In this document: positions 1 through 64,000 of the stretch, piece after piece
Position numbering within the stretch: position 1 is the first letter of the stretch
Layout: the number at the start of each line of letters is the position of its first letter
Source: Candidatus Peregrinibacteria bacterium HGW-Peregrinibacteria-1
GTDB taxonomy: Bacteria > Patescibacteriota > Gracilibacteria > UBA1369 > LOWO2-01-FULL-3
Direction of reading: 5' to 3'
Length of the DNA: 64,000 nt
NCBI GenBank assembly: GCA_002839505.1
Contig: PGYE01000001.1
Coordinates: 895,995-959,994 of the forward strand
Position numbers and translations under genes: made by a program
Notes under the pieces: generated by a model
Seen by the model: the letters and a program-made list of their open reading frames with translations, nothing else
Told to the model about the DNA's origin: nothing
Databases searched by the model: none

Positions 1-339
1 AAGATTTATTACCAATAGGACAACTGAGAAAAACATATTCATCGGCGCCAGAACCAAATGGAAAAGAATGATATTCAAAGTAATCGGTGCCAACAAAATC
101 ATTGCAAACGGCACCCAAAAATTAAAAATCAAAGACACCCCTGCAATCAAAAACACCGCGTTCACAACAGGAAAAACATACCCTGAAGCCGCTAATGCCA
201 TCGCAAGATTACCCGCCTCCGGAGTCGAAGGTGGCGGCGTTACCCATCCAAAAATCCCATTCAAACCAAAATAAAGCAGAATCAACCCGGAAACACCCGC
301 AGAAATTCTATACAACACCCCGTTATTAATTTTGCTCAT
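1..339 (-). CDS. DoxX-like small membrane protein, 3' end cut off by window edge
   Basis: Translating the minus strand from the ATG at 339 gives 113 residues without a stop up to the window edge, so the C-terminus is missing. It starts MSKINNGVLYRIS, has a hydrophobic segment (GLILLYFGLNGIFGW), a second one (VFPVVNAVFLIAGVSLIF), and then WVPFAMILLAPITLNIILF followed by HLVLAP. A LLAP-x-T-x-N-I-x-LFH-x-x-LAP block like this is what I recall from DoxX/DoxX-like membrane proteins, whose exact role is mostly unclear. It lies about 100 bp downstream of gpmI on the same strand with no visible terminator between them. The family call is from memory of the motif and is moderate. Confidence 0.6.
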   Translation of the reverse strand, partial: MSKINNGVLYRISAGVSGLILLYFGLNGIFGWVTPPPSTPEAGNLAMALAASGYVFPVVNAVFLIAGVSLIFNFWVPFAMILLAPITLNIILFHLVLAPMNMFFSVVLLVINL

Positions 340-440
340 AAGAATCAGTTAAATGAATATACAAAGTCATTATAACCTCCCTCAGCAATATCCCAAACTC
401 AAAAACCAAGCACACTCAGAACATACCCACCTCTTTGCGC

Positions 441-1949
441 CTACTCAATCAGAGACTCTCCCGTCATCTCAATCGGCTTAGGCACACCCATTACTTCCAA
501 AATAGTCGGCGCCACATCCTGCAATCCAGTACTCCCACCTCGTAGCCGATACTCTTCCTCAGAAAGCAAAACAAAAAACACATCATTAAAAGTATGTGAT
601 GGACAAGCCTCCCCGTTTTCATATTTCATCATCTCAGCATTTCCATGATCCCCCGTCACCATTACGACATACCCCTTCTCTCGAGCCAGTAGCACAATGT
701 CGGCCAGACACTCATCAATCGACTCAACTGCTCTTACAGTGGCCTCAAAATCGCCACTATGCCCAACTAGGTCTGCATTAGCAAAATTAATCAAAACGAA
801 ATCGTACAAATTCCCCGCCTCCTCAAGCTTCTCAACGACTGCATCTCTAATCTCATATGAACTCATCTCCGGTTTCAGGTCATAAGACGGCACCTTTGGT
901 GATGGCACCAAGATATGATCTTCCCCCTCAAACGGATCTTTTCTTTGAGAATTGAAGAAAAAAGTAACATGTGGATACTTTTCCGTTTCCGCCACTCGTA
1001 ACTGCCTTTTACCAGCATGTGACAAAACCTCCCCCAAATTGTTCACAACAGGATTAGCCTGAAATAAAACCGGTGCAACCTTTGAATATGGCCCGAAACA
1101 GACAAAAAAAGGACGAACAACACCAAAATCATATACATTCTCCGTAAAAGTCGCCGTCAACTGCTTCGCTCTATCACTGCGATAATTAAAAAACACCACT
1201 GAATCCTCATTTCTAACCACGGCATCCCTGTTTAAAATAATCGGCTTCAAATAATAATCCGTATCAACACCATTGTTATACTGCTTGTCTACGGCCACAG
1301 AAACATCCTCAGCATTATCACCAATCCCCTGTGTCATCAAATCATAAGCAAATTTTGTCCTATCAATATTCTCATCTCTATCCATTGCAAAATACCGCCC
1401 CACAAGAGAAACAATCTCCCCCACACCTAGCTCTCGAATCTTTTCCTCAATCAACTCTAAATACCGCTTCACAGATCGCTCCGGCACATCGCGCCCATCC
1501 GCAATTGCATGAATATAGAGCTTTTCAACACCCTTATCTTTTGCCAGCTTCATCAAAGCGAACAAATGATCAATATGAGAATGAATCCCTTGGTCCGAAA
1601 TCATCCCCACTAAATGCAAAGCCGATCCATTTTTCTGACAATTAACAATTGCCTCAAGCAAAGGCGCCTTCTCAAAAAACTCTCCACTATCAATAGATCG
1701 GTTAATCTCCTGCAAAGACTGCCAAACAATGCGCCCCGCCCCTAAAGTAAAATGTCCGACCTCACTTCCACCCATCGTATTCGGCGGCAAACCCACACTC
1801 TCACTACAACAAGACAATTTAGTCATCAAGCCCTCACGCCTCAGTCTATCAATAAAGGGCGTGTCGGCCCTTGTCACCGCATTATAAGGACTATCAACGC
1901 CCTCCCCATAACCATCAATCACCACCAACATCACTTTCTGAGCAGCCAT
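441..1949 (-). CDS. gpmI: 2,3-bisphosphoglycerate-independent phosphoglycerate mutase
   Basis: Interconverts 3- and 2-phosphoglycerate in cytosolic glycolysis using two metal ions and a phosphoserine intermediate. The 502-residue length is normal for the family. The metal-binding start VVIDGYG (Asp12), the catalytic serine in GGSEVGH (Ser62, the canonical position), the HIADGRDVP-like block (here HAIADGRDVP) and the C-terminal TGDHGNAEMM and CPSHTFND metal ligands are all readable. The ATG at 1949 has no Shine-Dalgarno. A GATAAT -10-like element lies at 1975-1980 on the minus strand, between this gene and the upstream lipoprotein. As a core glycolytic gene it points to fermentative energy metabolism together with pta and ackA further on. 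Confidence 0.95.
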   Translation of the reverse strand: MAAQKVMLVVIDGYGEGVDSPYNAVTRADTPFIDRLRREGLMTKLSCCSESVGLPPNTMGGSEVGHFTLGAGRIVWQSLQEINRSIDSGEFFEKAPLLEAIVNCQKNGSALHLVGMISDQGIHSHIDHLFALMKLAKDKGVEKLYIHAIADGRDVPERSVKRYLELIEEKIRELGVGEIVSLVGRYFAMDRDENIDRTKFAYDLMTQGIGDNAEDVSVAVDKQYNNGVDTDYYLKPIILNRDAVVRNEDSVVFFNYRSDRAKQLTATFTENVYDFGVVRPFFVCFGPYSKVAPVLFQANPVVNNLGEVLSHAGKRQLRVAETEKYPHVTFFFNSQRKDPFEGEDHILVPSPKVPSYDLKPEMSSYEIRDAVVEKLEEAGNLYDFVLINFANADLVGHSGDFEATVRAVESIDECLADIVLLAREKGYVVMVTGDHGNAEMMKYENGEACPSHTFNDVFFVLLSEEEYRLRGGSTGLQDVAPTILEVMGVPKPIEMTGESLIE

Positions 1950-1994
1950 AATTTATAAATTAGTACCACTCAAAATTATCACAATTACCCAGAA

Positions 1995-2972
1995 CTACAA
2001 ATAGCTTTCGACTCTCAATACAGGCCTCGCTCCCTTCAACACCGTATACTCCTCTACCCTCGAAACATCACTGGCATACCGGCTGCTGTATCCTTCCTCG
2101 CGCCAAATAGGTCCACCATCATACTTGCTCAGGTAATCCCCACCTAGATCAGCACCTGTATAAAACTGCCTCTCATCAAGATACCCCTCATACTCAATCT
2201 TTTTATCACCGTAAGAATCCAAATAACCCTCCTCTAATCTCGGGTAATGATCATTTTTATCAACATACCCCTCAAAATCCCTATAGGCATCGCCATAATA
2301 ATTTGTAAAAGTTTCATTTCTGACAACACCTGAAGTGTCGCCTTGCTTCACATACCCCTCAAAAGCACTACCAGTAGCATCATTCACCGCAACATAACTT
2401 TCAGGCTGCTCCCCTCTATCGCCATACCTACCTAAATATGTTTCCGTTCTCGCCTCACCTCCGGCGGACTGCTCCAAATAGCCCTCCGCCACCCCAACAG
2501 CACCCTTGTTATACTCCACATATCCCTCCCTACTCACAGTATCCACCCTCAACTGATTAACCCGTCTCGCACCCGTCATATACGCCAATCTCTCATTTAC
2601 ATAGACATCCCGCAAACTATTCGCAAGATAGCTACTCCCACCATAACCTCCACGCCTTATCATTCCCGTTGATTCATCATAATAATAAGAATAATCACCG
2701 CCATTACTATAATCGTAAAAATTTTTACTATCAGCGCCAGCCCCCGACTTTGACACCACTCTCACACCAGCATTTCTATCCCAAGTCGCACACTCACACT
2801 CCCTAAAATCAGCATAGTAAGGACAATATTTATTCAAAGCAGCCAACCTATCAGCAGACACATTTGCACAATAAGAAATAACTTCACCTTCCGGAATCTC
2901 CTCGCCCCCACCAAACCAGGTACAACCGGTAAAAACCAGCATTCCCGACAATAAAATTATGATATTTTTCAT
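1995..2972 (-). CDS. Lipoprotein with a run of 14-residue E-x-Y-[VL] repeats
   Basis: I start at the ATG at 2972 because it gives a classic lipoprotein signal (MKNIIILLSGMLVFTGC); the frame stays open 27 codons upstream but that would bury the signal. After Cys17 there is a Cys-containing region (YCPYYADFRECEC) and a Gly/Tyr/Ser-rich stretch, then a striking series in which E-[GST]-Y-[VL] recurs almost exactly every 14 residues: EGYVEYNKGAVGVA, EGYLEQSAGGEART, ETYLGRYGDRGEQP, ESYVAVNDATGSAF, and so on to the final ESYL, about a dozen units with one or two longer spacings. Such periodic Tyr/Gly-rich units suggest a repetitive beta or solenoid fold exposed outside the membrane. I recognise no family. 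It lies 45 bp upstream of gpmI on the same strand. Confidence 0.8.
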   Translation of the reverse strand: MKNIIILLSGMLVFTGCTWFGGGEEIPEGEVISYCANVSADRLAALNKYCPYYADFRECECATWDRNAGVRVVSKSGAGADSKNFYDYSNGGDYSYYYDESTGMIRRGGYGGSSYLANSLRDVYVNERLAYMTGARRVNQLRVDTVSREGYVEYNKGAVGVAEGYLEQSAGGEARTETYLGRYGDRGEQPESYVAVNDATGSAFEGYVKQGDTSGVVRNETFTNYYGDAYRDFEGYVDKNDHYPRLEEGYLDSYGDKKIEYEGYLDERQFYTGADLGGDYLSKYDGGPIWREEGYSSRYASDVSRVEEYTVLKGARPVLRVESYL

Positions 2973-3060
2973 AAACAAACAATTACAGTCCTTCTGTATA
3001 TAACAAAAAGGAGCTTTTGTCAACACTGTCGGGCGACACATGACCCTACTCACCTCGCCA

Positions 3061-3088
3061 TTGACAAATTAATCAATAATTATAAACT
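3061..3088 (+). promoter_or_regulatory. Promoter for the Tat-exported protein
   Basis: TTGACA at 3061-3066 followed after 16 nt by TAAACT at 3083-3088. Predicted start of transcription is near 3095, about 20 nt before the ATG at 3117, which fits the short leaders seen elsewhere in the window. Confidence 0.6.
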
Positions 3089-3116
3089 GGGGAACCTTTA
3101 ACACCACTATATTCAC

Positions 3117-4076
3117 ATGAATTTGACTCAAAACCCCATTGAAGACTTAACTACTGCGCCTAACACAGTGCCAGCTAACAACTTAAGTCGCCGAGATTTC
3201 ATTCAATTCATTAGCGCCGCAATCGCAACAGCCACTTTGAGCGCCTGTAGTAGTGAAGAAAGAAAAGCCAAGCCCAAATTAACTCCTGCTCCCGCCCCCC
3301 TAGCGAAAATTACCGACAAAGAAATTTCAAATGAAACCATAGTATCCATTGAAAGAGGTTTTAAAGCCTTTGAGGCTGAAATTCGACCACTCTTAAAGAA
3401 CCTTCCCCCAGACTTGACGAATCTAATAAATAGGCAATTTGAACTAATGGATCTCAACTTAGATAATCCCTACAAAGAAGCTCACACCTTTCACCACGAA
3501 TATCAAAAAGCGGGAGGAAAATCCCCCACCAACAAAACACATTATTTTAGATACAAATATAGCAGTGACAAACCAAAAGTTGAGTTCATCGCCTCATTTA
3601 CCCGAGGCTCCAGAACAATAAATATACACAGAGGATTTAACCCCAATAACAAACTACACCAGCTCTATTTATTTCACGAACTCGTACACGCCTCTCAGGA
3701 TCTTATCGCACGCCATAATCAGGACACACCAAGCTATCTGAACTCACTAGAAATCGGCATCAATGCCTTTGAAGAAGGTTTCGCCTACGGACAAGAAATT
3801 GAATTGCTAAATGCCCTTCTTGGTAATGCCCTTGAACACAGATTTAATACCGGAGGAAGTTTTAATGATAGCGAGATACAGGCATTCATGAAGTGGTTAG
3901 AAATTCCAACTGGTGATTTTCTTTTATTCAAAAGTCTAATAATTATCGCACAAAATTATTATCCCGAAAGAAACCCAAATGGTAAAAACCTCATAAATTT
4001 TATCATTCAAGAATATAAAGCACTTGGTAAAAAAATTTACATCATTGATAAAAATGGGGGAATACATTATTTCTAA
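3117..4076 (+). CDS. Tat-exported putative zinc metalloprotease (HExxH)
   Basis: The N-terminus has a twin-arginine signal, SRRDFIQF, followed by a hydrophobic Ala-rich stretch and LSACSS, which looks like a lipobox, so the product is probably exported folded and lipidated. The mature part contains FHELVHASQD, an HExxH zinc-binding and catalytic signature, with EEGFAYGQE downstream supplying a possible third ligand (Glu). The 319-residue protein is otherwise unfamiliar. No tat genes are in the window. It stands alone between a minus-strand lipoprotein and a minus-strand redoxin. Protease activity is inferred from the motif only. Confidence 0.7.
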   Translation: MNLTQNPIEDLTTAPNTVPANNLSRRDFIQFISAAIATATLSACSSEERKAKPKLTPAPAPLAKITDKEISNETIVSIERGFKAFEAEIRPLLKNLPPDLTNLINRQFELMDLNLDNPYKEAHTFHHEYQKAGGKSPTNKTHYFRYKYSSDKPKVEFIASFTRGSRTINIHRGFNPNNKLHQLYLFHELVHASQDLIARHNQDTPSYLNSLEIGINAFEEGFAYGQEIELLNALLGNALEHRFNTGGSFNDSEIQAFMKWLEIPTGDFLLFKSLIIIAQNYYPERNPNGKNLINFIIQEYKALGKKIYIIDKNGGIHYF

Positions 4077-4093
4077 GTATTTTCCCTGAAAAA

Positions 4094-4630
4094 TCATGCA
4101 CTATCATCAGCCCCTTGCCACTTAATCGAACACCCCATCGACGGATTTTGAACCTCCAAAGAAACCTCATCACGCAACATATTAGCCAAAAATCGATCCA
4201 ACTCCCCATCATCAATTCTACCGTGATACCTCAACTCCCGCCCCTCATCAAAAACAAAAATATCAGGCGTACATTGAGCTCCATATCGCTTTGCCACCAT
4301 CTGGGTTTCGTCCAACAAATAAGGGAAGTTCATTCGATATAATTTTGCCTGCTCAGCCATATTTACTAAGTTTTCATCTGGATAATCCGGATGAAAATTG
4401 GGATTAATCCCGACAAAATTCACCTCTTGGTTCAAATATTTTAACTGCAAATCAACCAAATCCTTCCAAATCCGCTGAACATATGGGCAATGATTACACA
4501 TAAAAACAACCACCAACACCTTGGCATGATCAAAATTCATCAAAGAATAAAACTTGCCGTCAATTCCCTGCAGATTAAAATCTTGAGCCGGCGACCCCAA
4601 CTCCAAATTGGCAGAACTCAATAGCACCAT
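4094..4630 (-). CDS. Thioredoxin-fold redoxin family protein
   Basis: 178 residues with the AhpC/TSA-redoxin layout: GSPAQDFNLQGIDGK at the start, then VVVFMCNHCPYV carrying a CxxC (C-N-H-C) active site, then the cis-Pro region in YGAQCTPDIFVFD, and a C-terminal SMGCSIKW. The MCNHCPYV and GCSIKW blocks are typical of a widespread thioredoxin-like family that I recall as peroxiredoxin-like or redoxin-domain proteins of unclear substrate. It has no signal peptide, so it is cytosolic. Likely role: thiol-disulfide exchange or peroxide detoxification. Its 3' end converges on the metalloprotease gene with an 18-bp gap. Confidence 0.85.
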   Translation of the reverse strand: MVLLSSANLELGSPAQDFNLQGIDGKFYSLMNFDHAKVLVVVFMCNHCPYVQRIWKDLVDLQLKYLNQEVNFVGINPNFHPDYPDENLVNMAEQAKLYRMNFPYLLDETQMVAKRYGAQCTPDIFVFDEGRELRYHGRIDDGELDRFLANMLRDEVSLEVQNPSMGCSIKWQGADDSA

Positions 4631-4666
4631 GCAATAGTTTATAGAACACCAAAACTATACAACAAA

Positions 4667-4885
4667 CTAGTTCAAATCTCCACTCAAAATAATATCCCAA
4701 TCCGCACCCAATTGCCGTGCCAATTCTCGCACCTCATCCTGCGTTGTTTCCACAAATTTTCCCCGCGCATTACTATAGACCATGCGTACAGAAGGCGACC
4801 CCTCCACTAAACTAGCCTCGTCATTTACCACAACTTCCTCCCCAGAATAGCTATCCACCGCTCTACTACCAAATTTTGAAGACAT
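4667..4885 (-). CDS. Small protein of unknown function (72 aa)
   Basis: ATG at 4885, stop at 4667, on the same strand as the redoxin and 36 bp upstream of it. The product is acidic and soluble, with an apparent beta-rich N-terminal part (VVVNDEASLVEG, VRMVYSN) and a helical end (TTQDEVRELARQLG) finishing in DIILSGDLN. I do not recognise it. Codon use matches neighbouring minus-strand genes, which supports it being real; placement between two genes on the same strand suggests co-transcription with the redoxin. Confidence 0.6.
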   Translation of the reverse strand: MSSKFGSRAVDSYSGEEVVVNDEASLVEGSPSVRMVYSNARGKFVETTQDEVRELARQLGADWDIILSGDLN

Positions 4886-4950
4886 AACTAATTGATTAAT
4901 TTAATTTGCCAATGCAATTTACAGATTAAATTAATATTTTCAAGCTCAAA

Positions 4951-6210
4951 TTAGAACAAAAAGGCCACACCGGCCCCAGCCGCAACCATCGAAGCAAACA
5001 CCAAAAATATTTTCAGACCCACCTTCGGATTTCCAAACAACATAAAAATCCCCGCCTTCACAAAAGTATTAGTGACCGCAGCAATCATAATCGCATACCT
5101 ACCAGCCTCCAAATCAAGTCCGTCATTCACCAGATTAGCCACCGATATTGTTATCGCATCAACATCAACAACTCCAGAAACCAAACTCGTCACATACAAC
5201 ACTCCATCCCCCGTATAACTATTCGCAAATTTAGTCAAAAACAGAACCACACTAAAAAACAGAGCAAATTTAATAGCCGGCCCCAGCCGGAAAGGGCTCT
5301 TAATCATCTCGACCTGCTCCTGTATCTTTTCTTCCTCTCCTCCCTTCTTCTCATGCCAATATAGCCAAGTCGCAACAGCCACACCAACACCTCCAGCAAC
5401 CGCCAACGGCAAAACCAAAGTCACAAACAACTCCCTGTTGATAACAAAAACCTCAACCAAAACACGGAAAAACATTGCACTACTTGCGACCACCACCGCG
5501 ACCAAATATGGCGTAGTGACCGATTTATTCTTCTTACTTTCAATCGAATAGCTCGATGTCAGAGCCGTACTGGAAATAAAACCGGCAAAAAATCCGGTCA
5601 ACACAATCCCCTTCTTATCACCAAAAATTTTTATCGCAATATAACTCAAAAACGATATCCCCGAAATAAAAGTCACCATCAGCCATATCATATAAGGATT
5701 GAAAAACTCAAAAGGGCCATACCCCTGATTCGGCAACAGTGGCAAAACAACAAAAACCACGATCAAAAATTCAATAGCCGAAATTAATTCCTGAGCCTCC
5801 AGTTTAAATGTCCAATTATGAATAGCATCCTTAAAATAAAGCAATCCCCACACAATTAAAGCCGCCACCGTCCCCAAGAAAAACTCCTCCACTCCAATCA
5901 ATATTCCAATCATAAAACAAGACATCGCCGCTATCTCAGTCGTTGCACCAAAACTATCAAACTTCTTCGAACTCACAATATAGTAAGCAATCAGGATCCC
6001 CATAAACCCAAAACTCAAAAACGCCGAAAACCAAACCGAATAACTATGCAAAACAGATGTCAAAAACCCCAACATCCCAATCATCGAAAATGTCCTCACC
6101 CCGGCAAAAGACTCCCGTCCCCTCTTAAGGCTACTCCTCTCTCGTTCAATACCTATAAGGCTAGACAATAGTAGTGTCGATCCTAGTTGTTGAAAAGTTA
6201 TAAAATCCAT
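4951..6210 (-). CDS. MgtC/SapB family membrane protein with DUF4010
   Basis: The ATG at 6210 is chosen over an in-frame TTG at 6228. The N-terminal third is MgtC/SapB-like: LLLSSLIGIERERSS with the characteristic GxERE, then GVRTFSMIGMLG. The C-terminal part is a multi-pass DUF4010 domain (GVVDVDAITIS, VANLVNDG). About a dozen hydrophobic segments are visible, so it is an integral membrane protein. MgtC proteins are tied to magnesium stress and membrane energetics; the function of this two-domain version is not settled. A TATAAT-like element immediately before the ATG on the minus strand (about 6219-6224) suggests an almost leaderless transcript. Confidence 0.85.
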   Translation of the reverse strand: MDFITFQQLGSTLLLSSLIGIERERSSLKRGRESFAGVRTFSMIGMLGFLTSVLHSYSVWFSAFLSFGFMGILIAYYIVSSKKFDSFGATTEIAAMSCFMIGILIGVEEFFLGTVAALIVWGLLYFKDAIHNWTFKLEAQELISAIEFLIVVFVVLPLLPNQGYGPFEFFNPYMIWLMVTFISGISFLSYIAIKIFGDKKGIVLTGFFAGFISSTALTSSYSIESKKNKSVTTPYLVAVVVASSAMFFRVLVEVFVINRELFVTLVLPLAVAGGVGVAVATWLYWHEKKGGEEEKIQEQVEMIKSPFRLGPAIKFALFFSVVLFLTKFANSYTGDGVLYVTSLVSGVVDVDAITISVANLVNDGLDLEAGRYAIMIAAVTNTFVKAGIFMLFGNPKVGLKIFLVFASMVAAGAGVAFLF

Positions 6211-6228
6211 CAGGGAATTATAACACAA

Positions 6229-6255
6229 AAGACTCTCCGGAATCCAGAGAGTCTT
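6229..6255 (-). terminator. Terminator downstream of rpmB
   Basis: A perfect 9-bp inverted repeat, AAGACTCTC (6229-6237) with GAGAGTCTT (6247-6255) and a 9-nt loop. Read on the minus strand it is followed by TTTT. It sits 20 bp past the rpmB stop codon. Confidence 0.75.
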
Positions 6256-6274
6256 CTAACTAAAACCTTATGGC

Positions 6275-6481
6275 TTACACCATCAATTTATCCAGCTTTT
6301 TAATACCTGCAGTTGAAACTCTCATCTTTTTCATAACCATTTTCCCAGTCTTCTCATCCAAAACTCTCACCTTCTTAACCTGAAGGTTCGGAAGATATCT
6401 TCTGCGAGTACTACGATTAGAGTGACTTCTAGTATTACCAGCCGATGGCTTTTTACCTGTAATTTTACAAACTTTTGACAT
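6275..6481 (-). CDS. rpmB: 50S ribosomal protein bL28
   Basis: 68 residues from the ATG at 6481, starting [16 protein letters not shown], the family's N-terminal signature, followed by a basic [13 protein letters not shown] segment and a C-terminal [10 protein letters not shown]. It is a large-subunit ribosomal protein. It is transcribed alone, with a hairpin terminator immediately downstream. An upstream in-frame start at 6505 would add eight hydrophobic residues not seen in L28 and is rejected. Confidence 0.95.
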
Positions 6482-6554
6482 AATTGCGCTTAAAAGTACC
6501 AGCATTCTATCAATATTTTCTCAAAGCGCAACACTTTTTTACCCAAAACTTACA

Positions 6555-7394
6555 TCACTTAATCTTCAGACTATCAACCAAATCACTAAAATCATCATAG
6601 TAGTCAACAACAAACTGACTCTTACCTCTCAAATTAATTTCATAAATAAGCTCGGCTTTTGAATCAAAAATAAAATAATGCTTAGCAGCAAAATCCCCCA
6701 ACCCCTCATCCACAACCACCCCTTCACCAAACTCACCGTCCACAAAAGATATCGTGAACCCCCGATACCTATCTCCCACCATCTCATAAATATCTTTCCA
6801 CCTTTGGACATTTTCGTTCACACTCACATCAATATTAATCACAATATCCGCCCAGTCTCTGATCGTCTCATCATAAGTATTAAAATTTTTTGTCATTCTC
6901 AGACCTCGTCCTCCAGGCAAATAAGCCGTCTCCCAATCCTCCAACACTCCGACCGCAAAACCAAACTCTTCACTATAATATTCCCTTTTATCGGAAAAAC
7001 TTTCGCTAATACCACGCACTCTATCTCGACAACTTCCACTAACAGTATCATCAGTAATCACAAAATAGAAAAACCCATTAGCCGACGAGTTTATTTTCGA
7101 CAAATCTCGCTTAAAATGAGTCTTTGAAGTCAAATCCTCCTCCAAATCAAAACCATAAACCCCACTGCAGTCCGCCAACTCAAAAGTCCCCTCATCAAAA
7201 ATTTCCTCACTATTGTACTGAAAATAAAACTTCGCTCCCTCGTTATTCACCACCTCATAAAACCGTTTCTCACCCGCCTCAAGATCAAAAAGAGACTCTT
7301 CCTGTAAGATCGCCTCAAGTTCCACAAGCGACCTGTCGGACTCAGCCGAGCAAGCCAAAAAAAACAAAGGCAACAACAAAAAGATTTTTTTCAT
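6555..7394 (-). CDS. Lipoprotein of unknown function
   Basis: Signal and lipobox are clear: MKKIFLLLPLFFLACSAES, with Cys15 as the lipidation site. The mature part is acidic. Residues around 140-275 (EYYSEEFGFAVGVLEDWE, later LIYEINLRGKS and a final DDFSDLVDSLKIK) resemble the PsbP-like arrangement of F-x-P-x-W followed by a beta sheet and a closing helix, as in many small extracytoplasmic lipoproteins, but this is only a loose impression. It precedes rpmB on the same strand by about 75 bp. Probably an envelope protein; substrate unknown. Confidence 0.75.
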   Translation of the reverse strand: MKKIFLLLPLFFLACSAESDRSLVELEAILQEESLFDLEAGEKRFYEVVNNEGAKFYFQYNSEEIFDEGTFELADCSGVYGFDLEEDLTSKTHFKRDLSKINSSANGFFYFVITDDTVSGSCRDRVRGISESFSDKREYYSEEFGFAVGVLEDWETAYLPGGRGLRMTKNFNTYDETIRDWADIVINIDVSVNENVQRWKDIYEMVGDRYRGFTISFVDGEFGEGVVVDEGLGDFAAKHYFIFDSKAELIYEINLRGKSQFVVDYYDDFSDLVDSLKIK

Positions 7395-7435
7395 AACAAC
7401 ACTCTAGATTTATACCGCCAAAAAGCAAGAAAAAT

Positions 7436-7464
7436 TTGACATAAAGGCCGAAATTAAATATCTT
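7436..7464 (+). promoter_or_regulatory. Promoter of the 53-aa basic protein gene
   Basis: TTGACA at 7436-7441, a 17-nt spacer, and TATCTT at 7459-7464. Transcription would begin about 25 nt before the ATG at 7496. A perfect -35 and ideal spacing make this one of the clearer promoters in the window. Confidence 0.7.
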
Positions 7465-7495
7465 TGCGCAGCACTATTTAAAACACTCAGACAAC

Positions 7496-7657
7496 ATGAC
7501 TAATAAGCACGCCAGTAAACAACACGGACTAGTTGGAAACATCCGACCTAAAAGCAAACTACGCAACAGACGCAACAAACAACTTGCTAAGGCCAGAAAA
7601 GAAGAAAGAAATGTAGTAACGACTACAAACCTCGATCAGTTCGTACAAGCTAAATAA
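7496..7657 (+). CDS. Small highly basic protein (53 aa)
   Basis: ATG at 7496, TAA at 7655-7657. The product begins MTNKHASKQHGLVGN and is dominated by Lys/Arg in the middle (KSKLRNRRNKQLAKARKEER) before a neutral tail ending FVQAK. It has its own strong promoter and a strong terminator 28 bp after the stop, so this is a genuine monocistronic gene. Charge and size resemble small ribosomal or other nucleic-acid-binding proteins, but I cannot match it to a named ribosomal protein. Confidence 0.75.
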   Translation: MTNKHASKQHGLVGNIRPKSKLRNRRNKQLAKARKEERNVVTTTNLDQFVQAK

Positions 7658-7685
7658 ATTTTGGACAAACCTAAGTAAATGCTAG

Positions 7686-7714
7686 AAGCGCCCCACATCA
7701 CGGGCGCTTTTTTT
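7686..7714 (+). terminator. Strong terminator shared by convergent genes
   Basis: AAGCGCCC (7686-7693) pairs with GGGCGCTT (7702-7709) and is followed by a T-run to 7714. The stop codon of folC on the opposite strand (7698-7700) lies in the loop, so folC ends inside the neighbour's terminator. Confidence 0.9.
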
Positions 7715-8948
7715 GATCTAACCACACCAGGAAAGCCTCCACCAAAGTAAACCCTCCCAGCACCGCCAATTTTTCATGTTCGCCAACAATCCTCTCAAGT
7801 GCATCACCACTCAAATCAACAACCTCCACCTCCAACCCTATATCTTTAGCGATATCACTCATCACCACCGGATCAAGCCCTCTATTAAAATCCGATTGGG
7901 TCACATAAATTTTCCTAAAATGCCCGGAAAGAATCTCAATAATCTCCTTTGCCTTCTTATCCTGCATCAAACTCAACAACACCGCGTTCTCTTCACTCCC
8001 GAATTTTGACACAAATGCTCGAACAAAATTATCGATACTCGCAGGGGTATGCGCCACATCACAAACAATTTTCGTACCCGCATATTCACGCACATCAAAC
8101 CTTCCTGGCAAAGAAAATTCTGATAAAACCTTTTTAAACAACTCCATCTTTACCTCCCCCAGCAGAACATTAAGCACCACAAACACCGTAAACGCGTTAT
8201 CCTCATCCGACGCAGTATCAAAAACCAAGCCCAATTCATCAAACTCATTCCTGTCCTCCTTCCATACCGGCCTGAAATCCGCCTCTCCCCCAATCAAATC
8301 TTCGACAACACCTCGCCCCTCCAACGACTGCTTACCAACAACAAAAGGGCGACCCCGTCTCCTAATTTCGATCTTTTCTCCAGCAATCTCCCTCAATGAA
8401 TTACCCAAAACATGCGTATGCTCCAACTCCAAAAAGGTCAACACCGCAATATCCGAATCAATTATATTTGTCGTATCAAATCTGCCACCCAGTCCGACCT
8501 CTACCACCACATATTCACACTCCCTATCAACAAACGCCTTCAATGCTATTACCCAAGTATACTCAAAATAACTCAACCTCAGATCCTTCACCACTTGATC
8601 CTCCTCAACCAATCTCTCAATATCTGCCACATAATTTATCAAATCTCTTTCCGAAATAAACTCATCACCAATCCTAATACGCTCACAGATGCTCAGTAAA
8701 TGAGGCGATGTAAACACCCCCACCGCCAAACCGCTTGCTACTAAATAATCAGCGGTCAAATTCGTCACATATCCCTTCCCCTTTGATCCCGCAACATGAA
8801 TAAACTTAAGTTTACTAAAATCAACACCCCACATTTTCAAAAAAATCTTTATTCGATCGAGATTAAAATTGTGATCATTTTTGTAGGTGCCGGTTTTCTT
8901 GAAAGAATCGTACTTTTCCAGAAATTCAAGAGCTGCTTTTAAATCCAT
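7698..8948 (-). CDS. folC: Folylpolyglutamate synthase / dihydrofolate synthase
   Basis: A Mur-ligase-family ATP-dependent enzyme that adds glutamate to folates (or to dihydropteroate). The 416-residue protein shows the P-loop HVAGSKGKGYV near residue 50, the FTSPHLLSICERI block, VEVGLGGRFDTTN, and the C-terminal CDVAHTPAS corresponding to the usual DGAHNP. These identify FolC. Along with the formimidoyltransferase at 28024 and the purine genes it indicates active one-carbon metabolism. It is divergent from ftsQ across a 44-bp gap. Whether it has one or both activities cannot be read from sequence. Confidence 0.93.
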   Translation of the reverse strand: MDLKAALEFLEKYDSFKKTGTYKNDHNFNLDRIKIFLKMWGVDFSKLKFIHVAGSKGKGYVTNLTADYLVASGLAVGVFTSPHLLSICERIRIGDEFISERDLINYVADIERLVEEDQVVKDLRLSYFEYTWVIALKAFVDRECEYVVVEVGLGGRFDTTNIIDSDIAVLTFLELEHTHVLGNSLREIAGEKIEIRRRGRPFVVGKQSLEGRGVVEDLIGGEADFRPVWKEDRNEFDELGLVFDTASDEDNAFTVFVVLNVLLGEVKMELFKKVLSEFSLPGRFDVREYAGTKIVCDVAHTPASIDNFVRAFVSKFGSEENAVLLSLMQDKKAKEIIEILSGHFRKIYVTQSDFNRGLDPVVMSDIAKDIGLEVEVVDLSGDALERIVGEHEKLAVLGGFTLVEAFLVWLDQKKRP

Positions 8949-8992
8949 AGAAAGTTATATATTATGCAAACATTCTACTTTCAACCTGGATA

Positions 8993-9874
8993 ATGTTCAA
9001 AAGAAAACGAAAAGCAAAAAAATACATCACATGGGAACGCCCCAGCCCGACATACACGCACCGTCGTGTCCGCAAAAAATTCCTTCAAATCCGCAAAAAC
9101 AAGATCACCAACCCCTCCAAGCCGAAAAGAAAAATCAACCCCCTCCTTTCAAAACTGCTAACCGGCGGGGTATTAGCTCTAGTTATTGGCTTTTTGCTCT
9201 TCTCAGATCTCTTGAAGATCAACAACTTAAAGTTTGAGGACTATAACTTCGAGAAACAAACTATAAACCTTCAAATCGAGAACATTCTCAACGAAGCAAA
9301 AGGAGAACATATCATGTTTTTCAATACCGAGATTGCCACAGAAAACATTCTCGACAAAATCAGCTCAATCGAATCCATCAGCGTCAAAAAAAGATTCCCA
9401 AACACTCTACTTATTAGCTATCAAGAATTCCCCCTCGTCGCCAACATCAGAAATGAATCCCCACAAGGTAAAAAAAGCTACATTATTAACACCACCGGCT
9501 ACGCCATCAAACAAAATCTCGAACAACCCGACCTCCCATACATCATCATAATCACAGCTGAACCCCTAAATATTGACATACCACTTATCAACGCCGACCA
9601 AATAACATATATTATTGAAGCCAAAGCAAACTTTGAAGACAAATTCGGAATGAAAATCATTGAAACCAAATACTTAAAATCCGCCCGCGAACTCCACCTA
9701 ATTACCGAAAAAGACTTCACTATCTGGCTCGACATTCAACACCCACATGAAGATCAATATCGAAAACTTAAAAAAGCTCTAGTAAAACTGGACATTTACA
9801 ACACTCCGTTAGAATATATAGACCTCAGAATTGCTGGAGAAAACGGTGACAAAATAATTTATAAAGCTAAATAA
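8993..9874 (+). CDS. ftsQ: FtsQ/DivIB-like cell division protein
   Basis: 293 residues: a very basic cytoplasmic tail (about residues 1-55), one membrane segment (GGVLALVIGFLLFSDLL), then a POTRA-type domain (INNLKFEDYNF ... NTEIATENILDKISSIESISVKKRFPN) and a FtsQ-like beta domain to the end. The phrase V-K-K-R-F-P-N-T-L is typical of the POTRA strand in FtsQ. It is followed 2 nt later by sbp, the same order as in many Gram-positives where divIB/ftsQ and sbp precede ftsA-ftsZ. ftsA and ftsZ are not found here. The ATG at 8993 has a TATATT -10 about 30 nt upstream (8958-8963). Confidence 0.85.
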   Translation: MFKRKRKAKKYITWERPSPTYTHRRVRKKFLQIRKNKITNPSKPKRKINPLLSKLLTGGVLALVIGFLLFSDLLKINNLKFEDYNFEKQTINLQIENILNEAKGEHIMFFNTEIATENILDKISSIESISVKKRFPNTLLISYQEFPLVANIRNESPQGKKSYIINTTGYAIKQNLEQPDLPYIIIITAEPLNIDIPLINADQITYIIEAKANFEDKFGMKIIETKYLKSARELHLITEKDFTIWLDIQHPHEDQYRKLKKALVKLDIYNTPLEYIDLRIAGENGDKIIYKAK

Positions 9875-9876
9875 CA

Positions 9877-10251
9877 ATGGTCTGGATCATAATCGGAATC
9901 AGCATAGGAGTAATAATTGGCAGCAACACGGCCTTTACATTCCCGCAAGTCTACATCCAATACAGCGCCGTCGTCATCATTGCCATCATAGATTTTTTAA
10001 CCAGCACCCTCAAAGCTGAAATCAAAAAAATCCCCCACAGCCCCAGCATCCTGTTCACAAACCTTGCTTACAATGTGTGTTTTGCCCTCCTGATCACCTA
10101 TGTCGGAAGCAAACTCGGGATAGACTTATACCTTGCAGTAGCCATATTCTTCATATTCCACATCTTCAACAACATCAACGAACTCCGGAAATATTTGTTC
10201 AAAAAGAACCAAAAAGACCACTCCAAAGAATCAATTTCAATCATCGATTAA
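9877..10251 (+). CDS. sbp: Small basic family membrane protein (DUF1290)
   Basis: 124 residues with three or four hydrophobic segments and a basic, polar tail. The N-terminus (GISIGVIIGSNTAF, then YSAVVIIAIIDFLTSTLKAEI) and the middle (NLAYNVCFALLITYVGSKLGIDLYLAVAIFF) match the pattern of the Sbp protein encoded between divIB and ftsA in Firmicutes. Function is poorly known but it is consistently linked to division genes. It starts 2 nt after ftsQ, so the pair is co-transcribed. A hairpin repeat begins 15 bp after its stop. Confidence 0.85.
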   Translation: MVWIIIGISIGVIIGSNTAFTFPQVYIQYSAVVIIAIIDFLTSTLKAEIKKIPHSPSILFTNLAYNVCFALLITYVGSKLGIDLYLAVAIFFIFHIFNNINELRKYLFKKNQKDHSKESISIID

Positions 10252-10265
10252 TTTTCGCCAAATCC

Positions 10266-10460
10266 TTATTTTGCGTCATTGCAATTAGGTCAAGTGATCA
10301 TGTATCACGAGACCTGGGCAAGGCGTACATGTTAGCCGCAGCCCACTTAATTGCTGAAAGCAAAATAAATATGGTGAAAATTACCTAAAGGCGAGATCTG
10401 AGGTGCAATTTCCCGCTGGGGAAATTGACACCGTCCCAAACAGAATAAGATTGCATCAAT
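10266..10460 (+). repeat. Hairpin repeat, locus A (short inner element plus right half-element)
   Basis: Inner element at 10266-10368: left end TTATTTTGC...GCAATTA (10266-10287) is complementary to right end TAATTGC...GCAAAATAA (10348-10368). It is followed by a right half-element (10369-10460) with GGCGAGATCTGAG and a hairpin at 10402-10432 (GGTGCAATTTCCC, loop GCTG, GGGAAATTGACACC), then an arm ending CAGAATAAGATTGCA that is complementary to the left arm at locus D (51856 onward). The stretch between sbp and the next gene holds nothing else I can identify except the promoter at its end. Confidence 0.8.
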
Positions 10461-10496
10461 TAACCAAAAGAGCATCTTTCACAAAACCAAAAAATC

Positions 10497-10505
10497 TGCT
10501 ATAAT
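10497..10505 (+). promoter_or_regulatory. Extended -10 promoter element
   Basis: TGCTATAAT, a perfect TATAAT with the TG-N extension. The -35 region is weak, as often seen with extended -10 promoters. The downstream leader to the ATG at 10535 is about 25 nt and very A-rich, without a Shine-Dalgarno. Confidence 0.6.
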
Positions 10506-10534
10506 TTTCAAGAAATAAAAAATAAACAAAAAAA

Positions 10535-11086
10535 ATGAGTAAAGCTTCCAAAATAGAAATCTTAAAAGATCTAATAAGCACAGCTGAAGCCAGTTTAAGC
10601 TCGGCCAAACAGATTCTTCTCGAAATCAGTGGAGGCAAATCATCCCCCGATTATGTTGCCATGGCTAAAACAGTCGATGACAACGAGGAAGGCGACAATA
10701 TTGTTGAAGGCGTTTTTGACGGCGAAAAAATGATCCACAAAGACGGTACCGAATATCCGGTTCCCGCCAACTACGCCAGCAAATCAAAACTGGTACCCGG
10801 CGACACCTTGAAACTTACAATCACCGAAAACGGAACCTTTCTATACAAACAAATAGGCCCCGCCGAACGCAAAAGAATTATTGGAACCCTCACCTTTGAA
10901 GATGGCCAATACAAAGTAATTGGCGAAGGCAAAACCTACAAAGTACTTCTGGCTTCCGTAACTTACTTTCGAGGTGAAATAGGCGATAAAGTCACACTTG
11001 TCGTGCCTGCAGACCACGACAGTGAATGGGGCGCAATAGAGAATGTTCTGCCACATGAAGCAAGCAGTACCATCAATCAATACTAA
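10535..11086 (+). CDS. Conserved protein of unknown function (183 aa)
   Basis: The first 35 residues form a helix (KIEILKDLISTAEASLSSAKQILLEI). After a short linker come two beta-rich parts: IVEGVFDGEKMIHKDGTEYPVPANYASKSKLVPGD, then TENGTFLYKQIGP, then RIIGTLTFEDGQYKVIGEGKTYKVLLASVTYFRGEIGDKVTLVVP. I recall similar proteins with the EGVFDG...YPVPANYASKSKLV...GD block recurring in Patescibacteria as hypotheticals. The GD-K-V-T-L-V-V-P end resembles an OB or small barrel fold. No signal peptide or membrane segment; cytosolic. It has its own extended -10 promoter and is 28 bp before the next gene. Confidence 0.75.
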   Translation: MSKASKIEILKDLISTAEASLSSAKQILLEISGGKSSPDYVAMAKTVDDNEEGDNIVEGVFDGEKMIHKDGTEYPVPANYASKSKLVPGDTLKLTITENGTFLYKQIGPAERKRIIGTLTFEDGQYKVIGEGKTYKVLLASVTYFRGEIGDKVTLVVPADHDSEWGAIENVLPHEASSTINQY

Positions 11087-11114
11087 AACATATATCACTT
11101 TACTTACATAAAAC

Positions 11115-11945
11115 ATGGCAGACGAAAATCAAGATCAACAAAATCAACCATTATCTCCAAATCCTTCACCATACCCAGCAAATCCACCCGTACAACCAGC
11201 ACCAACGGTACCAAGTGTTCCGCTCGTTGAAGTTGAAGCTGAACCTCCACAAAATCTAAACTCAGAACCCGCTGCAGGTTTAACACCGATTACGGAGGAT
11301 GCACCCGTTGTAGATTCCCCGCCACTTCCTGAAAACACCCCTCAAGACGATGTGAAAATTACATTTGATGAAAATACCGCCCCCGAAACCAATTTGCCTG
11401 AAACCAACATTCCTGAGACCACTATGCCAGAGGTACCATTGGAACAACTCGATCCTATATCAAATAGTACGAGTCCTCAGCCCTCAACACCAGAAACCCC
11501 ACTAGACGCCACTGAACCTCAACCCCTAACCCCAGACAATCTTGAAGACCAATTCCGTGCGGAATTCGCCATCGAGGATCAAGCACCAACCAAATTTTTC
11601 ACCACAAAAAAACTGATAATCTTGATAGTTGCAATTATTTTGATCGGTGGAATTACCGCAGCACTATTGATTTTAAAACCATTTTCCAAAGACTCCACCC
11701 CCTCTGACACAGCTCCGAACATAACTTCACCGTTTCAGGAGAATGAAAATAATAACAGCATAGTTACCCCTGAAGAAGAAATAAACAGCGAGCTCGAAAA
11801 CATACTGAACGACTCAATAAATACCGATCGTCCGTCAGAAGATCCCAACGACATCGACCCAAATGCTCCACCAAATCTCACCGGAGACACCGATGAACCG
11901 GAAGCTCCGGTCACACCAACAAATGGAGCCGGCCCACTGAGATAA
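11115..11945 (+). CDS. Pro/Glu-rich single-pass membrane protein of unknown function
   Basis: 276 residues: a long, disordered, Pro/Glu/Thr-rich N-terminal half with a short repeat (PETNLPETNIPETTMPE), a single hydrophobic segment near residue 170 (KLIILIVAIILIGGITAALLIL), and an acidic, Pro-rich tail. With no signal peptide, the first half is probably cytoplasmic and the tail external. No domain is recognised. The strong terminator directly downstream separates it from the pilT operon. Confidence 0.7.
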   Translation: MADENQDQQNQPLSPNPSPYPANPPVQPAPTVPSVPLVEVEAEPPQNLNSEPAAGLTPITEDAPVVDSPPLPENTPQDDVKITFDENTAPETNLPETNIPETTMPEVPLEQLDPISNSTSPQPSTPETPLDATEPQPLTPDNLEDQFRAEFAIEDQAPTKFFTTKKLIILIVAIILIGGITAALLILKPFSKDSTPSDTAPNITSPFQENENNNSIVTPEEEINSELENILNDSINTDRPSEDPNDIDPNAPPNLTGDTDEPEAPVTPTNGAGPLR

Positions 11946-11953
11946 ACTACCTG

Positions 11954-11979
11954 AAAGCCCCTTAATGGGGCTTTTTTTT
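11954..11979 (+). terminator. Intrinsic terminator
   Basis: AAAGCCCC (11954-11961) pairs with GGGGCTTT (11967-11974), with a short TTAAT loop, and is followed by a run of T to 11979. It lies 8 bp past the stop codon of the Pro/Glu-rich membrane protein gene. Confidence 0.9.
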
Positions 11980-11991
11980 GAAGCTAATTTG

Positions 11992-12000
11992 TGCTATAAT
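11992..12000 (+). promoter_or_regulatory. Extended -10 promoter of the pilT operon
   Basis: TGCTATAAT at 11992-12000, identical to the element at 10497. No clear -35 at the right distance. The leader to the pilT ATG at 12020 is about 12 nt. Confidence 0.65.
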
Positions 12001-12019
12001 AAGGGGATTAACACAAAAA

Positions 12020-13066
12020 ATGTATAAATTAGCAAAAATATTCCGCACCGCCGTAAAGTATCGTGCATCCGACATTTACATCTCCACTGGTGTAAAACCA
12101 ACTCTTCGCATAAACGGAGACCTTGTCTCCATAGGTGAACACCCCGAGCTTACCAAAAAAATGGCAGAAGAATATCTTTTGGAAATGTTAACCCCAAATC
12201 AAAAACAATTCTTCGAACAAAACCTCGATCTCGACTTTTCAGTTGAAATAGACACCATTGCCCGCTTTAGGGTCAACATGTTTGTTCAACGCAAAGGAAT
12301 TGGAGCCGTATTCCGCTTAATCCCAGAAAAAATACAATCCATTGATGAACTCGCCCTGCCAAACCAACTACGAAAAGCCATTCAGTTCAAAAATGGCCTT
12401 GTTGTCATCACCGGACCAACCGGATCAGGTAAAACGACTACTTTAGCCGCCATGGTTAACGAAATAAACAAACTACAAAGAAAACACATAATAACCATTG
12501 AAGACCCCATTGAATACACCCACCAAAACAACCAATCAATCGTCCAACAGCGTGAAGTCGGAACCCATACCAACTCCTTCAGCAAAGCCCTTCGCAGCGC
12601 ACTTCGTGAAGCTCCCGATGTAATTCTACTGGGGGAAATGCGTGACTACGAAACAATCAGACAAGCCATCACGGCCGCTGAAACTGGCCACTTGGTTATC
12701 GCCACTCTCCACACCCGAGGTTGTGCCAATTCCATCAATCGTATTATCGACTCTTTCCCAACCAATCAACAAAACCAAATACGATCACAGCTATCCGAAA
12801 GTCTCCGTGCTGTATTCTGGCAAAACTTGATAAAAACCCGCGATGGCAAAGGCCGAATTCCCGCAACCGAAATAATGTTCGTCAACAATGGTATTGCCAA
12901 CTTAATTCGTAAAAACTCCACTCATCAAATCAATTCCGTCATTGAAACCAGCAGCAAAGAAGGAATGCAGACAATGAAAAAATCGCTTGAAGACCTATAC
13001 AATGCCGGACTGATAACTCAAGAAGACACCTTGGCCAATATGCCTGTTGAATTTAGAACATCATGA
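12020..13066 (+). CDS. pilT: Type IV pilus retraction ATPase PilT
   Basis: Hexameric ATPase that powers pilus retraction. I start at the ATG at 12020 (MYKLAKIFRTAVKYRASDIYIS), just after an extended -10; the longer frame would begin inside the terminator. Signatures in order: the N-terminal ASDIYISTGVKP block, Walker A GPTGSGKTTTLAAM, EDPIEYTHQN (Asp box), VILLGEMRD (Walker B) and ATLHTRG (His box). Length 348 is normal for PilT. The assembly ATPase PilB and the remaining pilus genes are not adjacent; the pilNOC operon starts about 9.5 kb away on the other strand. It shares an ATGA overlap with the first VirB2-like gene, so retraction and those membrane proteins are translationally coupled. 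Confidence 0.93.
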   Translation: MYKLAKIFRTAVKYRASDIYISTGVKPTLRINGDLVSIGEHPELTKKMAEEYLLEMLTPNQKQFFEQNLDLDFSVEIDTIARFRVNMFVQRKGIGAVFRLIPEKIQSIDELALPNQLRKAIQFKNGLVVITGPTGSGKTTTLAAMVNEINKLQRKHIITIEDPIEYTHQNNQSIVQQREVGTHTNSFSKALRSALREAPDVILLGEMRDYETIRQAITAAETGHLVIATLHTRGCANSINRIIDSFPTNQQNQIRSQLSESLRAVFWQNLIKTRDGKGRIPATEIMFVNNGIANLIRKNSTHQINSVIETSSKEGMQTMKKSLEDLYNAGLITQEDTLANMPVEFRTS

Positions 13067-13599
13067 TTAAAAAACTAAAAATAATTATACTCGCCACCGC
13101 AGTGATTTGCTTTGGAATCAATTCCGCAATCACAGCATCAGCGAGCCAAACCGACCTCAGAAACTACCAATTCAACGGAAGTGAATTACTAAGAGTCGAT
13201 AGTGAGACTAAGATCGAAGAATATGGACGAAGTAAATCCGTATCCTCTGTCATCATGGAAATTATAAAATACGCCACCAGGGTAGTCGGAACAATAGCGG
13301 TAATAATTTTGATTATCGGAGGCTTAACCATGGTTATTGCCCAAGGCGATGAGAACACAATCTCCAAAGGAAAAGATATCGTCAAATATGCCGTCATCGG
13401 CCTCATCGTAACATTCCTTTCCTATGTAATTGTCACCTTCGTTCAATCTTTCGTCACAACAGAGGTGATCGACATCGGCACCGACAGAACTCCCTCCGAA
13501 TTCAACTCTACCACTCCTGAAGGAAAGGATTCTCCTACAAAGGAGGAGCCAATAGACCCACCCCCACTACCCGATTCCACATCTACTCCAAAGCCATAA
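13063..13599 (+). CDS. VirB2/TrbC-like small membrane protein 1
   Basis: 178 residues. Signal peptide (IIILATAVICFGINSAITASAS), a linker with charged residues, then two adjacent membrane segments separated by a short polar turn: TIAVIILIIGGLTMVIAQGDENTISKGKDIVKYAVIGLIVTFLSYVIVTFV in halves, and a Pro/Thr-rich tail. This signal-plus-two-helix layout is that of VirB2/TrbC pilin subunits. ATG at 13063 overlaps the pilT stop by 4 nt. No VirB4 or VirD4 ATPase is near. Whether it forms a pilus, a membrane scaffold, or something PilT-linked is unknown. Confidence 0.75.
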   Translation: MIKKLKIIILATAVICFGINSAITASASQTDLRNYQFNGSELLRVDSETKIEEYGRSKSVSSVIMEIIKYATRVVGTIAVIILIIGGLTMVIAQGDENTISKGKDIVKYAVIGLIVTFLSYVIVTFVQSFVTTEVIDIGTDRTPSEFNSTTPEGKDSPTKEEPIDPPPLPDSTSTPKP

Positions 13600-13614
13600 C
13601 ATAAAACGACCCCG

Positions 13615-14298
13615 ATGAAAAAATTTCTCTGCACCATCATCACTACGCTAATACTACTAAGCAACTTATCTCTTTTGACCTATGCTGCCGAGTCTGACTC
13701 CCCTCCCGCTGGAGAGGATACTATAATCGGCAATAAAGAAGACCAGGCCAAAGCTGCATTTCCATTTGCTGATGTCACAGACACACCGTGTATTACTCCA
13801 GAACAACAAAAGAGTTACATCTACACCATAAGCGAAGAGCCATTAATACCCTACCCAGAAGAAGCACAAGAGGGTACCACCGTCGACTTTCAACGCTTCA
13901 CCTGTTATCGCAACACCTATAGTGTTCCGAAAGATGGTGGAGGCCGAATCACCTACACCTTCCTCGGACGATCCTGCTCTCAAGGGGCTATACAAGCTGC
14001 TCAAGCTAATCCGCAATTCAGTTTTTCTTGTCAAGAAGTTGGCATCATGCTTTCAAAAGGCGGAACCAGTCTAATTGAAGGATACATCGCAACTATATTT
14101 CAATGGGCCGGAACAATCGTCGTCGTATTATCCGTTCTCGTCATCACTATCAGCGGTATCCAAGTATCCGCCGCCGGAAGTGACACCCAAGCAATTGATT
14201 CCGCCAAATCACGAATCGTAAAATCTATTGGAGGTATTGCAATTCTCTTCCTAGCCTGGATAATTCTCAAGACAGTCAATCCCAACTTTTTCACATAA
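13615..14298 (+). CDS. VirB2/TrbC-like membrane protein 2, with extra Cys-containing domain
   Basis: 227 residues, the longest of the five. Signal peptide (LCTIITTLILLSNLSLLTYAAES), then an extracytoplasmic insert of about 120 residues containing several Cys (CITPEQQ, FTCYRNTY, GRSCSQG, SFSCQEVG), which could form disulfides, then the paired helices (GTIVVVLSVLVITISGIQVSA and IGGIAILFLAWIILKTV) joined by a polar SDTQAIDSAKSRIVK turn. It is 15 nt after the previous gene. The Cys-rich insert is unique to this copy and may be the externally exposed specificity domain. Confidence 0.72.
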   Translation: MKKFLCTIITTLILLSNLSLLTYAAESDSPPAGEDTIIGNKEDQAKAAFPFADVTDTPCITPEQQKSYIYTISEEPLIPYPEEAQEGTTVDFQRFTCYRNTYSVPKDGGGRITYTFLGRSCSQGAIQAAQANPQFSFSCQEVGIMLSKGGTSLIEGYIATIFQWAGTIVVVLSVLVITISGIQVSAAGSDTQAIDSAKSRIVKSIGGIAILFLAWIILKTVNPNFFT

Positions 14299-14745
14299 AT
14301 GAAAACTATAATTGTAAAAATTAGTCTCATCCTCTGCTTGCTTGTCGCGCCCGCTAGCGCCTTTTATGCCGAAGCTGCCAGCAACTATCAGCATCCAACA
14401 ATCCCTCGTATCGACACATTACCAGGACAATATAGCGGAGTTGATGAAAACAATAGACCAGTACTAAGAGATAATCTCACAGAGCAGACCCTACCGCGTC
14501 TCGCAATCATCCTCACTGGACTTGCCGGCGCAATAACCCTACTAATGGTGGTCATAGCAGGTGTCAGATTTGCAACCAACTACGGAAATGACGAACAAAT
14601 TACCAGCGCTAAAAACCAACTGATCATTTCTCTTGTCGGATTTTTGATCGCCATTCTCGCCTACACCGCAGTTAGAATCGTCGTAAATATTAACTTCAAT
14701 GAAAACAACAGTTCCAACGCAATTCAAACCGAAACCTCGACATAA
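14299..14745 (+). CDS. VirB2/TrbC-like membrane protein 3
   Basis: 148 residues. Signal peptide (IVKISLILCLLVAPASAFYAEA), short linker, then two helices (LAIILTGLAGAITLLMVVIAG and LIISLVGFLIAILAYTAVRIVV) around the polar turn NYGNDEQITSAKNQ. The [ST]-A-K-x-x-[IL] motif in the turn is shared with copies 2 and 5. Starts directly after the TAA of the previous gene (TAAATG, zero spacing). Confidence 0.72.
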   Translation: MKTIIVKISLILCLLVAPASAFYAEAASNYQHPTIPRIDTLPGQYSGVDENNRPVLRDNLTEQTLPRLAIILTGLAGAITLLMVVIAGVRFATNYGNDEQITSAKNQLIISLVGFLIAILAYTAVRIVVNINFNENNSSNAIQTETST

Positions 14746-15156
14746 ATGAAAAAACTATTATCCACATTATTGGCTATGATCGCAGTCGCAAGCAGCAGCT
14801 TGATCGCCTCCACGGCATTCGCTGCAACAACCTGCGAATATGGAAATTACTATGATTACCAACAAGAAACTTGCGTATCCTATGTTCCAAGTTTCAACGG
14901 CGACAATATTGCCCTGCCCGATGTCTCCCTTGAAGGAGGAATCGGTGTCGCAATCCGAACAATATTTGGCTGGTCGATACTTATTGCCCTTGTAGCGATA
15001 GTCTACGCCGGAGTTCTGCTCCTTTTGGCTCGTGGAAACGAAGAAGAAGCCGCAAAAGCAAAAAAAACAATCACCTACCTGATTGTAGGCATGCTAATTA
15101 TGGCCGGAGCATATGGAATAGTAGCCGGAGTATCACAATTTAATTTTTTCAATTGA
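14746..15156 (+). CDS. VirB2/TrbC-like membrane protein 4
   Basis: 136 residues. Signal peptide (LLAMIAVASSSLIASTAFA), a short Cys pair (TTCEYGNYYDYQQETC), then helices IALVAIVYAGVLLLLARG and YLIVGMLIMAGAYGIVAGV around the turn NEEEAAKAKKTI. Again zero spacing to the previous gene, which implies strict stoichiometric co-translation. Confidence 0.72.
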   Translation: MKKLLSTLLAMIAVASSSLIASTAFAATTCEYGNYYDYQQETCVSYVPSFNGDNIALPDVSLEGGIGVAIRTIFGWSILIALVAIVYAGVLLLLARGNEEEAAKAKKTITYLIVGMLIMAGAYGIVAGVSQFNFFN

Positions 15157-15551
15157 TGATTAAAAAACACCTACCACACATATTAATAGTCCTTACCATC
15201 ACACTTTTTTTAGCATCCCTGCCGGCATTCGCCAGTGAGTTTAATATAAATCAATACTGCCCAATCAACAGTCCGTTTTGTGAAACAACAACAAACAGAG
15301 CCGACGCCGCCACCTCAACCATCAACCTCCTACAAATTCTTTCCCGAGGTCTATTATATTTTGCCGCCCCCGTAGCAGTGATCATTATTGTTATCGCTGG
15401 CCTAAAAATGAGCGCCACCAGTAGCACTCCCGAATCACTTGAAACCAGCAAAAAGACCCTCATATGGGCCCTCGCAGGTCTTGCCATCGTCATTCTATCC
15501 TACTCTATCGTTCGAATAGTTATCAGCTTCACCATAAAAGCCGCCGGATAA
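15156..15551 (+). CDS. VirB2/TrbC-like membrane protein 5
   Basis: 131 residues from the ATG at 15156, which overlaps the previous stop as TGATG; an in-frame TTG at 15153 is a less likely start. Signal peptide (ILIVLTITLFLASLPAFAS), a Cys pair (YCPINSPFC), then helices FAAPVAVIIIVIAGLKMSA and LIWALAGLAIVILSYSIVRIVI around the polar turn STPESLETSKKT. It is the last gene of the pilT operon and ends 1 bp before the convergent metG stop. Confidence 0.72.
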   Translation: MIKKHLPHILIVLTITLFLASLPAFASEFNINQYCPINSPFCETTTNRADAATSTINLLQILSRGLLYFAAPVAVIIIVIAGLKMSATSSTPESLETSKKTLIWALAGLAIVILSYSIVRIVISFTIKAAG

Positions 15552-15552
15552 A

Positions 15553-17058
15553 TCAAACCTTATCTAGCCTTGGAAACAAAATATCAGGCTTTTGCACCTT
15601 GAACCCCTTTTGCAAATCCTGTCCCAGCTGCGAAAATGAAACATTCGATTCTTCCCCTATAGCAACCAGAATTTTCGCCCCCACCCCCGGCATAACCACA
15701 CCTAGCATCCCTCCAATATTTTTCAAAACAAATATTAAATTACCAAGAATCTGGTTCAACATTGCATTCTCTTCTTTGGCCATCACCCAGGGCTTCATAT
15801 CATCAATATACTTATTCCCCCAGTCCACCATATCAAAAATCACCTCACAGCCCGCCTTTAAATCATATTTTTCAAACAACTCCACCACCTTATCTTTAAA
15901 CTCTTCAAATTTCTCAACCACACTACCCTCCACCGTAATATCAGGGATCACCCCCTCATTATATTTTTCCAACATCATCAAAACCCTATTAACCAAATTC
16001 CCAATACCATTAGCCAGCTCGTTATTATAAACCTCCAAAAACCGCTCTCGACTAAAATCACCATCATCTAAAGTTGGGATTTCCTTCAAGAGATACCAGC
16101 GCACCGCATCACAACCAAACTCCTCCACATAAATAAACGGATCAATCACATTTCCCAGACTTTTCCCCATTTTCACACCCCCACTCGTGATCATCCCGTG
16201 AACATTAATCGCCTTAGGAACCTCCAATCCCAACGACAACAACATCCCAATCCAGATTCCAGCATGAAAACGCAGAATATCCTTCCCAATAATCTGACTA
16301 TCCGCCGGCCAGAACTTCTTGAATAAGTCCCCATCTTCAAACCCTAACGCCGTAATATAATTCGTCAAAGCATCACACCAGACATACATCACATGATCGG
16401 GATCATTTGGCACCTCAATACCCCACGGCAAAACTTTCTTCGGTCGCGAAAAACTAACATCAAAGAGCCCCTCCGCCATCATATTCAAAAACTCTCTTTT
16501 TCTTCCCTCAGGACGAATTTTCACCACATCTTTCTCAATCAAATCTCCAATTTGATCCGAATATTTAGAAAGCCGAAAAAAATAATTCTCCTCCTTCAGT
16601 AAAACCGGTTTCTTCAAATGATCGCGACACATGCCATCTTCACTCAAATCCTTTTCCAAAACAAAAGCCTCGCATCCCACACAATACAACCCCTCATAAC
16701 TATCCTTATACAAATCACCATTATCCATCAACTTCACCCATATCTGTCTCACTAAATCCTTATGTCTCAACTCGGTCGTCCGGATAAAATCATCATTTGA
16801 AATATTCAGCACTTCCACCAACCGTTTAAATTTTGCCGCATTACCATCAACAAACACGCCAACATCCACACCCTCCTCCTTTGATTTTTCATAAATCTTC
16901 ACGCCATGCTCATCCGTACCCGTCAGAAAATATGTCTCATGCCCCATAAACCGCGAAAAACGCGCTAACGCATCTGCCTGCACCAATTCCAAAGCATGCC
17001 CCACATGAGGACTCCCATTCACATAAGCAATTGCCGTTGTAATATATCTTTTATTCAT
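15553..17058 (-). CDS. metG: Methionyl-tRNA synthetase
   Basis: Charges tRNA-Met for initiation and elongation. Start at the ATG at 17058 (MNKRYITTAIAYVNGSPHVGHA); the open frame extends upstream only by a non-conserved stretch. HIGH motif is HVGH (18-21); the class I lysine loop is KMGKS in GVKMGKSLGNVIDP, a variant of KMSKS. Zinc-type Cys residues sit in YCVGCEAF with a C-x-x-H partner later. At 501 residues it lacks the C-terminal tRNA-binding (Trbp111-like) domain. It is the last gene of the type IV pilus transcription unit. Confidence 0.95.
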   Translation of the reverse strand: MNKRYITTAIAYVNGSPHVGHALELVQADALARFSRFMGHETYFLTGTDEHGVKIYEKSKEEGVDVGVFVDGNAAKFKRLVEVLNISNDDFIRTTELRHKDLVRQIWVKLMDNGDLYKDSYEGLYCVGCEAFVLEKDLSEDGMCRDHLKKPVLLKEENYFFRLSKYSDQIGDLIEKDVVKIRPEGRKREFLNMMAEGLFDVSFSRPKKVLPWGIEVPNDPDHVMYVWCDALTNYITALGFEDGDLFKKFWPADSQIIGKDILRFHAGIWIGMLLSLGLEVPKAINVHGMITSGGVKMGKSLGNVIDPFIYVEEFGCDAVRWYLLKEIPTLDDGDFSRERFLEVYNNELANGIGNLVNRVLMMLEKYNEGVIPDITVEGSVVEKFEEFKDKVVELFEKYDLKAGCEVIFDMVDWGNKYIDDMKPWVMAKEENAMLNQILGNLIFVLKNIGGMLGVVMPGVGAKILVAIGEESNVSFSQLGQDLQKGFKVQKPDILFPRLDKV

Positions 17059-17136
17059 GACTCCGATATTACAAATCATCATCAATAAACACAACCAAAA
17101 ACCGAAAGAAACCTCTAATCCCTCAATCAATAATCA

Positions 17137-18306
17137 TCAACCCTCGTTAGTACTGTACAGAGAAAAATTGAAAACCGGAGCATGACTATCGCGCCCGACC
17201 ACCACATCAATACTCTGCCTAATCCCACCCTTCTCTCCATCCACCGAAATTTCAGCAAACTCTCTCACCGTATTTTTATCATAAGTTTCCACTCGGAAAT
17301 ATATCCTTGCCGCCCGCATTCTTGCCTCCAAAGTTGGATATTTCTTCACACTCAAAACATCCGGATTCATCAAATTAGTCAAAGTCAGATAATTCAATCC
17401 AGTAGCATCAAGCCCCACATGGTCATCAATGAAATTCTTAATAGAATAACAACTACTCTTTGAAATAAGCTCGCCTCCGCTATACACATAGTGATCGCGC
17501 GCCTCTGTCTGCTGACAATTCAAAGATCCCCCATCACTAAGAGGCCTATGATAAACATACACATTACACCGTATTCTATCGCTTATCCTGTCATCTTGAA
17601 GTATCGACTCACTGCAATCTGTCGTACCAAACCAAGATGGACTCATCGCATCCGAGGAAAATTCTTCTCCCGTGCTTCTATTCTGCAAGCTAGAAACCGC
17701 CGTAAAATCATGGATTGAATTAGTTACCAATCTTCCATCAACCTCCTTCATACCAAACAGCTTCCATCGCAAAACATCCCAACCCGAAAGCATCCCGACA
17801 TCAATGTCCAAATCCGTAGCCGGATTAAATTTCGTAAAAAATTCCACTGTAAAATTCTCTACCGGAACCACCACCTCATTACCATTGTCGTCAACATCCA
17901 CTGCAAACATTGGTAAGGTCAATGTCTCATTAAGCTCCAAGAAATCATAAAGTTTCTCCTCCGGAACATCACTCAAATCATAATCCTGAGGATCAAAACA
18001 GGGGTAAGCATTACACTGATTTTTTATCGAAAAAACATATCCTGCCGGCAAAACACCTACAGACTTTTGGTCAATTTCATATCCCGGCAATCGCCTATCC
18101 AATAAATAAAGAGCCTCCTCCACCCCCGCTTCCGCCGCATAGTAAGCTTGACCACTATCCACCATTCTTCTGGTCAAACCAGTCTCCCTCAAAATCAAAA
18201 CCGACAAAATCATTGAAATCGCCATCAACACACCCATAACTAATAGTGCCACCACCAACGCCGAACCATCCTTTTTGCAAAAATTAAATTTCATTCGTCT
18301 AATCAT
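17137..18306 (-). CDS. PilX-like pilus assembly protein
   Basis: 389 residues. The start KDGSALVVALLVMGVLMAISMIL followed by AYYAAEAGVEEALYLL is the PilX N-terminal signature (G-S-A-L-[VI] and the AAEAG helix). The rest is a long, mostly beta extracytoplasmic domain with Cys-containing loops (CNAYPCFDP). Its ATG at 18306 overlaps the preceding stop as TAATG, so it is translationally coupled to the minor pilin. PilX-type proteins act as minor pilins or adhesins at the pilus tip; the large C-terminal domain fits an adhesive role. Confidence 0.82.
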   Translation of the reverse strand: MIRRMKFNFCKKDGSALVVALLVMGVLMAISMILSVLILRETGLTRRMVDSGQAYYAAEAGVEEALYLLDRRLPGYEIDQKSVGVLPAGYVFSIKNQCNAYPCFDPQDYDLSDVPEEKLYDFLELNETLTLPMFAVDVDDNGNEVVVPVENFTVEFFTKFNPATDLDIDVGMLSGWDVLRWKLFGMKEVDGRLVTNSIHDFTAVSSLQNRSTGEEFSSDAMSPSWFGTTDCSESILQDDRISDRIRCNVYVYHRPLSDGGSLNCQQTEARDHYVYSGGELISKSSCYSIKNFIDDHVGLDATGLNYLTLTNLMNPDVLSVKKYPTLEARMRAARIYFRVETYDKNTVREFAEISVDGEKGGIRQSIDVVVGRDSHAPVFNFSLYSTNEG

Positions 18307-18911
18307 TATTTGTATATTCGGCTTGAAATAGTTGTTCTCAAAATCACATCACTCCTTTCATCCTCCACCAATCCCACCTTCATAACCATCGTTACCTTCG
18401 GCTGAAACTGAATAGCATCTAAATAAACATTCTCCAATCGATATGGATCCCCTACCGGAGAAACATAGAAATCCATCTCCTTCACCACAACACTATCCAA
18501 TTCCTCCTCTCCATCAAATTCCATCCCAAACTTTTCATCAATTTCTCTTTTATTCTTATCGCTATCCTCAATAAAAATGGCTCCCTCCTCAGGATTAAAA
18601 TAAATCGTGCTCAAATCTCCACTCTTATCAAAAATCCTTAAATTTTCATTACTCCCATTGTAAGAAGGCTCATAAAGCAACTCCCCCTCCACAGGATAAT
18701 AAACCTCGCCATTTCTGACTTCATCACTTATCACCTCGAATATTCTTCGCGCCTGTGAATAAACCGCCCGATACTCATTCGCACTTCTCTGATCACGGAT
18801 TATATAGACATAGGCCCCAATCAAAATGGAGGTAAAAACAGTAAAAATTGCCACTGAAACCAGCATTTCCACCAGCGTAAACCCCTTATGATTTTTATTC
18901 AAATTCATCAT
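18306..18911 (-). CDS. Prepilin-like protein (PilW/GspJ type)
   Basis: 201 residues with a prepilin leader (HKGFTLVEMLVSVAIFTVFTS): cleavage after Gly, Phe+1 and Glu+5 conserved, as needed for processing by a PilD-type peptidase, which is not in the window. The following AYVYIIRDQRSANEY...ARRIFEVISDEVRNGEVYY resembles PilW/GspJ. Sits between a PilV-like gene and the PilX-like gene, the usual order of minor pilins. Confidence 0.82.
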   Translation of the reverse strand: MMNLNKNHKGFTLVEMLVSVAIFTVFTSILIGAYVYIIRDQRSANEYRAVYSQARRIFEVISDEVRNGEVYYPVEGELLYEPSYNGSNENLRIFDKSGDLSTIYFNPEEGAIFIEDSDKNKREIDEKFGMEFDGEEELDSVVVKEMDFYVSPVGDPYRLENVYLDAIQFQPKVTMVMKVGLVEDERSDVILRTTISSRIYK

Positions 18912-18912
18912 A

Positions 18913-19512
18913 TTAATTCTTCCAATTTGTTAACAAGGTTTCCAGCACAACCCTTTCAAGCTTGTCCCCCTTAGGATAACTCACCACCGCCCTCACCAGC
19001 ATTAAATCATCACATTCATCTCGGCCCCGATACTCTTCATAATCAGGGTTAGAGCAAGCATCAAGAAATTCAACATACCGATAATAAGTACCCTCCACTC
19101 CAACACCACTTACCAAAGATGCCTCCAGATCCAGCTCGTCAATTTCAAATACATCAAAAGGCAAAACACCTCGCGCATTTACTCCCGAATCCGCCGATGA
19201 AAATCTCCACCCCTCCTCCTTCAAATTTATTACATACCTACTCCCCACACGAAACTTCGGATACAAGCCCGCCTCATCATCCCCATTGAAAGGCAAATTA
19301 TTCAACCAATTGGTATCACGAATATTGCGTACAGCTTCGACTCCCTCTTGAGCCAAATAATAGGATTTCAACACATCCAAATTCATCTTGTTCACCTTCA
19401 AAAGCCCCACCAAAATGCTTGTAGCTGTCACAATGGCAACACCCAGCACCATAATGCCAATCATCACCTCAACAAGACTAAAACCCTCTTTGTTAACAAA
19501 TCCTCGTTTCAT
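18913..19512 (-). CDS. Prepilin-like protein (PilV/GspI type)
   Basis: 199 residues with leader KEGFSLVEVMIGIMVLGVAIV (Phe+1, Glu+5) and the helix continuing YYLAQEGVEAVRNIRDTNW, which is the usual PilV/GspI feature (A-x-E-G-[VI]-E-A-x-R). The C-terminal domain has a Cys pair (DACSNPDYEEYRGRDEC) that may be a disulfide. Spaced 1 bp from the next gene. Confidence 0.82.
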   Translation of the reverse strand: MKRGFVNKEGFSLVEVMIGIMVLGVAIVTATSILVGLLKVNKMNLDVLKSYYLAQEGVEAVRNIRDTNWLNNLPFNGDDEAGLYPKFRVGSRYVINLKEEGWRFSSADSGVNARGVLPFDVFEIDELDLEASLVSGVGVEGTYYRYVEFLDACSNPDYEEYRGRDECDDLMLVRAVVSYPKGDKLERVVLETLLTNWKN

Positions 19513-20088
19513 TTAATTAAGATAAAAACTTTTTGAAAAATTATCGGAAAAACTATCGCCATAATAAAAAATCACCTCGAGTTTTTCATCGGCAAGCACT
19601 TGATCGTACTTCCTCACACCCCCAGGCGGCTCAAAATAAATCATAAACTCCTTCAACTCACCGCTCCTCTCCCCCGTCACCGACAAAACCTTAAACTTAT
19701 CATCTCCAAACATCTTCGTTTCAACCAGATTGACCTCATCACAACCGTTAACCTTGAAATCTCGTATGACAGGATCCCACTTCCTAAGACTCACATAATC
19801 CATCTCGACACTAAAAAATCCCAAATCCTCTCTATATAAAACCCCATAGCACTTAGCAACTGCCCGATCTTCCAAATCACCACCTCTACCCAAATCTCCC
19901 AGGAAAGTTTTTTCCTGCATCTCCTTAATTTGAGAACCAAAATCATCAATTGACAGCGACAACATCGCACTCTGCCTATAACTGTTATAGCCTCCAATTC
20001 CCAGCACCACCAAGACTCCCATTATCGCTATCACAACCAATAACTCGATCAAAGTGAATCCTTTTTTTTGTAATTTTTTCAGCAACAT
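19513..20088 (-). CDS. Prepilin-like protein (PilE/GspH type)
   Basis: 191 residues. Leader QKKGFTLIELLVVIAIMGVLVVLG is the best conserved prepilin signature in the window. The C-terminal domain is beta-rich with two Cys (AKCYGVLY, NGCDEVN). It could be the major pilin or a GspH-like minor pilin; with three prepilins in a row and no other candidate nearby, this remains open. Starts just downstream of pilC. Confidence 0.82.
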   Translation of the reverse strand: MLLKKLQKKGFTLIELLVVIAIMGVLVVLGIGGYNSYRQSAMLSLSIDDFGSQIKEMQEKTFLGDLGRGGDLEDRAVAKCYGVLYREDLGFFSVEMDYVSLRKWDPVIRDFKVNGCDEVNLVETKMFGDDKFKVLSVTGERSGELKEFMIYFEPPGGVRKYDQVLADEKLEVIFYYGDSFSDNFSKSFYLN

Positions 20089-20099
20089 AATTCGAATTA

Positions 20100-21386
20100 T
20101 TAACCAACATTTCCGCTCAAGCTAAAGATTGGCGCCATAATCGCCACCGCCAACAAACCAACAAAAGTACCAACCACCAAAATCATCAAAGGCTCAAAAA
20201 CCGAAGACAATTTTTTGATCGAATTATCCACCTCTCTCTGATACTGCTCCGTAATCTTTGCCGAAACCTTACCCAAACTAGCCGAACTCTCACCAACCCT
20301 AAACATCTGTATCACCTCAACTGGAAACAAATATGTCACATCCTCAAAATTTTTGGAGATCTTTTCACCATTCTTTACCCCATTAATAACCTCCTGAATT
20401 TTCAATTTATAAACCCGATTTTTCAAACCACTACCTGCAATTTTCAAAGCCCTGATCATCGGCAGACCAGCATCAATCAAAAGCCCAAAATTACTGACAA
20501 AACTCAATATCGAAACCTTCCTAAAAAGCGCTCCCAAGACCGGAATCCTCAACTTAAAAGCATCCCATCTCACTGCCCCATAATCACTCTTAATGTAATA
20601 CGCCAGCACCCCAAAACCTGCCACCAAAGTCAAAATCAATATCATCCAATAATTAGCAAAGAATCCCTGCATACCTATCAACATCTTAGTCACAAAAGGT
20701 AAATCCTCATTAGGAATACCACTCTCTGTCAAAAGCTGTAACAAAGTAGGAAACACCCATGTCAACATCCCAATTCCAACCCCCAGCAACACACACAAAA
20801 CCACTATCGGATAAAACGCCGCCGCAAAAAGTTTCAACCGCAAATCATAACGCCTGTTCAGCTCTTCCGAAAGTTTGAACAACATAACATTCAAACTACC
20901 AGTAGCCTCTCCTGATCGAATTATCCCAATCTCCGACTCATCAAACACCCCCTCAAATCTGTTCATCGAATCAGCAAATTTCGAACCACTTCTCGTATCA
21001 TGTGCAATTGTTCTCAAAATTCTCCTAAATCGCAAATTATACCCCCTCTCCGCCAAATTATCGACAGCCGTCAAAACCGGAACCCCGGCATCCACCATCA
21101 CCGCCAACATATGAAAAAAATACGATCTCTCCTTTAATGTCACCTTCGAATTATCAATCAAAAAATCATTTATCTTAGAAACAACTCCCTCCTTCTCATT
21201 CCGTCGAACACCATAAATTACATCATCTTTTGCAACTTCCTTAACACCCCTAAATTGATCCAACACCTCTTCGCCAAAATCCGCTCCCAATATCAAATAA
21301 TCCATAGCATCATCAAAACCTCTACCATCTTCTTGTCGCATCTGCTCCGGACTTAAACCTTCTTTTCCGTTATTCTGATTATGCAT
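20100..21386 (-). CDS. pilC: Type IV pilus inner-membrane platform protein PilC
   Basis: 428 residues with an N-terminal cytosolic extension of about 75 residues, then two GspF/PilC repeats: YFFHMLAVMVDAGVPVLTAVDNLAERG and SILSFVSNFGLLIDAGLPMIRALKIAG, each followed by the helical domain and membrane segments (FAAAFYPIVVLCVLLGVGIGML; PLMILVVGTFVGLLAVAIMAP). The GESS motif (RVGESSASLGK) is conserved. It connects the motor ATPase to the pilus base. Starts 2 nt after the pilO-like gene. Confidence 0.92.
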   Translation of the reverse strand: MHNQNNGKEGLSPEQMRQEDGRGFDDAMDYLILGADFGEEVLDQFRGVKEVAKDDVIYGVRRNEKEGVVSKINDFLIDNSKVTLKERSYFFHMLAVMVDAGVPVLTAVDNLAERGYNLRFRRILRTIAHDTRSGSKFADSMNRFEGVFDESEIGIIRSGEATGSLNVMLFKLSEELNRRYDLRLKLFAAAFYPIVVLCVLLGVGIGMLTWVFPTLLQLLTESGIPNEDLPFVTKMLIGMQGFFANYWMILILTLVAGFGVLAYYIKSDYGAVRWDAFKLRIPVLGALFRKVSILSFVSNFGLLIDAGLPMIRALKIAGSGLKNRVYKLKIQEVINGVKNGEKISKNFEDVTYLFPVEVIQMFRVGESSASLGKVSAKITEQYQREVDNSIKKLSSVFEPLMILVVGTFVGLLAVAIMAPIFSLSGNVG

Positions 21387-21388
21387 GA

Positions 21389-21979
21389 TTATTGAAAATA
21401 AGCCTCAATTGATAATGAAAACATCACCCTGCTAAGCCCCACACCATCAGAATTTTGAACTTGCACACTGGTAGAATTAACCCTGAAAAATCTTTCATTA
21501 GACTCCAGTCCCCGCAAAAACGCTATTAAGTCAGGATAATTCCCTTCAAATCCAGCATTAATCCTCAAGCTGTTAACCCCTTCATGCTCAGTTGAACCCT
21601 TTGAGAAACTGATCGAATTAAGCTCAATATCATTAGATCTCGAAATAGTCATAACATCACGAATAATCTCATCTTGTTCCAACCTCAAAGGTATTGCACT
21701 CAACGCCAACTCTTTCGCAACATCACTCGTCACATTTAAAATCGACTCAGTTTCCTTGTAATTATCAAGTTCCGCCTTCAATAAAGTTACCCTCTCAGAC
21801 CCCACCTTAATTTCGTTCTTTAAACTATCCACCTCACTACTCACTCCTTTCAAATAAAAGAGATATCCCGCCAATGCCGCCAACACAAGCAACACTCCCA
21901 GCATCATACTAAAAGATTTTTGCAGATGCTTCCCACCATTTTGGATATTATCTCTATCTGTATTCTGTGAATCTAACAT
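21389..21979 (-). CDS. PilO-like pilus alignment protein
   Basis: 196 residues: short cytosolic N-terminus, one membrane helix (MMLGVLLVLAALAGYLFYL), a coiled coil (VSSEVDSLKNEIKVGSERVTLLKAELDNYK), and a ferredoxin-like end (YPDLIAFLRGLESNERFFRVNSTSVQV). That layout, between a PilN-like gene and pilC, is that of PilO. Sequence similarity to known PilO is low, so the name rests on structure and position. Confidence 0.72.
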   Translation of the reverse strand: MLDSQNTDRDNIQNGGKHLQKSFSMMLGVLLVLAALAGYLFYLKGVSSEVDSLKNEIKVGSERVTLLKAELDNYKETESILNVTSDVAKELALSAIPLRLEQDEIIRDVMTISRSNDIELNSISFSKGSTEHEGVNSLRINAGFEGNYPDLIAFLRGLESNERFFRVNSTSVQVQNSDGVGLSRVMFSLSIEAYFQ

Positions 21980-21999
21980 AATAAAATTTAATTACTTTT

Positions 22000-22584
22000 T
22001 TAACGAGCAACCCCTCCATCAACAGATGGAGACTCAATAGAATCCGAAGTAGTCTTGACCTCCAAAGCATCTTTCAAATAATTCAAACTCATCGAAAAGG
22101 TCAACACCTCAGCTCCCGCCTGATCTAATCCTTTCCCGATAGACGGCACAAAGACATCACTAAATTTTGGACTATCATCAAAAGTCTCAATAAAATCGGC
22201 AACATCAAAATAAGGATCTACCGTCAACGGATTGGTCTTCACGCTCAATGACAATCCACCAGAATCATTTCCGGAATATGATAAAATTTGAGCTACATCT
22301 TCTCCACTCGGACCTCTCACAACCTCTCGAATATCACGAATCACCTGAGACCACAACATCGACTCGCTACGCATTCTATCCAATGCCTCCTTCGCCGTTA
22401 AAGCCTGCCCAGCCGCTTCTTCTTGATACAAAAGCACCTCAGCCTGCAAACGCGCCTCATCACTCTTCAAGCTTGCGAAATCCTCGCTAAGTCGGTTCCT
22501 TTGAATCGTAGCAGAAGTAGACATCAATCCCACGATCAGCACAGTCAGTAAGCCGATGTAAAAAAGTTTTGATTTTCCTTTCAT
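22000..22584 (-). CDS. PilN-like membrane protein
   Basis: 194 residues: an N-terminal membrane helix (LFYIGLLTVLIVGLMSTSA), a coiled coil (RNRLSEDFASLKSDEARLQAEVLLYQEEAA) and a small domain including MLWSQVIRDIREVVRGPSGEDVAQILSYSG, like PilN, in which the helix after the coiled coil reads W-[ST]-x-x-[IL]-x-x-[IL]. First gene of the pilus operon. PilM, its usual cytosolic partner, and PilB are not found in the window. Confidence 0.68.
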   Translation of the reverse strand: MKGKSKLFYIGLLTVLIVGLMSTSATIQRNRLSEDFASLKSDEARLQAEVLLYQEEAAGQALTAKEALDRMRSESMLWSQVIRDIREVVRGPSGEDVAQILSYSGNDSGGLSLSVKTNPLTVDPYFDVADFIETFDDSPKFSDVFVPSIGKGLDQAGAEVLTFSMSLNYLKDALEVKTTSDSIESPSVDGGVAR

Positions 22585-22610
22585 TTGTATTTTTTATTTT
22601 TAATCGTGGC

Positions 22611-22638
22611 ATTATATCATAAAAACCACTAACACTCA
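22611..22638 (-). promoter_or_regulatory. Promoter of the type IV pilus operon
   Basis: On the minus strand: TTGAGT (22633-22638), 16 nt, then TATAAT (22611-22616) with a TG-A extension. Transcription would start near 22604, about 20 nt before the PilN-like ATG. Confidence 0.65.
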
Positions 22639-22673
22639 ACCAATAGACCGACTTTTATTAGCTCTGATAACAT

Positions 22674-22703
22674 TTGGAAAATCACAGACAAATCCGCTAC
22701 AAT
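22674..22703 (+). promoter_or_regulatory. Promoter of the RNHCP-tilS-ftsH-hsp20-galU unit
   Basis: TTGGAA (22674-22679), 18 nt, TACAAT (22698-22703). It faces away from the pilus promoter; the intergenic region 22585-22731 holds both. Confidence 0.5.
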
Positions 22704-22731
22704 AAGCACCAACCTCCACAACCATCCAACA

Positions 22732-23046
22732 ATGTTCAAAGTTATCAACGAATCCTTCACCTGCAAACACTGCCATCACCAAAACGACCCCTTACCCGGA
22801 TCTTGCCGCAACCATTGCGTTCTGTGTCTCCATTCATTACACCTAGATGAAGACGGGCCCGGCGACCGTCTTAGTAATTGCCACAGCTTAATGGCCCCTG
22901 TCAGCGCCTATCAAAACAAAAAAAAAGGCTGGATGATAGTCCACAAATGTCTTAAATGCCACAAACAAATTCCCAATAAAAGCGCGCCGGATGATAACTT
23001 CCAGCTCATCATTGAGCTCACCACTCCGGCGCCCCCCCCAACATAA
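22732..23046 (+). CDS. RNHCP-domain zinc-binding protein
   Basis: 104 residues with a pattern of Cys/His pairs: FTCKHCHH, then GSCRNHCVLCLHSLHLD (the RNHC motif that names the family), later HKCLKCHKQIPNK. These likely hold zinc. Function unknown; family members occur in various bacteria as single-domain proteins. It ends 4 bp before tilS and leads an apparent five-gene operon. The last residues (TTPAPPPT) are low complexity. Confidence 0.8.
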   Translation: MFKVINESFTCKHCHHQNDPLPGSCRNHCVLCLHSLHLDEDGPGDRLSNCHSLMAPVSAYQNKKKGWMIVHKCLKCHKQIPNKSAPDDNFQLIIELTTPAPPPT

Positions 23047-23050
23047 ACAC

Positions 23051-24079
23051 ATGAACATCAGCAATCTCGCTCAAACCGAAATCGAAAAACACCTCAAAAA
23101 GAATGATCGTATCATCCTTGGTCTTTCCGGCGGGCCGGACTCCATTTTTCTCCTTCATCAGCTCCTCAAAATCCAAGACAAGCTTTCTCTTACGATCGTA
23201 GTTGCCCACCTCAATCACAAAATCCGAGCACAGGAATCCGACACCGATCAGGCCTTCGTCACATCTCATATCAAGAAACATCAAAACAATAATCCCGCCC
23301 TAATCCTCGAAGTCCAAGAAAAAAACATTCCCGCATTAACGAAAACTTCCAAAGAAAATCTAGAGGCAGTCGCCCGTAAACATCGCTATCATTTCTTCAA
23401 ACTCCTCGCAAAAAAACACAGTTGCCGCCTCGTTCTCACCGCCCATCACGCCGACGACAACATTGAAACCATTCTCCTTAATCTCACTCGTGGCACCGGA
23501 CTTCAAGGACTCACCGGAATCGAAACCATAACTCCCTATCCCGTGAAACCCAGCACCCTCAAACTCTTTCGCCCACTCTTGAAACTTGAAAAAAAAGAAA
23601 TCATCCACTATTTAGAGCACCACAAAATCCCCTACTGCACCGACTCCAGCAACTTTGACGAACAATACAATCGCAACCTCCTTCGCCACCAAGTAATCCC
23701 AAAACTCAAATCCATCAACCCAAATATCACCAAAACTATCACTCAAAATCTAGACATTATCAAAGGAATCAACGATTTCCTAAATCAACTCAGTGACAAC
23801 TGGATACAAGAAAATTACCAAAAAACTCCCGAAATGTCGTTCCCCAGAAGTTCATTTATTAAGCTCCACAAAGCCATCCAAAGCACTATTTTAATCAAAA
23901 TACACGAAAAAGTCATTGGCAACACCAGCAATCTTCAGTATGTCAACACTCTGGAAGTAATCCAACTAATCGACAACAATATTGGCAACAAACAAAAGCG
24001 ATTCGGTAAAATAACATTTTATCTCCGAAATAACATTGTAAAAATAACCAAAAACAGCGAGAATGAAGCTCGCAAATAA
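23051..24079 (+). CDS. tilS: tRNA(Ile)-lysidine synthase
   Basis: Modifies C34 of the CAU-anticodon tRNA-Ile to lysidine so that it reads AUA. Start at the ATG at 23051, 4 nt after the RNHCP stop; the frame's longer form would overlap that gene. P-loop LGLSGGPDS (residues 24-31), followed by VVAHLNHKIRAQESD and the ATP-pyrophosphatase LTAHHADDNIETILLNLTRGTGLQGL block, all diagnostic. 342 residues; the C-terminal tRNA-binding domain of larger TilS proteins appears absent or reduced. tilS directly followed by ftsH is a common bacterial gene order. Confidence 0.93.
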   Translation: MNISNLAQTEIEKHLKKNDRIILGLSGGPDSIFLLHQLLKIQDKLSLTIVVAHLNHKIRAQESDTDQAFVTSHIKKHQNNNPALILEVQEKNIPALTKTSKENLEAVARKHRYHFFKLLAKKHSCRLVLTAHHADDNIETILLNLTRGTGLQGLTGIETITPYPVKPSTLKLFRPLLKLEKKEIIHYLEHHKIPYCTDSSNFDEQYNRNLLRHQVIPKLKSINPNITKTITQNLDIIKGINDFLNQLSDNWIQENYQKTPEMSFPRSSFIKLHKAIQSTILIKIHEKVIGNTSNLQYVNTLEVIQLIDNNIGNKQKRFGKITFYLRNNIVKITKNSENEARK

Positions 24080-24093
24080 CAACTCCATTCATT

Positions 24094-25941
24094 ATGAATC
24101 AAAAGTCAAAAAGCCCCAAATTTAGCATCGTCACAATAATCGTTATCGCCTTACTACTATCCGCAATCACACTTCTCTTCAGCAATCCCACAGCAAAAAG
24201 CGACCAAATCACCCTCAGCAAATTCATCGAAGAAGCCCGCTCCGGCAGAATCGAAAGCATCGAAGTAAAAGGCACACAAATCAACCTAGCCCTCATCGAC
24301 GGCAGCAAGCAATTCACCTACAAAGAAAGCGGCACCAGCATCTATGACATTCTTGAAAAAGGTGGAGTCCCTGAAAGAAGTATCTCCACCCTCCCAATCA
24401 CAGTCACCAACAACGAAGGAAGTTTCTTCTGGCAACAAATCCTAATCAGCCTTGTACCATTTCTCCTAATAATTCTCTTTTTCGTCTTCATGATGCGCTC
24501 AGCGCAGTCAAACCAAAACAGCGCTATGTCTTTTGGTAAAAGCAAAGCCCGTCTTCACGATGGCACTAAAGAAAAAACAAGTTTCGATGATGTTGCCGGA
24601 GCCGATGAAGCCAAAGAAGAACTTATGGAAGTCGTAGACTTTTTGAAAAACCCAGGCAAATATCAAAAAATGGGGGCAAAAATCCCCAAAGGAGTACTAC
24701 TTGTCGGATCACCAGGAACCGGTAAAACCCTATTAGCCCGCGCCGTTGCTGGCGAAGCCGATGCTCCGTTTTTCAGCCTCTCCGGATCTGAGTTTGTCGA
24801 AATGTTTGTTGGAGTAGGAGCAGCCCGAGTACGAGATTTATTCGAAAAAGCGAAAAAAAGTGCCCCCTCAATTATATTTATCGACGAAATTGACGCTGTT
24901 GGAAGACACCGTGGAGCCGGAATGGGTGGCGGCCACGACGAAAGAGAACAAACCCTCAATCAAATATTAACCGAGATGGATGGTTTCGAAACCGGAACAA
25001 ATGTCATTATATTTGCTGCCACAAACCGTCCCGATATCTTGGACCCTGCCCTTCTCAGACCAGGCCGCTTCGATCGTAAAGTCATGGTCGACATGCCGGA
25101 TGTAAAAGCTCGTGAAGAAATTCTCATCGTACACACCCGGAAAAAACCAATGGCCAGCAAAATCGATCTTCACCGTATCGCGCAAGTAACAGCTGGCTTC
25201 ACCGGTGCCGATCTCGAAAATCTTGCCAACGAAGCTGCAATTGCAGCCGCAAAAGACAATCACACTAAGATCACCATGGACGATCTTGAAGAAGCCATTG
25301 ATAAAGTTGCCATGGGAAGAGCTAAAAGATCCCGAGTAATGAGCGAAAAAGAAAAGAAAATAACCGCCTACCATGAGGTCGGACACGCCATCGTTGGACA
25401 CCTTCTGCCAAACTGCGACTCCGTCCACAAAGTCACCGTCATCCCAAGAGGAATGGCCCTAGGAGTTACCCACTTCTTACCGGGAGAAGATGACAGATAC
25501 CTCATGTCAAAAAGCAAGATAGAAGACACCCTTTGCGCAATGCTTGGAGGATACACCGCCGAACAAATCTTCTTCAACGAACTAACAACTGGCGCCTCCA
25601 ACGATCTCCAAAAAGTTAAATCTCTTGCCACTAGCATGGTCACCAAGTATGGAATGAGCGACCTTGGCCCAATCATATTCGGAGACAGTAAAGACGAAGT
25701 CTTCCTAGGTAAAGATTTTGGCCACATTAAAAACTACTCCGAAGAAAGTGCCGCTCGCATCGACCAACTGGTTAAAGACATCATCGACAACGCCTACAAA
25801 CGCACCAAGGAACTAATTTCAAAACATAAAAAAGTAATTGAAAAAATATCTGAAGACCTACTTGTAAAGGAAACCATCAGCGGTGAAGAACTAGCAAAGT
25901 ATTTCAAAATAATTCCAGCACCTAAAAAATCAGAAGTATGA
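24094..25941 (+). CDS. ftsH: ATP-dependent zinc metalloprotease FtsH
   Basis: Membrane-anchored hexameric AAA+ protease that degrades damaged or unassembled membrane proteins. 615 residues: first membrane helix at about 11-30, a small external domain, second helix at about 115-135, Walker A GSPGTGKT (about 205-212), Walker [12 protein letters not shown], the arginine-finger region ([18 protein letters not shown]), and the zinc site [12 protein letters not shown] near residue 425. All key residues are intact. Stop overlaps the hsp20 start (ATGA), coupling a quality-control protease with a small chaperone. Confidence 0.97.
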
Positions 25942-26330
25942 ACAAGTCCAATATTTCAATCAAAAGCCATGACGGTAAAATAAAAACCGAAACCGGACAG
26001 CTTGCCGTAGATGTTTATTCCAATGAAAAGGAAATAGTTATTATTGCGCCGATTGCCGGAGTCAGCGAAGAAGACATCAACCTAACGATCAACGAAGAAA
26101 TCCTCGTCATTCGTGGAGATCGCCAAATCCCGATCCTTAATCAAAACCCTGAAAACAAACCGGTGACCAGCGAATGCTTTTGGGGACCTTTCTCAAGAGC
26201 AATAGTCCTCCCGGAATACACTGAAATCAATAAAATTGAAGCCTCATTCAAAAAAAACATCCTCATAATCACCATTCCAAAAAATCAACAACCGCAATCA
26301 CGAACGATTAAAATTCAACATCAGGAATAA
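25938..26330 (+). CDS. Hsp20/alpha-crystallin family small heat-shock protein
   Basis: 130 residues with the alpha-crystallin domain: LAVDVYSNEKEIVIIAPIAGVSEEDINLTINEEILVIRGDR, then the A-x-[IL]-x-x-x-I-L-I-I-T-[IV]-P end (ASFKKNILIITIPK) and a short C-terminal tail with IKI. It is an ATP-independent holdase. The 4-nt overlap with ftsH means both are made together, presumably under stress. Confidence 0.9.
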   Translation: MNKSNISIKSHDGKIKTETGQLAVDVYSNEKEIVIIAPIAGVSEEDINLTINEEILVIRGDRQIPILNQNPENKPVTSECFWGPFSRAIVLPEYTEINKIEASFKKNILIITIPKNQQPQSRTIKIQHQE

Positions 26331-26344
26331 CAAAGATTATCACA

Positions 26345-27229
26345 ATGAAAATCACAAAAGCAATAATCCCGGCAGCAGGATTCGGGACACGATTTCTTCC
26401 GGCAACAAAATCCCAACCTAAGGAAATGCTTCCCATCGTCGACAAGCCGGCAATTCATTATATCGTTGAAGAGGCCGTCAATAGTGGCATTAAAGAAATT
26501 ATCATTATCACCAGTCGCGGCAAACACTCCATTGAAGATTACTTCGACCACTCCTCCGAACTTTTTGCTCACCTGGCAAAAAAAGGGAAAACCGAATTCA
26601 TCAAAGACCTACAAAGGATTGAATCAATGGCCAAATTCATCTACATCAGACAGCCGCACCCTAAAGGTGATGGTGATGCCATCCTGCAAGCGCAAGACAT
26701 CGTCAAAAACGAACCCTTCGCCGTGTTATTTGGAGACGACATTTACGACAGTAACCCTCCAGCCCTAAAACAAATGATGGACATTTACGAACAAACAAAT
26801 TCACCAATAATTGCCCTCACGAAAATCGACAAATCTCAATCATTCAACTACGGAATGATTAAAAGCAAACCCACAACATCCACCCTCCACGAAATCACTG
26901 ACTTCGTCGAAAAACCCGCCCCCGAAAACAGCCCCTCAGATCTGGCAGTCACCGGAAAATATATCGTCACCCCCGAATTACTTAACGACCTAAAATCCGT
27001 AGCAGAATCGAAGGAAAGCAATTCAAATAATGAGATACTACTCATCGACGGCATGTGCAAATATGTTCAAAAATCACCGATCTACGGACTCGAAATTCAA
27101 GGAGACCGTTTCGACACCGGCAGCAAAATCGGATACCTAAAAGCCGTAACTCACTTCGCACTAAAAGACCCCGAATTACGGGAAGACTACAAAAAACACC
27201 TCCAAGGTCTTGATTTAAATTCCAAATAG
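26345..27229 (+). CDS. galU: UTP-glucose-1-phosphate uridylyltransferase
   Basis: Makes UDP-glucose for glycan and envelope synthesis. 294 residues with the nucleotidyltransferase start IIPAAGFGTRFLPATKSQPKEMLP, VDKPAIHYIVEEAVNSGI, and later FVEKPAPENSPSDLAVTGKYI and GDRFDTGSKIGYLKA, all diagnostic for GalU. Starts 14 bp after hsp20. Together with the sugar-phosphate transferase at 29741 it points to surface polysaccharide. Confidence 0.95.
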   Translation: MKITKAIIPAAGFGTRFLPATKSQPKEMLPIVDKPAIHYIVEEAVNSGIKEIIIITSRGKHSIEDYFDHSSELFAHLAKKGKTEFIKDLQRIESMAKFIYIRQPHPKGDGDAILQAQDIVKNEPFAVLFGDDIYDSNPPALKQMMDIYEQTNSPIIALTKIDKSQSFNYGMIKSKPTTSTLHEITDFVEKPAPENSPSDLAVTGKYIVTPELLNDLKSVAESKESNSNNEILLIDGMCKYVQKSPIYGLEIQGDRFDTGSKIGYLKAVTHFALKDPELREDYKKHLQGLDLNSK

Positions 27230-27238
27230 GCATATAAT
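27210..27238 (+). promoter_or_regulatory. Promoter of the TPR protein gene
   Basis: TTGATT (27210-27215), 17 nt, TATAAT (27233-27238), placed over the end of galU. The leader to 27301 is about 55 nt, longer than usual for this window and very A-rich. Confidence 0.7.
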
Positions 27239-27300
27239 ACCCAGATCATTTCACTCAAAAAGAAGTAAACGATCCAGGTAAAAAATAAAAACAAAAACGT

Positions 27301-27927
27301 ATGCCGCACTATGACAATAGTGGTCAAGATGACCGCGTATATACCTTGAATCCTCTGATCGAAGAAGCTGATTTACTAAAAAGTGACGGCAAACACCAAG
27401 AAGCAATTCTTCTCTGTGAACAAATTCTCAAAACCGACCTCGAGTGTGTCGAAGCCTTTGAAGAAATTGGCGACAACTACTTGAGTCTCAGAGAATATGG
27501 CAAAGCGGAAAAAGCATTAATACAAGCTATAAAACTAAATACAAACAGTGCAAACGCCCATTATCTTTTGGGCTTTGTTTATTCCTGTACTGGACAATGG
27601 AGTAGCTCAGTGGCACTACTTGAAACCGCCAATGACCTCTACCCAAACCATCCCGAAATTTTAAGATGTCTCGGTTGGAGTCTCTACCATCACGGTGAAA
27701 GACCAAAAGGAATTATTCTTCTTGAACGATCACATCAGCTGGCATCAAGCGATCCTCTCATCCTCAATGACCTTGGCGTCTGCTACCTAAACGAAAAAAA
27801 CTTCGAAAAAGCCGGGCACCTATTCAAAAAAGCCCTACAGTTCGACCCCACAAACAATAAAGCCAAAGAATGCCTCAATGCGGTAAACTTTTTCCGCCGA
27901 GAATTCGACAAGATGAAAAAACAATAG
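27301..27927 (+). CDS. Tetratricopeptide-repeat protein
   Basis: 208 residues, no signal peptide. At least five TPR units can be read: EADLLKSDGKHQEAILLCEQIL, ECVEAFEEIGDNYLSLREYGKAEKALIQAI, SANAHYLLGFVYSCTGQWSSSVALLETA, HPEILRCLGWSLYHHGERPKGIILLERS, and DPLILNDLGVCYLNEKNFEKAGHLFKKAL. TPRs mediate protein-protein contacts; the partner is unknown. Own promoter and terminator, so a single-gene unit. Confidence 0.85.
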   Translation: MPHYDNSGQDDRVYTLNPLIEEADLLKSDGKHQEAILLCEQILKTDLECVEAFEEIGDNYLSLREYGKAEKALIQAIKLNTNSANAHYLLGFVYSCTGQWSSSVALLETANDLYPNHPEILRCLGWSLYHHGERPKGIILLERSHQLASSDPLILNDLGVCYLNEKNFEKAGHLFKKALQFDPTNNKAKECLNAVNFFRREFDKMKKQ

Positions 27928-27960
27928 CCATCTAAATTCCCCTCACAAAAATTAAAAGCA

Positions 27961-27987
27961 AAAATAGCCTTTCCGGGCTATTTTTTG
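27961..27987 (+). terminator. Intrinsic terminator after the TPR gene
   Basis: AATAGCC (27963-27969) pairs with GGCTATT (27976-27982), loop of 6, followed by T-rich sequence to 27987. Confidence 0.85.
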
Positions 27988-28023
27988 TATTCTCAAAAAA
28001 GACCACAAAATACCAAAACCATC

Positions 28024-28881
28024 ATGACAGCAATTATTGAATGCGTCCCAAACATCAGCGAAGGCAAAAATAAAACAAAGATTCAAAAACTCCTCACCGC
28101 AATCAACAATACCCCAAACACAAAACTCCTACACCACACCTCCGACCCCGACCACAACCGCACCGTCATTACATTTATTGGCAAGGAAGAGAGCGTCTTC
28201 CACGCCGCCTACAACCTTGCAAAAACTGCTACGGAAATTCTCGACCTATCCCAACACCACGGAATTCACCCACGATTCGGAGTTGTCGATGTCATCCCCT
28301 TCATCCCGCTGCGCAATATCACAGCCAAAGAATTAGTCCCTTTAGTCCATCAATTTGGCGACAAAATATCGCAGCTCAACATCGCACCATATTTTTATGA
28401 ACAAGCAGCCACAAACAACCAGCACAAAAACCTCGCCACATTAAGAAAACACCTCAGTGAAACCACAATCATAAAACATAACCCCCAATTCGGCGCATCC
28501 TGCATCGCAGTAAGGAAGCCCTTAATCGCCTTCAACATCAATCTAAAATCACAAGATCTCAACATCGCAAAAGAAATCGCCACCGCCATCAGACCATCCA
28601 ATGGTGGGCTACAAGAAGTAAAATCCCTTGGCCTATTTCTCAGCAGTAAAAACTGCACTCAAATATCAATGAACCTCACCGACTACACCATCACACCCCC
28701 CCAGCAAGTCTTCAAAGCCATTGAAAAACTAGCCCAAAAACACCAAATCGAAATACTAGAAAGCGAATTAATCGGCATGATTCCCTCAGAAATAGTCGAT
28801 ACCAATTTCGCAAAAAACCTCCACATCAAAAACTTCACCACCTCCCAAATACTAAATATCACAACCCTCACCCTTAACTAA
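28024..28881 (+). CDS. ftcD: Glutamate formimidoyltransferase (FtcD N-terminal type)
   Basis: Start at the ATG at 28024 (MTAIIECVPNISEGKN); the upstream open frame would run through the terminator. 285 residues: ECVPNISEGKN, HHTSDPDHNRTVITFIG, HGIHPRFGVVDVIPFIPL and FGASCIAVRKPLIAFNINL are all family signatures. The enzyme moves a formimino group between glutamate and tetrahydrofolate in histidine breakdown. No other histidine-utilisation gene is present and there is no cyclodeaminase domain. Related enzymes have been shown to moonlight in 5-formyl-THF disposal, replacing the cycloligase, which would make sense here with folC and purine genes. Confidence 0.9.
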   Translation: MTAIIECVPNISEGKNKTKIQKLLTAINNTPNTKLLHHTSDPDHNRTVITFIGKEESVFHAAYNLAKTATEILDLSQHHGIHPRFGVVDVIPFIPLRNITAKELVPLVHQFGDKISQLNIAPYFYEQAATNNQHKNLATLRKHLSETTIIKHNPQFGASCIAVRKPLIAFNINLKSQDLNIAKEIATAIRPSNGGLQEVKSLGLFLSSKNCTQISMNLTDYTITPPQQVFKAIEKLAQKHQIEILESELIGMIPSEIVDTNFAKNLHIKNFTTSQILNITTLTLN

Positions 28882-28885
28882 TGTT

Positions 28886-29270
28886 GTCATCGCGATTAGG
28901 TCGAGCAACTTGTTACACACTCTTACTTTTCTTGGGCATATCGGAGCCTTTGCGGGCCGGTGCCTTTCAGAGACTGAATTCAGGCTAATTTTCACTTATT
29001 ATTTATTTTGCGTCATCGCGATTACATTGAACCACTTATAGGCACACTCTCACTTCTCTTGGGCTTATCGGAGCCTTTGCGGGCCGGTGCCGAATGAAGT
29101 GAGGCGAGCAAAGGCGAGATCTGAGACGTAATTTCCCGCTGGGGAAATTAACGGCGTCCCAAGGGAAGTAAGAGCGTGCCATAACTAACCTAATCGCTGA
29201 AAGCAAAATAAATATGGTGAAGATTACCTAAAGGCGAGATCTGAGGTGCGGTTTCCCGCTGAAAGCACCA
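28886..29270 (+). repeat. Hairpin repeat, locus B (left half, full inner element, right half)
   Basis: Composite of the dispersed repeat. Left half (28886-29000): GTCATCGCGATTAGG, a left arm, TCGGAGCCTTTGCGGGCCGG, GCCTTTCAGAGACT. Complete inner element at 29003-29211: outer pairing ends TTATTTTGC/GCAAAATAA and GCGATTA/TAATCGC, 23-nt arms at 29041-29063 and 29158-29180 (several mismatches), the core GCCTTTGC...GCAAAGGC, and the AATTTCCC-GCTG-GGGAAATT hairpin near 29130-29149. Right half (29212-29270): GGTGAAGATTACCTAAAGGC, GAGATCTGAGGTGC and a shortened hairpin. It fills the whole gap between ftcD and RNase P RNA; I see no gene in it. Confidence 0.85.
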
Positions 29271-29303
29271 TCAGCAATTGCTATTTAACAACAAATATAG
29301 TAC

Positions 29304-29684
29304 TTTCAAGCCGCTGAAAAGATTGAAGGTGATTACTTCATTAATCCATGCGATCAATGAAGAGGAAAGTCCGAGCACCAAGGAAAATCTTAGCCGGTAA
29401 CACCGTGCCACATATTAATATCCTTCGGGAAAAATAATATGGAGGGAAAGTGCCACAGAGACAATACTATTCCGGGTTTACTCGGAAGAAAGGTGAAAAG
29501 TCCGCCTCAGGCGGATCTCAAGATGCTTGCATCATGAGGTGGTAAACCCTAAGAGGTGCAAGGCAGGATGGAATGTACAGTTATCCTCCAAATGATAGTT
29601 GTATATCCTGCCGCAATGATCTTCAATTATGAAGACAAGATAGATGATCACATCCGTTTACGGACCACAGAACTCGGCTTATGC
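29304..29684 (+). ncRNA. rnpB: RNase P RNA
   Basis: Catalytic RNA that trims tRNA 5' leaders. Hallmarks in order: AAGCCG (29308-29313) forming P1 with CGGCTT (29675-29680); the universally conserved GAGGAAAGTCCGAGC near 29380; GCCACAGAGACAATAC in the P10-P12 region; GGTGAAAAGTCCGCC; GGTAAACCCT; a C-rich/G-rich hairpin; and near the 3' end GGACCACAGAACTCGGCTTATG, the conserved P4 and P1 end. About 375-380 nt, a normal length for bacterial type A. Ends are placed by P1 pairing and may be off by several bases. Its protein partner rnpA is at 59387. Confidence 0.93.
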
Positions 29685-29740
29685 AAATCTTTTCAGCCTA
29701 TCACAGCCATATCATAGCCCAACAAAAGAAATAGAAAAAT

Positions 29741-31180
29741 ATGAAGAAATTCGAAATTTTCTTTGGCATCATCAAGGTCCCCATAGACTTCATTACGACC
29801 ATATTAGCCTTCTGGACTGCCTACCAACTCCGCCTCATCACAGAGCCCATCAAAGGAATCGCAAAGCCCCTCGACGCCGCCAGTCTTCCATCCATGGAAA
29901 GTTTTATTAACTTTAGCCTCCTTAGCGCAATTTTCCTGATATTAATATTCATTATCAGAAATCTCTACACCCTCAAGACCACCCTGAAATTCAACCAAGA
30001 AATACGCCTTATCATCAGTAGCTGTATCATTTGGGGACTCCTAATAATGTCTGGGTTCTTCTTCACCCTCAACACCGCTTTTTCACGGCTTACCGCCATA
30101 TACATATTCGGACTAACCGTCATCTTCATAATTATAGGACGCGGAGGTATAAAATTGATTCAATACCTATTCCTAAAAAACAACATTGGTCGCCGCAACT
30201 TGGCATTTATCGGAAATAATAATCTCACCGAAAAAATAGCTAAAAAACTTCAGAAAGACGCCCGCTACAACCTAATTGGAATCATTGGCGATGACCAACG
30301 CAACTCCAAACTACAAATCATCGGCAACACCAATAATCTTGAAGAGCTCATTATCAAACACAACATCGATGAAATAATTCAAACCGAATCTCACAAAGAC
30401 ATTCAAAAAGATGAGGAAATAATCGACATCTGCGACCTCAGCCATGTTAATTATCGCTTCATTCCTGACATGCTCCAAGTACGAAGTATCAACATCGAAG
30501 TACAAACCATGGGAGAAATCCCAATCATCAACCTCAAATCCACCCCTCTGGATGGCTGGGGAAAAGTCTTAAAAAGATTAATCGACATAATCGGATCAAC
30601 CATTGGAATAATAATTCTATCCCCCGTCATGTTCCTCACCGCCCTTGCCATCAAACTCGACTCTAAAGGACCTATACTATTTTCCAAGCTCGACGACGAC
30701 ACCCCAGTCACACGAATTGGCAGAAAAGGTAAACCCTTCCATTTCTATAAGTTCCGCACTATGCAACCGAAAACACACAGCCTCCGCTACACCGAACTAG
30801 CCAAAAACAACACCCGCGAAGAAGGACCTCTGGTCAAAATCAAAAACGACCCTCGTGTCACTACCGTCGGTCGCTTCATTCGCAAATACTCCATCGATGA
30901 ATTACCCCAACTCTTCCAAGTTTTCCGCGGCCACATGAGCCTTGTTGGCCCCCGCCCACACCTTCCCGAAGAAGTCGCCAAATACATGAAAACCGACCGC
31001 TTCGTCCTCACCATCAAACCCGGAATTACCGGACTCCCTCAAATCAACGGACGCTCTGACCTGAGCTTCAAACAAGAAGTAAAACTAGACCGCTACTACA
31101 TTGAAAACTGGACAGTATGGATGGACATCAAAATAATTCTCAAAACAATCTTTATCGCCCTCCGAGGACACCAAGAGTAA
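29741..31180 (+). CDS. Polyprenyl-phosphate sugar-phosphate transferase
   Basis: 479 residues. The N-terminal half has four or five membrane helices (KVPIDFITTILAFWTAYQL; LLSAIFLILIFIIRNLY; LIISSCIIWGLLIMSGFFF; LTAIYIFGLTVIFIIIGRGG) and a Rossmann-like cytosolic domain (NLAFIGNNNLTEKIAKKL). The C-terminal bacterial sugar-transferase domain starts KRLIDIIGSTIGIIIL and contains FHFYKFRTMQP, KNDPRVTTVGRFIRKYSIDELPQL, SLVGPRPHLPEEV and PGITGLPQINGR. It links a sugar-phosphate to the lipid carrier as the first step of surface polysaccharide or glycoprotein assembly (WbaP/EPS type). Starts 57 bp after rnpB. Confidence 0.9.
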   Translation: MKKFEIFFGIIKVPIDFITTILAFWTAYQLRLITEPIKGIAKPLDAASLPSMESFINFSLLSAIFLILIFIIRNLYTLKTTLKFNQEIRLIISSCIIWGLLIMSGFFFTLNTAFSRLTAIYIFGLTVIFIIIGRGGIKLIQYLFLKNNIGRRNLAFIGNNNLTEKIAKKLQKDARYNLIGIIGDDQRNSKLQIIGNTNNLEELIIKHNIDEIIQTESHKDIQKDEEIIDICDLSHVNYRFIPDMLQVRSINIEVQTMGEIPIINLKSTPLDGWGKVLKRLIDIIGSTIGIIILSPVMFLTALAIKLDSKGPILFSKLDDDTPVTRIGRKGKPFHFYKFRTMQPKTHSLRYTELAKNNTREEGPLVKIKNDPRVTTVGRFIRKYSIDELPQLFQVFRGHMSLVGPRPHLPEEVAKYMKTDRFVLTIKPGITGLPQINGRSDLSFKQEVKLDRYYIENWTVWMDIKIILKTIFIALRGHQE

Positions 31181-31274
31181 ACCACTCCCCAATTTGATCC
31201 TCATCATTTTACACTTTCCACTAATAAACAATTAGACTACTATAGCGCCAACAAATTAAAAGCATAAAATTCAC

Positions 31275-33929
31275 ATGATTAAGACAGTAATAAACAAAAT
31301 TCTCGGTGATCAAAACAATAAAACGATCAAAAAAATCAATCCCCTCGTTCATAAAATCAATGAAATAGAAAAGGAATATTTCAAAACCCTCAAAGATAAA
31401 AATGATGTATTAGCCAAAACATCAGAATTCAAAACCCGTATCAAAGAGGGCGAATCTCTCGACTCAATACTACCCGAAGCCTTTGCCCTTGTTAAATTGG
31501 CAACCCGCCATCTACAGGGTGCAAAATGGAAAGTAAGTGGCAAAGAAATCACCTGGGACATGATCCCCTATGATGTTCAACTCATCGGTGGAATAGTCAT
31601 GCATCAAGGAAATATTGCCGAAATGAAAACTGGTGAAGGAAAAACCCTTGTATGTACCCTTCCTGTCTATCTTAATGCCCTCACCGGACGCGGAGTCTTT
31701 GTCGTAACCGTCAATGATTATCTAGCAACTCGTGATGCCGAATGGATGGAAGGACTTTACAACTACCTAGGCCTCTCCGTCGGAATCATCAGAGGAGGAC
31801 AATCGCCCGAAGAAAAAAAATCCGCATACAACTGCGACATAACCTACGGAACCAACAATGAATTTGGCTTCGACTACCTCCGTGACAACATGGCAACCAG
31901 TACCGAACAAATCGCCCAAAGAGAGTTACACTACGCCATCATCGACGAAGTCGACTCAATACTAATCGACGAAGCCCGTACCCCTTTAATCATCTCCGCC
32001 GCCGCCGAAAAATCAACCGACAAATATCAACAATATTCACAGCTTATTCCTCAGTTAAAAGAAAATGTCCATTATGACATTGATGAAAAAACCAAAACCG
32101 CAACTCTCACCGAGGAAGGTATCGCCAAAATGGAAGAATTGCTTGGAGTTGAAAACATTTATACCGAATTTGGATTTTCCGAAGTTCACCACATCGAACA
32201 AGCACTACGAGCTCAAGCCTGCTACAAAGCCGACATCGACTACATCGTCAAAGACGACCAAATTATCATCATCGACCAGTTTACCGGTCGCTTAATGCCG
32301 GGACGCCGCTATTCTCAAGGGCTGCACCAAGCACTTGAAGCTAAGGAAAAAGTCGAAGTAAACCGAGAATCAAAAACTCTCGCCACCATCACATTCCAAA
32401 ACTATTTCCGCCTCTTTGAAAAACTTGGTGGAATGACCGGTACCGCCGTCACAGAAGCCGAAGAATTCTATACAATCTATGGCCTTGATACCGTCGTCAT
32501 ACCGACCAATCAACCCGTCATGCGCCAAGACCTAACCGACAAAATATTCAAAAACCAAAAAGGTAAATATCTCTCCCTCGCTGAAGAAATCAAAACAATT
32601 CACAATCACGGACGCCCAATACTAGTAGGTACAATTTCAGTAGAACAATCTGAAATATTAAGCAAACTACTCCAACTAAAAGGCATTAAGCACAATGTCC
32701 TCAATGCCAAACAACATGAAAGAGAAGCGGAAATAATTGCTAATGCCGGACAAAAAGATGCCGTAACCATCGCGACAAACATGGCCGGTCGTGGGACCGA
32801 CATCAAAATTGACGACCAAGTAAAAAAACTCGGTGGGCTCTATGTAATCGGCACCGAGCGCCACGAATCACGCCGTATCGACAACCAGCTCCGCGGCCGA
32901 TCCGGTAGACAAGGTGACCCAGGTACCAGTCAATTCTATGTTTCCATGGAGGACAACCTCATGCGCCTTTTCGGAGGAGACAAAATGAAAAACATGATGA
33001 ACGCGCTCAATCTTCCCGAAGATATGCCCATTGAAACCAAGCTAATTTCCCGCTTCATAGAAAGCTCACAAAAAAAAGTGGAAGGCCACAACTTCGACAT
33101 CAGAAAACATGTCGTTGAATACGACGATGTCATGAACATCCAGCGTGAAGTTATCTACAAACGACGATCACAATATCTACAAAAAGACGATATCCTTGAA
33201 GAAATCCAAACAATGCTCAAGGAAATTGTTGAAAACACCGTTAGAAACTACACCGAAGCCCGACCTCACGCCGAATGGAATCATCAAGAAATACTCCAAG
33301 TAATCAACAGTATTCACAGTGGAGATCTCAAAGAAAACGACATCAACAAAATCACCAATCAATCGGAATTAACAGAAAAATTACAAGAATATCTGCTGGG
33401 CGCTTACACTACCAGAGAAGAAATCGTCGGCAACGAAAACATGAGAAAGATTGAAAAAGCCGTTGCTCTAAGATCAATCGACACCTTGTGGATGGAACAT
33501 ATTGATGCCATGAGTCAGCTCCGCGAAAATGTTGCCTTCAGTGGACTCGCACAAAAACAACCGCTCACAGAATACAAATCACAAGGCTATGAAATGTTCA
33601 TCGAAATGATCAACCTCACAAGATCAAATACCATAAACACCCTCTTCAAAATTGACCTCGAAAGAATCGCCCTCGATCAAATGAGTCAAAGAAATGAACT
33701 CCAAAATGCCCGAACCAATGCTGCCCAAATCAACAGAAATTTAGGTCTAAAATCTCAGGAAAACTCCAACCCAGTAATCATTAACGCCACACCAAGCAGT
33801 ACCAACACCTATAGCACCCTCGACCAAGAAACAAGCCCCCAAAATGACCTGGGTAAAGTTGGGCGCAATGATGAATGTCCTTGTGGAAGCGGGAAAAAAT
33901 ACAAAAAATGCCACGGGATATCTAACTAA
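31275..33929 (+). CDS. secA: Protein translocase ATPase SecA
   Basis: Motor that pushes preproteins through SecYEG. 884 residues: MHQGNIAEMKTGEGKTL (Walker A, about 119-125), YGTNNEFGFDYLRDNM, AIIDEVDSILIDEARTPLIIS (Walker B), TNMAGRGTDIKI and RRIDNQLRGRSGRQGDPG in the second helicase domain, and a C-terminal SEC-C zinc site (ECPCGSGKKYKKCH). Complete. Preceded by about 95 bp with no clear -35; no Shine-Dalgarno. The many lipoproteins and signal-peptide proteins in the window are its likely substrates. Confidence 0.97.
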   Translation: MIKTVINKILGDQNNKTIKKINPLVHKINEIEKEYFKTLKDKNDVLAKTSEFKTRIKEGESLDSILPEAFALVKLATRHLQGAKWKVSGKEITWDMIPYDVQLIGGIVMHQGNIAEMKTGEGKTLVCTLPVYLNALTGRGVFVVTVNDYLATRDAEWMEGLYNYLGLSVGIIRGGQSPEEKKSAYNCDITYGTNNEFGFDYLRDNMATSTEQIAQRELHYAIIDEVDSILIDEARTPLIISAAAEKSTDKYQQYSQLIPQLKENVHYDIDEKTKTATLTEEGIAKMEELLGVENIYTEFGFSEVHHIEQALRAQACYKADIDYIVKDDQIIIIDQFTGRLMPGRRYSQGLHQALEAKEKVEVNRESKTLATITFQNYFRLFEKLGGMTGTAVTEAEEFYTIYGLDTVVIPTNQPVMRQDLTDKIFKNQKGKYLSLAEEIKTIHNHGRPILVGTISVEQSEILSKLLQLKGIKHNVLNAKQHEREAEIIANAGQKDAVTIATNMAGRGTDIKIDDQVKKLGGLYVIGTERHESRRIDNQLRGRSGRQGDPGTSQFYVSMEDNLMRLFGGDKMKNMMNALNLPEDMPIETKLISRFIESSQKKVEGHNFDIRKHVVEYDDVMNIQREVIYKRRSQYLQKDDILEEIQTMLKEIVENTVRNYTEARPHAEWNHQEILQVINSIHSGDLKENDINKITNQSELTEKLQEYLLGAYTTREEIVGNENMRKIEKAVALRSIDTLWMEHIDAMSQLRENVAFSGLAQKQPLTEYKSQGYEMFIEMINLTRSNTINTLFKIDLERIALDQMSQRNELQNARTNAAQINRNLGLKSQENSNPVIINATPSSTNTYSTLDQETSPQNDLGKVGRNDECPCGSGKKYKKCHGISN

Positions 33930-33952
33930 TATCTATAATACAGATCGCCACT

Positions 33953-36925
33953 ATGAAAATAATCAATGTCATTACCACGCTTAATGACACGCGATCAAAA
34001 ACACTGACCTCAAAACTAAAAACCAGTTTTCAAAAGCTGGAATCCGCCCACATCATAGACAGCTACCTAATCAACAAAGAATTTCATCAAGACCACCTTG
34101 ATGAAATTTCTAAAATACTCTCAAATTCTATCTCGCAAAAGACCACCATTGGCACCTTCATTCCGCCAAATGACACCAGTTTTATCATTGTTATAAATTA
34201 CCTCCCCGGAGTTACCGACAACCTTGCTACAATCGCAAAAGAAGCAATAAGAGACCATCTAAAAATCGATTTTCAAGCCGATGAAAGTATCCACAGTACC
34301 AAAATAATATTGCTCAAGGGAATTCTCTCTTCTGAAGAATTAATTAGCCTAAAAACTCAACTCTCCAATCCCCTAATCCAAAAATTCCAAGTCTTCACCA
34401 ATCAACAATACTCAGAGAAACAACAAGCAATATTCTCGCCTCCCCTTGTTGAAATAAAACCAAGAAAAGACCCCGCCGACACGGTCTCCATTCTAACAAT
34501 GAGTGACGCAGAACTAAAAGAACTAGGAAAAAAAGGCATTAAAAACCAAGACGGCAGCTTCCGTGGACCACTATCTTTAAGCCTTCAATATCTCAATACA
34601 ATCAAAGAATATTTCAGAAAAACAAACAGAAACCCCTACGACATTGAACTAGAATCCATAGCCCAAACCTGGTCCGAACACTGCAAACACACCATATTCG
34701 CATCCCCGATTGATGAAATTGCCGAAGGCCTCTACAAGGGATACATTAAACGCGCCACCAATGAAATCCGTTCAAATAAAGGGGATCAAGACATTTGTGT
34801 TTCCGTATTTTCCGACAACGCTGGGGGTATTATTTTTGACGAAAACTGGATCATCACAGATAAAGCAGAAACTCATAACAGCCCATCAGCGCTCGACCCC
34901 TTTGGTGGTGCGATCACTGGAATTGTCGGAGTAAATCGCGACACAATCGGCTTTGGAAAAGGTGCAAAACCAATCATTAACAAATATGGATTCTGTGTCG
35001 GCAACCTTAAAGACAACGAACCTATTTATCGTGATGCCTCCCTGCACACCCCCACGCTGACGCCACCAACCATTCTCAACGGAATAATTGCCGGCGTAAA
35101 CGAAGGCGGCAACTGCAGCGGAATTCCAACCCCCCAAGGATTTGTCTACTTCCACAATGACTACAAGGGAAAACCACTGGTATTTGTCGGTACAGTCGGC
35201 CTAATCCCAAGAAATATAAACTCCAAACCTAGCTGGGCAAAATCCGCACTTCCTGGCGATTTAATTGTCGTAATCGGCGGACGAGTAGGTCTCGATGGTA
35301 TCCATGGCGCAACATTTTCCTCCGAAGAACTCGACCCCGGTAGCCCATCAACCGCTGTTCAAATCGGTGACCCCTACATTCAAAAAAAACTATCTGATGC
35401 CCTCATTAAAGAGGCCCGTGATCTTGACCTTTACAACAGTATCACCGACAACGGCGCCGGAGGCATATCATGCTCAGTTGCCGAGATGGCAAAAGAAAGT
35501 TACGGATGCTATGTGGAACTCGACAAAGTCCCAACAAAATATCCAAACTTAGCTCCCTGGGAAATATGGATATCAGAATCCCAAGAACGCATGACCTTAG
35601 CAATACCACCAGAAAAATACTCACAATTCCTTGAAATAATGGAGAAACACGAAGTCGAAAGTGCCATCATCGGAAAATTTACCGACAGCGGTAAATGCCA
35701 AGTTTCATTCAATAAACAAATTATTCTCGACCTTGAATTAGACTTTCTACACGATGGTGTCCCCCTGAATCATCTGCAAACCGACTACACTCCTAAAACT
35801 CCCTCCCCAACACAGATTTTAGCTCCAGAAAATATCACGGACGAGCTCCTTACACTCCTCCAATCACCAAACATCGCATCATACAAATTTATATCCCGCC
35901 AATATGACCACAATGTACAAGGAGGATCAATCATCAAACCGCTTCAAGGCCCAGGCGAAGTGAATACCGACACTACTGTGACGCAACCACTGACCCCAGA
36001 AATCTCTCAACAATCAAAAAGAGCAATCATCTGCTCACAAGGAATCAATCCTCACTACAGCGCACTAAACACCTACCACATGGCCGCCGCCGCGATCGAC
36101 ACCGCCATTCGTAACATCATATCCGCCGGCGGCCCCCTCTCCCACCTCGCCCTTATGGACAACTTCTGCTGGTGTAGCGCAACCGAGCCATATCGCCTCG
36201 GCCAACTAAAAGAATCCGCCAAAGCCTGCTATGAATATGCCGTAGCCTATGGCACTCCATTTATATCCGGTAAAGACTCCATGTTTAACGACTTCAACGG
36301 ATATGATAAAAATGGTGAACCGATCAAAATCTCAGCCCCTCCCACTCTCCTCATCTCCTCAATCGGCGTCATCAAGGACTACACTAAATCTATCTCAATT
36401 GACCCCAAGCTACCAGGTGACCTTTTGTACATACTAGGAGAAACTTTGCCAGAAATGGGAGGCAGCCAATACCTCGTCAATAAGAACGACGACCAAAACG
36501 AACATGTCCCCAAGGTAAACGCCTCCACCGCCACAACCCTCTACAACCTCTTCACCGCCGCCGCCGAAAAAAGATTGATTGCCTCATCCATCAGCCCCAA
36601 CCTCGGCGGCCTCGCCATCGCCCTCGCCAAAAAATCTATCTCATCACAATTCGGCATCGAAATCGACCTCACAAATATTCCGCGCCCCACAGACTTCCAG
36701 CGCTTAGACTTCATCCTATTCTCCGAAACACACTCTCGCTTCATCGTTAGCATTGCCCCAGAAAACAAAGAAGCCTTCGAAAAACATTTCCAGCAAGTTC
36801 CCTTCGCCCACATCGGCCACATCACCTCAGACAACAATTTCACCATCAGCCATGCCGGAGCCTCCATCATCAAAACAACAGTCGATGAGCTAACCAAAAA
36901 CTACCATAAGCCCTATCTCACATGA
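33953..36925 (+). CDS. purL: Phosphoribosylformylglycinamidine synthase, PurS-PurL fusion
   Basis: Fourth step of purine synthesis: amidation of FGAR with ATP and ammonia. 990 residues. The catalytic part begins near residue 180 (MSDAELKELGKKGIKN) with SLSLQYLNTIKEYF, QTWSEHCKHTIF, HNSPSALDPFGGAITGIVGVNRD, DGIHGATFSSEEL and ITDNGAGGISCSVAEMAKES, all PurL signatures. The first 170 residues (I-x-V-I-T-T-L-N-D-T, SSEELISLKTQLSNPLIQKF) look like a fused PurS-type subunit-bridging domain. It is shorter than the roughly 1300-residue single-chain enzyme because the glutaminase is separate: purQ overlaps its stop by 4 nt. TATAAT at 33934-33939. Confidence 0.93.
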   Translation: MKIINVITTLNDTRSKTLTSKLKTSFQKLESAHIIDSYLINKEFHQDHLDEISKILSNSISQKTTIGTFIPPNDTSFIIVINYLPGVTDNLATIAKEAIRDHLKIDFQADESIHSTKIILLKGILSSEELISLKTQLSNPLIQKFQVFTNQQYSEKQQAIFSPPLVEIKPRKDPADTVSILTMSDAELKELGKKGIKNQDGSFRGPLSLSLQYLNTIKEYFRKTNRNPYDIELESIAQTWSEHCKHTIFASPIDEIAEGLYKGYIKRATNEIRSNKGDQDICVSVFSDNAGGIIFDENWIITDKAETHNSPSALDPFGGAITGIVGVNRDTIGFGKGAKPIINKYGFCVGNLKDNEPIYRDASLHTPTLTPPTILNGIIAGVNEGGNCSGIPTPQGFVYFHNDYKGKPLVFVGTVGLIPRNINSKPSWAKSALPGDLIVVIGGRVGLDGIHGATFSSEELDPGSPSTAVQIGDPYIQKKLSDALIKEARDLDLYNSITDNGAGGISCSVAEMAKESYGCYVELDKVPTKYPNLAPWEIWISESQERMTLAIPPEKYSQFLEIMEKHEVESAIIGKFTDSGKCQVSFNKQIILDLELDFLHDGVPLNHLQTDYTPKTPSPTQILAPENITDELLTLLQSPNIASYKFISRQYDHNVQGGSIIKPLQGPGEVNTDTTVTQPLTPEISQQSKRAIICSQGINPHYSALNTYHMAAAAIDTAIRNIISAGGPLSHLALMDNFCWCSATEPYRLGQLKESAKACYEYAVAYGTPFISGKDSMFNDFNGYDKNGEPIKISAPPTLLISSIGVIKDYTKSISIDPKLPGDLLYILGETLPEMGGSQYLVNKNDDQNEHVPKVNASTATTLYNLFTAAAEKRLIASSISPNLGGLAIALAKKSISSQFGIEIDLTNIPRPTDFQRLDFILFSETHSRFIVSIAPENKEAFEKHFQQVPFAHIGHITSDNNFTISHAGASIIKTTVDELTKNYHKPYLT

Positions 36926-37686
36926 TCAAAACCCTCATCATCACCGGTCTCGGAATTAACTCCGAAGAAGAAACCGCTTTCTGCTTCCAAAGAGCAGGAT
37001 CAGAAATATCATTCGTCCACATCAACGACCTAATCCAAAACCACAAAATTCTAGATCAACACCAAATCCTCGCATTCCCTGGTGGATTTTCATATGGAGA
37101 TCACACCGGATCCGGCAATGCTTTTGCCAACAAGATCAAAAACCATCTTCTCGAACCGATCATCAAATTCGCCGATCAAGACAAACTAATCATTGGAATC
37201 TGCAATGGCTTCCAAATCCTAACAAACCTTGGATTACTACCCCGCACAGAATCCAACCACCCTTCGCGAGAAGCCGTCCTCATGCCCAACGAATCCGCCA
37301 CCTTTCAATGCCACTGGACCGACCTGAAAATATCCTCCCAAAAATGTGTCTGGACCAAAGACATCAACGAAATAGAGTTGCCAATCGCCCATGGTGAAGG
37401 AAATTTCTACTGTTCCCCGGCTACCCTAAAAACATTAATAAGCAACGACCAGATCGCCCTACAATATAAAAACAACCCCAATGGATCACTTCACGACATC
37501 GCTGGAATATGCGATCCCACGGGTAAAATATTTGGCCTAATGCCACACCCCGAAAGATTCAACTCCTTCGCAAATCACCCCAACTGGCAAACCAAAAAAG
37601 AAGTTCTAGTTCGCCAAAAGCAGCCCATCCCCGAAATTGGCGATGGCCAAAAGATCTTCGACAATGCCATAAATTATTTTCAATAA
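36922..37686 (+). CDS. purQ: Phosphoribosylformylglycinamidine synthase glutaminase subunit PurQ
   Basis: 254 residues, class I glutamine amidotransferase that feeds ammonia to PurL. Key features: FPGGFSYGDHTGSGNAFA, the nucleophile in GICNGFQILTNLGLLP (Cys94), and LMPHPERFNSF near residue 208 with catalytic His and Glu. ATGA overlap with purL shows tight coupling. Other purine genes are not in the window. Confidence 0.95.
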   Translation: MIKTLIITGLGINSEEETAFCFQRAGSEISFVHINDLIQNHKILDQHQILAFPGGFSYGDHTGSGNAFANKIKNHLLEPIIKFADQDKLIIGICNGFQILTNLGLLPRTESNHPSREAVLMPNESATFQCHWTDLKISSQKCVWTKDINEIELPIAHGEGNFYCSPATLKTLISNDQIALQYKNNPNGSLHDIAGICDPTGKIFGLMPHPERFNSFANHPNWQTKKEVLVRQKQPIPEIGDGQKIFDNAINYFQ

Positions 37687-37729
37687 ACCCCTGATAATGT
37701 TAATCTTCCAATAAGCCCTTAAAAGAAAC

Positions 37730-37987
37730 ATGAGCAACAAAATCATCTACTTCCTACTAGGCACACTCAGCGCCAGCATCATATTGGCGGTATTCATGAA
37801 CACATTTGGCGTGACCGGAGTCTATTTAGGCTTCCTGTTGACCGCTGGACTTACCTACTACCTCTACAAAAATGCCAAAAAATACCACTATCTCAAGGCA
37901 GTCTCATACGGAATGGCAAGCGTTCTGATAATAGGAGTACTTGCATACATCCTATTAATTAGCCAGACAGCCTCCCTCCTCAACTAA
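37730..37987 (+). CDS. Small three-helix membrane protein of unknown function
   Basis: 85 residues with three hydrophobic segments: IIYFLLGTLSASIILAVFM, GVYLGFLLTAGLTYYLY and AVSYGMASVLIIGVLAYILLI, connected by basic loops (KNAKKYHYLK). No family recognised. GATAAT at 37693-37698 may serve as a -10, so it could be transcribed separately from purQ. Confidence 0.6.
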   Translation: MSNKIIYFLLGTLSASIILAVFMNTFGVTGVYLGFLLTAGLTYYLYKNAKKYHYLKAVSYGMASVLIIGVLAYILLISQTASLLN

Positions 37988-38011
37988 ATATTACGGACAA
38001 ATTGCGACACT

Positions 38012-40243
38012 CTATTCTTCAATCATAATCTTCCTCGGCTTCGCCCCCTTCGCGGGTCCGACAACTCCATTTTCTTCCAGCAAATCTATCAACCTAGCAG
38101 CCCTCGCATAACCGACCTTTAGCCGTCTTTGAAACAATGACGCCGAAGCTTTTCTGGTCTCTTGCACCAGCTGAAACGCCTGCTCATACAAAGCATCATC
38201 AGAAGCTCCCGCCTTCGAATCCGGAATACCATTCAAACTCTCATTGGCCGTCTTCGTTGAAATAATGCTCTCATTATAATTTGGCTCAAAAGTTAGCTTC
38301 AACCTATTTGTCACACGCTCAATCTCCTGCGTCGAAACATAAATTCCCTGAACACGAACCGGCTTATTCTTACCAGTCGGCAAATACAACATATCCCCTC
38401 GTCCCACCAAGTCCTCAGCCCCCGAACCATCCAAAATCGTCCGCGAATCAATTCCACTACTAACAGCAAACGCAATTCTGGAAGGAATATTTGCCTTAAT
38501 AAGACCCGTAATGACATCAACCGACGGTCTTTGTGTAGCCACAATCAAATGAATACCCACCGCACGCGCCATCTGCGCAATACGACAAATCGATGCCTCT
38601 ACCTCCTTACTTGCCACCATCATCAAGTCTGCCAACTCATCAATCACCACAATAATACTAGGCATTTTACCGACCCCCTCAAGCTCATTATATTCAAAAA
38701 TATTACGCACCCTATTAGTTGATAATTCCCCATATCGACGAGACATTTCCGCAACCACCCACCTCAAAGAAATAGCCGCCTTCTCCGGATCCGTTATCAC
38801 CGGCGTCAACAAATGCGGAATATTATTATAGGAAGAAAGCTCCACCCTCTTCGGATCAATCATAATAAATTTCAAATCTTGCGGTGAATTCTGATACAAC
38901 AATGAAATCAAGAAAGAATTCATACAAACCGACTTACCACTACCCGTAGCACCCGCTATCAACAAATGCGGCATCGTCTCAAGATTACCAATAATTGGCT
39001 TTCCTGAAACATCACGCCCCAAAGGCAAAGTCATCTTAGACACGGAATCCGTAAAGACACCACTCTCCATAATCTCCCTCAAATGCACCACCGCCCGATA
39101 CTGATTTGGAACCTCAATACCAACAAGTGATTTACCGGGAATGGGAGCCTCGATACGAATACGCTCCGCCGCCAAAGCCAATGCTAAATCATTTTTCAAT
39201 CCCGTAATTTTCGACAACTTCACTCCCTCCGAAGGCTTCAATGTATATTGCACCACCGTCGGCCCCACATTCACCTCCTGCATCGCCACATTAATTCCAA
39301 ATTGCTTCAACTTATCTTTAATTTGCTCCGCACTCTTCACCAGCTGCTTCTCATCGATCGTCACATTACTATCTCCATCCTTCAACAAATCCAAAGACGG
39401 GAACTCCCAATCCAATGTCTCACTCACCTCATGTTCAACTGCTTTATCATTAAGCTCCTCCTTCAACTCCTGCTCCACCTCTTTATTGATTTTAAGACCA
39501 CCATCATCTTCCCCCTTTATCACCTCATCAATATCTCTATCTCCACCACGAATCTTCGCCCTGTGAATCATAATCTCCGGCGCATCCCCATAATCATCAG
39601 CCTCCTCTTCAGAATCATCAAACTTAGTTCGCGAAGACAATCTCTGCCTTCCTTCTCCTCCTTTTACAATCTCAAATTTAACATTTGGAATAATTAGCCG
39701 CGCAATATCCCTCAAAGACAAATCAAACATCAAAAGCAACGAAACCAAAAACGCCCCGAGAAAAATTGTCGTCGCCCCAATCCTTCCCATTCCCAAAACC
39801 TCAATAAAAACAAAATTGGTCACAAAACCCACATAACCTCCATATCTCCCCGCCGCCGCATACTCATATATTTCGTCAATCGGCACCGACAAATGAATCA
39901 AACTCAAAACAGAAATCATGAAAAATATCACCCCCAGAATCCTCGCCGGACCAAACGCCACCTTCTTGGAAAAAAACAACATTCCCGCAATAAAAAACAA
40001 CATCGCCGGCACAATATTAATCCCAAACCCCAACACCGGACTCAAAGCCCCAATAAAAAAACTCCCAATCACACCAAGTGAACCATATAAACTCAAAATA
40101 ACCAAAATCCCCAAACACAAAAAAACTATTCCCAAAATCTCCCGCGCAACCGTCGAACTAACCTTAATTTGAAAAGATTTTTTGCCGGCTCTTCTACGAA
40201 CCACCGAACTTCTTGTGGCAGTTCGCCTTTTTCTTCTTGCCAT
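38012..40243 (-). CDS. ftsK: DNA translocase FtsK/SpoIIIE
   Basis: Pumps chromosome ends through the closing septum. 743 residues: basic N-terminus, four membrane helices (about residues 30-185), a linker rich in Glu/Asp, then the motor: EVNVGPTVVQYTL, PGKSLVGIEVPNQYRAVVHLREI, IAGATGSGKSVCMNSFLISLLY (Walker A near 430), FIMIDPKRVELSSYNNIPHLL, VVIDELADLMM (Walker B), RAVGIHLIVATQRPSVDVITG, and a C-terminal winged-helix gamma domain (RRLKVGYARAARLIDLLEENG) for polarity sequences. The short linker is typical of reduced genomes. Confidence 0.95.
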   Translation of the reverse strand: MARRKRRTATRSSVVRRRAGKKSFQIKVSSTVAREILGIVFLCLGILVILSLYGSLGVIGSFFIGALSPVLGFGINIVPAMLFFIAGMLFFSKKVAFGPARILGVIFFMISVLSLIHLSVPIDEIYEYAAAGRYGGYVGFVTNFVFIEVLGMGRIGATTIFLGAFLVSLLLMFDLSLRDIARLIIPNVKFEIVKGGEGRQRLSSRTKFDDSEEEADDYGDAPEIMIHRAKIRGGDRDIDEVIKGEDDGGLKINKEVEQELKEELNDKAVEHEVSETLDWEFPSLDLLKDGDSNVTIDEKQLVKSAEQIKDKLKQFGINVAMQEVNVGPTVVQYTLKPSEGVKLSKITGLKNDLALALAAERIRIEAPIPGKSLVGIEVPNQYRAVVHLREIMESGVFTDSVSKMTLPLGRDVSGKPIIGNLETMPHLLIAGATGSGKSVCMNSFLISLLYQNSPQDLKFIMIDPKRVELSSYNNIPHLLTPVITDPEKAAISLRWVVAEMSRRYGELSTNRVRNIFEYNELEGVGKMPSIIVVIDELADLMMVASKEVEASICRIAQMARAVGIHLIVATQRPSVDVITGLIKANIPSRIAFAVSSGIDSRTILDGSGAEDLVGRGDMLYLPTGKNKPVRVQGIYVSTQEIERVTNRLKLTFEPNYNESIISTKTANESLNGIPDSKAGASDDALYEQAFQLVQETRKASASLFQRRLKVGYARAARLIDLLEENGVVGPAKGAKPRKIMIEE

Positions 40244-40362
40244 CTGCTAATAAATTCATTAAAGAACAGAGAAAAATATAACGAAAAGCACACAAAAAAG
40301 AAACAGCAAAATCAAAAACCACCAAGCCAATACACTAAAATTAATACCAATCTTCACCATAC

Positions 40363-40480
40363 TTATTTTGCGTCATCGCGATTACATTGAACCACTTATC
40401 GGCACACTCTTATTTCTCTTGGGCGTATCGGAGCCTTTGCGGGCCGGTGCCTTTCACCGACTAATCAGAATAAGATTACC
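40363..40480 (+). repeat. Hairpin repeat, locus C (left half only)
   Basis: From 40363 to about 40451 this is nearly identical to the left part of the complete element at 51943-52032, in the same orientation: TTATTTTGC end, GCGATTACATTGAACCAC, the same 23-nt arm (40401-40423), TCGGAGCCTTTGCGGGCCGG. After GGTGCC it continues CTTTCACCGACT as in the left halves of loci B and D, then diverges (AGAATAAGATTACC). The matching right arm is missing. The remaining sequence between ftsK and the island (40244-40618) shows only this and a promoter. Confidence 0.85.
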
Positions 40481-40559
40481 ACCCGTAGCCCGCCTTTTCA
40501 CCGCTCCCCAAAGCGAATTTTTTGGCTAACAATGAAAAACCGAGCCTAAGATCACAACA

Positions 40560-40587
40560 TTGACAAAATAGGCTTATATGTGATACA
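40560..40587 (+). promoter_or_regulatory. Promoter of the first island gene
   Basis: TTGACA at 40560-40565, 16 nt, GATACA at 40582-40587 preceded by TG-T (extended -10). Leader to 40619 about 25 nt. Confidence 0.5.
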
Positions 40588-40618
40588 GTGTTATATTAAT
40601 TTTGTAATCTTCAAAATA

Positions 40619-41698
40619 ATGACAAAAATCTTTCAAATAATGAGAAATCCTAGACCAAAAATAGCAGTCGAAACTGAAGACCGCAGAGCAGAAGGTGATG
40701 CGCTTACAAATGATGCCAAACACTTTGCAGGCACACTAATTAACAAAGGCCTAACCGTTCAGGACTTAGGAAGTGAAAAAGCTCCCCTTAGAAGAGAAGG
40801 TGATAATCGCGATGCAATGGTATCTGCCGTCAGAAAAGAATACGCAAAAGCGGCAAATTTTACAGTTGCGGAAGAATCTACAGGTGATAATCCTTTAGAA
40901 AAGCTAAATGATGTAGAAAAAGCCTGCCTTGAAGAAATGAAAAGTAATTTTTTTCGGGATGGGATTGCGCTCATTGATGAAAATTTAAATCAAAAATCGT
41001 ATGAAGCTGCACTAAAAAAAGACCCATCAGCTGGACAATCATGGGAAATTATTCAGAAAAGATTATTAGACAATGAAGCTACTCTCCTGAAAAAAGCTGT
41101 CGAATTATCAAAACTCACAGGCAATCAAGAAGGTGAAGGAGTCATTTTAGTTGGAGTATATGAAAATGGCGACCTTGCAATCAGACAAAGAAGTTCAGAA
41201 ATTGTAAATGCAAGGTGGACGAAAAACTGGAAAGACGGGGTGAGAGAGGAATCTGAAAAAGGTGAACTGGTGCTTCTATTCCACCCTATTGCTTATTTCG
41301 GCTCTATGGGTGGCAGCCCTATTAAATACAGGGGGCGATGGGCAAAACCTATTGAAATTATTATAGCCGTAGAGAATGCTGGTTATCATGTGCCAGCAGA
41401 TGTAGAAGACAGGAATCCTTACCATCAGCCAGTACTGGGTGAGAAAAAAGGTTTGGTAGCTGCTTATGAAGCTATAACTTACGAACCCTACGTCAAGAAC
41501 GACAGATTAGCATTACTTCAATGCCCTTACTATGTACGTTATGAGTACGCTGGCGATGATTTTGATTTTGAGAGGGATGATTACTCCGACGCCGAAGTGT
41601 ATGTTGTTGAGGGGAGGAATCATAAAACCTTCATCGACAGTACAACTGCTGACTCGGAAGATCCCTGTTGTGGCGCGATACTATGGCTGAGAGGCTAA
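40619..41698 (+). CDS. Island protein of unknown function (359 aa)
   Basis: Start at the ATG at 40619 (MTKIFQIMRNPRPKIA), with a second possible ATG at 40640. Soluble. Roughly two parts: a charged, helical N-terminal half (RREGDNRDAMVSAVRKEYAKAA; EKLNDVEKACLEEMKSNFFRDGIALIDENL) and a beta-rich second half (GVILVGVYENGDLAIRQRSSEI, ELVLLFHPIAYFGSMGGSPIKYRGR, IEIIIAVENAGYHVPADVEDRN), ending in an acidic stretch and DPCCGAILWLRG. I do not recognise a family. Followed by a strong terminator, so it is transcribed separately from the large-protein operon. Base use is less C-rich than in the flanking plus-strand genes, in line with acquired DNA. Confidence 0.7.
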   Translation: MTKIFQIMRNPRPKIAVETEDRRAEGDALTNDAKHFAGTLINKGLTVQDLGSEKAPLRREGDNRDAMVSAVRKEYAKAANFTVAEESTGDNPLEKLNDVEKACLEEMKSNFFRDGIALIDENLNQKSYEAALKKDPSAGQSWEIIQKRLLDNEATLLKKAVELSKLTGNQEGEGVILVGVYENGDLAIRQRSSEIVNARWTKNWKDGVREESEKGELVLLFHPIAYFGSMGGSPIKYRGRWAKPIEIIIAVENAGYHVPADVEDRNPYHQPVLGEKKGLVAAYEAITYEPYVKNDRLALLQCPYYVRYEYAGDDFDFERDDYSDAEVYVVEGRNHKTFIDSTTADSEDPCCGAILWLRG

Positions 41699-41731
41699 GA
41701 TTTAATTTTGAGCTTTAGTTCTATCTTATTT

Positions 41732-41758
41732 AGACCCCATTATGGCGGGGTCTTTTTT
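41732..41758 (+). terminator. Intrinsic terminator after the 359-aa gene
   Basis: AGACCCC (41732-41738) pairs with GGGGTCT (41747-41753), followed by T-rich sequence to 41758. Confidence 0.9.
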
Positions 41759-41820
41759 CATTTGAAAAATGTATCAAGCTTGAATATCAATCTCTTAAAA
41801 ACGATCTGCCCCCTATTCAA

Positions 41821-41851
41821 AATTGATCAATTCCAAGTAATATGCTACAAT
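41821..41851 (+). promoter_or_regulatory. Promoter with palindromic -35 region, large-protein operon
   Basis: TTGATC (41823-41828), 17 nt, TACAAT (41846-41851) with TG-C extension. The -35 lies within a perfect 12-bp palindrome, AATTGATCAATT (41821-41832), which could be an operator. Leader to 41874 is about 16 nt. Confidence 0.6.
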
Positions 41852-41873
41852 TAGGGGATATCTAAAAATCAAA

Positions 41874-44800
41874 ATGACTATCCTATCTCCAGAAGATAAC
41901 GATGCTCAGGTCCAACCAGACCAAGAAGCAAAAGTTAATGAATCAACATCACCAAAGATTGAAGGTATTTCTGATGTCATTCGAGGAAAGCTAGGCAGCG
42001 TGCTTAATGGTACAAGCCAAAATGCTGAAAGTAAGGAAGGCAGTACCCTTAATCAAAGAATTACTTCGCTCGTACAATACTTTCGCCGCTGGAGTTACTC
42101 TCAAGGTAAAGTAATCATGCCCGACATTATTGATATAATTTCTAATATCATAAATCACAAAGCCGTTATTGATTCATTTGGTCAATATGAAGATTACGAC
42201 AGGTGCCAAAATTTACTAGAAGCAGAGGCCGTACAGTTTGAATCAACTCTAAAAAAGAATGATAACACAATACGCAAACATCTCACCAGCTGGGGAGTCA
42301 CACCAAAGTTGAACGGTATATTTTTAGATGCTCGCTGGCTTGATAGTGCACTCCACAAAGCTATTACAAAGTTCAATAAACCTCAGAGCGAAAGAGACCC
42401 CAGAAAGCCAGAAGATTTTAGAAAAGCCCAGTTTAAAGCCCTTGAAGAAACCTTGTCAAATGACTTTGAAGGTGATTTAACCCAGATTGCTACAGGGATC
42501 AGCGACAAAAGCTTCACACTCGAAGCAATTAGCTCTCAACTTCTAGCACACCAATCAACTCCCGCAACAACCTTTATCCTCGATAATATTCCAACAAAAG
42601 GATTTCGTAAAATACCTAAAAGAGAAGAGTTTGAAGGTGAAACATATCATATTGAAAAAGAGACAAAACTTAAAAGGAACACGGGACTTACAGTCGTCGG
42701 CCCAAATGATGATCCACGACAACTACCAAAAGGAGTTTTATTAGATAGCAACTTTGGGTACAACAAAGATGGCTCAAAAAGAATCCCCGCACACATCATG
42801 ATTATTGACGACCATGAAGGCTTTGGCCAACTTGTACACGACACCGCCACCATCCAACTGCTAAACATCATTAAGAAAACAGGCTTGGATAGCTCTTACC
42901 AAAATGAAAACGGAGAATATCAAGCCCTTGTCAAGAAGCTTGATGCCGACACGATTCTTTCATCTTGGATCATAAAAAACCTCAATCACCCACTTTTGCA
43001 AAGCTCAGAATTTCGAGAAATATTGAGAAAAATAAGCATATGTGAAGATTTTAAATTAGGCTCAACAATTTTGGCATACGGCGTAAAATCAAGAGATTAT
43101 GTCTATATTATTCACGGAGTCCTAGACCAGTCTATTGAACTTGTTAAAACCAATAAAAGAGAAAAATTAAAAAAAGAAATTGAAGAGGAAGAACAAAAAG
43201 TTGCCCAGGCTGGACACAGCAACAGTGAAAAATTAGAAAAATTAAAAGAATATCTATCTTGGACAAATACCACCCCTCTTGAAAAGGAGGATTTTGAACT
43301 AGTATTGAACATTATGCATCAAGCACTTCCTTCAATAATCACAACTCCATTCGCATTTGATCATATTCTTCAGACTGCTTATCAGTCTGAGAGAGAGACC
43401 TATGATCAAATCTCGAAAGGATATGAGGCAGGAGAGTTTGAAATAGCTGGCTCAATGTATGACAAGGATTTACTAGTAATTTCAAGTGCAAGCGGCACCC
43501 CTCTCCCTGAGTTTAAAAACAGACAAGGTTTATACATATTTTTGAGAGGACAAGAACATCTTAATCGCGAACTTGTTCTTACAAAAGATGGCAACTCATA
43601 TGATCTGGCCACTAATGCAGAAAACATGAAAAGTCTGCTCAAATATGACTTTGCCTCATTAGCCAACATGATTAAAACTGCTGAACAGGTGCACGTTTCA
43701 CACCTAATTATGAAAAAACAAAGCGAAATCACTGCATCTAGTGACCCCGAAAAAACAAAACTTCTAGAATATGAACTGGAACAGCTACAAAGACATTTTC
43801 AACTCAACAAGGAGGGTGAAGTTTGGAGAAGCAGAACTCAAAACATGGCCTGTGCATTCAGCTATTTGCCCGAACATGACATCATGAGAATCATCGTTGA
43901 TTGGAAAAAACAATCAACAAAACAAAAAAAGAAAGGAGATTCCAAGACAAGCTCAAAATCTTCCATGCCAGCCCTTGGTGATTTGCCTGCAATTGAAGAC
44001 AGAAAACTAAAAGTTACGAAAGATGATTTTAATGCACTATTCGACAACTACTCCTACACCCCTGAAAACTTAGTGAAGCTGTTTGAAGAAGATTTCGGCA
44101 CCGACTTTGACAGCGATGTACAAACTGCACAATTTGACACATTACGAGATCACGTTCTTCAAGTTTTACATCAATATGAGGTCTTCTTTTCTTACAACAA
44201 TTTACCAGCACGAATTACTCCCAAGTTCATGAGGCTTACCCTACTACTCCATGACATTGGTAAACCAACAGCTGTTAAGCAAGGTGAAAAGCATTTACAG
44301 CACGAGAAAACACTACCAATTTTGGAATCCACCTTTGAAGCACTTGGCTTTTCCAAAGAAGAAATTGCTCTAGCCAGCGCATTAGTTGAAGAAGACCCTA
44401 TCGGCAAATATATGTTAGATAAAAGCTCATTAGACGAATGCCTTGAAACAATAAGAAAACAAGCCGGGAAAACATCGTTAGAACTAAAAGATTTTTATGA
44501 TCTATTAATGATGTTTTACATGTGTGATTCTTCATCATACACAGCAAAACCAAAGCCCGGCAAACCATCCCCACTAGACAAGCTATATCTTCTAGATGAT
44601 GCCAATAGAGTAATCAGCTTTGCGCCAGCTAAAGAACAAAAAGTCGATGATTTAAGTGCGGCAATCGAAACATACAGTCGACTAGATCAAATTTCCTCAG
44701 TAGACAGCTTGGAAGAGTACATCAATGCTAACAGAGAACAAGTTGAACAGCATGCTCAGAAAATCACGAAAGGCAGTTTCAATCAACAAATGCAGCAAAT

Positions 44801-46676
44801 GAAAAGTTTATTTGCCAAAAACCAACAACAAGCCAATGCAATAGCCTGGTATGTATATAATCACATGCATGACTCAATGGAAGATCCCAATAGAGAACCA
44901 TCACTAGCAAACATTGAAAAGTATCTTGCAGACGACGCATTGATGAAAAAAGCTGTTGAAACAGTGACCAACATCTGTGCAGAAGAAAACATGGATTTGC
45001 AATTCAATCTAATGTCTCTTTTCTTCAACAGCAACCCTGCATTATATGTTGCAACGATGAAGAGAATGACTTTTGAGATTTCCCCAGCACTATCTAATGA
45101 GAACACCACGACAAAAATTGATAAGCTACTAATAAATTATCCCGGAAGCTCCCTTTATGTAGCACATCAACTGGCAGATCGCCTAGAAAAAGAACTAATT
45201 CCAAAGATGCTCGATACCCATGCCACCGATTTATCAGGATTATTAAAGATGATTGCTTCGGGGGGAATTAAAAACGCTAAAGAGATTGGATATCGCTATG
45301 TAGAACGAAAAGGTGATGATTTCAAATTAGCCGGATCTCTAGCAGTTTTCACCTATCTGGGAGCATTTTTTGATGACGCAGATATTTTCATCAACATTGA
45401 TTCCGACTTCTTAGAGGAACAGTATGAGAAAAATCCAGATTCGATGTGTTATTACAGCGAAGATTTTGTTGTCAAACCACGAAGAACTGCTAATTACAGA
45501 ACTGCAGCACAAAGAGCAAGTTTTCGAGAAAAATTTGCTGATGTAATGAAAAGACCAGATGCAAAACACTATCTTGCATACAAGATAGCTCACAGCATCT
45601 TACAAGAAGTCATCGCTCATGGAATTGACATTCAGAATTTAAGCTCGGCCCAATTAGAAAACTGGTTTATTCGCTATCTAGAAAACAATAGTTCCGGAAC
45701 TCTTGCTCCTGTTTCAAGACTGGGAGGTAGACCCGAAGGAAGGTTAAACCTTAGTGTCCCCCTTGATAAGTTAAAAATAAGAATTCCAAATTATTCAATT
45801 GATCAATTTATTTTGGGACTAAAAAAACAAAAACAAGAAGCAGAAAAAACACAGAACACTGATATTTTAAAACGAATAAAATACCTGACCAGCATATTGA
45901 TCGGCGTTGTTGGATTCGAACCAGGACTTACCCTAGAAGATCTAGAAGCCCGCATTACTCCAGAAATGAAGAAAACAACACTCAAAGACATAATCAAGGA
46001 AGCAGTAGAACGCTCCATAGCCTCATCTGAGGCAGAAAAAGCTGCAACAATGCAGGCATTTTTGAAAGACTTTGACACAAGAGTACAAGTTTATGATGCG
46101 GAAATGCGCAAAGCTCCAGTAAAACTATACTACAAATCCGTACTACAGCAGTCGGTTGACAGTGATGTAAGAAGCTTCTCAAACTTAAGATTCTTAGTGG
46201 TGCCAAAAAAGAATGAATGCGAAATTATCGATCCATTACAGACTGAAAGCGAAAGGCAAATGTTTGCGTATTACTTGCAGCAAGAACACGGCATCAAACC
46301 TGAAAACTTAGAACTCAAACAAGACCGCATAATCATTAAAAATTGGGATGAATCCTTAGATCTTGTTAAAATCAAGATGAGCTTCATTCAAATGGACAAA
46401 GCAGGTATGCAAATTCTTAGAAATAAGGCGACAACCTTTTTTGAAGAGTTAAAGTTAAGCAACCTCGAAATAGCCCCTGAGTTCGAATCGTTAAAAACGA
46501 TAATTGATGACACCATACTACGCAAACTGACTGATAAGATATCGTTAATTCGGGATGCAATGCAATCAGGCAATGAAAGTAAATTAAATGGTGTAAAAAT
46601 AGGCTTTTTGCAAAAAAAACTTGGATTAAATGAAGAACAAACTAATATGGTACTAAGCTTAATGACAAAACAATGA
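41874..46676 (+). CDS. Giant (1600 aa) HD-domain protein of unknown function
   Basis: The largest gene in the window. No signal peptide or membrane helix. An HD phosphohydrolase-type domain is visible in the middle: FDTLRDHVLQVLHQYE, then LTLLLHDIGKP with H793-D794, followed by HLQHEKTLPILESTFEALG and further helices; HD enzymes hydrolyse phosphoesters, often nucleotides. In the N-terminal third IMIIDDHEGFG (about 308-318) and KKLDADTILSSW (about 354-365) faintly recall DHH-family metal motifs, but in the wrong order. Two coiled-coil stretches (REKLKKEIEEEEQKVAQAG; TKLLEYELEQLQRHF) and a basic Lys/Ser linker (KKQSTKQKKKGDSKTSSKSS) separate parts. The C-terminal 600 residues are helical and unfamiliar. 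It overlaps the next gene by 4 nt (ATGA). Nucleotide-processing or effector-sensing role is inference. Confidence 0.75.
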   Translation: MTILSPEDNDAQVQPDQEAKVNESTSPKIEGISDVIRGKLGSVLNGTSQNAESKEGSTLNQRITSLVQYFRRWSYSQGKVIMPDIIDIISNIINHKAVIDSFGQYEDYDRCQNLLEAEAVQFESTLKKNDNTIRKHLTSWGVTPKLNGIFLDARWLDSALHKAITKFNKPQSERDPRKPEDFRKAQFKALEETLSNDFEGDLTQIATGISDKSFTLEAISSQLLAHQSTPATTFILDNIPTKGFRKIPKREEFEGETYHIEKETKLKRNTGLTVVGPNDDPRQLPKGVLLDSNFGYNKDGSKRIPAHIMIIDDHEGFGQLVHDTATIQLLNIIKKTGLDSSYQNENGEYQALVKKLDADTILSSWIIKNLNHPLLQSSEFREILRKISICEDFKLGSTILAYGVKSRDYVYIIHGVLDQSIELVKTNKREKLKKEIEEEEQKVAQAGHSNSEKLEKLKEYLSWTNTTPLEKEDFELVLNIMHQALPSIITTPFAFDHILQTAYQSERETYDQISKGYEAGEFEIAGSMYDKDLLVISSASGTPLPEFKNRQGLYIFLRGQEHLNRELVLTKDGNSYDLATNAENMKSLLKYDFASLANMIKTAEQVHVSHLIMKKQSEITASSDPEKTKLLEYELEQLQRHFQLNKEGEVWRSRTQNMACAFSYLPEHDIMRIIVDWKKQSTKQKKKGDSKTSSKSSMPALGDLPAIEDRKLKVTKDDFNALFDNYSYTPENLVKLFEEDFGTDFDSDVQTAQFDTLRDHVLQVLHQYEVFFSYNNLPARITPKFMRLTLLLHDIGKPTAVKQGEKHLQHEKTLPILESTFEALGFSKEEIALASALVEEDPIGKYMLDKSSLDECLETIRKQAGKTSLELKDFYDLLMMFYMCDSSSYTAKPKPGKPSPLDKLYLLDDANRVISFAPAKEQKVDDLSAAIETYSRLDQISSVDSLEEYINANREQVEQHAQKITKGSFNQQMQQMKSLFAKNQQQANAIAWYVYNHMHDSMEDPNREPSLANIEKYLADDALMKKAVETVTNICAEENMDLQFNLMSLFFNSNPALYVATMKRMTFEISPALSNENTTTKIDKLLINYPGSSLYVAHQLADRLEKELIPKMLDTHATDLSGLLKMIASGGIKNAKEIGYRYVERKGDDFKLAGSLAVFTYLGAFFDDADIFINIDSDFLEEQYEKNPDSMCYYSEDFVVKPRRTANYRTAAQRASFREKFADVMKRPDAKHYLAYKIAHSILQEVIAHGIDIQNLSSAQLENWFIRYLENNSSGTLAPVSRLGGRPEGRLNLSVPLDKLKIRIPNYSIDQFILGLKKQKQEAEKTQNTDILKRIKYLTSILIGVVGFEPGLTLEDLEARITPEMKKTTLKDIIKEAVERSIASSEAEKAATMQAFLKDFDTRVQVYDAEMRKAPVKLYYKSVLQQSVDSDVRSFSNLRFLVVPKKNECEIIDPLQTESERQMFAYYLQQEHGIKPENLELKQDRIIIKNWDESLDLVKIKMSFIQMDKAGMQILRNKATTFFEELKLSNLEIAPEFESLKTIIDDTILRKLTDKISLIRDAMQSGNESKLNGVKIGFLQKKLGLNEEQTNMVLSLMTKQ

Positions 46677-47158
46677 AACAATATACTGACTTGAAGAAAC
46701 AAGTACAAGAAATCATAGACGCAAATAATGAACTCAAAGACGATAAACTTAGTTTGATAATAAGAATGCTTGAAAGTACTGCGAAACGAATTGAAAAACT
46801 TAGCCAAGAAAAAATTATCAACACCCCCGAAAATAAGTTTTACCTTCACGCCTACACATTTTATGGAACCGCTGCCATGATCAGACTCAAATTACTGAAC
46901 AAAACTTCTATAGATACCTACGAAATTCCAAGCTTCAACTCTTGGGAAGACATAGATAACATTTTTTATGGCTTTGCCGACAAATTGACCGTTATAGTTT
47001 ACTCAAATCAATATGAACTGCCTGAAGAATCAACAGGTAGTTACATGCTAACTGAAAATGGTCTCAAAATTATTTTTGCAAACAGCCCAGAAGAATTAGC
47101 CTCTCTTAAAAAAGATGATACTGTAGTTCTCCATGTTACTAATTCAAATTTATGGTAA
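46673..47158 (+). CDS. Island protein of unknown function (161 aa)
   Basis: ATG at 46673 overlaps the giant gene's stop by 4 nt; its own stop overlaps the next gene's start by 7 nt, so all three are one translational unit. N-terminal 45 residues are a helix (DLKKQVQEIIDANNELKDDKLSLIIRMLESTAKRIEKL); the remainder (YLHAYTFYGTAAMIRLKLL, YGFADKLTVIVYSNQYELP, LKIIFANSPEELASL) appears alpha/beta. Not recognised. Position between an HD protein and an ADP-ribosylglycohydrolase suggests an adaptor or subunit. Confidence 0.7.
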   Translation: MKQYTDLKKQVQEIIDANNELKDDKLSLIIRMLESTAKRIEKLSQEKIINTPENKFYLHAYTFYGTAAMIRLKLLNKTSIDTYEIPSFNSWEDIDNIFYGFADKLTVIVYSNQYELPEESTGSYMLTENGLKIIFANSPEELASLKKDDTVVLHVTNSNLW

Positions 47159-48843
47159 ACACTTTATCTGACTGGGAGGCAACAGATGACAACAAAAAAA
47201 ACCAACCACCTTCCAAAGAAACAACACCTGATGAAGTAGATGTCGAAGAAATAAGAAAAGTCATCAGAATATATTTGAGAGAAATTGAATTGCCTCAAGA
47301 GCAGAGAAATCTCTCGAAAGTTGTCGGCCAAAAGGATCTATTACAAAGATCTTCCACACTAGATATTTTGACTGATGAAGACATAGAAAGTCTCAAACAG
47401 AACAAAAGCTCTTTAGCTAGGAAAGTTCTAATTGATGCAGCAATACGCAGCGAAGACCAAGATAAAAAAACCAAAATTTTAGAATGGATTCTATTATCCA
47501 AAGAATCAGGTCATGTGAATTTACAGCTGGTTCTAAACTATTTATCAATCAACTACATCAACGAAGAAATCGACGCTCATTTACTAAAAAAGGCGAAACT
47601 TTACCTTAAGAAGCAAAAGATTCAATCATGGGGAATTGGATTGATTGTCGCTAGATCTGGAAGATTTCCAGAACTTACAGATCTTCTAAAAAGTCAGTTG
47701 AAAGACCCTCTAATTCCAGATGAAATTAAAGAATTAATAATCAATAATGCCTCTCAATTATTTCCTCAAGATTGGAAAATATTACTCCAAGAAGACATAA
47801 ATCTGGGGATGTCCCCAAGATTAAGGTCGATAAGCGAAACAGCTTTAACAACTAAACCTTCACCATACCCTGCCCTTAGCGATGTTTCAGAAACTTTCGT
47901 AGTATACGAAGATAAATTCCGTGCAGCTTTAATGGGACATGCTATTGGTGACGCCTATGGAAATTCTTTGGAAATTCTAAAAAGACATGAAATGCGAGAA
48001 GATATTCTTGGTGAAGCGAACCCATATCCTCAAACAATATATTCCTACGAAGATCAAGGAACCACCACCGATGATACAGTCCTTGCGCTATTACTGCTAC
48101 AAAACTTCATCAGAAACCAAGGATTTAGACCAGAAAACTATGCTACACTCTTAGGAAAATACCAGAATAAAGTTGATTTAGGACAAGCTCCTGATAGACA
48201 TTTTTCAGCAAATACTGCAGCAGTACTAAGAAGAATACACCTGGGCTATAGCTTAGACCGATCAGGTCGTGCATCGCTCGGTAATGGATCGATTCTTCGC
48301 TGCTTACCGATATCCATGATCACCATGAACACTGAGGAAGAAAAAAAAGCTGAAATAATAAGAGACACCGTGAGATTCTCACACAATAGTGAAAAAGCCA
48401 TTAACGCTGCTAACCTAGTTGTTAAAATTCAACAACACCTCTTCAACACAAAACAACTAGATGCTGATGAATTGTTGAATTTAATAAAAGCGGAAAATAC
48501 TGATGAAGAAATGACCACAAAAATTGACCTGGTTAGACAACTAATACATGACAATGAAACTGAGCATGAAGTTGTTCAAAACGCTCTCGGCACTTCTAGT
48601 AAAGTGCATGAAAGTTTACCGTTTGCCATATATTGTTTCTTTCGATCAAAAGACTTTAATGAATTAATGAAATTATGCTGCTATGTAGATGGCGACTCTG
48701 ATAGCATCGCCGCACTAGCTGGATCATTTTGGGGCGCACTCCATGGAATGAAAGGAATCCCAGTTTCATACATTGCACAATTAGATTGTCGCGAACACAT
48801 TGAAAAAGCCATAGAACTTAAAGACGGAGAGTACTGGTACTAA
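47152..48843 (+). CDS. ADP-ribosylglycohydrolase with helical N-terminal domain
   Basis: 563 residues. From about residue 250: FRAALMGHAIGDAYGNSLE, GTTTDDTVLALLLL (Thr-Asp-Asp metal site near 305), SLGNGSILRCLPI, KVHESLPFAIYCFF, and DGDSDSIAALAGSFWGALHG near 513, which are the five blocks of the DraG/ARH family, with both metal-binding Asp pairs intact. These enzymes remove ADP-ribose from proteins, nucleic acids or small molecules. The first 240 residues are all-helical and repeat-like (LQLVLNYLSINYINEEIDAHLLKKAKLYL; SWGIGLIVARSGRFPELTDLLK), perhaps HEAT-type, for partner binding. Its placement in an operon with an HD protein suggests a role in ADP-ribose signalling or as an antidote. Confidence 0.85.
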   Translation: MVNTLSDWEATDDNKKNQPPSKETTPDEVDVEEIRKVIRIYLREIELPQEQRNLSKVVGQKDLLQRSSTLDILTDEDIESLKQNKSSLARKVLIDAAIRSEDQDKKTKILEWILLSKESGHVNLQLVLNYLSINYINEEIDAHLLKKAKLYLKKQKIQSWGIGLIVARSGRFPELTDLLKSQLKDPLIPDEIKELIINNASQLFPQDWKILLQEDINLGMSPRLRSISETALTTKPSPYPALSDVSETFVVYEDKFRAALMGHAIGDAYGNSLEILKRHEMREDILGEANPYPQTIYSYEDQGTTTDDTVLALLLLQNFIRNQGFRPENYATLLGKYQNKVDLGQAPDRHFSANTAAVLRRIHLGYSLDRSGRASLGNGSILRCLPISMITMNTEEEKKAEIIRDTVRFSHNSEKAINAANLVVKIQQHLFNTKQLDADELLNLIKAENTDEEMTTKIDLVRQLIHDNETEHEVVQNALGTSSKVHESLPFAIYCFFRSKDFNELMKLCCYVDGDSDSIAALAGSFWGALHGMKGIPVSYIAQLDCREHIEKAIELKDGEYWY

Positions 48844-48851
48844 AAAGGACG

Positions 48852-50144
48852 TCACTCTTGGTCCGCTCTGTTTTGAAGTTTTTCCCATATACTTCTATTC
48901 CGCATTTCATAGTAAGCATTGTAGATATTGATATCCCTAATTACCGAAGGATCGGCAATATGTTCAGCTGTCACTAAAGGATGTTCAATGTCAGTAGAAA
49001 TATTTCCGTCCTGCAAAAGATGAATAATTGATTTATCTTTAACGGCTTCAGAGAGACCTGCAATGACACTTCTGTCTTCAACAGTAAAATCATCACTCTC
49101 ATTTGCAAATTTCAAACCGTTGGCGCCGCCCTTTAATACAAAGCGATATTCTTTGCCACTTGGCAAAAGCAGACTATAAATAATCTCGACATCAGGCACA
49201 GCGCCTTTACTTGCTACATCAGAACCCATTGCCCATTTAAGAAAATCACTATCAATTCTGCCAGTAAGCTCAATAGTAGCCCCTGCAACTTTTCCTTCTT
49301 CTATAGCCCTCTGATATTTTAAGGCCTGATTTCTTGATGATACAGACTCACCTCTGCCATGTTCACCACCATATCGTTTTCTAGTAGCAGATTTTGTTTC
49401 ATACACATAAGGCTTACCACCTCTCGAAATTCCACCGACATCAATTTGAATATCACCTTTTTCATCACCTCCTAAATGCTTATAGGGCGGCTTATCAAAA
49501 GTCCCTCCAGCATCTGCTTTTTTATCATACCCTAGATATTCAACCACAATGGGATCGTCAAACTCTTCTATTTCCTCCAAACCTTGTCTCTCTAAAATTT
49601 CTCTCCTCGAAAGCTCAAATAAAGCTCCTCGAAAGCTAGTCAGAACAGCTACTGGATCCTTATCCCTCTTACTAAAAGCACTTTTCAACAAATTCAAATA
49701 AGACAATCGTTCCCTTTGAGGTAATCTACGCCAATAGGCTTTAAATGCCTCAGCTTCATCAGTAGGTATTTCACTGGCTTGATCCAACTTGCCAAATAAT
49801 TCTTCAGCATTTTTGGCCAAATTGGCTTCTTCTGCTTTAACTATATCTGCGCTTACAAATTCCGCAAAATGTCTCAAAAACTTTGCTTTCATTTCAGCAA
49901 AAGACTTTTTTAATCGAAGCAAAGCATCCTTCTCTTGAGGCAAAACGCCTTCCCGCAATTTTGCGGAAATTCTGCTCTCCAATCCTTGATAGCGAATATG
50001 AGTTTCATCAAACAATGTACGGTTTTTTTGATCCAAAGAGGCCAAAAGTGCATCTGATTCGTCTAAAATCTGGATGTCTTGTCTTGCCTCAGCCCCCAAC
50101 AAGTTTTCGTATTCTTCCGCAAACTGGTTAAGAACAGTAGTCAT
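48852..50144 (-). CDS. Putative restriction-endonuclease-fold protein
   Basis: 430 residues, soluble. The N-terminal 140 residues are long helices, partly coiled coil. Then comes a candidate PD-(D/E)XK core: GDIQIDVGGISRGGKPYVYE followed by TKSA, giving Asp near 236, then Y-E-T-K (Glu near 249, Lys near 251), followed by a helix with Gln (SRNQALKYQRAIEEGKVAG) and a strand (ATIELTGRI). This D...ExK-plus-Gln-helix arrangement is typical of nucleases and of restriction-fold toxins. Tail ATAEHIADP...IYNAYYEMRNRSIWEKL. Convergent with the glycohydrolase gene (8-bp gap) and last in a three-gene minus-strand unit. Nuclease activity is inferred only from the motif. Confidence 0.7.
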   Translation of the reverse strand: MTTVLNQFAEEYENLLGAEARQDIQILDESDALLASLDQKNRTLFDETHIRYQGLESRISAKLREGVLPQEKDALLRLKKSFAEMKAKFLRHFAEFVSADIVKAEEANLAKNAEELFGKLDQASEIPTDEAEAFKAYWRRLPQRERLSYLNLLKSAFSKRDKDPVAVLTSFRGALFELSRREILERQGLEEIEEFDDPIVVEYLGYDKKADAGGTFDKPPYKHLGGDEKGDIQIDVGGISRGGKPYVYETKSATRKRYGGEHGRGESVSSRNQALKYQRAIEEGKVAGATIELTGRIDSDFLKWAMGSDVASKGAVPDVEIIYSLLLPSGKEYRFVLKGGANGLKFANESDDFTVEDRSVIAGLSEAVKDKSIIHLLQDGNISTDIEHPLVTAEHIADPSVIRDINIYNAYYEMRNRSIWEKLQNRADQE

Positions 50145-50156
50145 AGCAAGAAAAGT

Positions 50157-50318
50157 TTATTTATTAAGTTTTGATCTTATCCGCTGCATTTGCTCACGCT
50201 CCTCAATCTGGTCCAACTGCTCTTCAATACGGTCCAGTTGGGCATTTTCATTTATTAGAGCACCTTGGACTTGTTTTGCAGCTAAGAGTCGATGATTCAA
50301 ATTGGTACTGATATTCAC
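50157..50318 (-). CDS. Tiny coiled-coil protein (53 aa)
   Basis: A GTG at 50318, 2 nt after the stop of the upstream gene, opens a frame to TAA at 50157-50159, which ends 12 nt before the next gene's ATG. The product is one amphipathic helix with heptad-like spacing (ENAQLDRIEEQLDQIEEREQ), then RIRSKLNK. It fills the gap in an otherwise tight operon. Size and charge would suit an antitoxin, adaptor or oligomerisation peptide for the putative nuclease, but that is inference. The GTG start makes it easy to miss. Confidence 0.6.
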   Translation of the reverse strand: MNISTNLNHRLLAAKQVQGALINENAQLDRIEEQLDQIEEREQMQRIRSKLNK

Positions 50319-50320
50319 AA

Positions 50321-51721
50321 TTATGAAAGTTTAGATTTTAATTCCGTTAAACTCTCACCTCCGACAGGGGTAGTAAGTTGACCAAGCTGTTCTTGTGAAA
50401 CTATACCTATACCTTGACCATCAGCTCCAGTATATAAGGTAACATGAAATGGAACATCCTTAAAAGTTCCCTCTGGCAATCCTAACAAGGTCTCAAGTTG
50501 TCTGTAAAAAGCTTCTGCACCCTCAACATCACACATCTGAATAACACTTCTAGCCTCTCCTTTTTCGGCACGCCTAAATTCATCTTTCAAAATCACCTTA
50601 AAATTAATACCCTCAGCAGCTTTAGCCAATGCAGCTTTAGCGGCCTCATAAGATTGCTTATTACTTGGTCCTTTCAAACGAATGCTAGCAATTGTTGCAT
50701 CATCCAACACCATACCTTCTGAAATCAAGGCAATAACAGCCTCCCTGCCAGCATCATTAGCCTTTACGAGCTTTTCCAGCTTAGTTTGCGCAGAAATCAA
50801 CGAGACATGCATTTCAGGTTTTCGCACATAATTTATTCCACCAAAATCTAAATTCTCATTTGGTAAATCAACCTCCACTCCGAGCAATCCTCCCGCTCCT
50901 TTATCAATAAAGTAACGCCCTTCAAGAGGGGTTTCAAGTAACTCTTTAATCGCAGCTCTCGTAGTGTCGCTAGCCTGCTGAAGTTTGTCTTTATCATCTG
51001 ATACTGGATCAGATTCAACGCTAATAAAAATATCAGAACCAAGTTTCGCCTTAATTTCAGCAATAGTAAGCCTATCACCATAGCGCCAACCTGTTTCTTT
51101 CGGCACCATCATACGCCCATCAGAATCTTTTGAAGGAGTCCTATTATCCGCCTCCCTTTGAATTGGAATCTGGGGAGCAGGAAAACCGGCATGCATTGCC
51201 CAGATTGTTTGGCCATCTACGCCATTTCTCACTGCTGGCCCCACAATAACAGTAGCATAATCAACATCCTGCAATGCTTTTGCAGGAGCCTCTGATTCAG
51301 TAATAACTATCGATGGTGTCCCCTTGGGAGATGGTTTTAAAGTTACGATTTGTTCGTCAGAAAGATCATTAACGGAAACAATTCTACTTTTACCTTTAAT
51401 GCCTGGAACCAAATAATACTTTGCAAATGGCAACATTGCAGATGCTGGAGCACCCTTTTCAAGAAAAACCTCCCGATCAGCCGCATCAGATTTTCCAAGC
51501 TTATCAGCAATAAGCTCTAAAGCCTCTATTGGACCCGCACAACTCTCGCTGTAAATAACGGACCCCATTGTCTTCGCTTCACCATCATCCTCCGAACGGA
51601 AATGCTGGCTGGCCATACCATCCACATAAGCTTGCTCCTGTGGAGTTTGAATTAGTTCTTTAATTGATGGATTTGCTTCTATAATATCCTGCGAATCACG
51701 CAGCTTTGGAACTAAAGTCAT
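50321..51721 (-). CDS. 2H-phosphoesterase-like island protein (466 aa)
   Basis: The C-terminal half carries two H-x-[ST] motifs at the spacing of 2H phosphoesterases: PEMHVSLISAQ (His near 304) and PFHVTLYTGAD (His near 426). That family, which includes LigT/CPD enzymes, opens 2',3'-cyclic phosphates or ADP-ribose cyclic phosphates. The N-terminal half is different: ATVIVGPAVRNGVDGQTIW and AMHAGFPAPQIP, then GWRYGDRLTIAEIKAKLG; the VGP...W...H-x-G-x-P pattern loosely resembles some RNase-type toxin folds, but I cannot name it. First gene of the minus-strand unit, with a strong promoter and a palindromic operator-like site. No signal peptide. Confidence 0.68.
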   Translation of the reverse strand: MTLVPKLRDSQDIIEANPSIKELIQTPQEQAYVDGMASQHFRSEDDGEAKTMGSVIYSESCAGPIEALELIADKLGKSDAADREVFLEKGAPASAMLPFAKYYLVPGIKGKSRIVSVNDLSDEQIVTLKPSPKGTPSIVITESEAPAKALQDVDYATVIVGPAVRNGVDGQTIWAMHAGFPAPQIPIQREADNRTPSKDSDGRMMVPKETGWRYGDRLTIAEIKAKLGSDIFISVESDPVSDDKDKLQQASDTTRAAIKELLETPLEGRYFIDKGAGGLLGVEVDLPNENLDFGGINYVRKPEMHVSLISAQTKLEKLVKANDAGREAVIALISEGMVLDDATIASIRLKGPSNKQSYEAAKAALAKAAEGINFKVILKDEFRRAEKGEARSVIQMCDVEGAEAFYRQLETLLGLPEGTFKDVPFHVTLYTGADGQGIGIVSQEQLGQLTTPVGGESLTELKSKLS

Positions 51722-51758
51722 GGCTATATAGTTAATAAATATTGATTACTTCAATAAA

Positions 51759-51787
51759 ATTATAGCATAAAACGCAAGTTGCGTCAA
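51759..51787 (-). promoter_or_regulatory. Promoter with overlapping palindrome, 2H/nuclease operon
   Basis: On the minus strand TTGACG (51782-51787), 17 nt, TATAAT (51759-51764) with TG-C extension, near-consensus throughout. A perfect 6-bp inverted repeat, ACGCAA-g-TTGCGT (51772-51784), covers the spacer and most of the -35: the expected place for a repressor to bind. Confidence 0.75.
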
Positions 51788-51852
51788 AACAACAAAAATA
51801 CTACAATAAACAATACTACAGTTGAATTTGCAACTATATCCCTTTTCTACCG

Positions 51853-51941
51853 GGGTGCAATCTTATTCCGTTTGGGCGTATCGAAGCCTTTGCGGGCCGG
51901 TGCCTTTCACAGACTTAATTCAGGATAATCTTCGTCGATTA
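51853..51941 (+). repeat. Hairpin repeat, locus D, left half-element
   Basis: Begins with an arm TGCAATCTTATTCCG that is complementary to the right arm at locus A (ends near 10455), then TCGAAGCCTTTGCGGGCCGG, GCCTTTCACAGACTTAATTC and GGATAATCTTC. The last piece pairs with GAAGATTACC of the right halves at loci A and B. Immediately followed by a complete element. Confidence 0.8.
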
Positions 51942-51942
51942 A

Positions 51943-52151
51943 TTATTTTGCGTCATTGCGATTACATTGAACCACCTATAAGGCACACTCTTATTTCTCT
52001 TGGGCATATCGGAGCCTTTGCGGGCCGGTGCCGAACGAAGTGAGGCGAGCAAAGGCGAGATCTGAGACGTAATTTCCCGCTGGGGAAATTAACGGCGTCC
52101 CAAGAGAAATAAGAGTGTGCCATAATTAACCTAATCGCTGACAGCAAAATC
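51943..52151 (+). repeat. Hairpin repeat, locus D, complete element with perfect 23-bp arms
   Basis: Best-preserved copy. Ends: TTATTTTGC (51943-51951) with GCAAAAT near 52144-52150, and GCGATTA with TAATCGC. Arms: 51982-52004 and 52099-52121 are perfectly complementary over 23 bp. Core: GCCTTTGC with GCAAAGGC; then GACGT (52066-52070), AATTTCCC (52071-52078), loop GCTG, GGGAAATT (52083-52090), and CGTC (52096-52099). In single-stranded form it folds into a long rod with one side hairpin. It lies just upstream of gltX; nothing in 51788-52228 looks coding. Confidence 0.88.
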
Positions 52152-52228
52152 AATTGGCACTTCCCAAAACATCCTATAAACTGCGACTTGCAACCAATAT
52201 CAAACAAATCAATTAAAATTCCCATTGA

Positions 52229-53806
52229 ATGGTAAAAACCCGTTTCGCCCCATCACCAACAGGATCCCTGCACATCGGAGGCCTCCGCACCGCCCTCTAT
52301 GCCTACCTCTATGCTCGGCACAATAACGGCTCGTTCATTTTACGCATCGAGGACACCGACCAAAATCGTGAGGTGGAGGGCGCTACAAAACACATAATCC
52401 AAATACTCCAACACTTCGGATTACAGCACGATGAAGGACCAACCCTCACAGAATCTGAAAAAGGCCCAAACGGACCATATGTGCAATCAAAACGCACTGA
52501 CCTCTACCGCAAATACGCCCAACAACTTCTTGATAACGGGCACGCCTACCGCTGCTTCTGCACCAAAGAACGGCTTGAAGAAATGCGCGAACATCAAACC
52601 AAAAACAAGCTCGCTCCAATGTACGATCGCCGATGTCTTGACCTACCACAATCCGAACTGGAACAAAAACTCAAAGACAACATTCCCTTTGTAATCCGGC
52701 AAAAAATCCCCTACCAAGAAATCAAATTCCACGACATCATACGCGGCACAACCCGATTCCACGGCAAAACAATCGACGACCAGATATTAATGAAATCTGA
52801 CAACTTCCCGACCTACCACCTAGCCAATGTCGTTGACGACCACTTCATGGAAATCACCCATGTCACCCGCGCCGAAGAATGGATCTCCTCCACCCCAAAA
52901 CACCTATTTTTGTACCAAGCTTTCGGCTGGGAACCACCCGAATATGCTCATCTGCCACTTTTATTAAACGAAGACCGTTCCAAATTATCAAAACGCCAAG
53001 GTGATGTTGCTGTCGAAAGCTACATCGAAAAAGGCTATTCCGTTGAATCAATACTAAACTTCATTGTCTTTATGGGATGGCACCCCGGAGCCGGAGAAGA
53101 AAGAGAAATATTCACACTCAAAGAGCTCGAAGAAGCCTTCACTCTCGAAAAAGTCCATAAATCCGGAGCCATTTTTAACCTCGAAAAACTAGACTGGTTC
53201 AACTGGAAATGGAAAAAGGAAAATCACCACAAAAAACTTCTGGAAATCGCCAAACAAATCGATCCCAATGTCACAATATCCTCACCACGTAAAGAACAAC
53301 ATATCTTCACTTTCCAAGACCCCCAACTCGAAAATTCTTTCAATCAGATGCGCGGCAATGAAATATTAAAACACTGCGAAGGCTTCCTAAGCCCAAAGCA
53401 CAAAGATAATTCTGACAAACTTACAAACGCATTAATAACTGTAGAAGAGAAAATCCTGCGTTCACCAAACGAGGTAACCGACTACATCGACTTCTATTTT
53501 ACCCTCCCACAATACCCCAAGGAATTATTGACTCACGAAAAAATGGGAGTAGACTCAAATCAAGCTCTAGATTCACTGAAAGCCTGCCTTGAAGCTCTTG
53601 AAAACTGCCCGTGGACACTCGAAGAAATCACCAAAGCTCTCATGAATAAAATCCAAGAGATTAATGTTAAAAATGGCCAGCTGTTATGGCCACTCCGATC
53701 AGCATTAAGTGGTCTACAATTTTCTCCCGGAGCATTCGAAATAGCATTTGTACTGGGAAAAGAAGAAACAATAAATCGTATCCAACAAGCTATCACAAAA
53801 TTATAA
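52229..53806 (+). CDS. gltX: Glutamyl-tRNA synthetase
   Basis: 525 residues, class I synthetase. TRFAPSPTGSLHIGGLRTAL (HIGH as HIGG), FILRIEDTDQNR, CFCTKERLEEMRE, GEVH-like DDQILMKSDNFPTYHLANVVDDH, and the lysine loop DRSKLSKRQGDVAVESY (KLSKR) are intact. No GlnRS is seen, while a tRNA-Gln is at 63326, so this enzyme may also load tRNA-Gln for the GatCAB route; that is inference. ATG at 52229 follows an AT-rich leader without Shine-Dalgarno. Confidence 0.95.
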   Translation: MVKTRFAPSPTGSLHIGGLRTALYAYLYARHNNGSFILRIEDTDQNREVEGATKHIIQILQHFGLQHDEGPTLTESEKGPNGPYVQSKRTDLYRKYAQQLLDNGHAYRCFCTKERLEEMREHQTKNKLAPMYDRRCLDLPQSELEQKLKDNIPFVIRQKIPYQEIKFHDIIRGTTRFHGKTIDDQILMKSDNFPTYHLANVVDDHFMEITHVTRAEEWISSTPKHLFLYQAFGWEPPEYAHLPLLLNEDRSKLSKRQGDVAVESYIEKGYSVESILNFIVFMGWHPGAGEEREIFTLKELEEAFTLEKVHKSGAIFNLEKLDWFNWKWKKENHHKKLLEIAKQIDPNVTISSPRKEQHIFTFQDPQLENSFNQMRGNEILKHCEGFLSPKHKDNSDKLTNALITVEEKILRSPNEVTDYIDFYFTLPQYPKELLTHEKMGVDSNQALDSLKACLEALENCPWTLEEITKALMNKIQEINVKNGQLLWPLRSALSGLQFSPGAFEIAFVLGKEETINRIQQAITKL

Positions 53807-53810
53807 AATT

Positions 53811-54161
53811 ATGACACTACACGAATTACAACAAACAATTAAATACATTAGGCAAAACTGTCGTTGCCCCAAATGCCAAAGCAAATACCAGATTGCCGAT
53901 ATCCAAGTCGTTGCCACCAATGACTCTGAAGGAGTCTTCGAGCTCGACTGCCCAAAATGTGACTGCCTGATTTTGATGAACCTATTTGTCAGTGCCGATA
54001 AACAAGAAATTATCGAAGATGTTATTGATCAAGCCTTCACCAGCCCCGATAGTCATGGTGGAATCAAGAGAATTGACCACAATGACATTCTCGACATCAA
54101 AAATTTCCTCGCCAAATTCGACGGCAACTTCAAAAAAGTAATCAAACAAAACAACAAATAG
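53811..54161 (+). CDS. Zinc-ribbon protein of unknown function
   Basis: 116 residues with two CxxC knuckles: NCRCPKCQSKYQI and LDCPKCDCLILMNLFV, forming one zinc ribbon, then a helical C-terminal part (KRIDHNDILDIKNFLAKFDGNFKKVI). Cytosolic. I recall similar small ribbons in other Patescibacteria but no function. Starts 4 nt after gltX. Confidence 0.75.
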   Translation: MTLHELQQTIKYIRQNCRCPKCQSKYQIADIQVVATNDSEGVFELDCPKCDCLILMNLFVSADKQEIIEDVIDQAFTSPDSHGGIKRIDHNDILDIKNFLAKFDGNFKKVIKQNNK

Positions 54162-54164
54162 TCC

Positions 54165-54395
54165 ATGAAGAAAACTCTTATACTGACATTAATAGCATTA
54201 ATAACAGCTCTCAGCGGCTGCAGTATCCGCAATGACTTGGAAAAATCCTACGAAAATGTCTCCAAAGAAGTAAAAGAGGTGAACCAAAAAATCAAAGACA
54301 CCACCACCAAAATCAAAGACATCTCAAACAAAGTAGAAGAAGCCTCCAAGAGCATAAAAGACACCGCCGAAAAGATACAAAATATAGCAGAATAA
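54165..54395 (+). CDS. Small lipoprotein with coiled coil
   Basis: 76 residues. Signal and lipobox TLILTLIALITALSGCS, then a continuous heptad-type helix (NVSKEVKEVNQKIKDTTTKI, KDISNKVEEASKSIKDTAEK), much like small Lpp-type or apolipophorin-like envelope proteins. Probably a structural or partner-binding envelope lipoprotein. Located between a zinc-ribbon gene and pta on the same strand. Confidence 0.72.
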   Translation: MKKTLILTLIALITALSGCSIRNDLEKSYENVSKEVKEVNQKIKDTTTKIKDISNKVEEASKSIKDTAEKIQNIAE

Positions 54396-54412
54396 ACCCT
54401 CATTTCCCTGCC

Positions 54413-55387
54413 ATGAAAGACTTTATAAAAAACCTTCACAACCGCGCAAGGAAATTACGCAAAACTATTGTGCTACCAGAAGGTACATCGGAAAAAATAT
54501 TGAGAGCCGCCGACATCATACAACGCAAAAAAATTGCTGGCCTGATTCTATTGGGGCCTAAAAATCAAATTCAAAAAAAAGTCCAAGAATTGAAACTTAA
54601 AATCGATCTTGAACAAATTAAAATTATCGACCCAAAGAAATCAAAAAAACTACAGGAAAAATATGCCCAAGAACTCTTTAAACTCCGAAAAGAAAAGGGC
54701 ATGACACTTGAAAAAGCCCACGAAATCATTCCGAATTTCAATTACTTTGGCACCATGATGGTGCACTTTGGCGATGCCGACGGCATGGTCACCGGAGCAA
54801 CCTGTTCCACTGCCGACTCCATCAGACCAGCTTTGCAAATAATCAAAACCAAAAAACAATTCCACAAAATATCCGGCGTTTACATATTAATCCTCAAAGA
54901 CCGCATTTTGCTTTGTGCCGACACCGCCATCATCATCGAACCTCATCCCCACGACCTCGCCAACATCGCAATCGACACCGCTGAAACCGCTGCCAGGCTC
55001 GGCCTCACCCCTCGCGTTGCCCTCCTGTCATTTTCCACCAAGGGATCCGCCGACCACCCCAACATTGAAAAAATTCACGAGGCCCTCGCTATCATCAAAA
55101 GCCAAAAACCTGACCTCATCATTGATGGTGAAATACAAGCCGATGCCGCACTTGTTCCCATCGTCGCCAAAAGCAAAGCCCCCAAAAGTCCAATACAAGG
55201 CAATGCCAATGTACTGATCTTCCCAAATCTCGAGTCCGGAAACATCGCCTACAAACTAATAGAACGACTAGCAAATGCCATCGCAATCGGCCCAGTACTC
55301 CAGGGTCTCAACAAACCAATAAACGACCTCTCACGCGGTTGCAGCTATCAAGATATCGTCATATGTAGCAGCTTTCACCGTCTGTGA
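54413..55387 (+). CDS. pta: Phosphate acetyltransferase
   Basis: Makes acetyl phosphate from acetyl-CoA; with AckA it gives ATP by substrate-level phosphorylation. 324 residues, the short single-domain form. TIVLPEGTSEKILRAADII, HFGDADGMVTGATCSTADSI then RPALQIIKT, FSTKGSADHPNIEKI, PDLIIDGEIQADAALVP and ANVLIFPNLESGNIAYKL are all conserved. Separated from ackA by a small gene that overlaps its stop. Confidence 0.95.
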   Translation: MKDFIKNLHNRARKLRKTIVLPEGTSEKILRAADIIQRKKIAGLILLGPKNQIQKKVQELKLKIDLEQIKIIDPKKSKKLQEKYAQELFKLRKEKGMTLEKAHEIIPNFNYFGTMMVHFGDADGMVTGATCSTADSIRPALQIIKTKKQFHKISGVYILILKDRILLCADTAIIIEPHPHDLANIAIDTAETAARLGLTPRVALLSFSTKGSADHPNIEKIHEALAIIKSQKPDLIIDGEIQADAALVPIVAKSKAPKSPIQGNANVLIFPNLESGNIAYKLIERLANAIAIGPVLQGLNKPINDLSRGCSYQDIVICSSFHRL

Positions 55388-55878
55388 AGGCGAAGATAAC
55401 AAATCATAAAATGGAAAAACCTGACAGTCTCAACATACCGGCATTTCAAAGAAAAAAAATGCTGGAAAAGAAAATTAAAGACAGCCAAAAACCATTACGA
55501 GCCACCAGAAAAACTCGTCCAAAGACAAAGACCGACACCATGCTGACGCTCAGTGTCAACAACACCATTCCAACCATCGAAAGAATTACTGCCAGCGCCT
55601 CCACCATCACCCCCGAAGTCACACTGCGAAACTTCAAACCAGCCGGAACCCTCGAACGCTACTTTCAAGCATTAAAAGTTGCCATTATCTCAACCGAAAC
55701 AACCATAAGAGTCGGGGACAAAATATTATTCGAACACGAAGATGGATTCTTCGAGCAAACCATTGACTCCATTCAGATCAATCGACAACCAGTCGAAAAA
55801 GCTGATAAAGGCTGTAAAATAGGTATTCAGACACTGATCCAGCCGCTCTCCGGCCGCAAAATATATAAAGAACTTTAA
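55384..55878 (+). CDS. EF-Tu domain 2-like protein between pta and ackA
   Basis: A GTG at 55384 overlaps the pta stop by 4 nt (GTGA); an ATG at 55411 would shorten the protein by nine residues. A basic, disordered N-terminal part (AFQRKKMLEKKIKDSQKPLR) is followed from about residue 85 by a beta barrel resembling elongation factor domain 2: YFQALKVAIISTETTIRVGD, KILFEHEDGFFEQTIDSIQI, NRQPVEKADKGCKIGIQTL. Free-standing proteins of this type are known as translation-elongation-factor-like proteins, function unclear. Its place inside an acetate operon is unexpected. Confidence 0.72.
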   Translation: MKAKITNHKMEKPDSLNIPAFQRKKMLEKKIKDSQKPLRATRKTRPKTKTDTMLTLSVNNTIPTIERITASASTITPEVTLRNFKPAGTLERYFQALKVAIISTETTIRVGDKILFEHEDGFFEQTIDSIQINRQPVEKADKGCKIGIQTLIQPLSGRKIYKEL

Positions 55879-55894
55879 AAAAAGAACTACAAAA

Positions 55895-57079
55895 ATGAAA
55901 ATATTAGTCATCAACTCCGGCTCATCCTCTGTGAAGTTCAAACTCTTTCAACACGGAAAAAAACTCCAAGAACTGGCCAGCGGAATGATTGACTCAATAG
56001 GAACTCCTCATTGTACTTTTATTTACAAAACCCAAGAAAACACCAACCAACTTCCTCACAAAACACGCACCAACCGTCAAGCCATTAAGACGATTATTAG
56101 ACACCTCATTAGCGAAAATTTAATCAAAAACCACAAAGACATCGCAATAGTAGGCCATCGCGTTGTGCACGGTGGCGACAAGCTGACCGCCCCCACCTTA
56201 ATAAACAAGAATGTCATCAAAGAAATCGCAAAACTAACCACCTTGGCCCCTCTCCACAACAACGCCAATCTAAAATCAATCACAAACTCCATCAAACTCA
56301 TAAAACAAGCACGCCATGTTGCAATTTTCGACACAGCCTTCCACCAAACAATGCCAGAAGTAGCTTACCGCTACGCCATCCCCACCGAGTATTTAGAAAA
56401 ACACAAAATTCGACGCTACGGATTTCATGGCACAAGCCACAGTTATGTCATCAAAGAAGCAATCAAGTTACTAAAAAACAAATCCGCAAAGATAATATCC
56501 TGTCACCTAGGTAATGGCTCATCAATCACCGCCTATCACAAAAAAGTTCTCGACACCACAATGGGATTCGGCCCTCTCGAAGGCATACCCATGGGAACTC
56601 GCTCCGGAACAATTGACCCAACCATCATACTGCATCTGTCCGAAACACTAAAAATGCCCACCTCCAAAATCAAAAACCTCCTCAACAACGAATCCGGACT
56701 AAAAGCACTATCCGAATTAAGCTCCGACATGCGGCTCATCCATCAAGCTGCCACCAAAGGAGATCAAAAAGCCCAATTTGCCATCAAATACCTCGCCTAC
56801 CGCTGCGCACTACAAATCGCCGGCTACATTGCCATCCTCGGAGGAGTCGATGCCATCACCTTCACAGCCGGAATCGGCAGAAACGCCTACTACCTGCGCC
56901 AAGAAATTTTCCAAAACCTCAAAATCTTTGGCATCACACTATCCCCCACTGCCAACAAAAACTGCCAACAACTCATATCCAAAAAAACCAGCACCGCCAA
57001 AGTCTTTATCATCCCCACCGATGAAGAACTGGAAATAGCAAATCAGAGCCTGCAACTAATCAAGTCTCTCAAAAAATAA
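55895..57079 (+). CDS. ackA: Acetate kinase
   Basis: Converts acetyl phosphate and ADP to acetate and ATP. 394 residues with ILVINSGSSSVKFKLF, VGHRVVHGGDKLTAP, FDTAFHQTMPEVAYRYAIP, RRYGFHGTSHSYV, SCHLGNGSSITA, GTRSGTIDPTI and TFTAGIGRNAYYLRQEI, covering the acetate and nucleotide sites. Completes a pta-ackA pathway; with gpmI it indicates acetate-forming fermentation. Confidence 0.96.
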   Translation: MKILVINSGSSSVKFKLFQHGKKLQELASGMIDSIGTPHCTFIYKTQENTNQLPHKTRTNRQAIKTIIRHLISENLIKNHKDIAIVGHRVVHGGDKLTAPTLINKNVIKEIAKLTTLAPLHNNANLKSITNSIKLIKQARHVAIFDTAFHQTMPEVAYRYAIPTEYLEKHKIRRYGFHGTSHSYVIKEAIKLLKNKSAKIISCHLGNGSSITAYHKKVLDTTMGFGPLEGIPMGTRSGTIDPTIILHLSETLKMPTSKIKNLLNNESGLKALSELSSDMRLIHQAATKGDQKAQFAIKYLAYRCALQIAGYIAILGGVDAITFTAGIGRNAYYLRQEIFQNLKIFGITLSPTANKNCQQLISKKTSTAKVFIIPTDEELEIANQSLQLIKSLKK

Positions 57080-57091
57080 CCCCGGAAAGAA

Positions 57092-59065
57092 TTACAAACT
57101 CTCCTTATAAACCTTATCCTTCGTAATCAAGTACACCTGATTGCTTTCTTGATCTACAAACATATCTCTCACCTCCCCCACACCATCAAACAAATATTGA
57201 CGATCATAGTTCAAATCATTATTTCTCGTATCCTTCTTAAATACCAATAATCGCCCGGCAAATCCATCCAACACAAATACCTCTGACATCGAATTAGTCG
57301 TAAATATCACATTTGGAGACTGCAAAGCTGTCAAAGGACGATTATTTATAGACGCCCCAGCATCTTTACCACTTAAGTATCGCTTAATTTCCCCCGTCTG
57401 ATCCAAAGTCAAAATTGTTGCATCAATCACAAAGTCCGTAACCTCCGCCAAATCAACCTCCTCTAAGAAATATGGTTCCGCTTTACTAAACCCATCCAAG
57501 GCCCCACTAAACTGATATCTCCATACTTGATTTCCCTCATTATTCAACAAATAAATACGATTTCCCCAAGATTCTATATCTGAAGCCTGATAAAAACTTC
57601 CATCACTAGTACTCAATACCCTAAACCCACCAGCGTTATATTCAATAATATTGCCCTTATCCGTCAAAAACATTATCGCATCTCGATCCTCAAACCCCGT
57701 CGCATCTACGATCTTATCACCTTCCGAAATACTGACAGGCGCTTGCAAATTATCAATCATCAACTCAAATAACAGATCATCTCCATATATAAACTCTCGA
57801 TCCCCAATCTTCACAAATCCTCTAATATTTGGATTACCATAAGATAAGCTACCAAAATCCACCAACGGCACCAAATCAACCTTTCTGATCACACCATCCA
57901 AAGTATCCCTCAAATCATTGATCTTCAAAATACTTGTCTTCGCCTCATTTCTGAAATATCCGGAATTGAGAATTTCCAAAGAATCTTCATAAGCCTGATC
58001 CAGCATAATTTTTGCCGCCTCCTTATCATAAGAAACTCTTGTCGTCGCCTCGGCTATACTGGCCTCAACACCAATCAAAACCGCCTCATATTGCTTTGCC
58101 TCCTTGCTGACAAAAAAGCCTGAACTCACCATAACCACCAACACAATGATCGCAATCGCCCCCAAAGCCAGCGGAACCATCTTACTATTAGTAAAAATAT
58201 TACTCGCCCTTCCATCCTTATTATGTCCAACCTGCACTCGCCCTCTCACACTTCGTCCTTTTCGGTTCCGCAATTTAGCAGTCATCCCAGAAACCGCCTT
58301 ACCCATAACCTCTTTTCCCTTATTTAATGCTGCTCCCCACTTGCCCGAATCCACCTCCACTCTGCCAGCAGATGCCCCGTTCTTATTTTCCATCGCAACC
58401 TCACCGTCTCCACTATCACTAAACAACACCCCTATCATCCCCACCTTGCTTAAAATCTCACTGGAAACAGCATCCTTAATATCCGCCAAAATCTCATCCG
58501 CCCTCCTCGGGACTATCACCTGCGCCAACTCCGTCTTACTGATATATCGCAACAACCTCGTTGACGACAACAAAACAAAGTCCCCTTTCTCCACATTCCC
58601 ACTGGCGATACTAAAAAACACATCATCGCTATCCTTAGCATTCTCCGACAGCCCATCGGTCACAACACTGACAAATTTTTTCCTCACCAAGTATGCCTCG
58701 GCATCTCCAGTCTGCGTCAAAAAAAGGCTATCTCCAACTACTGCCGCAATAATAATGTTCAACTCACCAATATATCCTGACGGCTTTTCATTTTTAAACT
58801 CCGACAAAATATCATTCACTGCCTTCAAAGCATCCTCAAACCTCTCATATGAATCCTTCTCCAAATGTTTGAAAAAAACCGCCTGCATCGTCTCAAACAA
58901 CACCGCACCTATCTCCTCGGCGTCCAATGGATTATTACCAATCTCCAAATTAACAAAAAGACTACCTCCCTTCTGCTCTCCTTCATCAGGAAAACCATAA
59001 TAATAATTCTCTAAAAAAGAATTGTCGCTTCGCCCAAAAAAAAGAAATTCGTGACTGGACTGCAT
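57092..59065 (-). CDS. PP2C-like phosphatase domain plus membrane helix plus beta-propeller
   Basis: 657 residues. The cytosolic N-terminal 200 residues resemble PP2C: SLFVNLEIGNNPLDAEEIGA, IIIAAVVGDSLFLTQTGDAEAYLVR, and GDFVLLSSTRLLRYIS, but the metal-binding Asp signature is only partly conserved (no clear D-G-x-G), so it may be a pseudophosphatase. A basic stretch is followed by one membrane helix near 295-318 (MVPLALGAIAIIVLVVMVSS), a helical hairpin, then beta-propeller-like repeats (FVKIGDREFIYGDDLLFELM, AIMFLTDKGNIIEYNAGGF, NRIYLLNNEGNQVWRYQF, VIFTTNSMSEVFVLDGFAGR, VYLITKDKVYK) outside. An external sensor joined to an internal signalling domain is the natural reading. Convergent with ackA. 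Confidence 0.75.
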   Translation of the reverse strand: MQSSHEFLFFGRSDNSFLENYYYGFPDEGEQKGGSLFVNLEIGNNPLDAEEIGAVLFETMQAVFFKHLEKDSYERFEDALKAVNDILSEFKNEKPSGYIGELNIIIAAVVGDSLFLTQTGDAEAYLVRKKFVSVVTDGLSENAKDSDDVFFSIASGNVEKGDFVLLSSTRLLRYISKTELAQVIVPRRADEILADIKDAVSSEILSKVGMIGVLFSDSGDGEVAMENKNGASAGRVEVDSGKWGAALNKGKEVMGKAVSGMTAKLRNRKGRSVRGRVQVGHNKDGRASNIFTNSKMVPLALGAIAIIVLVVMVSSGFFVSKEAKQYEAVLIGVEASIAEATTRVSYDKEAAKIMLDQAYEDSLEILNSGYFRNEAKTSILKINDLRDTLDGVIRKVDLVPLVDFGSLSYGNPNIRGFVKIGDREFIYGDDLLFELMIDNLQAPVSISEGDKIVDATGFEDRDAIMFLTDKGNIIEYNAGGFRVLSTSDGSFYQASDIESWGNRIYLLNNEGNQVWRYQFSGALDGFSKAEPYFLEEVDLAEVTDFVIDATILTLDQTGEIKRYLSGKDAGASINNRPLTALQSPNVIFTTNSMSEVFVLDGFAGRLLVFKKDTRNNDLNYDRQYLFDGVGEVRDMFVDQESNQVYLITKDKVYKESL

Positions 59066-59187
59066 ATTAATGCTCTATCATTCAAATAGGAACTAATCAG
59101 CTTGAACTAGTCAAACTATGTGAAATATACAAAAATACACGCAACCTAGCAAGGAATTTAGCCAAAAAACACAACTCAATTTAATAT

Positions 59188-59216
59188 TTGACTTTAGAAA
59201 TACTTAAATATAGAAT
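59188..59216 (+). promoter_or_regulatory. Promoter of the rpmH-rnpA-yidC-jag cluster
   Basis: TTGACT (59188-59193), 17 nt, TAGAAT (59211-59216). Leader of about 18 nt to the rpmH ATG. The rest of the 59066-59240 gap is AT-rich with no DnaA-box cluster that I can see. Confidence 0.75.
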
Positions 59217-59240
59217 CAGCGGGCAATTTATCACAACGAA

Positions 59241-59369
59241 ATGTTAGGAAAACTCAAAAAACGAAAGAGATTAAGAACACACGGCTTCCTAAGTCGTGCC
59301 GCTTCTGTACTTAAAGCTAGACGCCGCAAAGGAAGAAAAGCTCTAACAGTATCGATTCACTCCAAATAA
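59241..59369 (+). CDS. rpmH: 50S ribosomal protein bL34
   Basis: 42 residues, too short for a default gene caller. KKRKRLRTHGFLSRAAS then VLKARRRKGRKALTVS matches the L34 core (K-R-x-R-x-H-G-F, and R-R-x-K-G-R-x-x-L-T-V-S). The N-terminus is shortened: the usual KRTFQPS start is replaced by MLGKL. Directly upstream of rnpA, as in most bacteria. Confidence 0.92.
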   Translation: MLGKLKKRKRLRTHGFLSRAASVLKARRRKGRKALTVSIHSK

Positions 59370-59386
59370 TCGAAGACCACTCTTTA

Positions 59387-59710
59387 ATGATACCAACAAA
59401 AAAAAGAGTACCAAGGCAGAAAATACCGTTCATTCTCAAAAAAGGGCATCAAAGGGCAAGTAACACACTCATAATCAGGTATATGGAGAATTTTGAAGTC
59501 TTCCATCGCACCAGAACGATCGTGAGTAAAAAAATCGCTAAAAAGGCCGTTACTAGAAATAGTGTTCGTCGCCAAATCCATGGAGCAATCCTTCAGCAAA
59601 CAGAAGCGACCTCACAAGGCTATGATATAATCATCATACCAAAGAAAAAAATCCTCGACGCGGACTTTTCAACAATTAAATCTGACCTCTCAACCATATG
59701 GATAAATTAA
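59387..59710 (+). CDS. rnpA: Ribonuclease P protein component
   Basis: 107 residues, binds the RNase P RNA encoded at 29304. The diagnostic R-N-x-x-R-R motif is in VSKKIAKKAVTRNSVRRQIH, after a FILKKGHQRASNTLIIRY strand region. The final YDIIIIPKKKILDADFSTIKSDL matches the closing strand and helix. Overlaps the yidC start by 13 nt. Confidence 0.9.
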   Translation: MIPTKKRVPRQKIPFILKKGHQRASNTLIIRYMENFEVFHRTRTIVSKKIAKKAVTRNSVRRQIHGAILQQTEATSQGYDIIIIPKKKILDADFSTIKSDLSTIWIN

Positions 59711-60948
59711 AAAGATTCTCTCGTAGCCTATTATTATTTGTCAGTGTCTTCATCGTGGCACAGCTTATTTTGGTAAACTGTTTCGGTCTCGGAGCTGCCC
59801 CACAACAAGTTGACGGCAATATTAATGTCGAAGTCCTCAAATCTTCATATCCCGTTGGTAAACTTGTCACAGTAAAAGTCACCAACAGCACCACCGAAAC
59901 TCTCACCATCCCCCACGAATGCCCAAATCCTCCCCTACAAGTACACAAAATCCAACAAAACCAAGCCGTCCTCCAAATCCCTGAATTCGCCGATGAAATC
60001 GACTGCTCCAATGCAACTGACATCATAATACCGTCAGGAACAAGCACTCAGGTAACTTTCAAAAACTGGAATAATCAACTATTTGGTGAAACCGGTACCT
60101 ACTCCGTCACATTAGAAACTGAAATTGATGGCACCCCAACCATAGTCACCAGTAATAACTTCCAAATAAAAGAACCAGGAATCTTCCGTCAACTATGGAA
60201 TGGCATTATCTACCGTCCTATATATAACGCTCTGATTCTCGCCGCATCATACTCTCCTGGTTACAACCTCGGAATCGCAATCATCCTTCTAACCCTGCTA
60301 ATCCGCACCATCCTTCTCGTACCGGCCGGCAAAGCCATGAAATCTCAACGGAAAATGTCCGAGATCCAACCCCGAATCCAAGAAGTCAAAGAAAAATACA
60401 AAGGTGATCAACAACGAATCGCCATGGAAACAATGGCCCTCTGGAAAGAAGCGAATGTAAGCCCAGTCGGCAGCTGTTTACCTATCTTACTCCAATTCCC
60501 ATTCCTTATTGCCATTTTTTATGCCGTCCAAAACGGAATCAACCCCGACAATCACTTCCTCCTATACACCACCTACAACAATGTATCTCTCGCAGACATC
60601 AACACTAATTTCCTAGGCCTCAACCTCCTCACGCCAAACATCTACATCCTACCGCTAATCGTTGGTTCACTACAATTCGTGCAGCTCAAACTCGCCACCT
60701 TTAAAACCGCCAAACAAAACAAAAAATCATCCGCACCTGGATCCAAAGAAATGCAAACCGCCCAGAAAACAATGGTATTTATTATGCCAGCTCTTATCGC
60801 CGTCTTCACCGCCTCCCTGCCAGCAGGAGTAGGAATCTATTGGGGAACATCCACACTCTATGGCATAATACAACAGATCTTCATTAACAAGTCCTCAACA
60901 AGTGGTAGCAACAGCAATGAAGTAAAAGTAAAAGTTATCAAATCATAA
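59698..60948 (+). CDS. yidC: Membrane protein insertase YidC
   Basis: Inserts membrane proteins with or without SecYEG. 416 residues: N-terminal membrane anchor (LLLFVSVFIVAQLILVNCF), an external beta domain of about 130 residues (EVLKSSYPVGKLVTVKVTNS, VTFKNWNNQLFGETGTYSVT), then the conserved insertase domain: GYNLGIAIILLTLLIRTILL, KAMKSQRKMSEIQPRIQEVK, EANVSPVGSCLPILLQFPFL, and QKTMVFIMPALIAVFTASLP. The extra external domain between helix 1 and the core is longer than in Gram-positive YidC and different from the proteobacterial one. Basic Lys-rich tail for ribosome contact is short. Confidence 0.93.
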   Translation: MDKLKRFSRSLLLFVSVFIVAQLILVNCFGLGAAPQQVDGNINVEVLKSSYPVGKLVTVKVTNSTTETLTIPHECPNPPLQVHKIQQNQAVLQIPEFADEIDCSNATDIIIPSGTSTQVTFKNWNNQLFGETGTYSVTLETEIDGTPTIVTSNNFQIKEPGIFRQLWNGIIYRPIYNALILAASYSPGYNLGIAIILLTLLIRTILLVPAGKAMKSQRKMSEIQPRIQEVKEKYKGDQQRIAMETMALWKEANVSPVGSCLPILLQFPFLIAIFYAVQNGINPDNHFLLYTTYNNVSLADINTNFLGLNLLTPNIYILPLIVGSLQFVQLKLATFKTAKQNKKSSAPGSKEMQTAQKTMVFIMPALIAVFTASLPAGVGIYWGTSTLYGIIQQIFINKSSTSGSNSNEVKVKVIKS

Positions 60949-60960
60949 TCCCCCGTCAAT

Positions 60961-61425
60961 ATGGATATCGAAGAAATACTCCATGCAACAATCAATGAGC
61001 TTCTTAACATGGTAGGTGTCGAATATGACCGCGTCACCATCACTCAAGATGAAAACGACGAATACCATCTAAACATCGAAAGCGAAAATCCAAGTCTCCT
61101 GATTGGTTACCATGGTGACAATATCCACGCCTTACAACACATTTTAAAAGTCCTATGTTGGAAAAAGTTACCTAACACCAATTTCAATATCCTCGTAGAT
61201 GTCGACAACTACCGCAAACGACAAGAAGAAAACACCATAAAACTCGCTGAAGGTCGGATTGAAAAAGTTCGCACCACCGGCAAACCACAGAGATTACCTG
61301 CAATGTCTTCCTACTTCCGTCGCAAAATCCACACCCTTTGTATGGGCCCAGGATATGAAGACATTGAAACGCATAGCCGTGGCGAAGGGGCCGACCGCCA
61401 CATCATTCTACAACTAAAAAGATAA
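60961..61425 (+). CDS. jag: KH/R3H RNA-binding protein Jag (KhpB)
   Basis: 154 residues. KH domain around LLIGYHGDNIHALQHILKVL, then R3H: YRKRQEENTIKLAEGRIEKV, KPQRLPAMSSYFRRKIHTL and GEGADRHIILQ. The Jag-N domain of the full-length protein is absent. In other bacteria Jag/KhpB binds RNA and influences cell division and envelope growth. Located right after yidC, the standard position. Confidence 0.92.
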   Translation: MDIEEILHATINELLNMVGVEYDRVTITQDENDEYHLNIESENPSLLIGYHGDNIHALQHILKVLCWKKLPNTNFNILVDVDNYRKRQEENTIKLAEGRIEKVRTTGKPQRLPAMSSYFRRKIHTLCMGPGYEDIETHSRGEGADRHIILQLKR

Positions 61426-61426
61426 T

Positions 61427-62380
61427 ATGATCCTCCAAAATCTAGCGAAAAAAGTTTCAGTATCCCTTCTAGCATTAACCTTCCCTCTTACCGCTATCAC
61501 AGCAATCGGATTTTCCGATGTCACACTCGGCACAAAAAACTATGTAGCAATTGAATTCCTTAAAGAAAAAGGCATCATCAGCGGATATGAAGACGGCACA
61601 TTTAAACCACGCCAACTTGTGTCCCGAGCTGAAGCCATCAAAATGCTATTAATTGGTACCGGCCAATACACTGATCAATCAATCGAAGAAAAAGCCCAGG
61701 AAATCGAGACTCTCCTCTTTACCGATGTCAACAACAACGAATGGTACATCCCCTACCTAAAAACCGCCATCCTCAAAGATATCGTCTCCGGATATGATGA
61801 CAACACCTTCAAGCCCGAACAGACGGTAAATCTCGCCGAATCCCTTAAAATCTTCCTCGAAGCTTTTGATGACCTCCAATACCCTGAAGAACAAGAACTC
61901 ATAGCTGCCATCGAACACAACAAGATCAGTGATATCGATCTCGAAAGCTGGTATGCCAAATATGTCAAATACGCCGCGGCGAAAGATCTCCTCGAAATAT
62001 TCAACGACTACAATGTAAACCCTGACCAAGAAATGACCCGCGGACACATCGCGGAAATCATCTACCGACACATGCTCGCGCAAGAAGGTTATCGATTTGG
62101 TAAAGCCACCTTCTATGGTAAAGCCGTCCAAGGCAATTTCACGGCTTCCGGAGAAAGATTCGACATGAACACACACACCGCCGCCCACCGCACCCTCCCC
62201 TTCGGAACAGTCGTAAAAGTCACAAACCTTGCCAACAATAAATCGGTTGATGTAAAAATAAATGATAGAGGCCCATACGGCCCGGGAAGAGTAATTGACC
62301 TATCCTCTTCAGCCTTCGCTGAAATAGCCTCTCTAGGAGCCGGTGTAATCCATGTAAACTACCAAGTAATAAGCGAATAA
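61427..62380 (+). CDS. SLH-domain and RlpA-like (double-psi barrel) surface protein
   Basis: 317 residues. Signal peptide (VSLLALTFPLTAITAIG); three SLH units: FSDVTLGTKNYVAIEFLKEK, then GIISGYEDGTFKPRQLVSRA; FTDVNNNEWYIPYLKTAILK then VSGYDDNTFKPEQTVNLAE; and ISDIDLESWYAKYVKYAAAK, then a degenerate NDYNVNPDQEMTRGH. From about residue 225 an RlpA domain: GKATFYGKAVQG, NFTASGERFDMNTHTAAHRT, LPFGTVVKVTNL, KINDRGPYGPGRVIDLS. SLH domains anchor to wall polymers; RlpA-like domains act in glycan cleavage. A wall-bound glycan enzyme is likely. Begins 1 nt after jag and overlaps the next gene (TAATG). Confidence 0.88.
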   Translation: MILQNLAKKVSVSLLALTFPLTAITAIGFSDVTLGTKNYVAIEFLKEKGIISGYEDGTFKPRQLVSRAEAIKMLLIGTGQYTDQSIEEKAQEIETLLFTDVNNNEWYIPYLKTAILKDIVSGYDDNTFKPEQTVNLAESLKIFLEAFDDLQYPEEQELIAAIEHNKISDIDLESWYAKYVKYAAAKDLLEIFNDYNVNPDQEMTRGHIAEIIYRHMLAQEGYRFGKATFYGKAVQGNFTASGERFDMNTHTAAHRTLPFGTVVKVTNLANNKSVDVKINDRGPYGPGRVIDLSSSAFAEIASLGAGVIHVNYQVISE

Positions 62381-62730
62381 TGTCCAAAAACATCGAATTA
62401 ACACGACGAACTTACAAAACTCGCAAAAAAACGAGCCTCAATATCCAAACCCAAAAAACTATTAAATCATTAATAGTAACCCTCACCTCAATAATCATCA
62501 TACTAAGTGGAGTATTCCTCTTTACAACAGGGGAAATCGGCCTCAAAGGAAACCAACTCACCCAGCAAAAACTACGCAACCAAGAGCTTAAAACCGAAAG
62601 CAAAGAATTAACTCAAAAAATCACCATCTCTGCCTCAATCAAACACCAACAAGAACAACAAAATGTTCAGAAAATGGCTACCACCAATGAGCTCACCTAT
62701 ATCACACCTGAAGACAACAGCATCAACTGA
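62380..62730 (+). CDS. FtsL/DivIC-like single-pass membrane protein
   Basis: 116 residues: basic cytosolic start (LTRRTYKTRKKTSLN), one membrane helix (LIVTLTSIIIILSGVFLFTTG), then a coiled coil (NQLTQQKLRNQELKTESKEL, TQKITISASIKHQQEQQ) and a short A-T-T-N-E-L-x-Y end. This plan fits FtsL/DivIC division proteins, but sequence alone does not prove it. TAATG overlap with the SLH-RlpA gene, which supports an envelope or septum role. Confidence 0.65.
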   Translation: MSKNIELTRRTYKTRKKTSLNIQTQKTIKSLIVTLTSIIIILSGVFLFTTGEIGLKGNQLTQQKLRNQELKTESKELTQKITISASIKHQQEQQNVQKMATTNELTYITPEDNSIN

Positions 62731-62748
62731 AATTCACTCCAAATCAAA

Positions 62749-62776
62749 TTGACAGAATAGAGCCAATCATTATACT
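62749..62776 (+). promoter_or_regulatory. Promoter of tRNA-Glu
   Basis: TTGACA (62749-62754), 16 nt, TATACT (62771-62776). Transcription would start near 62783, about 12 nt before the tRNA. Confidence 0.8.
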
Positions 62777-62794
62777 GGCTTAGCATAAAAACAC

Positions 62795-62869
62795 GGGGCC
62801 ATCGTCTAGTGGTTAGGACATCAGGTTTTCATCCTGGAAACAGGGGTTCAATTCCCCTTGGCCCTACCA
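62795..62869 (+). tRNA. tRNA-Glu (anticodon TTC)
   Basis: Full cloverleaf: acceptor GGGGCCA with TGGCCCT (one G-U at the end), D arm TCTAGTGGTTAGGACA, anticodon stem TCAGG/CCTGG around loop TTTTCAT, T arm GGGGTTCAATTCCCC, discriminator A and encoded CCA (62867-62869). Confidence 0.97.
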
Positions 62870-62899
62870 ACAATCCAAAATCAGTAACCTGACATTATT

Positions 62900-63259
62900 T
62901 TGCCTAATAAGAAGATTCCTCTCGCCATAGCAAAACCAATAACCAAACCAATCAATGGTTTTTTTGACTTCATACGCGAACAAGGCGTCGTCGGCCTCGC
63001 CATCGGCTTCCTGCTCGGTGGAGCCGTCAGTGACCTAGTCAAATCACTTGTAAACAACATCATCAACCCCTTCATCGGCCTCATAATCCCAAACACTGAA
63101 AAACTCGCCGAAGCCCAAATCGGCACCTTCACCTATGGCGCCTTCGTCACCACACTCATAAACTTCATCGTCATCGCCGGCGTCGTCTACTGGATCTTCA
63201 AAGGCCTCAAAATCGAACAATTCGACAGCAAAAAAGGAACCACCAAAATCACAAAATAA
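62900..63259 (+). CDS. mscL: Large-conductance mechanosensitive channel MscL
   Basis: 119 residues from a TTG at 62900; no in-frame ATG lies upstream before the tRNA. Pattern: FFDFIREQGVVGLAIGFLLG (first helix with the F-x-x-F-x-x-x-G-x-x-x-x-A motif), GAVSDLVKSLVNNIINPFIG, then FTYGAFVTTLINFIVIAGVV (second helix) and a basic tail. MscL releases solutes on osmotic downshock. Located 30 bp after tRNA-Glu, possibly on the same transcript. Confidence 0.9.
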   Translation: MPNKKIPLAIAKPITKPINGFFDFIREQGVVGLAIGFLLGGAVSDLVKSLVNNIINPFIGLIIPNTEKLAEAQIGTFTYGAFVTTLINFIVIAGVVYWIFKGLKIEQFDSKKGTTKITK

Positions 63260-63277
63260 GTCAAAACCAAACAGAAA

Positions 63278-63306
63278 TTGACTTAGTACAAACAGCTTGC
63301 TAAATT
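63278..63306 (+). promoter_or_regulatory. Promoter of tRNA-Gln
   Basis: TTGACT (63278-63283), 17 nt, TAAATT (63301-63306). The -10 is framed by an inverted repeat GCTTGC (63295-63300) / GCAAGC (63309-63314). Confidence 0.65.
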
Positions 63307-63325
63307 AAGCAAGCAAATTTCACAC

Positions 63326-63400
63326 TGGGGATTGGCCAAGTGGTAAGGCACCGGGTTTTGGTCCCGGCATTCGGGGGTTCGAATCCCTCATCCCCAGCCA
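63326..63400 (+). tRNA. tRNA-Gln (anticodon TTG)
   Basis: Acceptor TGGGGAT with ATCCCCA, D arm GGCCAAGTGGTAAGGC, anticodon stem CCGGG/CCCGG around loop TTTTGGT, T arm GGGGGTTCGAATCCCTC, discriminator G and encoded CCA (63398-63400). The following 63401-63634 holds nothing I can identify. Confidence 0.97.
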
Positions 63401-63634
63401 AACGGCTTAAACAAGCAATTCTTGATACATCTTCAAGAGGCGAAGTGCTTTTGATTAGTTGGGAAATCCCCAAGCCCCACATCCATGTGAATCCAGTCTC
63501 TTGCCGAGAAGAATCTTATTGTTTTTTATCACTATCACCCCAATACCGACTTTTGGTTTATTTTCCATATGTAATGTCATCATGTTTTCACTTGCAAACC
63601 CCCATTTAACGCCTCCCGCACAATATCACAAACA

Positions 63635-63892
63635 CTACTTGTTGAGTAAAATATCTAGGTCTATTTCCAGATCATCAAAACGCCTTTTGAGCAACTCCTT
63701 GGCATCCTGAACGCCTCTATTGTAAATTTCCCCTCCAATGTTTTGCAAAAAGAAGTTAAGAATATCTTCGGCAGCAACTACCCCCAATATCTCACTTTTT
63801 TCTTGTTCAAAAAATGCGATTATTTCATCAACACTGGACTTCCTCTTTGCTTTTGAAAGTAGATCCCACTTGCGTTGTACTTCTTTTTTCAT
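63635..63892 (-). CDS. DUF2164 family protein
   Basis: 85 residues from the ATG at 63892; a GTG at 63919 would add nine residues. VDEIIAFFEQEKSEILGVVA, AEDILNFFLQNIGGEIYNRG and VQDAKELLKRRFDDLEIDLD match the DUF2164 pattern (E-x-G-x-x-x-A-x-x-x-L-x-F-F-[IL]-x-x-I-G-x-x-x-Y-N-x-G-[VI]-x-D-A). Function unknown, cytosolic, all-helical. Confidence 0.85.
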   Translation of the reverse strand: MKKEVQRKWDLLSKAKRKSSVDEIIAFFEQEKSEILGVVAAEDILNFFLQNIGGEIYNRGVQDAKELLKRRFDDLEIDLDILLNK

Positions 63893-64000
63893 AAGTTGAC
63901 CAAGTTTAGTTTGTATCACTCTATCTACTATAAGTGTTCAAAGTCAATCTGTTGCCATCCAACACATTTCTCTATACTTTCGCATTTGTCTCATTCTCAT

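Follow-up and report, generated by a model that had tools for sequence, protein, structure and literature searches.

VirB2-like pilins are encoded near virB4 in 1,135 patescibacterial assemblies, and 441 arrays of 2 to 11 such genes, with a mean identity of 25%, have been reported in Patescibacteria, where, on the model of Bartonella and Anaplasma, variation was proposed as their role (Quinonero-Coronel et al. 2025, PMC12102498). In a saccharibacterium, type IV pili and a type IV secretion system (T4SS) are both essential, with the role of the T4SS described as "completely unknown" (PMC11665869). The archaeal Ced and Ted DNA import systems are domesticated T4SSs with a VirB4/HerA ATPase, and Ced cooperates with type IV (Ups) pili (PMC9905601).

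We analyzed a 64-kb stretch (the window) of the 998-kb genome of a member of the Peregrinibacteria, which are tiny, probably host-dependent bacteria. Five genes for hairpin proteins, W1 to W5, span 13063-15551 directly downstream of pilT, in the following setting:

11953..11975, plus strand: intrinsic terminator closing the upstream gene (hairpin of -14.9 kcal/mol, fold z -4.3, then a T run)
11992..12000, plus strand: extended -10 promoter-like site, TGCTATAAT (a pattern match; no -35 is claimed)
12020..13066, plus strand: pilT, type IVa pilus retraction ATPase (ATG start at 12020; TIGR01420, 458 bits)
13063..13599, plus strand: W1, T4SS_pilin hairpin protein of 178 aa (PF18895, 40.4 bits)
13615..14298, plus strand: W2, T4SS_pilin hairpin protein of 227 aa with an N-terminal extracytoplasmic domain and four invariant Cys (PF18895, 34.9 bits)
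14299..14745, plus strand: W3, T4SS_pilin hairpin protein of 148 aa (PF18895, 33.0 bits)
14746..15156, plus strand: W4, T4SS_pilin hairpin protein of 136 aa (PF18895, 27.0 bits)
15156..15551, plus strand: W5, T4SS_pilin/TrbC hairpin protein of 131 aa (PF04956, 33.7 bits; PF18895, 30.3 bits); start taken as the ATG at 15156, the mechanical ORF start being a TTG at 15153
15553..17130, minus strand: metG, convergent neighbor of the array (PF09334)
17137..22584, minus strand: type IV pilus cluster with PilX-like, PilW-like, PilV-like, GspH-like, PilC, PilO, and PilN-like proteins (PilX_N, N_methyl, T2SSF, and PilO/T2SSM_b matches; PilN-like assigned solely by position)

A first-pass annotation of this DNA had described five consecutive genes after pilT, each encoding a signal peptide and a two-helix hairpin, with an ATGA overlap between pilT and W1, and all of this was borne out. 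Its account of overlaps or zero spacing throughout held for pilT/W1, for W2/W3 and W3/W4, which abut (TAAATG), and for W4/W5, which overlap by one base (TGATG), and failed for W1 and W2, which are separated by 15 nt. By inspection, each W protein has a signal-peptide-like N terminus, assigned by eye, followed by two helices around a short polar turn. The proposed VirB2/TrbC-like assignment was upheld, as 5/5 proteins exceeded the PF18895 (T4SS_pilin) gathering score of 26.6 bits (27.0 to 40.4) and W5 also exceeded the PF04956 (TrbC/VirB2) cut-off (33.7 vs 27.9 bits); by these family models, W1 to W5 are members of the VirB2/TrbC-like family. Among NCBIfam families, all five hairpins were most closely related to the Mycoplasma ICE pilin-like family (Mbov_0395/MMCAP2_0565; NF045849; E of 4e-8 to 3e-4). 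Unlike members of that family, however, W1 to W5 all fall below its cut-off (21 to 33 vs 40 bits), and no ICE or relaxase context is apparent around them.

As the first-pass annotation had also stated, the copies diverge greatly, with hairpin identities of about 23 to 38%, and copies 2, 4, and 5 carry Cys. Mature Cys residues were located in W2 (59, 97, 121, and 139), W4 (30 and 43), and W5 (35 and 42), and the single Cys of W1 and of W3 lies within the signal peptide. The four Cys of W2 were invariant across nine orthologues, those of W4 were kept in some orthologues only, and those of W5 were not conserved. Structure models of moderate confidence (pLDDT 67-69) predicted beta strands at residues 69-147 and then two long helices in W2, and two 38-residue helices with a short turn in W5. 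Foldseek and VIA-align searches with these models returned generic helical hairpins or spurious matches, and VirB2 being missing from those lists is uninformative; sequence search found no solved-structure relative of W5.

Beyond W1 to W5, six further genes of the genome contain PF18895 domains. When the positions of these 11 PF18895-type genes were drawn randomly from roughly 950 genes, a run of five arose in 0 of 200,000 draws, ruling out chance clustering. Elsewhere in the genome, the hairpin occurs in a protein of 1587 aa that carries eight PKD domains and in two proteins with three hairpins each.

We compared the array across its bacterial order. Of 1008 best hits among arrays, 897 fell on the same array position, and on a tree built from 115 hairpins (23 genomes), the labels for array position changed 4 times, the minimum possible, against a mean of 70.1 after shuffling; this tree indicated no recent lineage-specific copies. 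Position profiles built within the order recovered W1 to W5, in order, in a genome of another order (G049). By these comparisons, W1 to W5 are five ancient orthologous types whose order is fixed and which are older than the bacterial order. In 26 genomes of other classes, matches to the W2 type were weaker and mostly limited to the hairpin (best E about 1e-17), and the W2 type is therefore not traceable beyond the class. Because the five types and their order are conserved across the whole order, they are probably fixed components of a single membrane machine and not interchangeable spare copies. We also observed natural fusions of W3 with W4 in four genomes and of W4 with W5 in one locus, which suggests that neighboring subunits may touch. 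The multi-subunit envelope structure proposed in the first-pass annotation thus gains indirect support from the five fixed orthologous types and from the fusions of neighboring genes. In the alignment made for the natural W4-W5 fusion, W5 aligned onto the W4 half.

These findings bear on the published interpretation of such arrays as a variant pilin repertoire serving host adaptation or antigenic variation (PMC12102498). The W proteins do have variable N-terminal regions and C-terminal tails, and the interpretation is in print for the 441 arrays. The position-specific motifs ahead of the hairpin persist, however, and the types predate the order, keep a single gene order, and bear no signs of recent duplication or exchange, which makes a variant repertoire highly improbable here. 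Since array position tracks orthology, antigenic variation and recent tandem amplification are largely ruled out for this clade. Like the published arrays, W1 to W5 are tandem, divergent T4SS_pilin genes of the PF18895/PF04956 kind in a genome with an MPF-FATA kind of VirB4 and dispersed components, as described for Gracilibacteria. Unlike them, as far as the accessible text of that article goes, W1 to W5 are fixed orthologous types in an order-wide fixed sequence of genes, with some fusions, and lie next to metG and, in most cases, to type IV pilus genes, mostly co-transcribed with pilT by prediction. The pilT-W1-W5 locus is not described in that text; arrays of such pilin genes are already published, and the fixed subunit identity, gene fusions, and pilT linkage seem undescribed.

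The array adjoins metG in almost all families of the order, and in most of the order the type IV pilus minor-pilin cluster lies beside metG, so that it usually accompanies metG and the array. Linkage to pilT, which the first-pass annotation had proposed comparing among relatives, holds for most arrays, with pilT upstream in 26/32 readable arrays and in 7/11 families of the order; in the unlinked minority, pilT is elsewhere or missing, and the W genes themselves were never found scattered within the order. Because a terminator and an extended -10 site lie ahead of pilT (0.15 chance matches to the latter expected per window, a figure for a slightly longer pattern), pilT through W5 looks like a transcription unit of its own, and together with the ATGA overlap these signals back the single operon predicted in the first-pass annotation. 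The linkage might instead reflect incidental neighborhood stability with no shared regulation, since metG, a housekeeping gene, is an equally stable neighbor and an unrelated gene lies between pilT and W1 in f24 and f25. With the pilT/W1 overlap and the terminator and promoter-like site in the window against it, we consider this explanation unlikely.

The pilT product scored 458 bits against TIGR01420 (cut-off 319) and 163 bits against the DotB family, below the cut-off of 463, and among solved structures the chains nearest to it are those of PilT, such as 3jvu/3jvv. By sequence, motifs, and family score it is like a type IVa pilus PilT, and we assign it as canonical PilT; unlike the usual gene, it is placed ahead of secretion-type pilin genes. 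The family scores rule out a DotB/VirB11-like secretion ATPase. The genome encodes three T2SSE ATPases, this PilT and two PilB, with no second PilT, and its type IV pilus kit is complete (PilT, two PilB, two PilC, PilD, and pilins). Some secretion systems use PilT-like ATPases (DotB/TraJ). That precedent, the shared operon, and the upstream position of pilT in most arrays would fit an appendage of W1 to W5 extended or retracted by PilT itself, the motor suggested in the first-pass annotation. We nevertheless regard a PilT-driven appendage as quite improbable, because PilT is canonical rather than DotB-like and is the sole PilT where a full type IV pilus is encoded, and because intact arrays occur without an adjoining pilT (four families and another order) and in genomes without PilT. 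One 95%-complete genome (G163) retains the five W types and has no protein above the PilT family cut-off, and three others combine the W2 type and VirB4 with no PilT over that cut-off.

The first-pass annotation had noted the absence of VirB4, which is correct for the 64-kb window and not for the genome, where one true VirB4 gene lies at 786.6-788.8 kb, 107 kb before the window (NF045971, VirB4-like CD1110 family, 366 bits vs a cut-off of 325; also PF19044). VirB4 does not adjoin the array in this genome (786.6 kb vs 909 kb), nor was a VirB4 gene found next to each of the arrays examined; in one genome (G046) it lies about 4.5 kb away. CD1110-type VirB4 was present in 21 of 24 genomes tested, and PilT over cut-off in 12 of 23. 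We saw no match to the VirB6 family and no PF02534 match for the coupling protein VirD4, the latter with one model and with divergent forms possible. The pair of three-hairpin proteins (571-573 kb) is no more than a candidate for a VirB6/CedA-like channel. Alternatively, W1 to W5 could serve outside the secretion system, their hairpins acting in an envelope scaffold or adhesin anchor, as the PKD-domain and three-hairpin proteins and the separation of array and VirB4 would allow. Wide co-occurrence with VirB4, its proximity to the array in G046, and VirB4 near pilins in many Patescibacteria (PMC12102498) argue otherwise, and we find a scaffold or anchor rather doubtful.

Our results lean toward a model where W1 to W5 are a hetero-oligomeric VirB2-fold module of a dispersed patescibacterial T4SS, energized by VirB4 and co-transcribed with a PilT that retracts pili. 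Here, the five ancient, non-interchangeable subunits would each pass through Sec, leaving both termini outside and the short polar loop inside, and would assemble in the cytoplasmic membrane into a hetero-oligomer, either a short pilus or the wall of a conduit. VirB4, encoded elsewhere on the chromosome, would assemble and energize them, and PilT would work on the type IV pilus, whose remaining genes are found in the adjacent cluster and at other sites of the genome. The common operon would make the contact or transfer module appear together with pilus retraction, which would draw the cell toward a host or DNA into the cell, and the module may serve in contacting the host, taking up DNA, or transferring effectors. 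Counting against this model are the distance between array and VirB4 in this genome, the VirD4 and VirB6 families for which no match was seen, the moderate confidence of the structure models, and the indirect nature of fusions and synteny as signs of contact. To our knowledge, well-studied conjugation pili are all made of a single pilin type. Like Ced and Ted, this locus pairs VirB2-fold two-helix pilins with a VirB4 ATPase in the genome; unlike them, with their single pilin type and defined CedA/TedA channel, it has five pilin types and no recognized channel (PMC9905601). A tentative extension is that five obligatory, specialized VirB2-fold subunits in fixed arrangement form the wall of a transfer conduit or short pilus, operon-paired with pilus retraction, for DNA or nutrient import in host-dependent bacteria, as with archaeal Ced and Ups pili.

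The locus bears on how Patescibacteria draw material from, or act upon, their hosts. For this clade, the fixed subunit types run counter to the published variation hypothesis and favor a hetero-oligomeric machine. A single predicted operon would join type IV pili with the T4SS, two systems relevant to epibiosis, and pilT-W1-W5 provides a defined gene set for testing.

The source genome is a single contig of 998,424 bases that contains the window at 895,995-959,994. Its sole PilT, the type IV pilus retraction ATPase, lies in the window, is canonical, and, among named genomes, points to Candidatus Peregrinibacteria as the nearest relatives; two PilB proteins are present besides. The pilT locus is laid out as follows (window coordinates).

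11115-11945: gene for a proline-rich single-helix protein
Between this gene and pilT: terminator hairpin (fold z -4.3)
Between this gene and pilT: extended -10 (promoter-like pattern match)
12020-13066: pilT, with an ATGA overlap with the first hairpin gene
13063-15551 (+): W1-W5, five hairpin genes
Ending 2 bases beyond 15551, the end of the five genes: metG, convergent with the array

Because the terminator hairpin and extended -10 precede pilT, pilT through W5 probably form one transcription unit. All five array proteins passed PF18895 (T4SS_pilin) and W5 also passed PF04956 (TrbC/VirB2), bearing out the VirB2/TrbC-like assignment of the first-pass annotation. AlphaFold2 models of W2 and W5 (pLDDT 69 and 67) consisted of two long helices joined by a short turn, with additional beta strands in the N-terminal part of W2; fold searches with these models returned generic hairpins only and were not counted as evidence. 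The proline-rich protein varies fast among relatives, and its counterpart at 7133-7886 of a related locus (L063) carries MAPQEP tandem repeats. Elsewhere in the window, a stretch of about 40-48 kb containing a 1600-aa gene (41874-46676) has lower G+C (0.35-0.40) and GC skew near zero, unlike the remaining window, and is possibly acquired DNA.

We gathered PilT loci from related genomes and ran a profile search of the class for W2 orthologues. Counting the window's own genome, W2 turned up in 32 of the order's 33 genomes. The order W1-W2-W3-W4-W5 held in every readable family, with one position unlabelled in each of two genomes (G074 and G136) and one extra W1-like gene in G163. Convergent metG was likewise kept in the readable families except f27, and the pilus cluster PilX-W-V-GspH-PilC-PilO-PilN then follows in most. 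Linkage of the five genes to pilT, also proposed initially, stood only in part: pilT was immediately upstream or one gene off in 26 of the 32 arrays whose upstream DNA could be read. These 26 comprise 21 genomes, the window's among them, and loci L061, L062, L064, L066, and L070, and span families f1, f2, and f21-f25; like the other locus counts, this is a hand tally over related genomes rather than independent events. pilT was not upstream in f3 (G016, G053), f4 (G045, G114), f26 (G163), or f27 (G171), and the G003 contig begins at W1, leaving its upstream DNA unreadable. In f12, a family from a different order, the five types stand ahead of metG and pilT is missing from the locus, clearly in G049 and with only partial labelling in G021 and G009. 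This family also has a different recurring array, unlinked to pilT, in which two or three PF18895 genes come after the gene for a large, secreted-looking protein of 650-830 aa (L165, L166, L167, L168, and L174). The pilT-W1-W5 locus is real and conserved; we found no description of it in open-licence literature.

Tandem VirB2-like arrays have already been described in Patescibacteria: one survey gives 441 arrays of 2-11 genes with a mean identity of 25% and reads them by analogy with antigenic variation (PMC12102498). We found that in 897 of 1008 comparisons a hairpin and its best match in another genome shared their array position, with same-position scores of 170 versus 80 within arrays, a twofold difference. 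When 115 hairpins from 23 genomes and 12 families were placed on a tree, the position label changed four times, the minimum that five labels allow, whereas shuffles averaged 70. The tree has 73 columns and many unresolved forks, with full support for W2 and W5, 91% for W4, and 43% for W1, while W3 was not one side of any branch. Ahead of the hairpin, every position has retained a distinctive motif; four Cys are invariant in W2; and natural fusions join adjacent genes (W3+W4 in f3 and f22; W4+W5 in L063). By these comparisons, the five copies are not interchangeable, and the position-specific matches, motifs, and fusions fit fixed parts of one assembly rather than a variant reservoir.

The first-pass annotation regarded VirB4 as absent, which is true for the window only, and the genome contains the following T4SS and pilus genes (genome coordinates).

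229, 267, and 684 kb: three single PF18895 genes
310-326 kb: second PilB (L030)
413 kb: pilins, PilB, PilC, PilM/N, and PilO, named from sequence and gene order
571-577 kb (L018:10941-17767): PF18895 array coding for two proteins of three hairpins each and one protein of 1587 aa
786.6-788.8 kb: VirB4 gene (VirB4-like CD1110 family, 366 versus a cut-off of 325 bits)

The whole genome has 15 PF18895 domain matches, five of them in the window array, and VirB4 is unlinked to every PF18895 gene or array. According to the survey cited above, virB4 lies near VirB2-like genes in 1,135 assemblies and T4SS components of Gracilibacteria are often distant from it (PMC12102498). After VirB4, with an 8-base overlap, comes a gene for an 802-aa protein without a match in Pfam or NCBIfam, possibly a divergent T4SS component; the two genes together span 784.2-788.8 kb (L028:6224-10850). 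The array at 571-577 kb adjoins nusG/rplK; its three-hairpin proteins have six helices each, and its 1587-aa protein combines one PF18895 hairpin with eight PKD domains. It is kept at this locus across the order (L177, L178, L179, and L180). The three-hairpin proteins are candidates for a VirB6/CedA-like channel, which the same survey reports as absent from Gracilibacteria (PMC12102498). PilD is present, and the single model PF02534 found no VirD4. The second PilB adjoins a DprA-like gene, with ComEC-C-terminal-like genes near (all named by eye from sequence), which suggests a pseudopilus for competence, separate from the pilus that PilT serves.

PilT had also been proposed as the array's motor. 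In a genome set chosen to include PilT-poor genomes, so that the rates are not population rates, PilT exceeded the TIGR01420 cut-off in 12 of 23 genomes and VirB4 was found (E <= 1e-30) in 21 of 24. G163 keeps all five types without PilT over the cut-off, which speaks against that proposal, and G005, G018, and G028, likewise without PilT over the cut-off, keep the W2 type and VirB4. VirB4 was not found in the draft genomes G016, G045, and G191 but is present in their close relatives. In G046, about 4.5 kb separate VirB4 from an array of the W1-W5 kind. Since arrays occur in genomes without PilT over the cut-off, the array, judged by gene content, does not require PilT. On the most economical view, PilT works for the adjoining type IV pilus, and W1-W5 are part of the VirB4-type T4SS.

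Type IV pili and a T4SS are both essential in a Saccharibacterium; for the T4SS, whose role there is not known, proposals include DNA uptake and effector delivery (PMC11665869). Archaeal Ced, together with type IV pili, imports DNA with a pilin of the VirB2 fold and an ATPase resembling VirB4 (PMC9905601). We lean slightly toward a mechanism, inferred from these data, in which W1-W5 would form a hetero-oligomeric VirB2-fold module of a T4SS that VirB4 would energise and that would be timed with pilus retraction.

Follow-up and report, generated by a model that had tools for sequence, protein, structure and literature searches.

The DNA analysed here, referred to as the window, is a stretch of 64,000 nucleotides (C1:895995-959994) within a single contig of 998,424 bases, C1. 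An intergenic repeat at positions 51943-52151 of the window had been described, in a sequence-only reading, as able to fold along its whole length. This is borne out by the calculated fold of the 209-nt stretch, which reaches -93.6 kcal/mol on the + strand against -52.6 +/- 4.4 for shuffled sequences (z = -9.2); the - strand folds almost equally well (-93.1 kcal/mol, z = -9.5). The ends are complementary, as in a MITE, and the arms at 51982-52004 and 52099-52121 pair perfectly over 23 bp, with an extension to 26 nt at 96%. The pairing of GCCTTTGC with GCAAAGGC and the side hairpin AATTTCCC-GCTG-GGGAAATT are also present as described, and the lack of coding potential claimed for the element agrees with alignments of its copies, which carry no codon-phase signal.

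The repeat is a composite of two palindromes, which we call hairpins A and B. A complete hairpin A lies at 51980..52127 on the + strand (match to covariance model R1 at C1:947974-948121, 172.7 bits; also supported by the fold and by pair counts), and comprises an outer stem P1 with the perfect 23-bp arms, a helix P2 with an inner hairpin, and a side hairpin P3 with a CGCTGG loop. Wrapped around it on the same strand are the left arm of hairpin B at 51926..51979, recognised from repeat families D1/D5 and from the fold, and the right arm at 52128..52151, which pairs with the left arm in the fold. A further hairpin A is represented by its left half alone, at 51855..51904 on the + strand (C1:947852-947898, 87% identity to the query left half), its right half having been lost. 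The interval 51943-52151 was therefore too narrow, and the composite begins near 51855.

The same plan had been noted at 29003-29211, and this proves to be a second copy with 94% identity to 51943-52151. All parts lie on the + strand: a complete hairpin A at 29039..29186 (R1 match C1:925033-925180, 164.7 bits), hairpin B arms at 28984..29038 and 29187..29227 (from repeat families and sequence), and the left half and right-half remnant of an outer hairpin A at 28886..28964 (C1:924880-924958, 84%) and 29230..29261 (C1:925224-925255, 84%). We also see two more partial composites inside the window, at about 10249-10468 and about 40346-40500, again on the + strand. The former consists of a complete hairpin B at 10251..10389 (model R2 match C1:906245-906383, 160.6 bits) followed by the right half of a hairpin A at 10387..10468 (C1:906381-906462, 81%). 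The latter is truncated, with a B left arm and an A left half at 40346..40451 (C1:936357-936445, 94%, and sequence). Two neighbouring genes may be mentioned: a bacterial class A RNase P RNA gene (29315-29699) starts about 55 bp past the composite at 28886-29261, and a gene for FtsK with a gamma domain (38012-40243) adjoins the truncated composite at 40346.

Using blastn and two covariance models, repeat material was located at 17 loci in the 998-kb genome, all 17 on the + strand; the few matches on the - strand come from the palindromic arms or from hairpin B in reverse reading. A search of both strands in a further 429 kb of the genome yielded no copy. Hairpin A is about 140 nt long and forms a three-way junction, extending up to about 210 nt when its outer stem is included. 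The long outer stem P1 is variable, P2 carries the inner hairpin, and the loop of P3 has the invariant sequence CGCWGG. Hairpin B has a long stem and two side hairpins. At 51943 and 29003 hairpin A forms the tip of hairpin B, B lies within A elsewhere (e.g. at C1:885.8 kb), and A-in-B-in-A arrangements also occur. In every nested composite the host hairpin has had its inner segment replaced, not merely interrupted. Among the copies of hairpin A in this genome, 16 pairs have changed on both sides, giving 32 cells of compensatory change against 12.7 in shuffled controls. An open frame in hairpin B (MGKAYMLAAAHLIAESK...) was considered as a possible peptide-coding sequence and rejected, as the changes are non-periodic, one copy contains a stop and one is shifted.

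Model R1 recovered homologues in other genera, and from these a 21-sequence alignment and a further model, R3, were built. With R3, hairpin A was detected in 14/89 genomes of the order and, at class level, in 16/353, with a second order represented. The covariance models place it in 15 genomes of the class besides this one, other families among them, with 1 to 17 copies per carrier genome; several of these genomes are fragmented assemblies. Hairpin B was absent from the fetched stretches of relatives and is so far seen only in this genome. In the flanks of two relatives' copies (loci L072 in G024 and L081 in G014), hairpin A caps a longer palindrome (AACGGCTAAGCCATG...) with no likeness to hairpin B by eye, a comparable arrangement built with a different partner. 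Neither Rfam models nor phage and plasmid collections gave a match to the element. Matches to a 19-mer in genomes of Clostridia, Lentisphaerae and Actinomadura, and to a motif pattern in four viral contigs, had no support from R3 and were taken as chance. The covariance-model search that the sequence-only reading had proposed therefore found further copies in both this genome and its relatives, and with them a conserved fold, the two points on which that reading had been staked. The strand lock described below, the nesting and the spread across families were not part of it.

Conservation of the fold is evident from 63 copies in relatives, in which all 32 core pairs are compensated, with 588 cells against 178 in shuffled and 75-121 in slid controls; this alignment was fitted to the model and is hence biased towards it. 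An independently made MAFFT alignment gave 161 against 54 shuffled. Across relatives, the unpaired motifs and the CGCWGG loop persist while the pairs change. The helices tolerate G-U pairs, GU outnumbering AC in both counts made (31 vs 16 and 19 vs 6). Compensatory changes in helices fit RNA and folded single-stranded DNA alike, and do not separate the two. Small intergenic palindromic repeats are a known class; what is new here is the conserved fold together with the strand lock, and this family of small folded DNA elements has apparently not been described before.

Copies are intergenic; their distance to stop codons is usually 10-40 bp and that to start codons 50-100 bp, as expected if insertions survive only outside genes and promoters. 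Flanking genes mostly differ between genera, with few in common, although at one locus pair (L171 in G024 and L164 in G013) both neighbours of the element are orthologous across two genera, reflecting either an old shared copy or repeated insertion. Five sites differ in presence or absence between the sister species G071 and G072: four are occupied in G071 (C1:41119, C4:32702, C3:34447 and C9:2043 of that assembly) and one in G072 (C13:686). The copy at C9:2043 is a gain, because the more distant outgroup G073 is also empty there. These sites support the earlier suggestion of a MITE-like element moved in trans as far as mobility is concerned. A plain MITE is doubtful: the orientation of the element is fixed, and the five full/empty pairs reveal no clear target duplication or precise junction, in flanks that are only about 90% identical.

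In the sampled stretches of this genome the + strand contains 15.2% G, 28.1% C, 32.8% A and 24.0% T, with no reversal; its GC skew is negative in each of them (-0.11 to -0.38), and about -0.3 for the 998-kb chromosome overall. Taken with the small size of the genome, this skew suggests a placement in the candidate phyla radiation. All 17 loci thus lie on the C-rich strand. In relatives, where orthologous copies in G071 and G072 are not independent, the element is on the C-rich strand for 47/63 copies, for 40/46 at an absolute skew of at least 0.05, and for 34/35 at an absolute skew of at least 0.1. After balancing + and - genes, the figures are 51/58 copies and 42/49 contigs, and contigs holding several copies show the same orientation throughout without exception. 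The genes flanking the relatives' copies are arranged ++ in 13 cases, -- in 14, +- in 12 and -+ in 18, and because these directions are mixed, transcription does not set the orientation of the element. Orientation almost always tracks the base-composition strand, not the genes.

This composition strand is probably the replication strand, although composition is a proxy for replication and marker genes disagree: the 16S gene lies on the G-rich strand and the rpoC/ribosomal-protein operon on the C-rich strand. Uniform GC skew over whole chromosomes is known from Microgenomates, where it was read, without an independent marker, as mostly one-directional replication (PMC7143001). The skew seen here differs in that the C-rich strand is also A-rich, whereas Ch65 has no A/T bias (PMC7143001).

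The independence from transcription bears on the structured RNA that had also been suggested, which would be a non-coding or untranslated-region RNA transcribed from the sense strand. The conserved, covarying fold and its tolerance of G-U pairs would suit such an RNA, and many copies in this genome come after a stop codon or before the promoter of a + gene, with none of the 17 between two - genes. Avoidance of such sites does not hold as a general rule: against a background of 26%, 0/17 copies here are flanked by two - genes, but 14/57 are in relatives. There, sense and antisense placement relative to flanking genes is balanced (++ 13, -- 14), few flanking genes are common to different genera, and orientation follows the composition strand rather than transcription. 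At many loci a promoter of the element's own would have little room, with 0-8 bp past the upstream stop. The structured fold thus stands, but we consider it improbable that the element is an ordinary regulatory RNA; since orientation is independent of transcription, an element acting at the DNA level is favoured.

The main rival is later selection on orientation. Here, ordinary MITE-like palindromes would be inserted both ways by a lost or undetected transposase, and their orientation sorted afterwards, the better-folding strand being harmful at the replication fork. In relatives, the sense strand does fold better than the antisense, in 60/63 copies with RNA parameters and 62/63 with DNA parameters, by a mean of 10.7 kcal/mol, compared to 133/378 random windows on the same strand. 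A similar bias is known from sedentary chromosomal integrons, in 25/30 of which the attC strand that folds is found on the template of the leading strand, and for which later selection on orientation has been proposed (PMC5371416). In this genome, however, the two strands fold about equally (e.g. -93.6/-93.1 and -86.4/-87.5 kcal/mol), and 3 of 10 tested copies favour the antisense, yet 17/17 are locked. Later selection therefore fits poorly. MITEs are expected to show no orientation preference, in contrast to the 17/17 here and the 34/35 in relatives on the C-rich strand; no clear target duplication was visible at the five empty sites; and a control family, the RAYT-type REP hairpins of G071-G073, occurs on both strands (19 vs 14). 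On balance we regard later sorting as unlikely.

An orientation kept by fork direction could also mark a polar chromosomal site with a host role in replication, repair or segregation, comparable to Chi, KOPS or the primosome site. The near-perfect orientation relative to strand composition, the conserved fold with its invariant loop and the scatter of copies over the chromosome would all fit; the FtsK gamma-domain gene is present, but nothing ties it to the element. Against this, most close relatives have no element (it occurs in only 14/89 genomes of the order), copy number varies from 1 to 17, and positions turn over between sister species. A core role in replication would predict that no relative lacks it, save where copies have diverged beyond the reach of the model. 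We therefore assign this explanation a low probability.

As for the mobilising enzyme, the matching transposase or RAYT gene proposed earlier as a search target was not found: the Y1 transposase model PF01797 gave no match at E <= 10 in this genome. Y1 genes do not track the element in relatives either, being present in 4/14 carriers and 19/75 non-carriers. The reverse transcriptase model PF00078, applied as a test for group II introns and retrons, also had no match in this genome. A RAYT-like Y1 gene, encoding about 220 aa, does occur at G071:C1:65000-72500 (L196:5000-12500), and also in G072 and G073, with a REP family (GGGGACGGAGGT...ACCTCCGTCCCC) on both strands. RAYT was rejected as mobiliser of the present element, and the earlier REP-like suggestion is not supported either, since a Y1 gene is lacking here, relatives show no association, and the true REPs are unrelated in sequence and not strand-locked.

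The element nevertheless resembles REP, REPIN and BIME sequences, the partners of RAYT (TnpA-REP, a Y1 HUH enzyme), in being a multi-copy, intergenic, non-autonomous hairpin that is probably recognised as a folded single strand. REPs measure 21-65 nt (PMC6006769), whereas hairpin A is about 140 nt with a three-way junction, and its core spans about 126-148 positions and three helices. Its alignments also lack a conserved 5' GT[AG]G-type tetranucleotide foot. With integron attC sites and CALIN arrays it shares an imperfect palindrome whose folded shape is more conserved than its sequence, but copies are isolated and intergenic, have no cassette arrays around them, and show no conservation of GTT/AAC ends when aligned. 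Bacterial MITEs of the ERIC/IRU and Correia kind are intergenic, gene-free palindromes of about 100-200 bp, the mechanism of which is uncertain. The likeness extends to size, intergenic position and absence of genes; unlike them, the element has an orientation fixed to the composition strand, a multi-helix core conserved across families, and no clear target duplication. IS200/IS605 elements transpose as single strands into the lagging-strand template (PMC6006769), and offer a parallel in replication-tied orientation and in hairpin recognition on a single strand. The element differs in having neither transposase nor transposon body, and if the G-rich strand is leading, hairpin A is on the other strand.

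Hairpin A is multi-copy and intergenic, is gained and lost, has a conserved sense-strand fold and is strand-locked. We lean, with some reserve, towards a mobile element that is non-autonomous and depends on an enzyme supplied in trans. This enzyme would recognise the folded sense strand, as single-stranded DNA or an RNA copy, and would insert it the same way round each time with respect to replication, probably at the fork; selection would remove copies landing in genes or promoters. In this genome the element also nests with the second palindrome, hairpin B. Several points count against the mobile-element reading. Neither a Y1 transposase nor a reverse transcriptase was found in this genome, Y1 genes do not track the element, no target duplication or exact junction stands out at the five empty sites, the marker genes disagree on replication direction, and the G071 and G072 sites that are orthologous do not count as independent. 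If the G-rich strand is leading, as is usual, the folding strand would not be exposed at the fork, a mismatch with the IS200/IS605 mode.

The element may, more tentatively, represent a new class. Its folded single strand, either DNA or RNA copied from it, would always be inserted the same way round with respect to replication, by an enzyme that belongs neither with the Y1 transposases nor with the reverse transcriptases, and some carrier lineages would have a single composition strand throughout the chromosome; we hold this as a possibility and would not yet count on it. An element that follows the strand in this manner suggests that a novel mobilising activity is at work, and the covariance models allow a search for carriers, for fresh insertions and, by co-occurrence, for the enzyme. 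Because its orientation follows the composition strand (17/17 here and nearly all clear cases elsewhere), the element also provides an independent marker for chromosomes of uniform skew.
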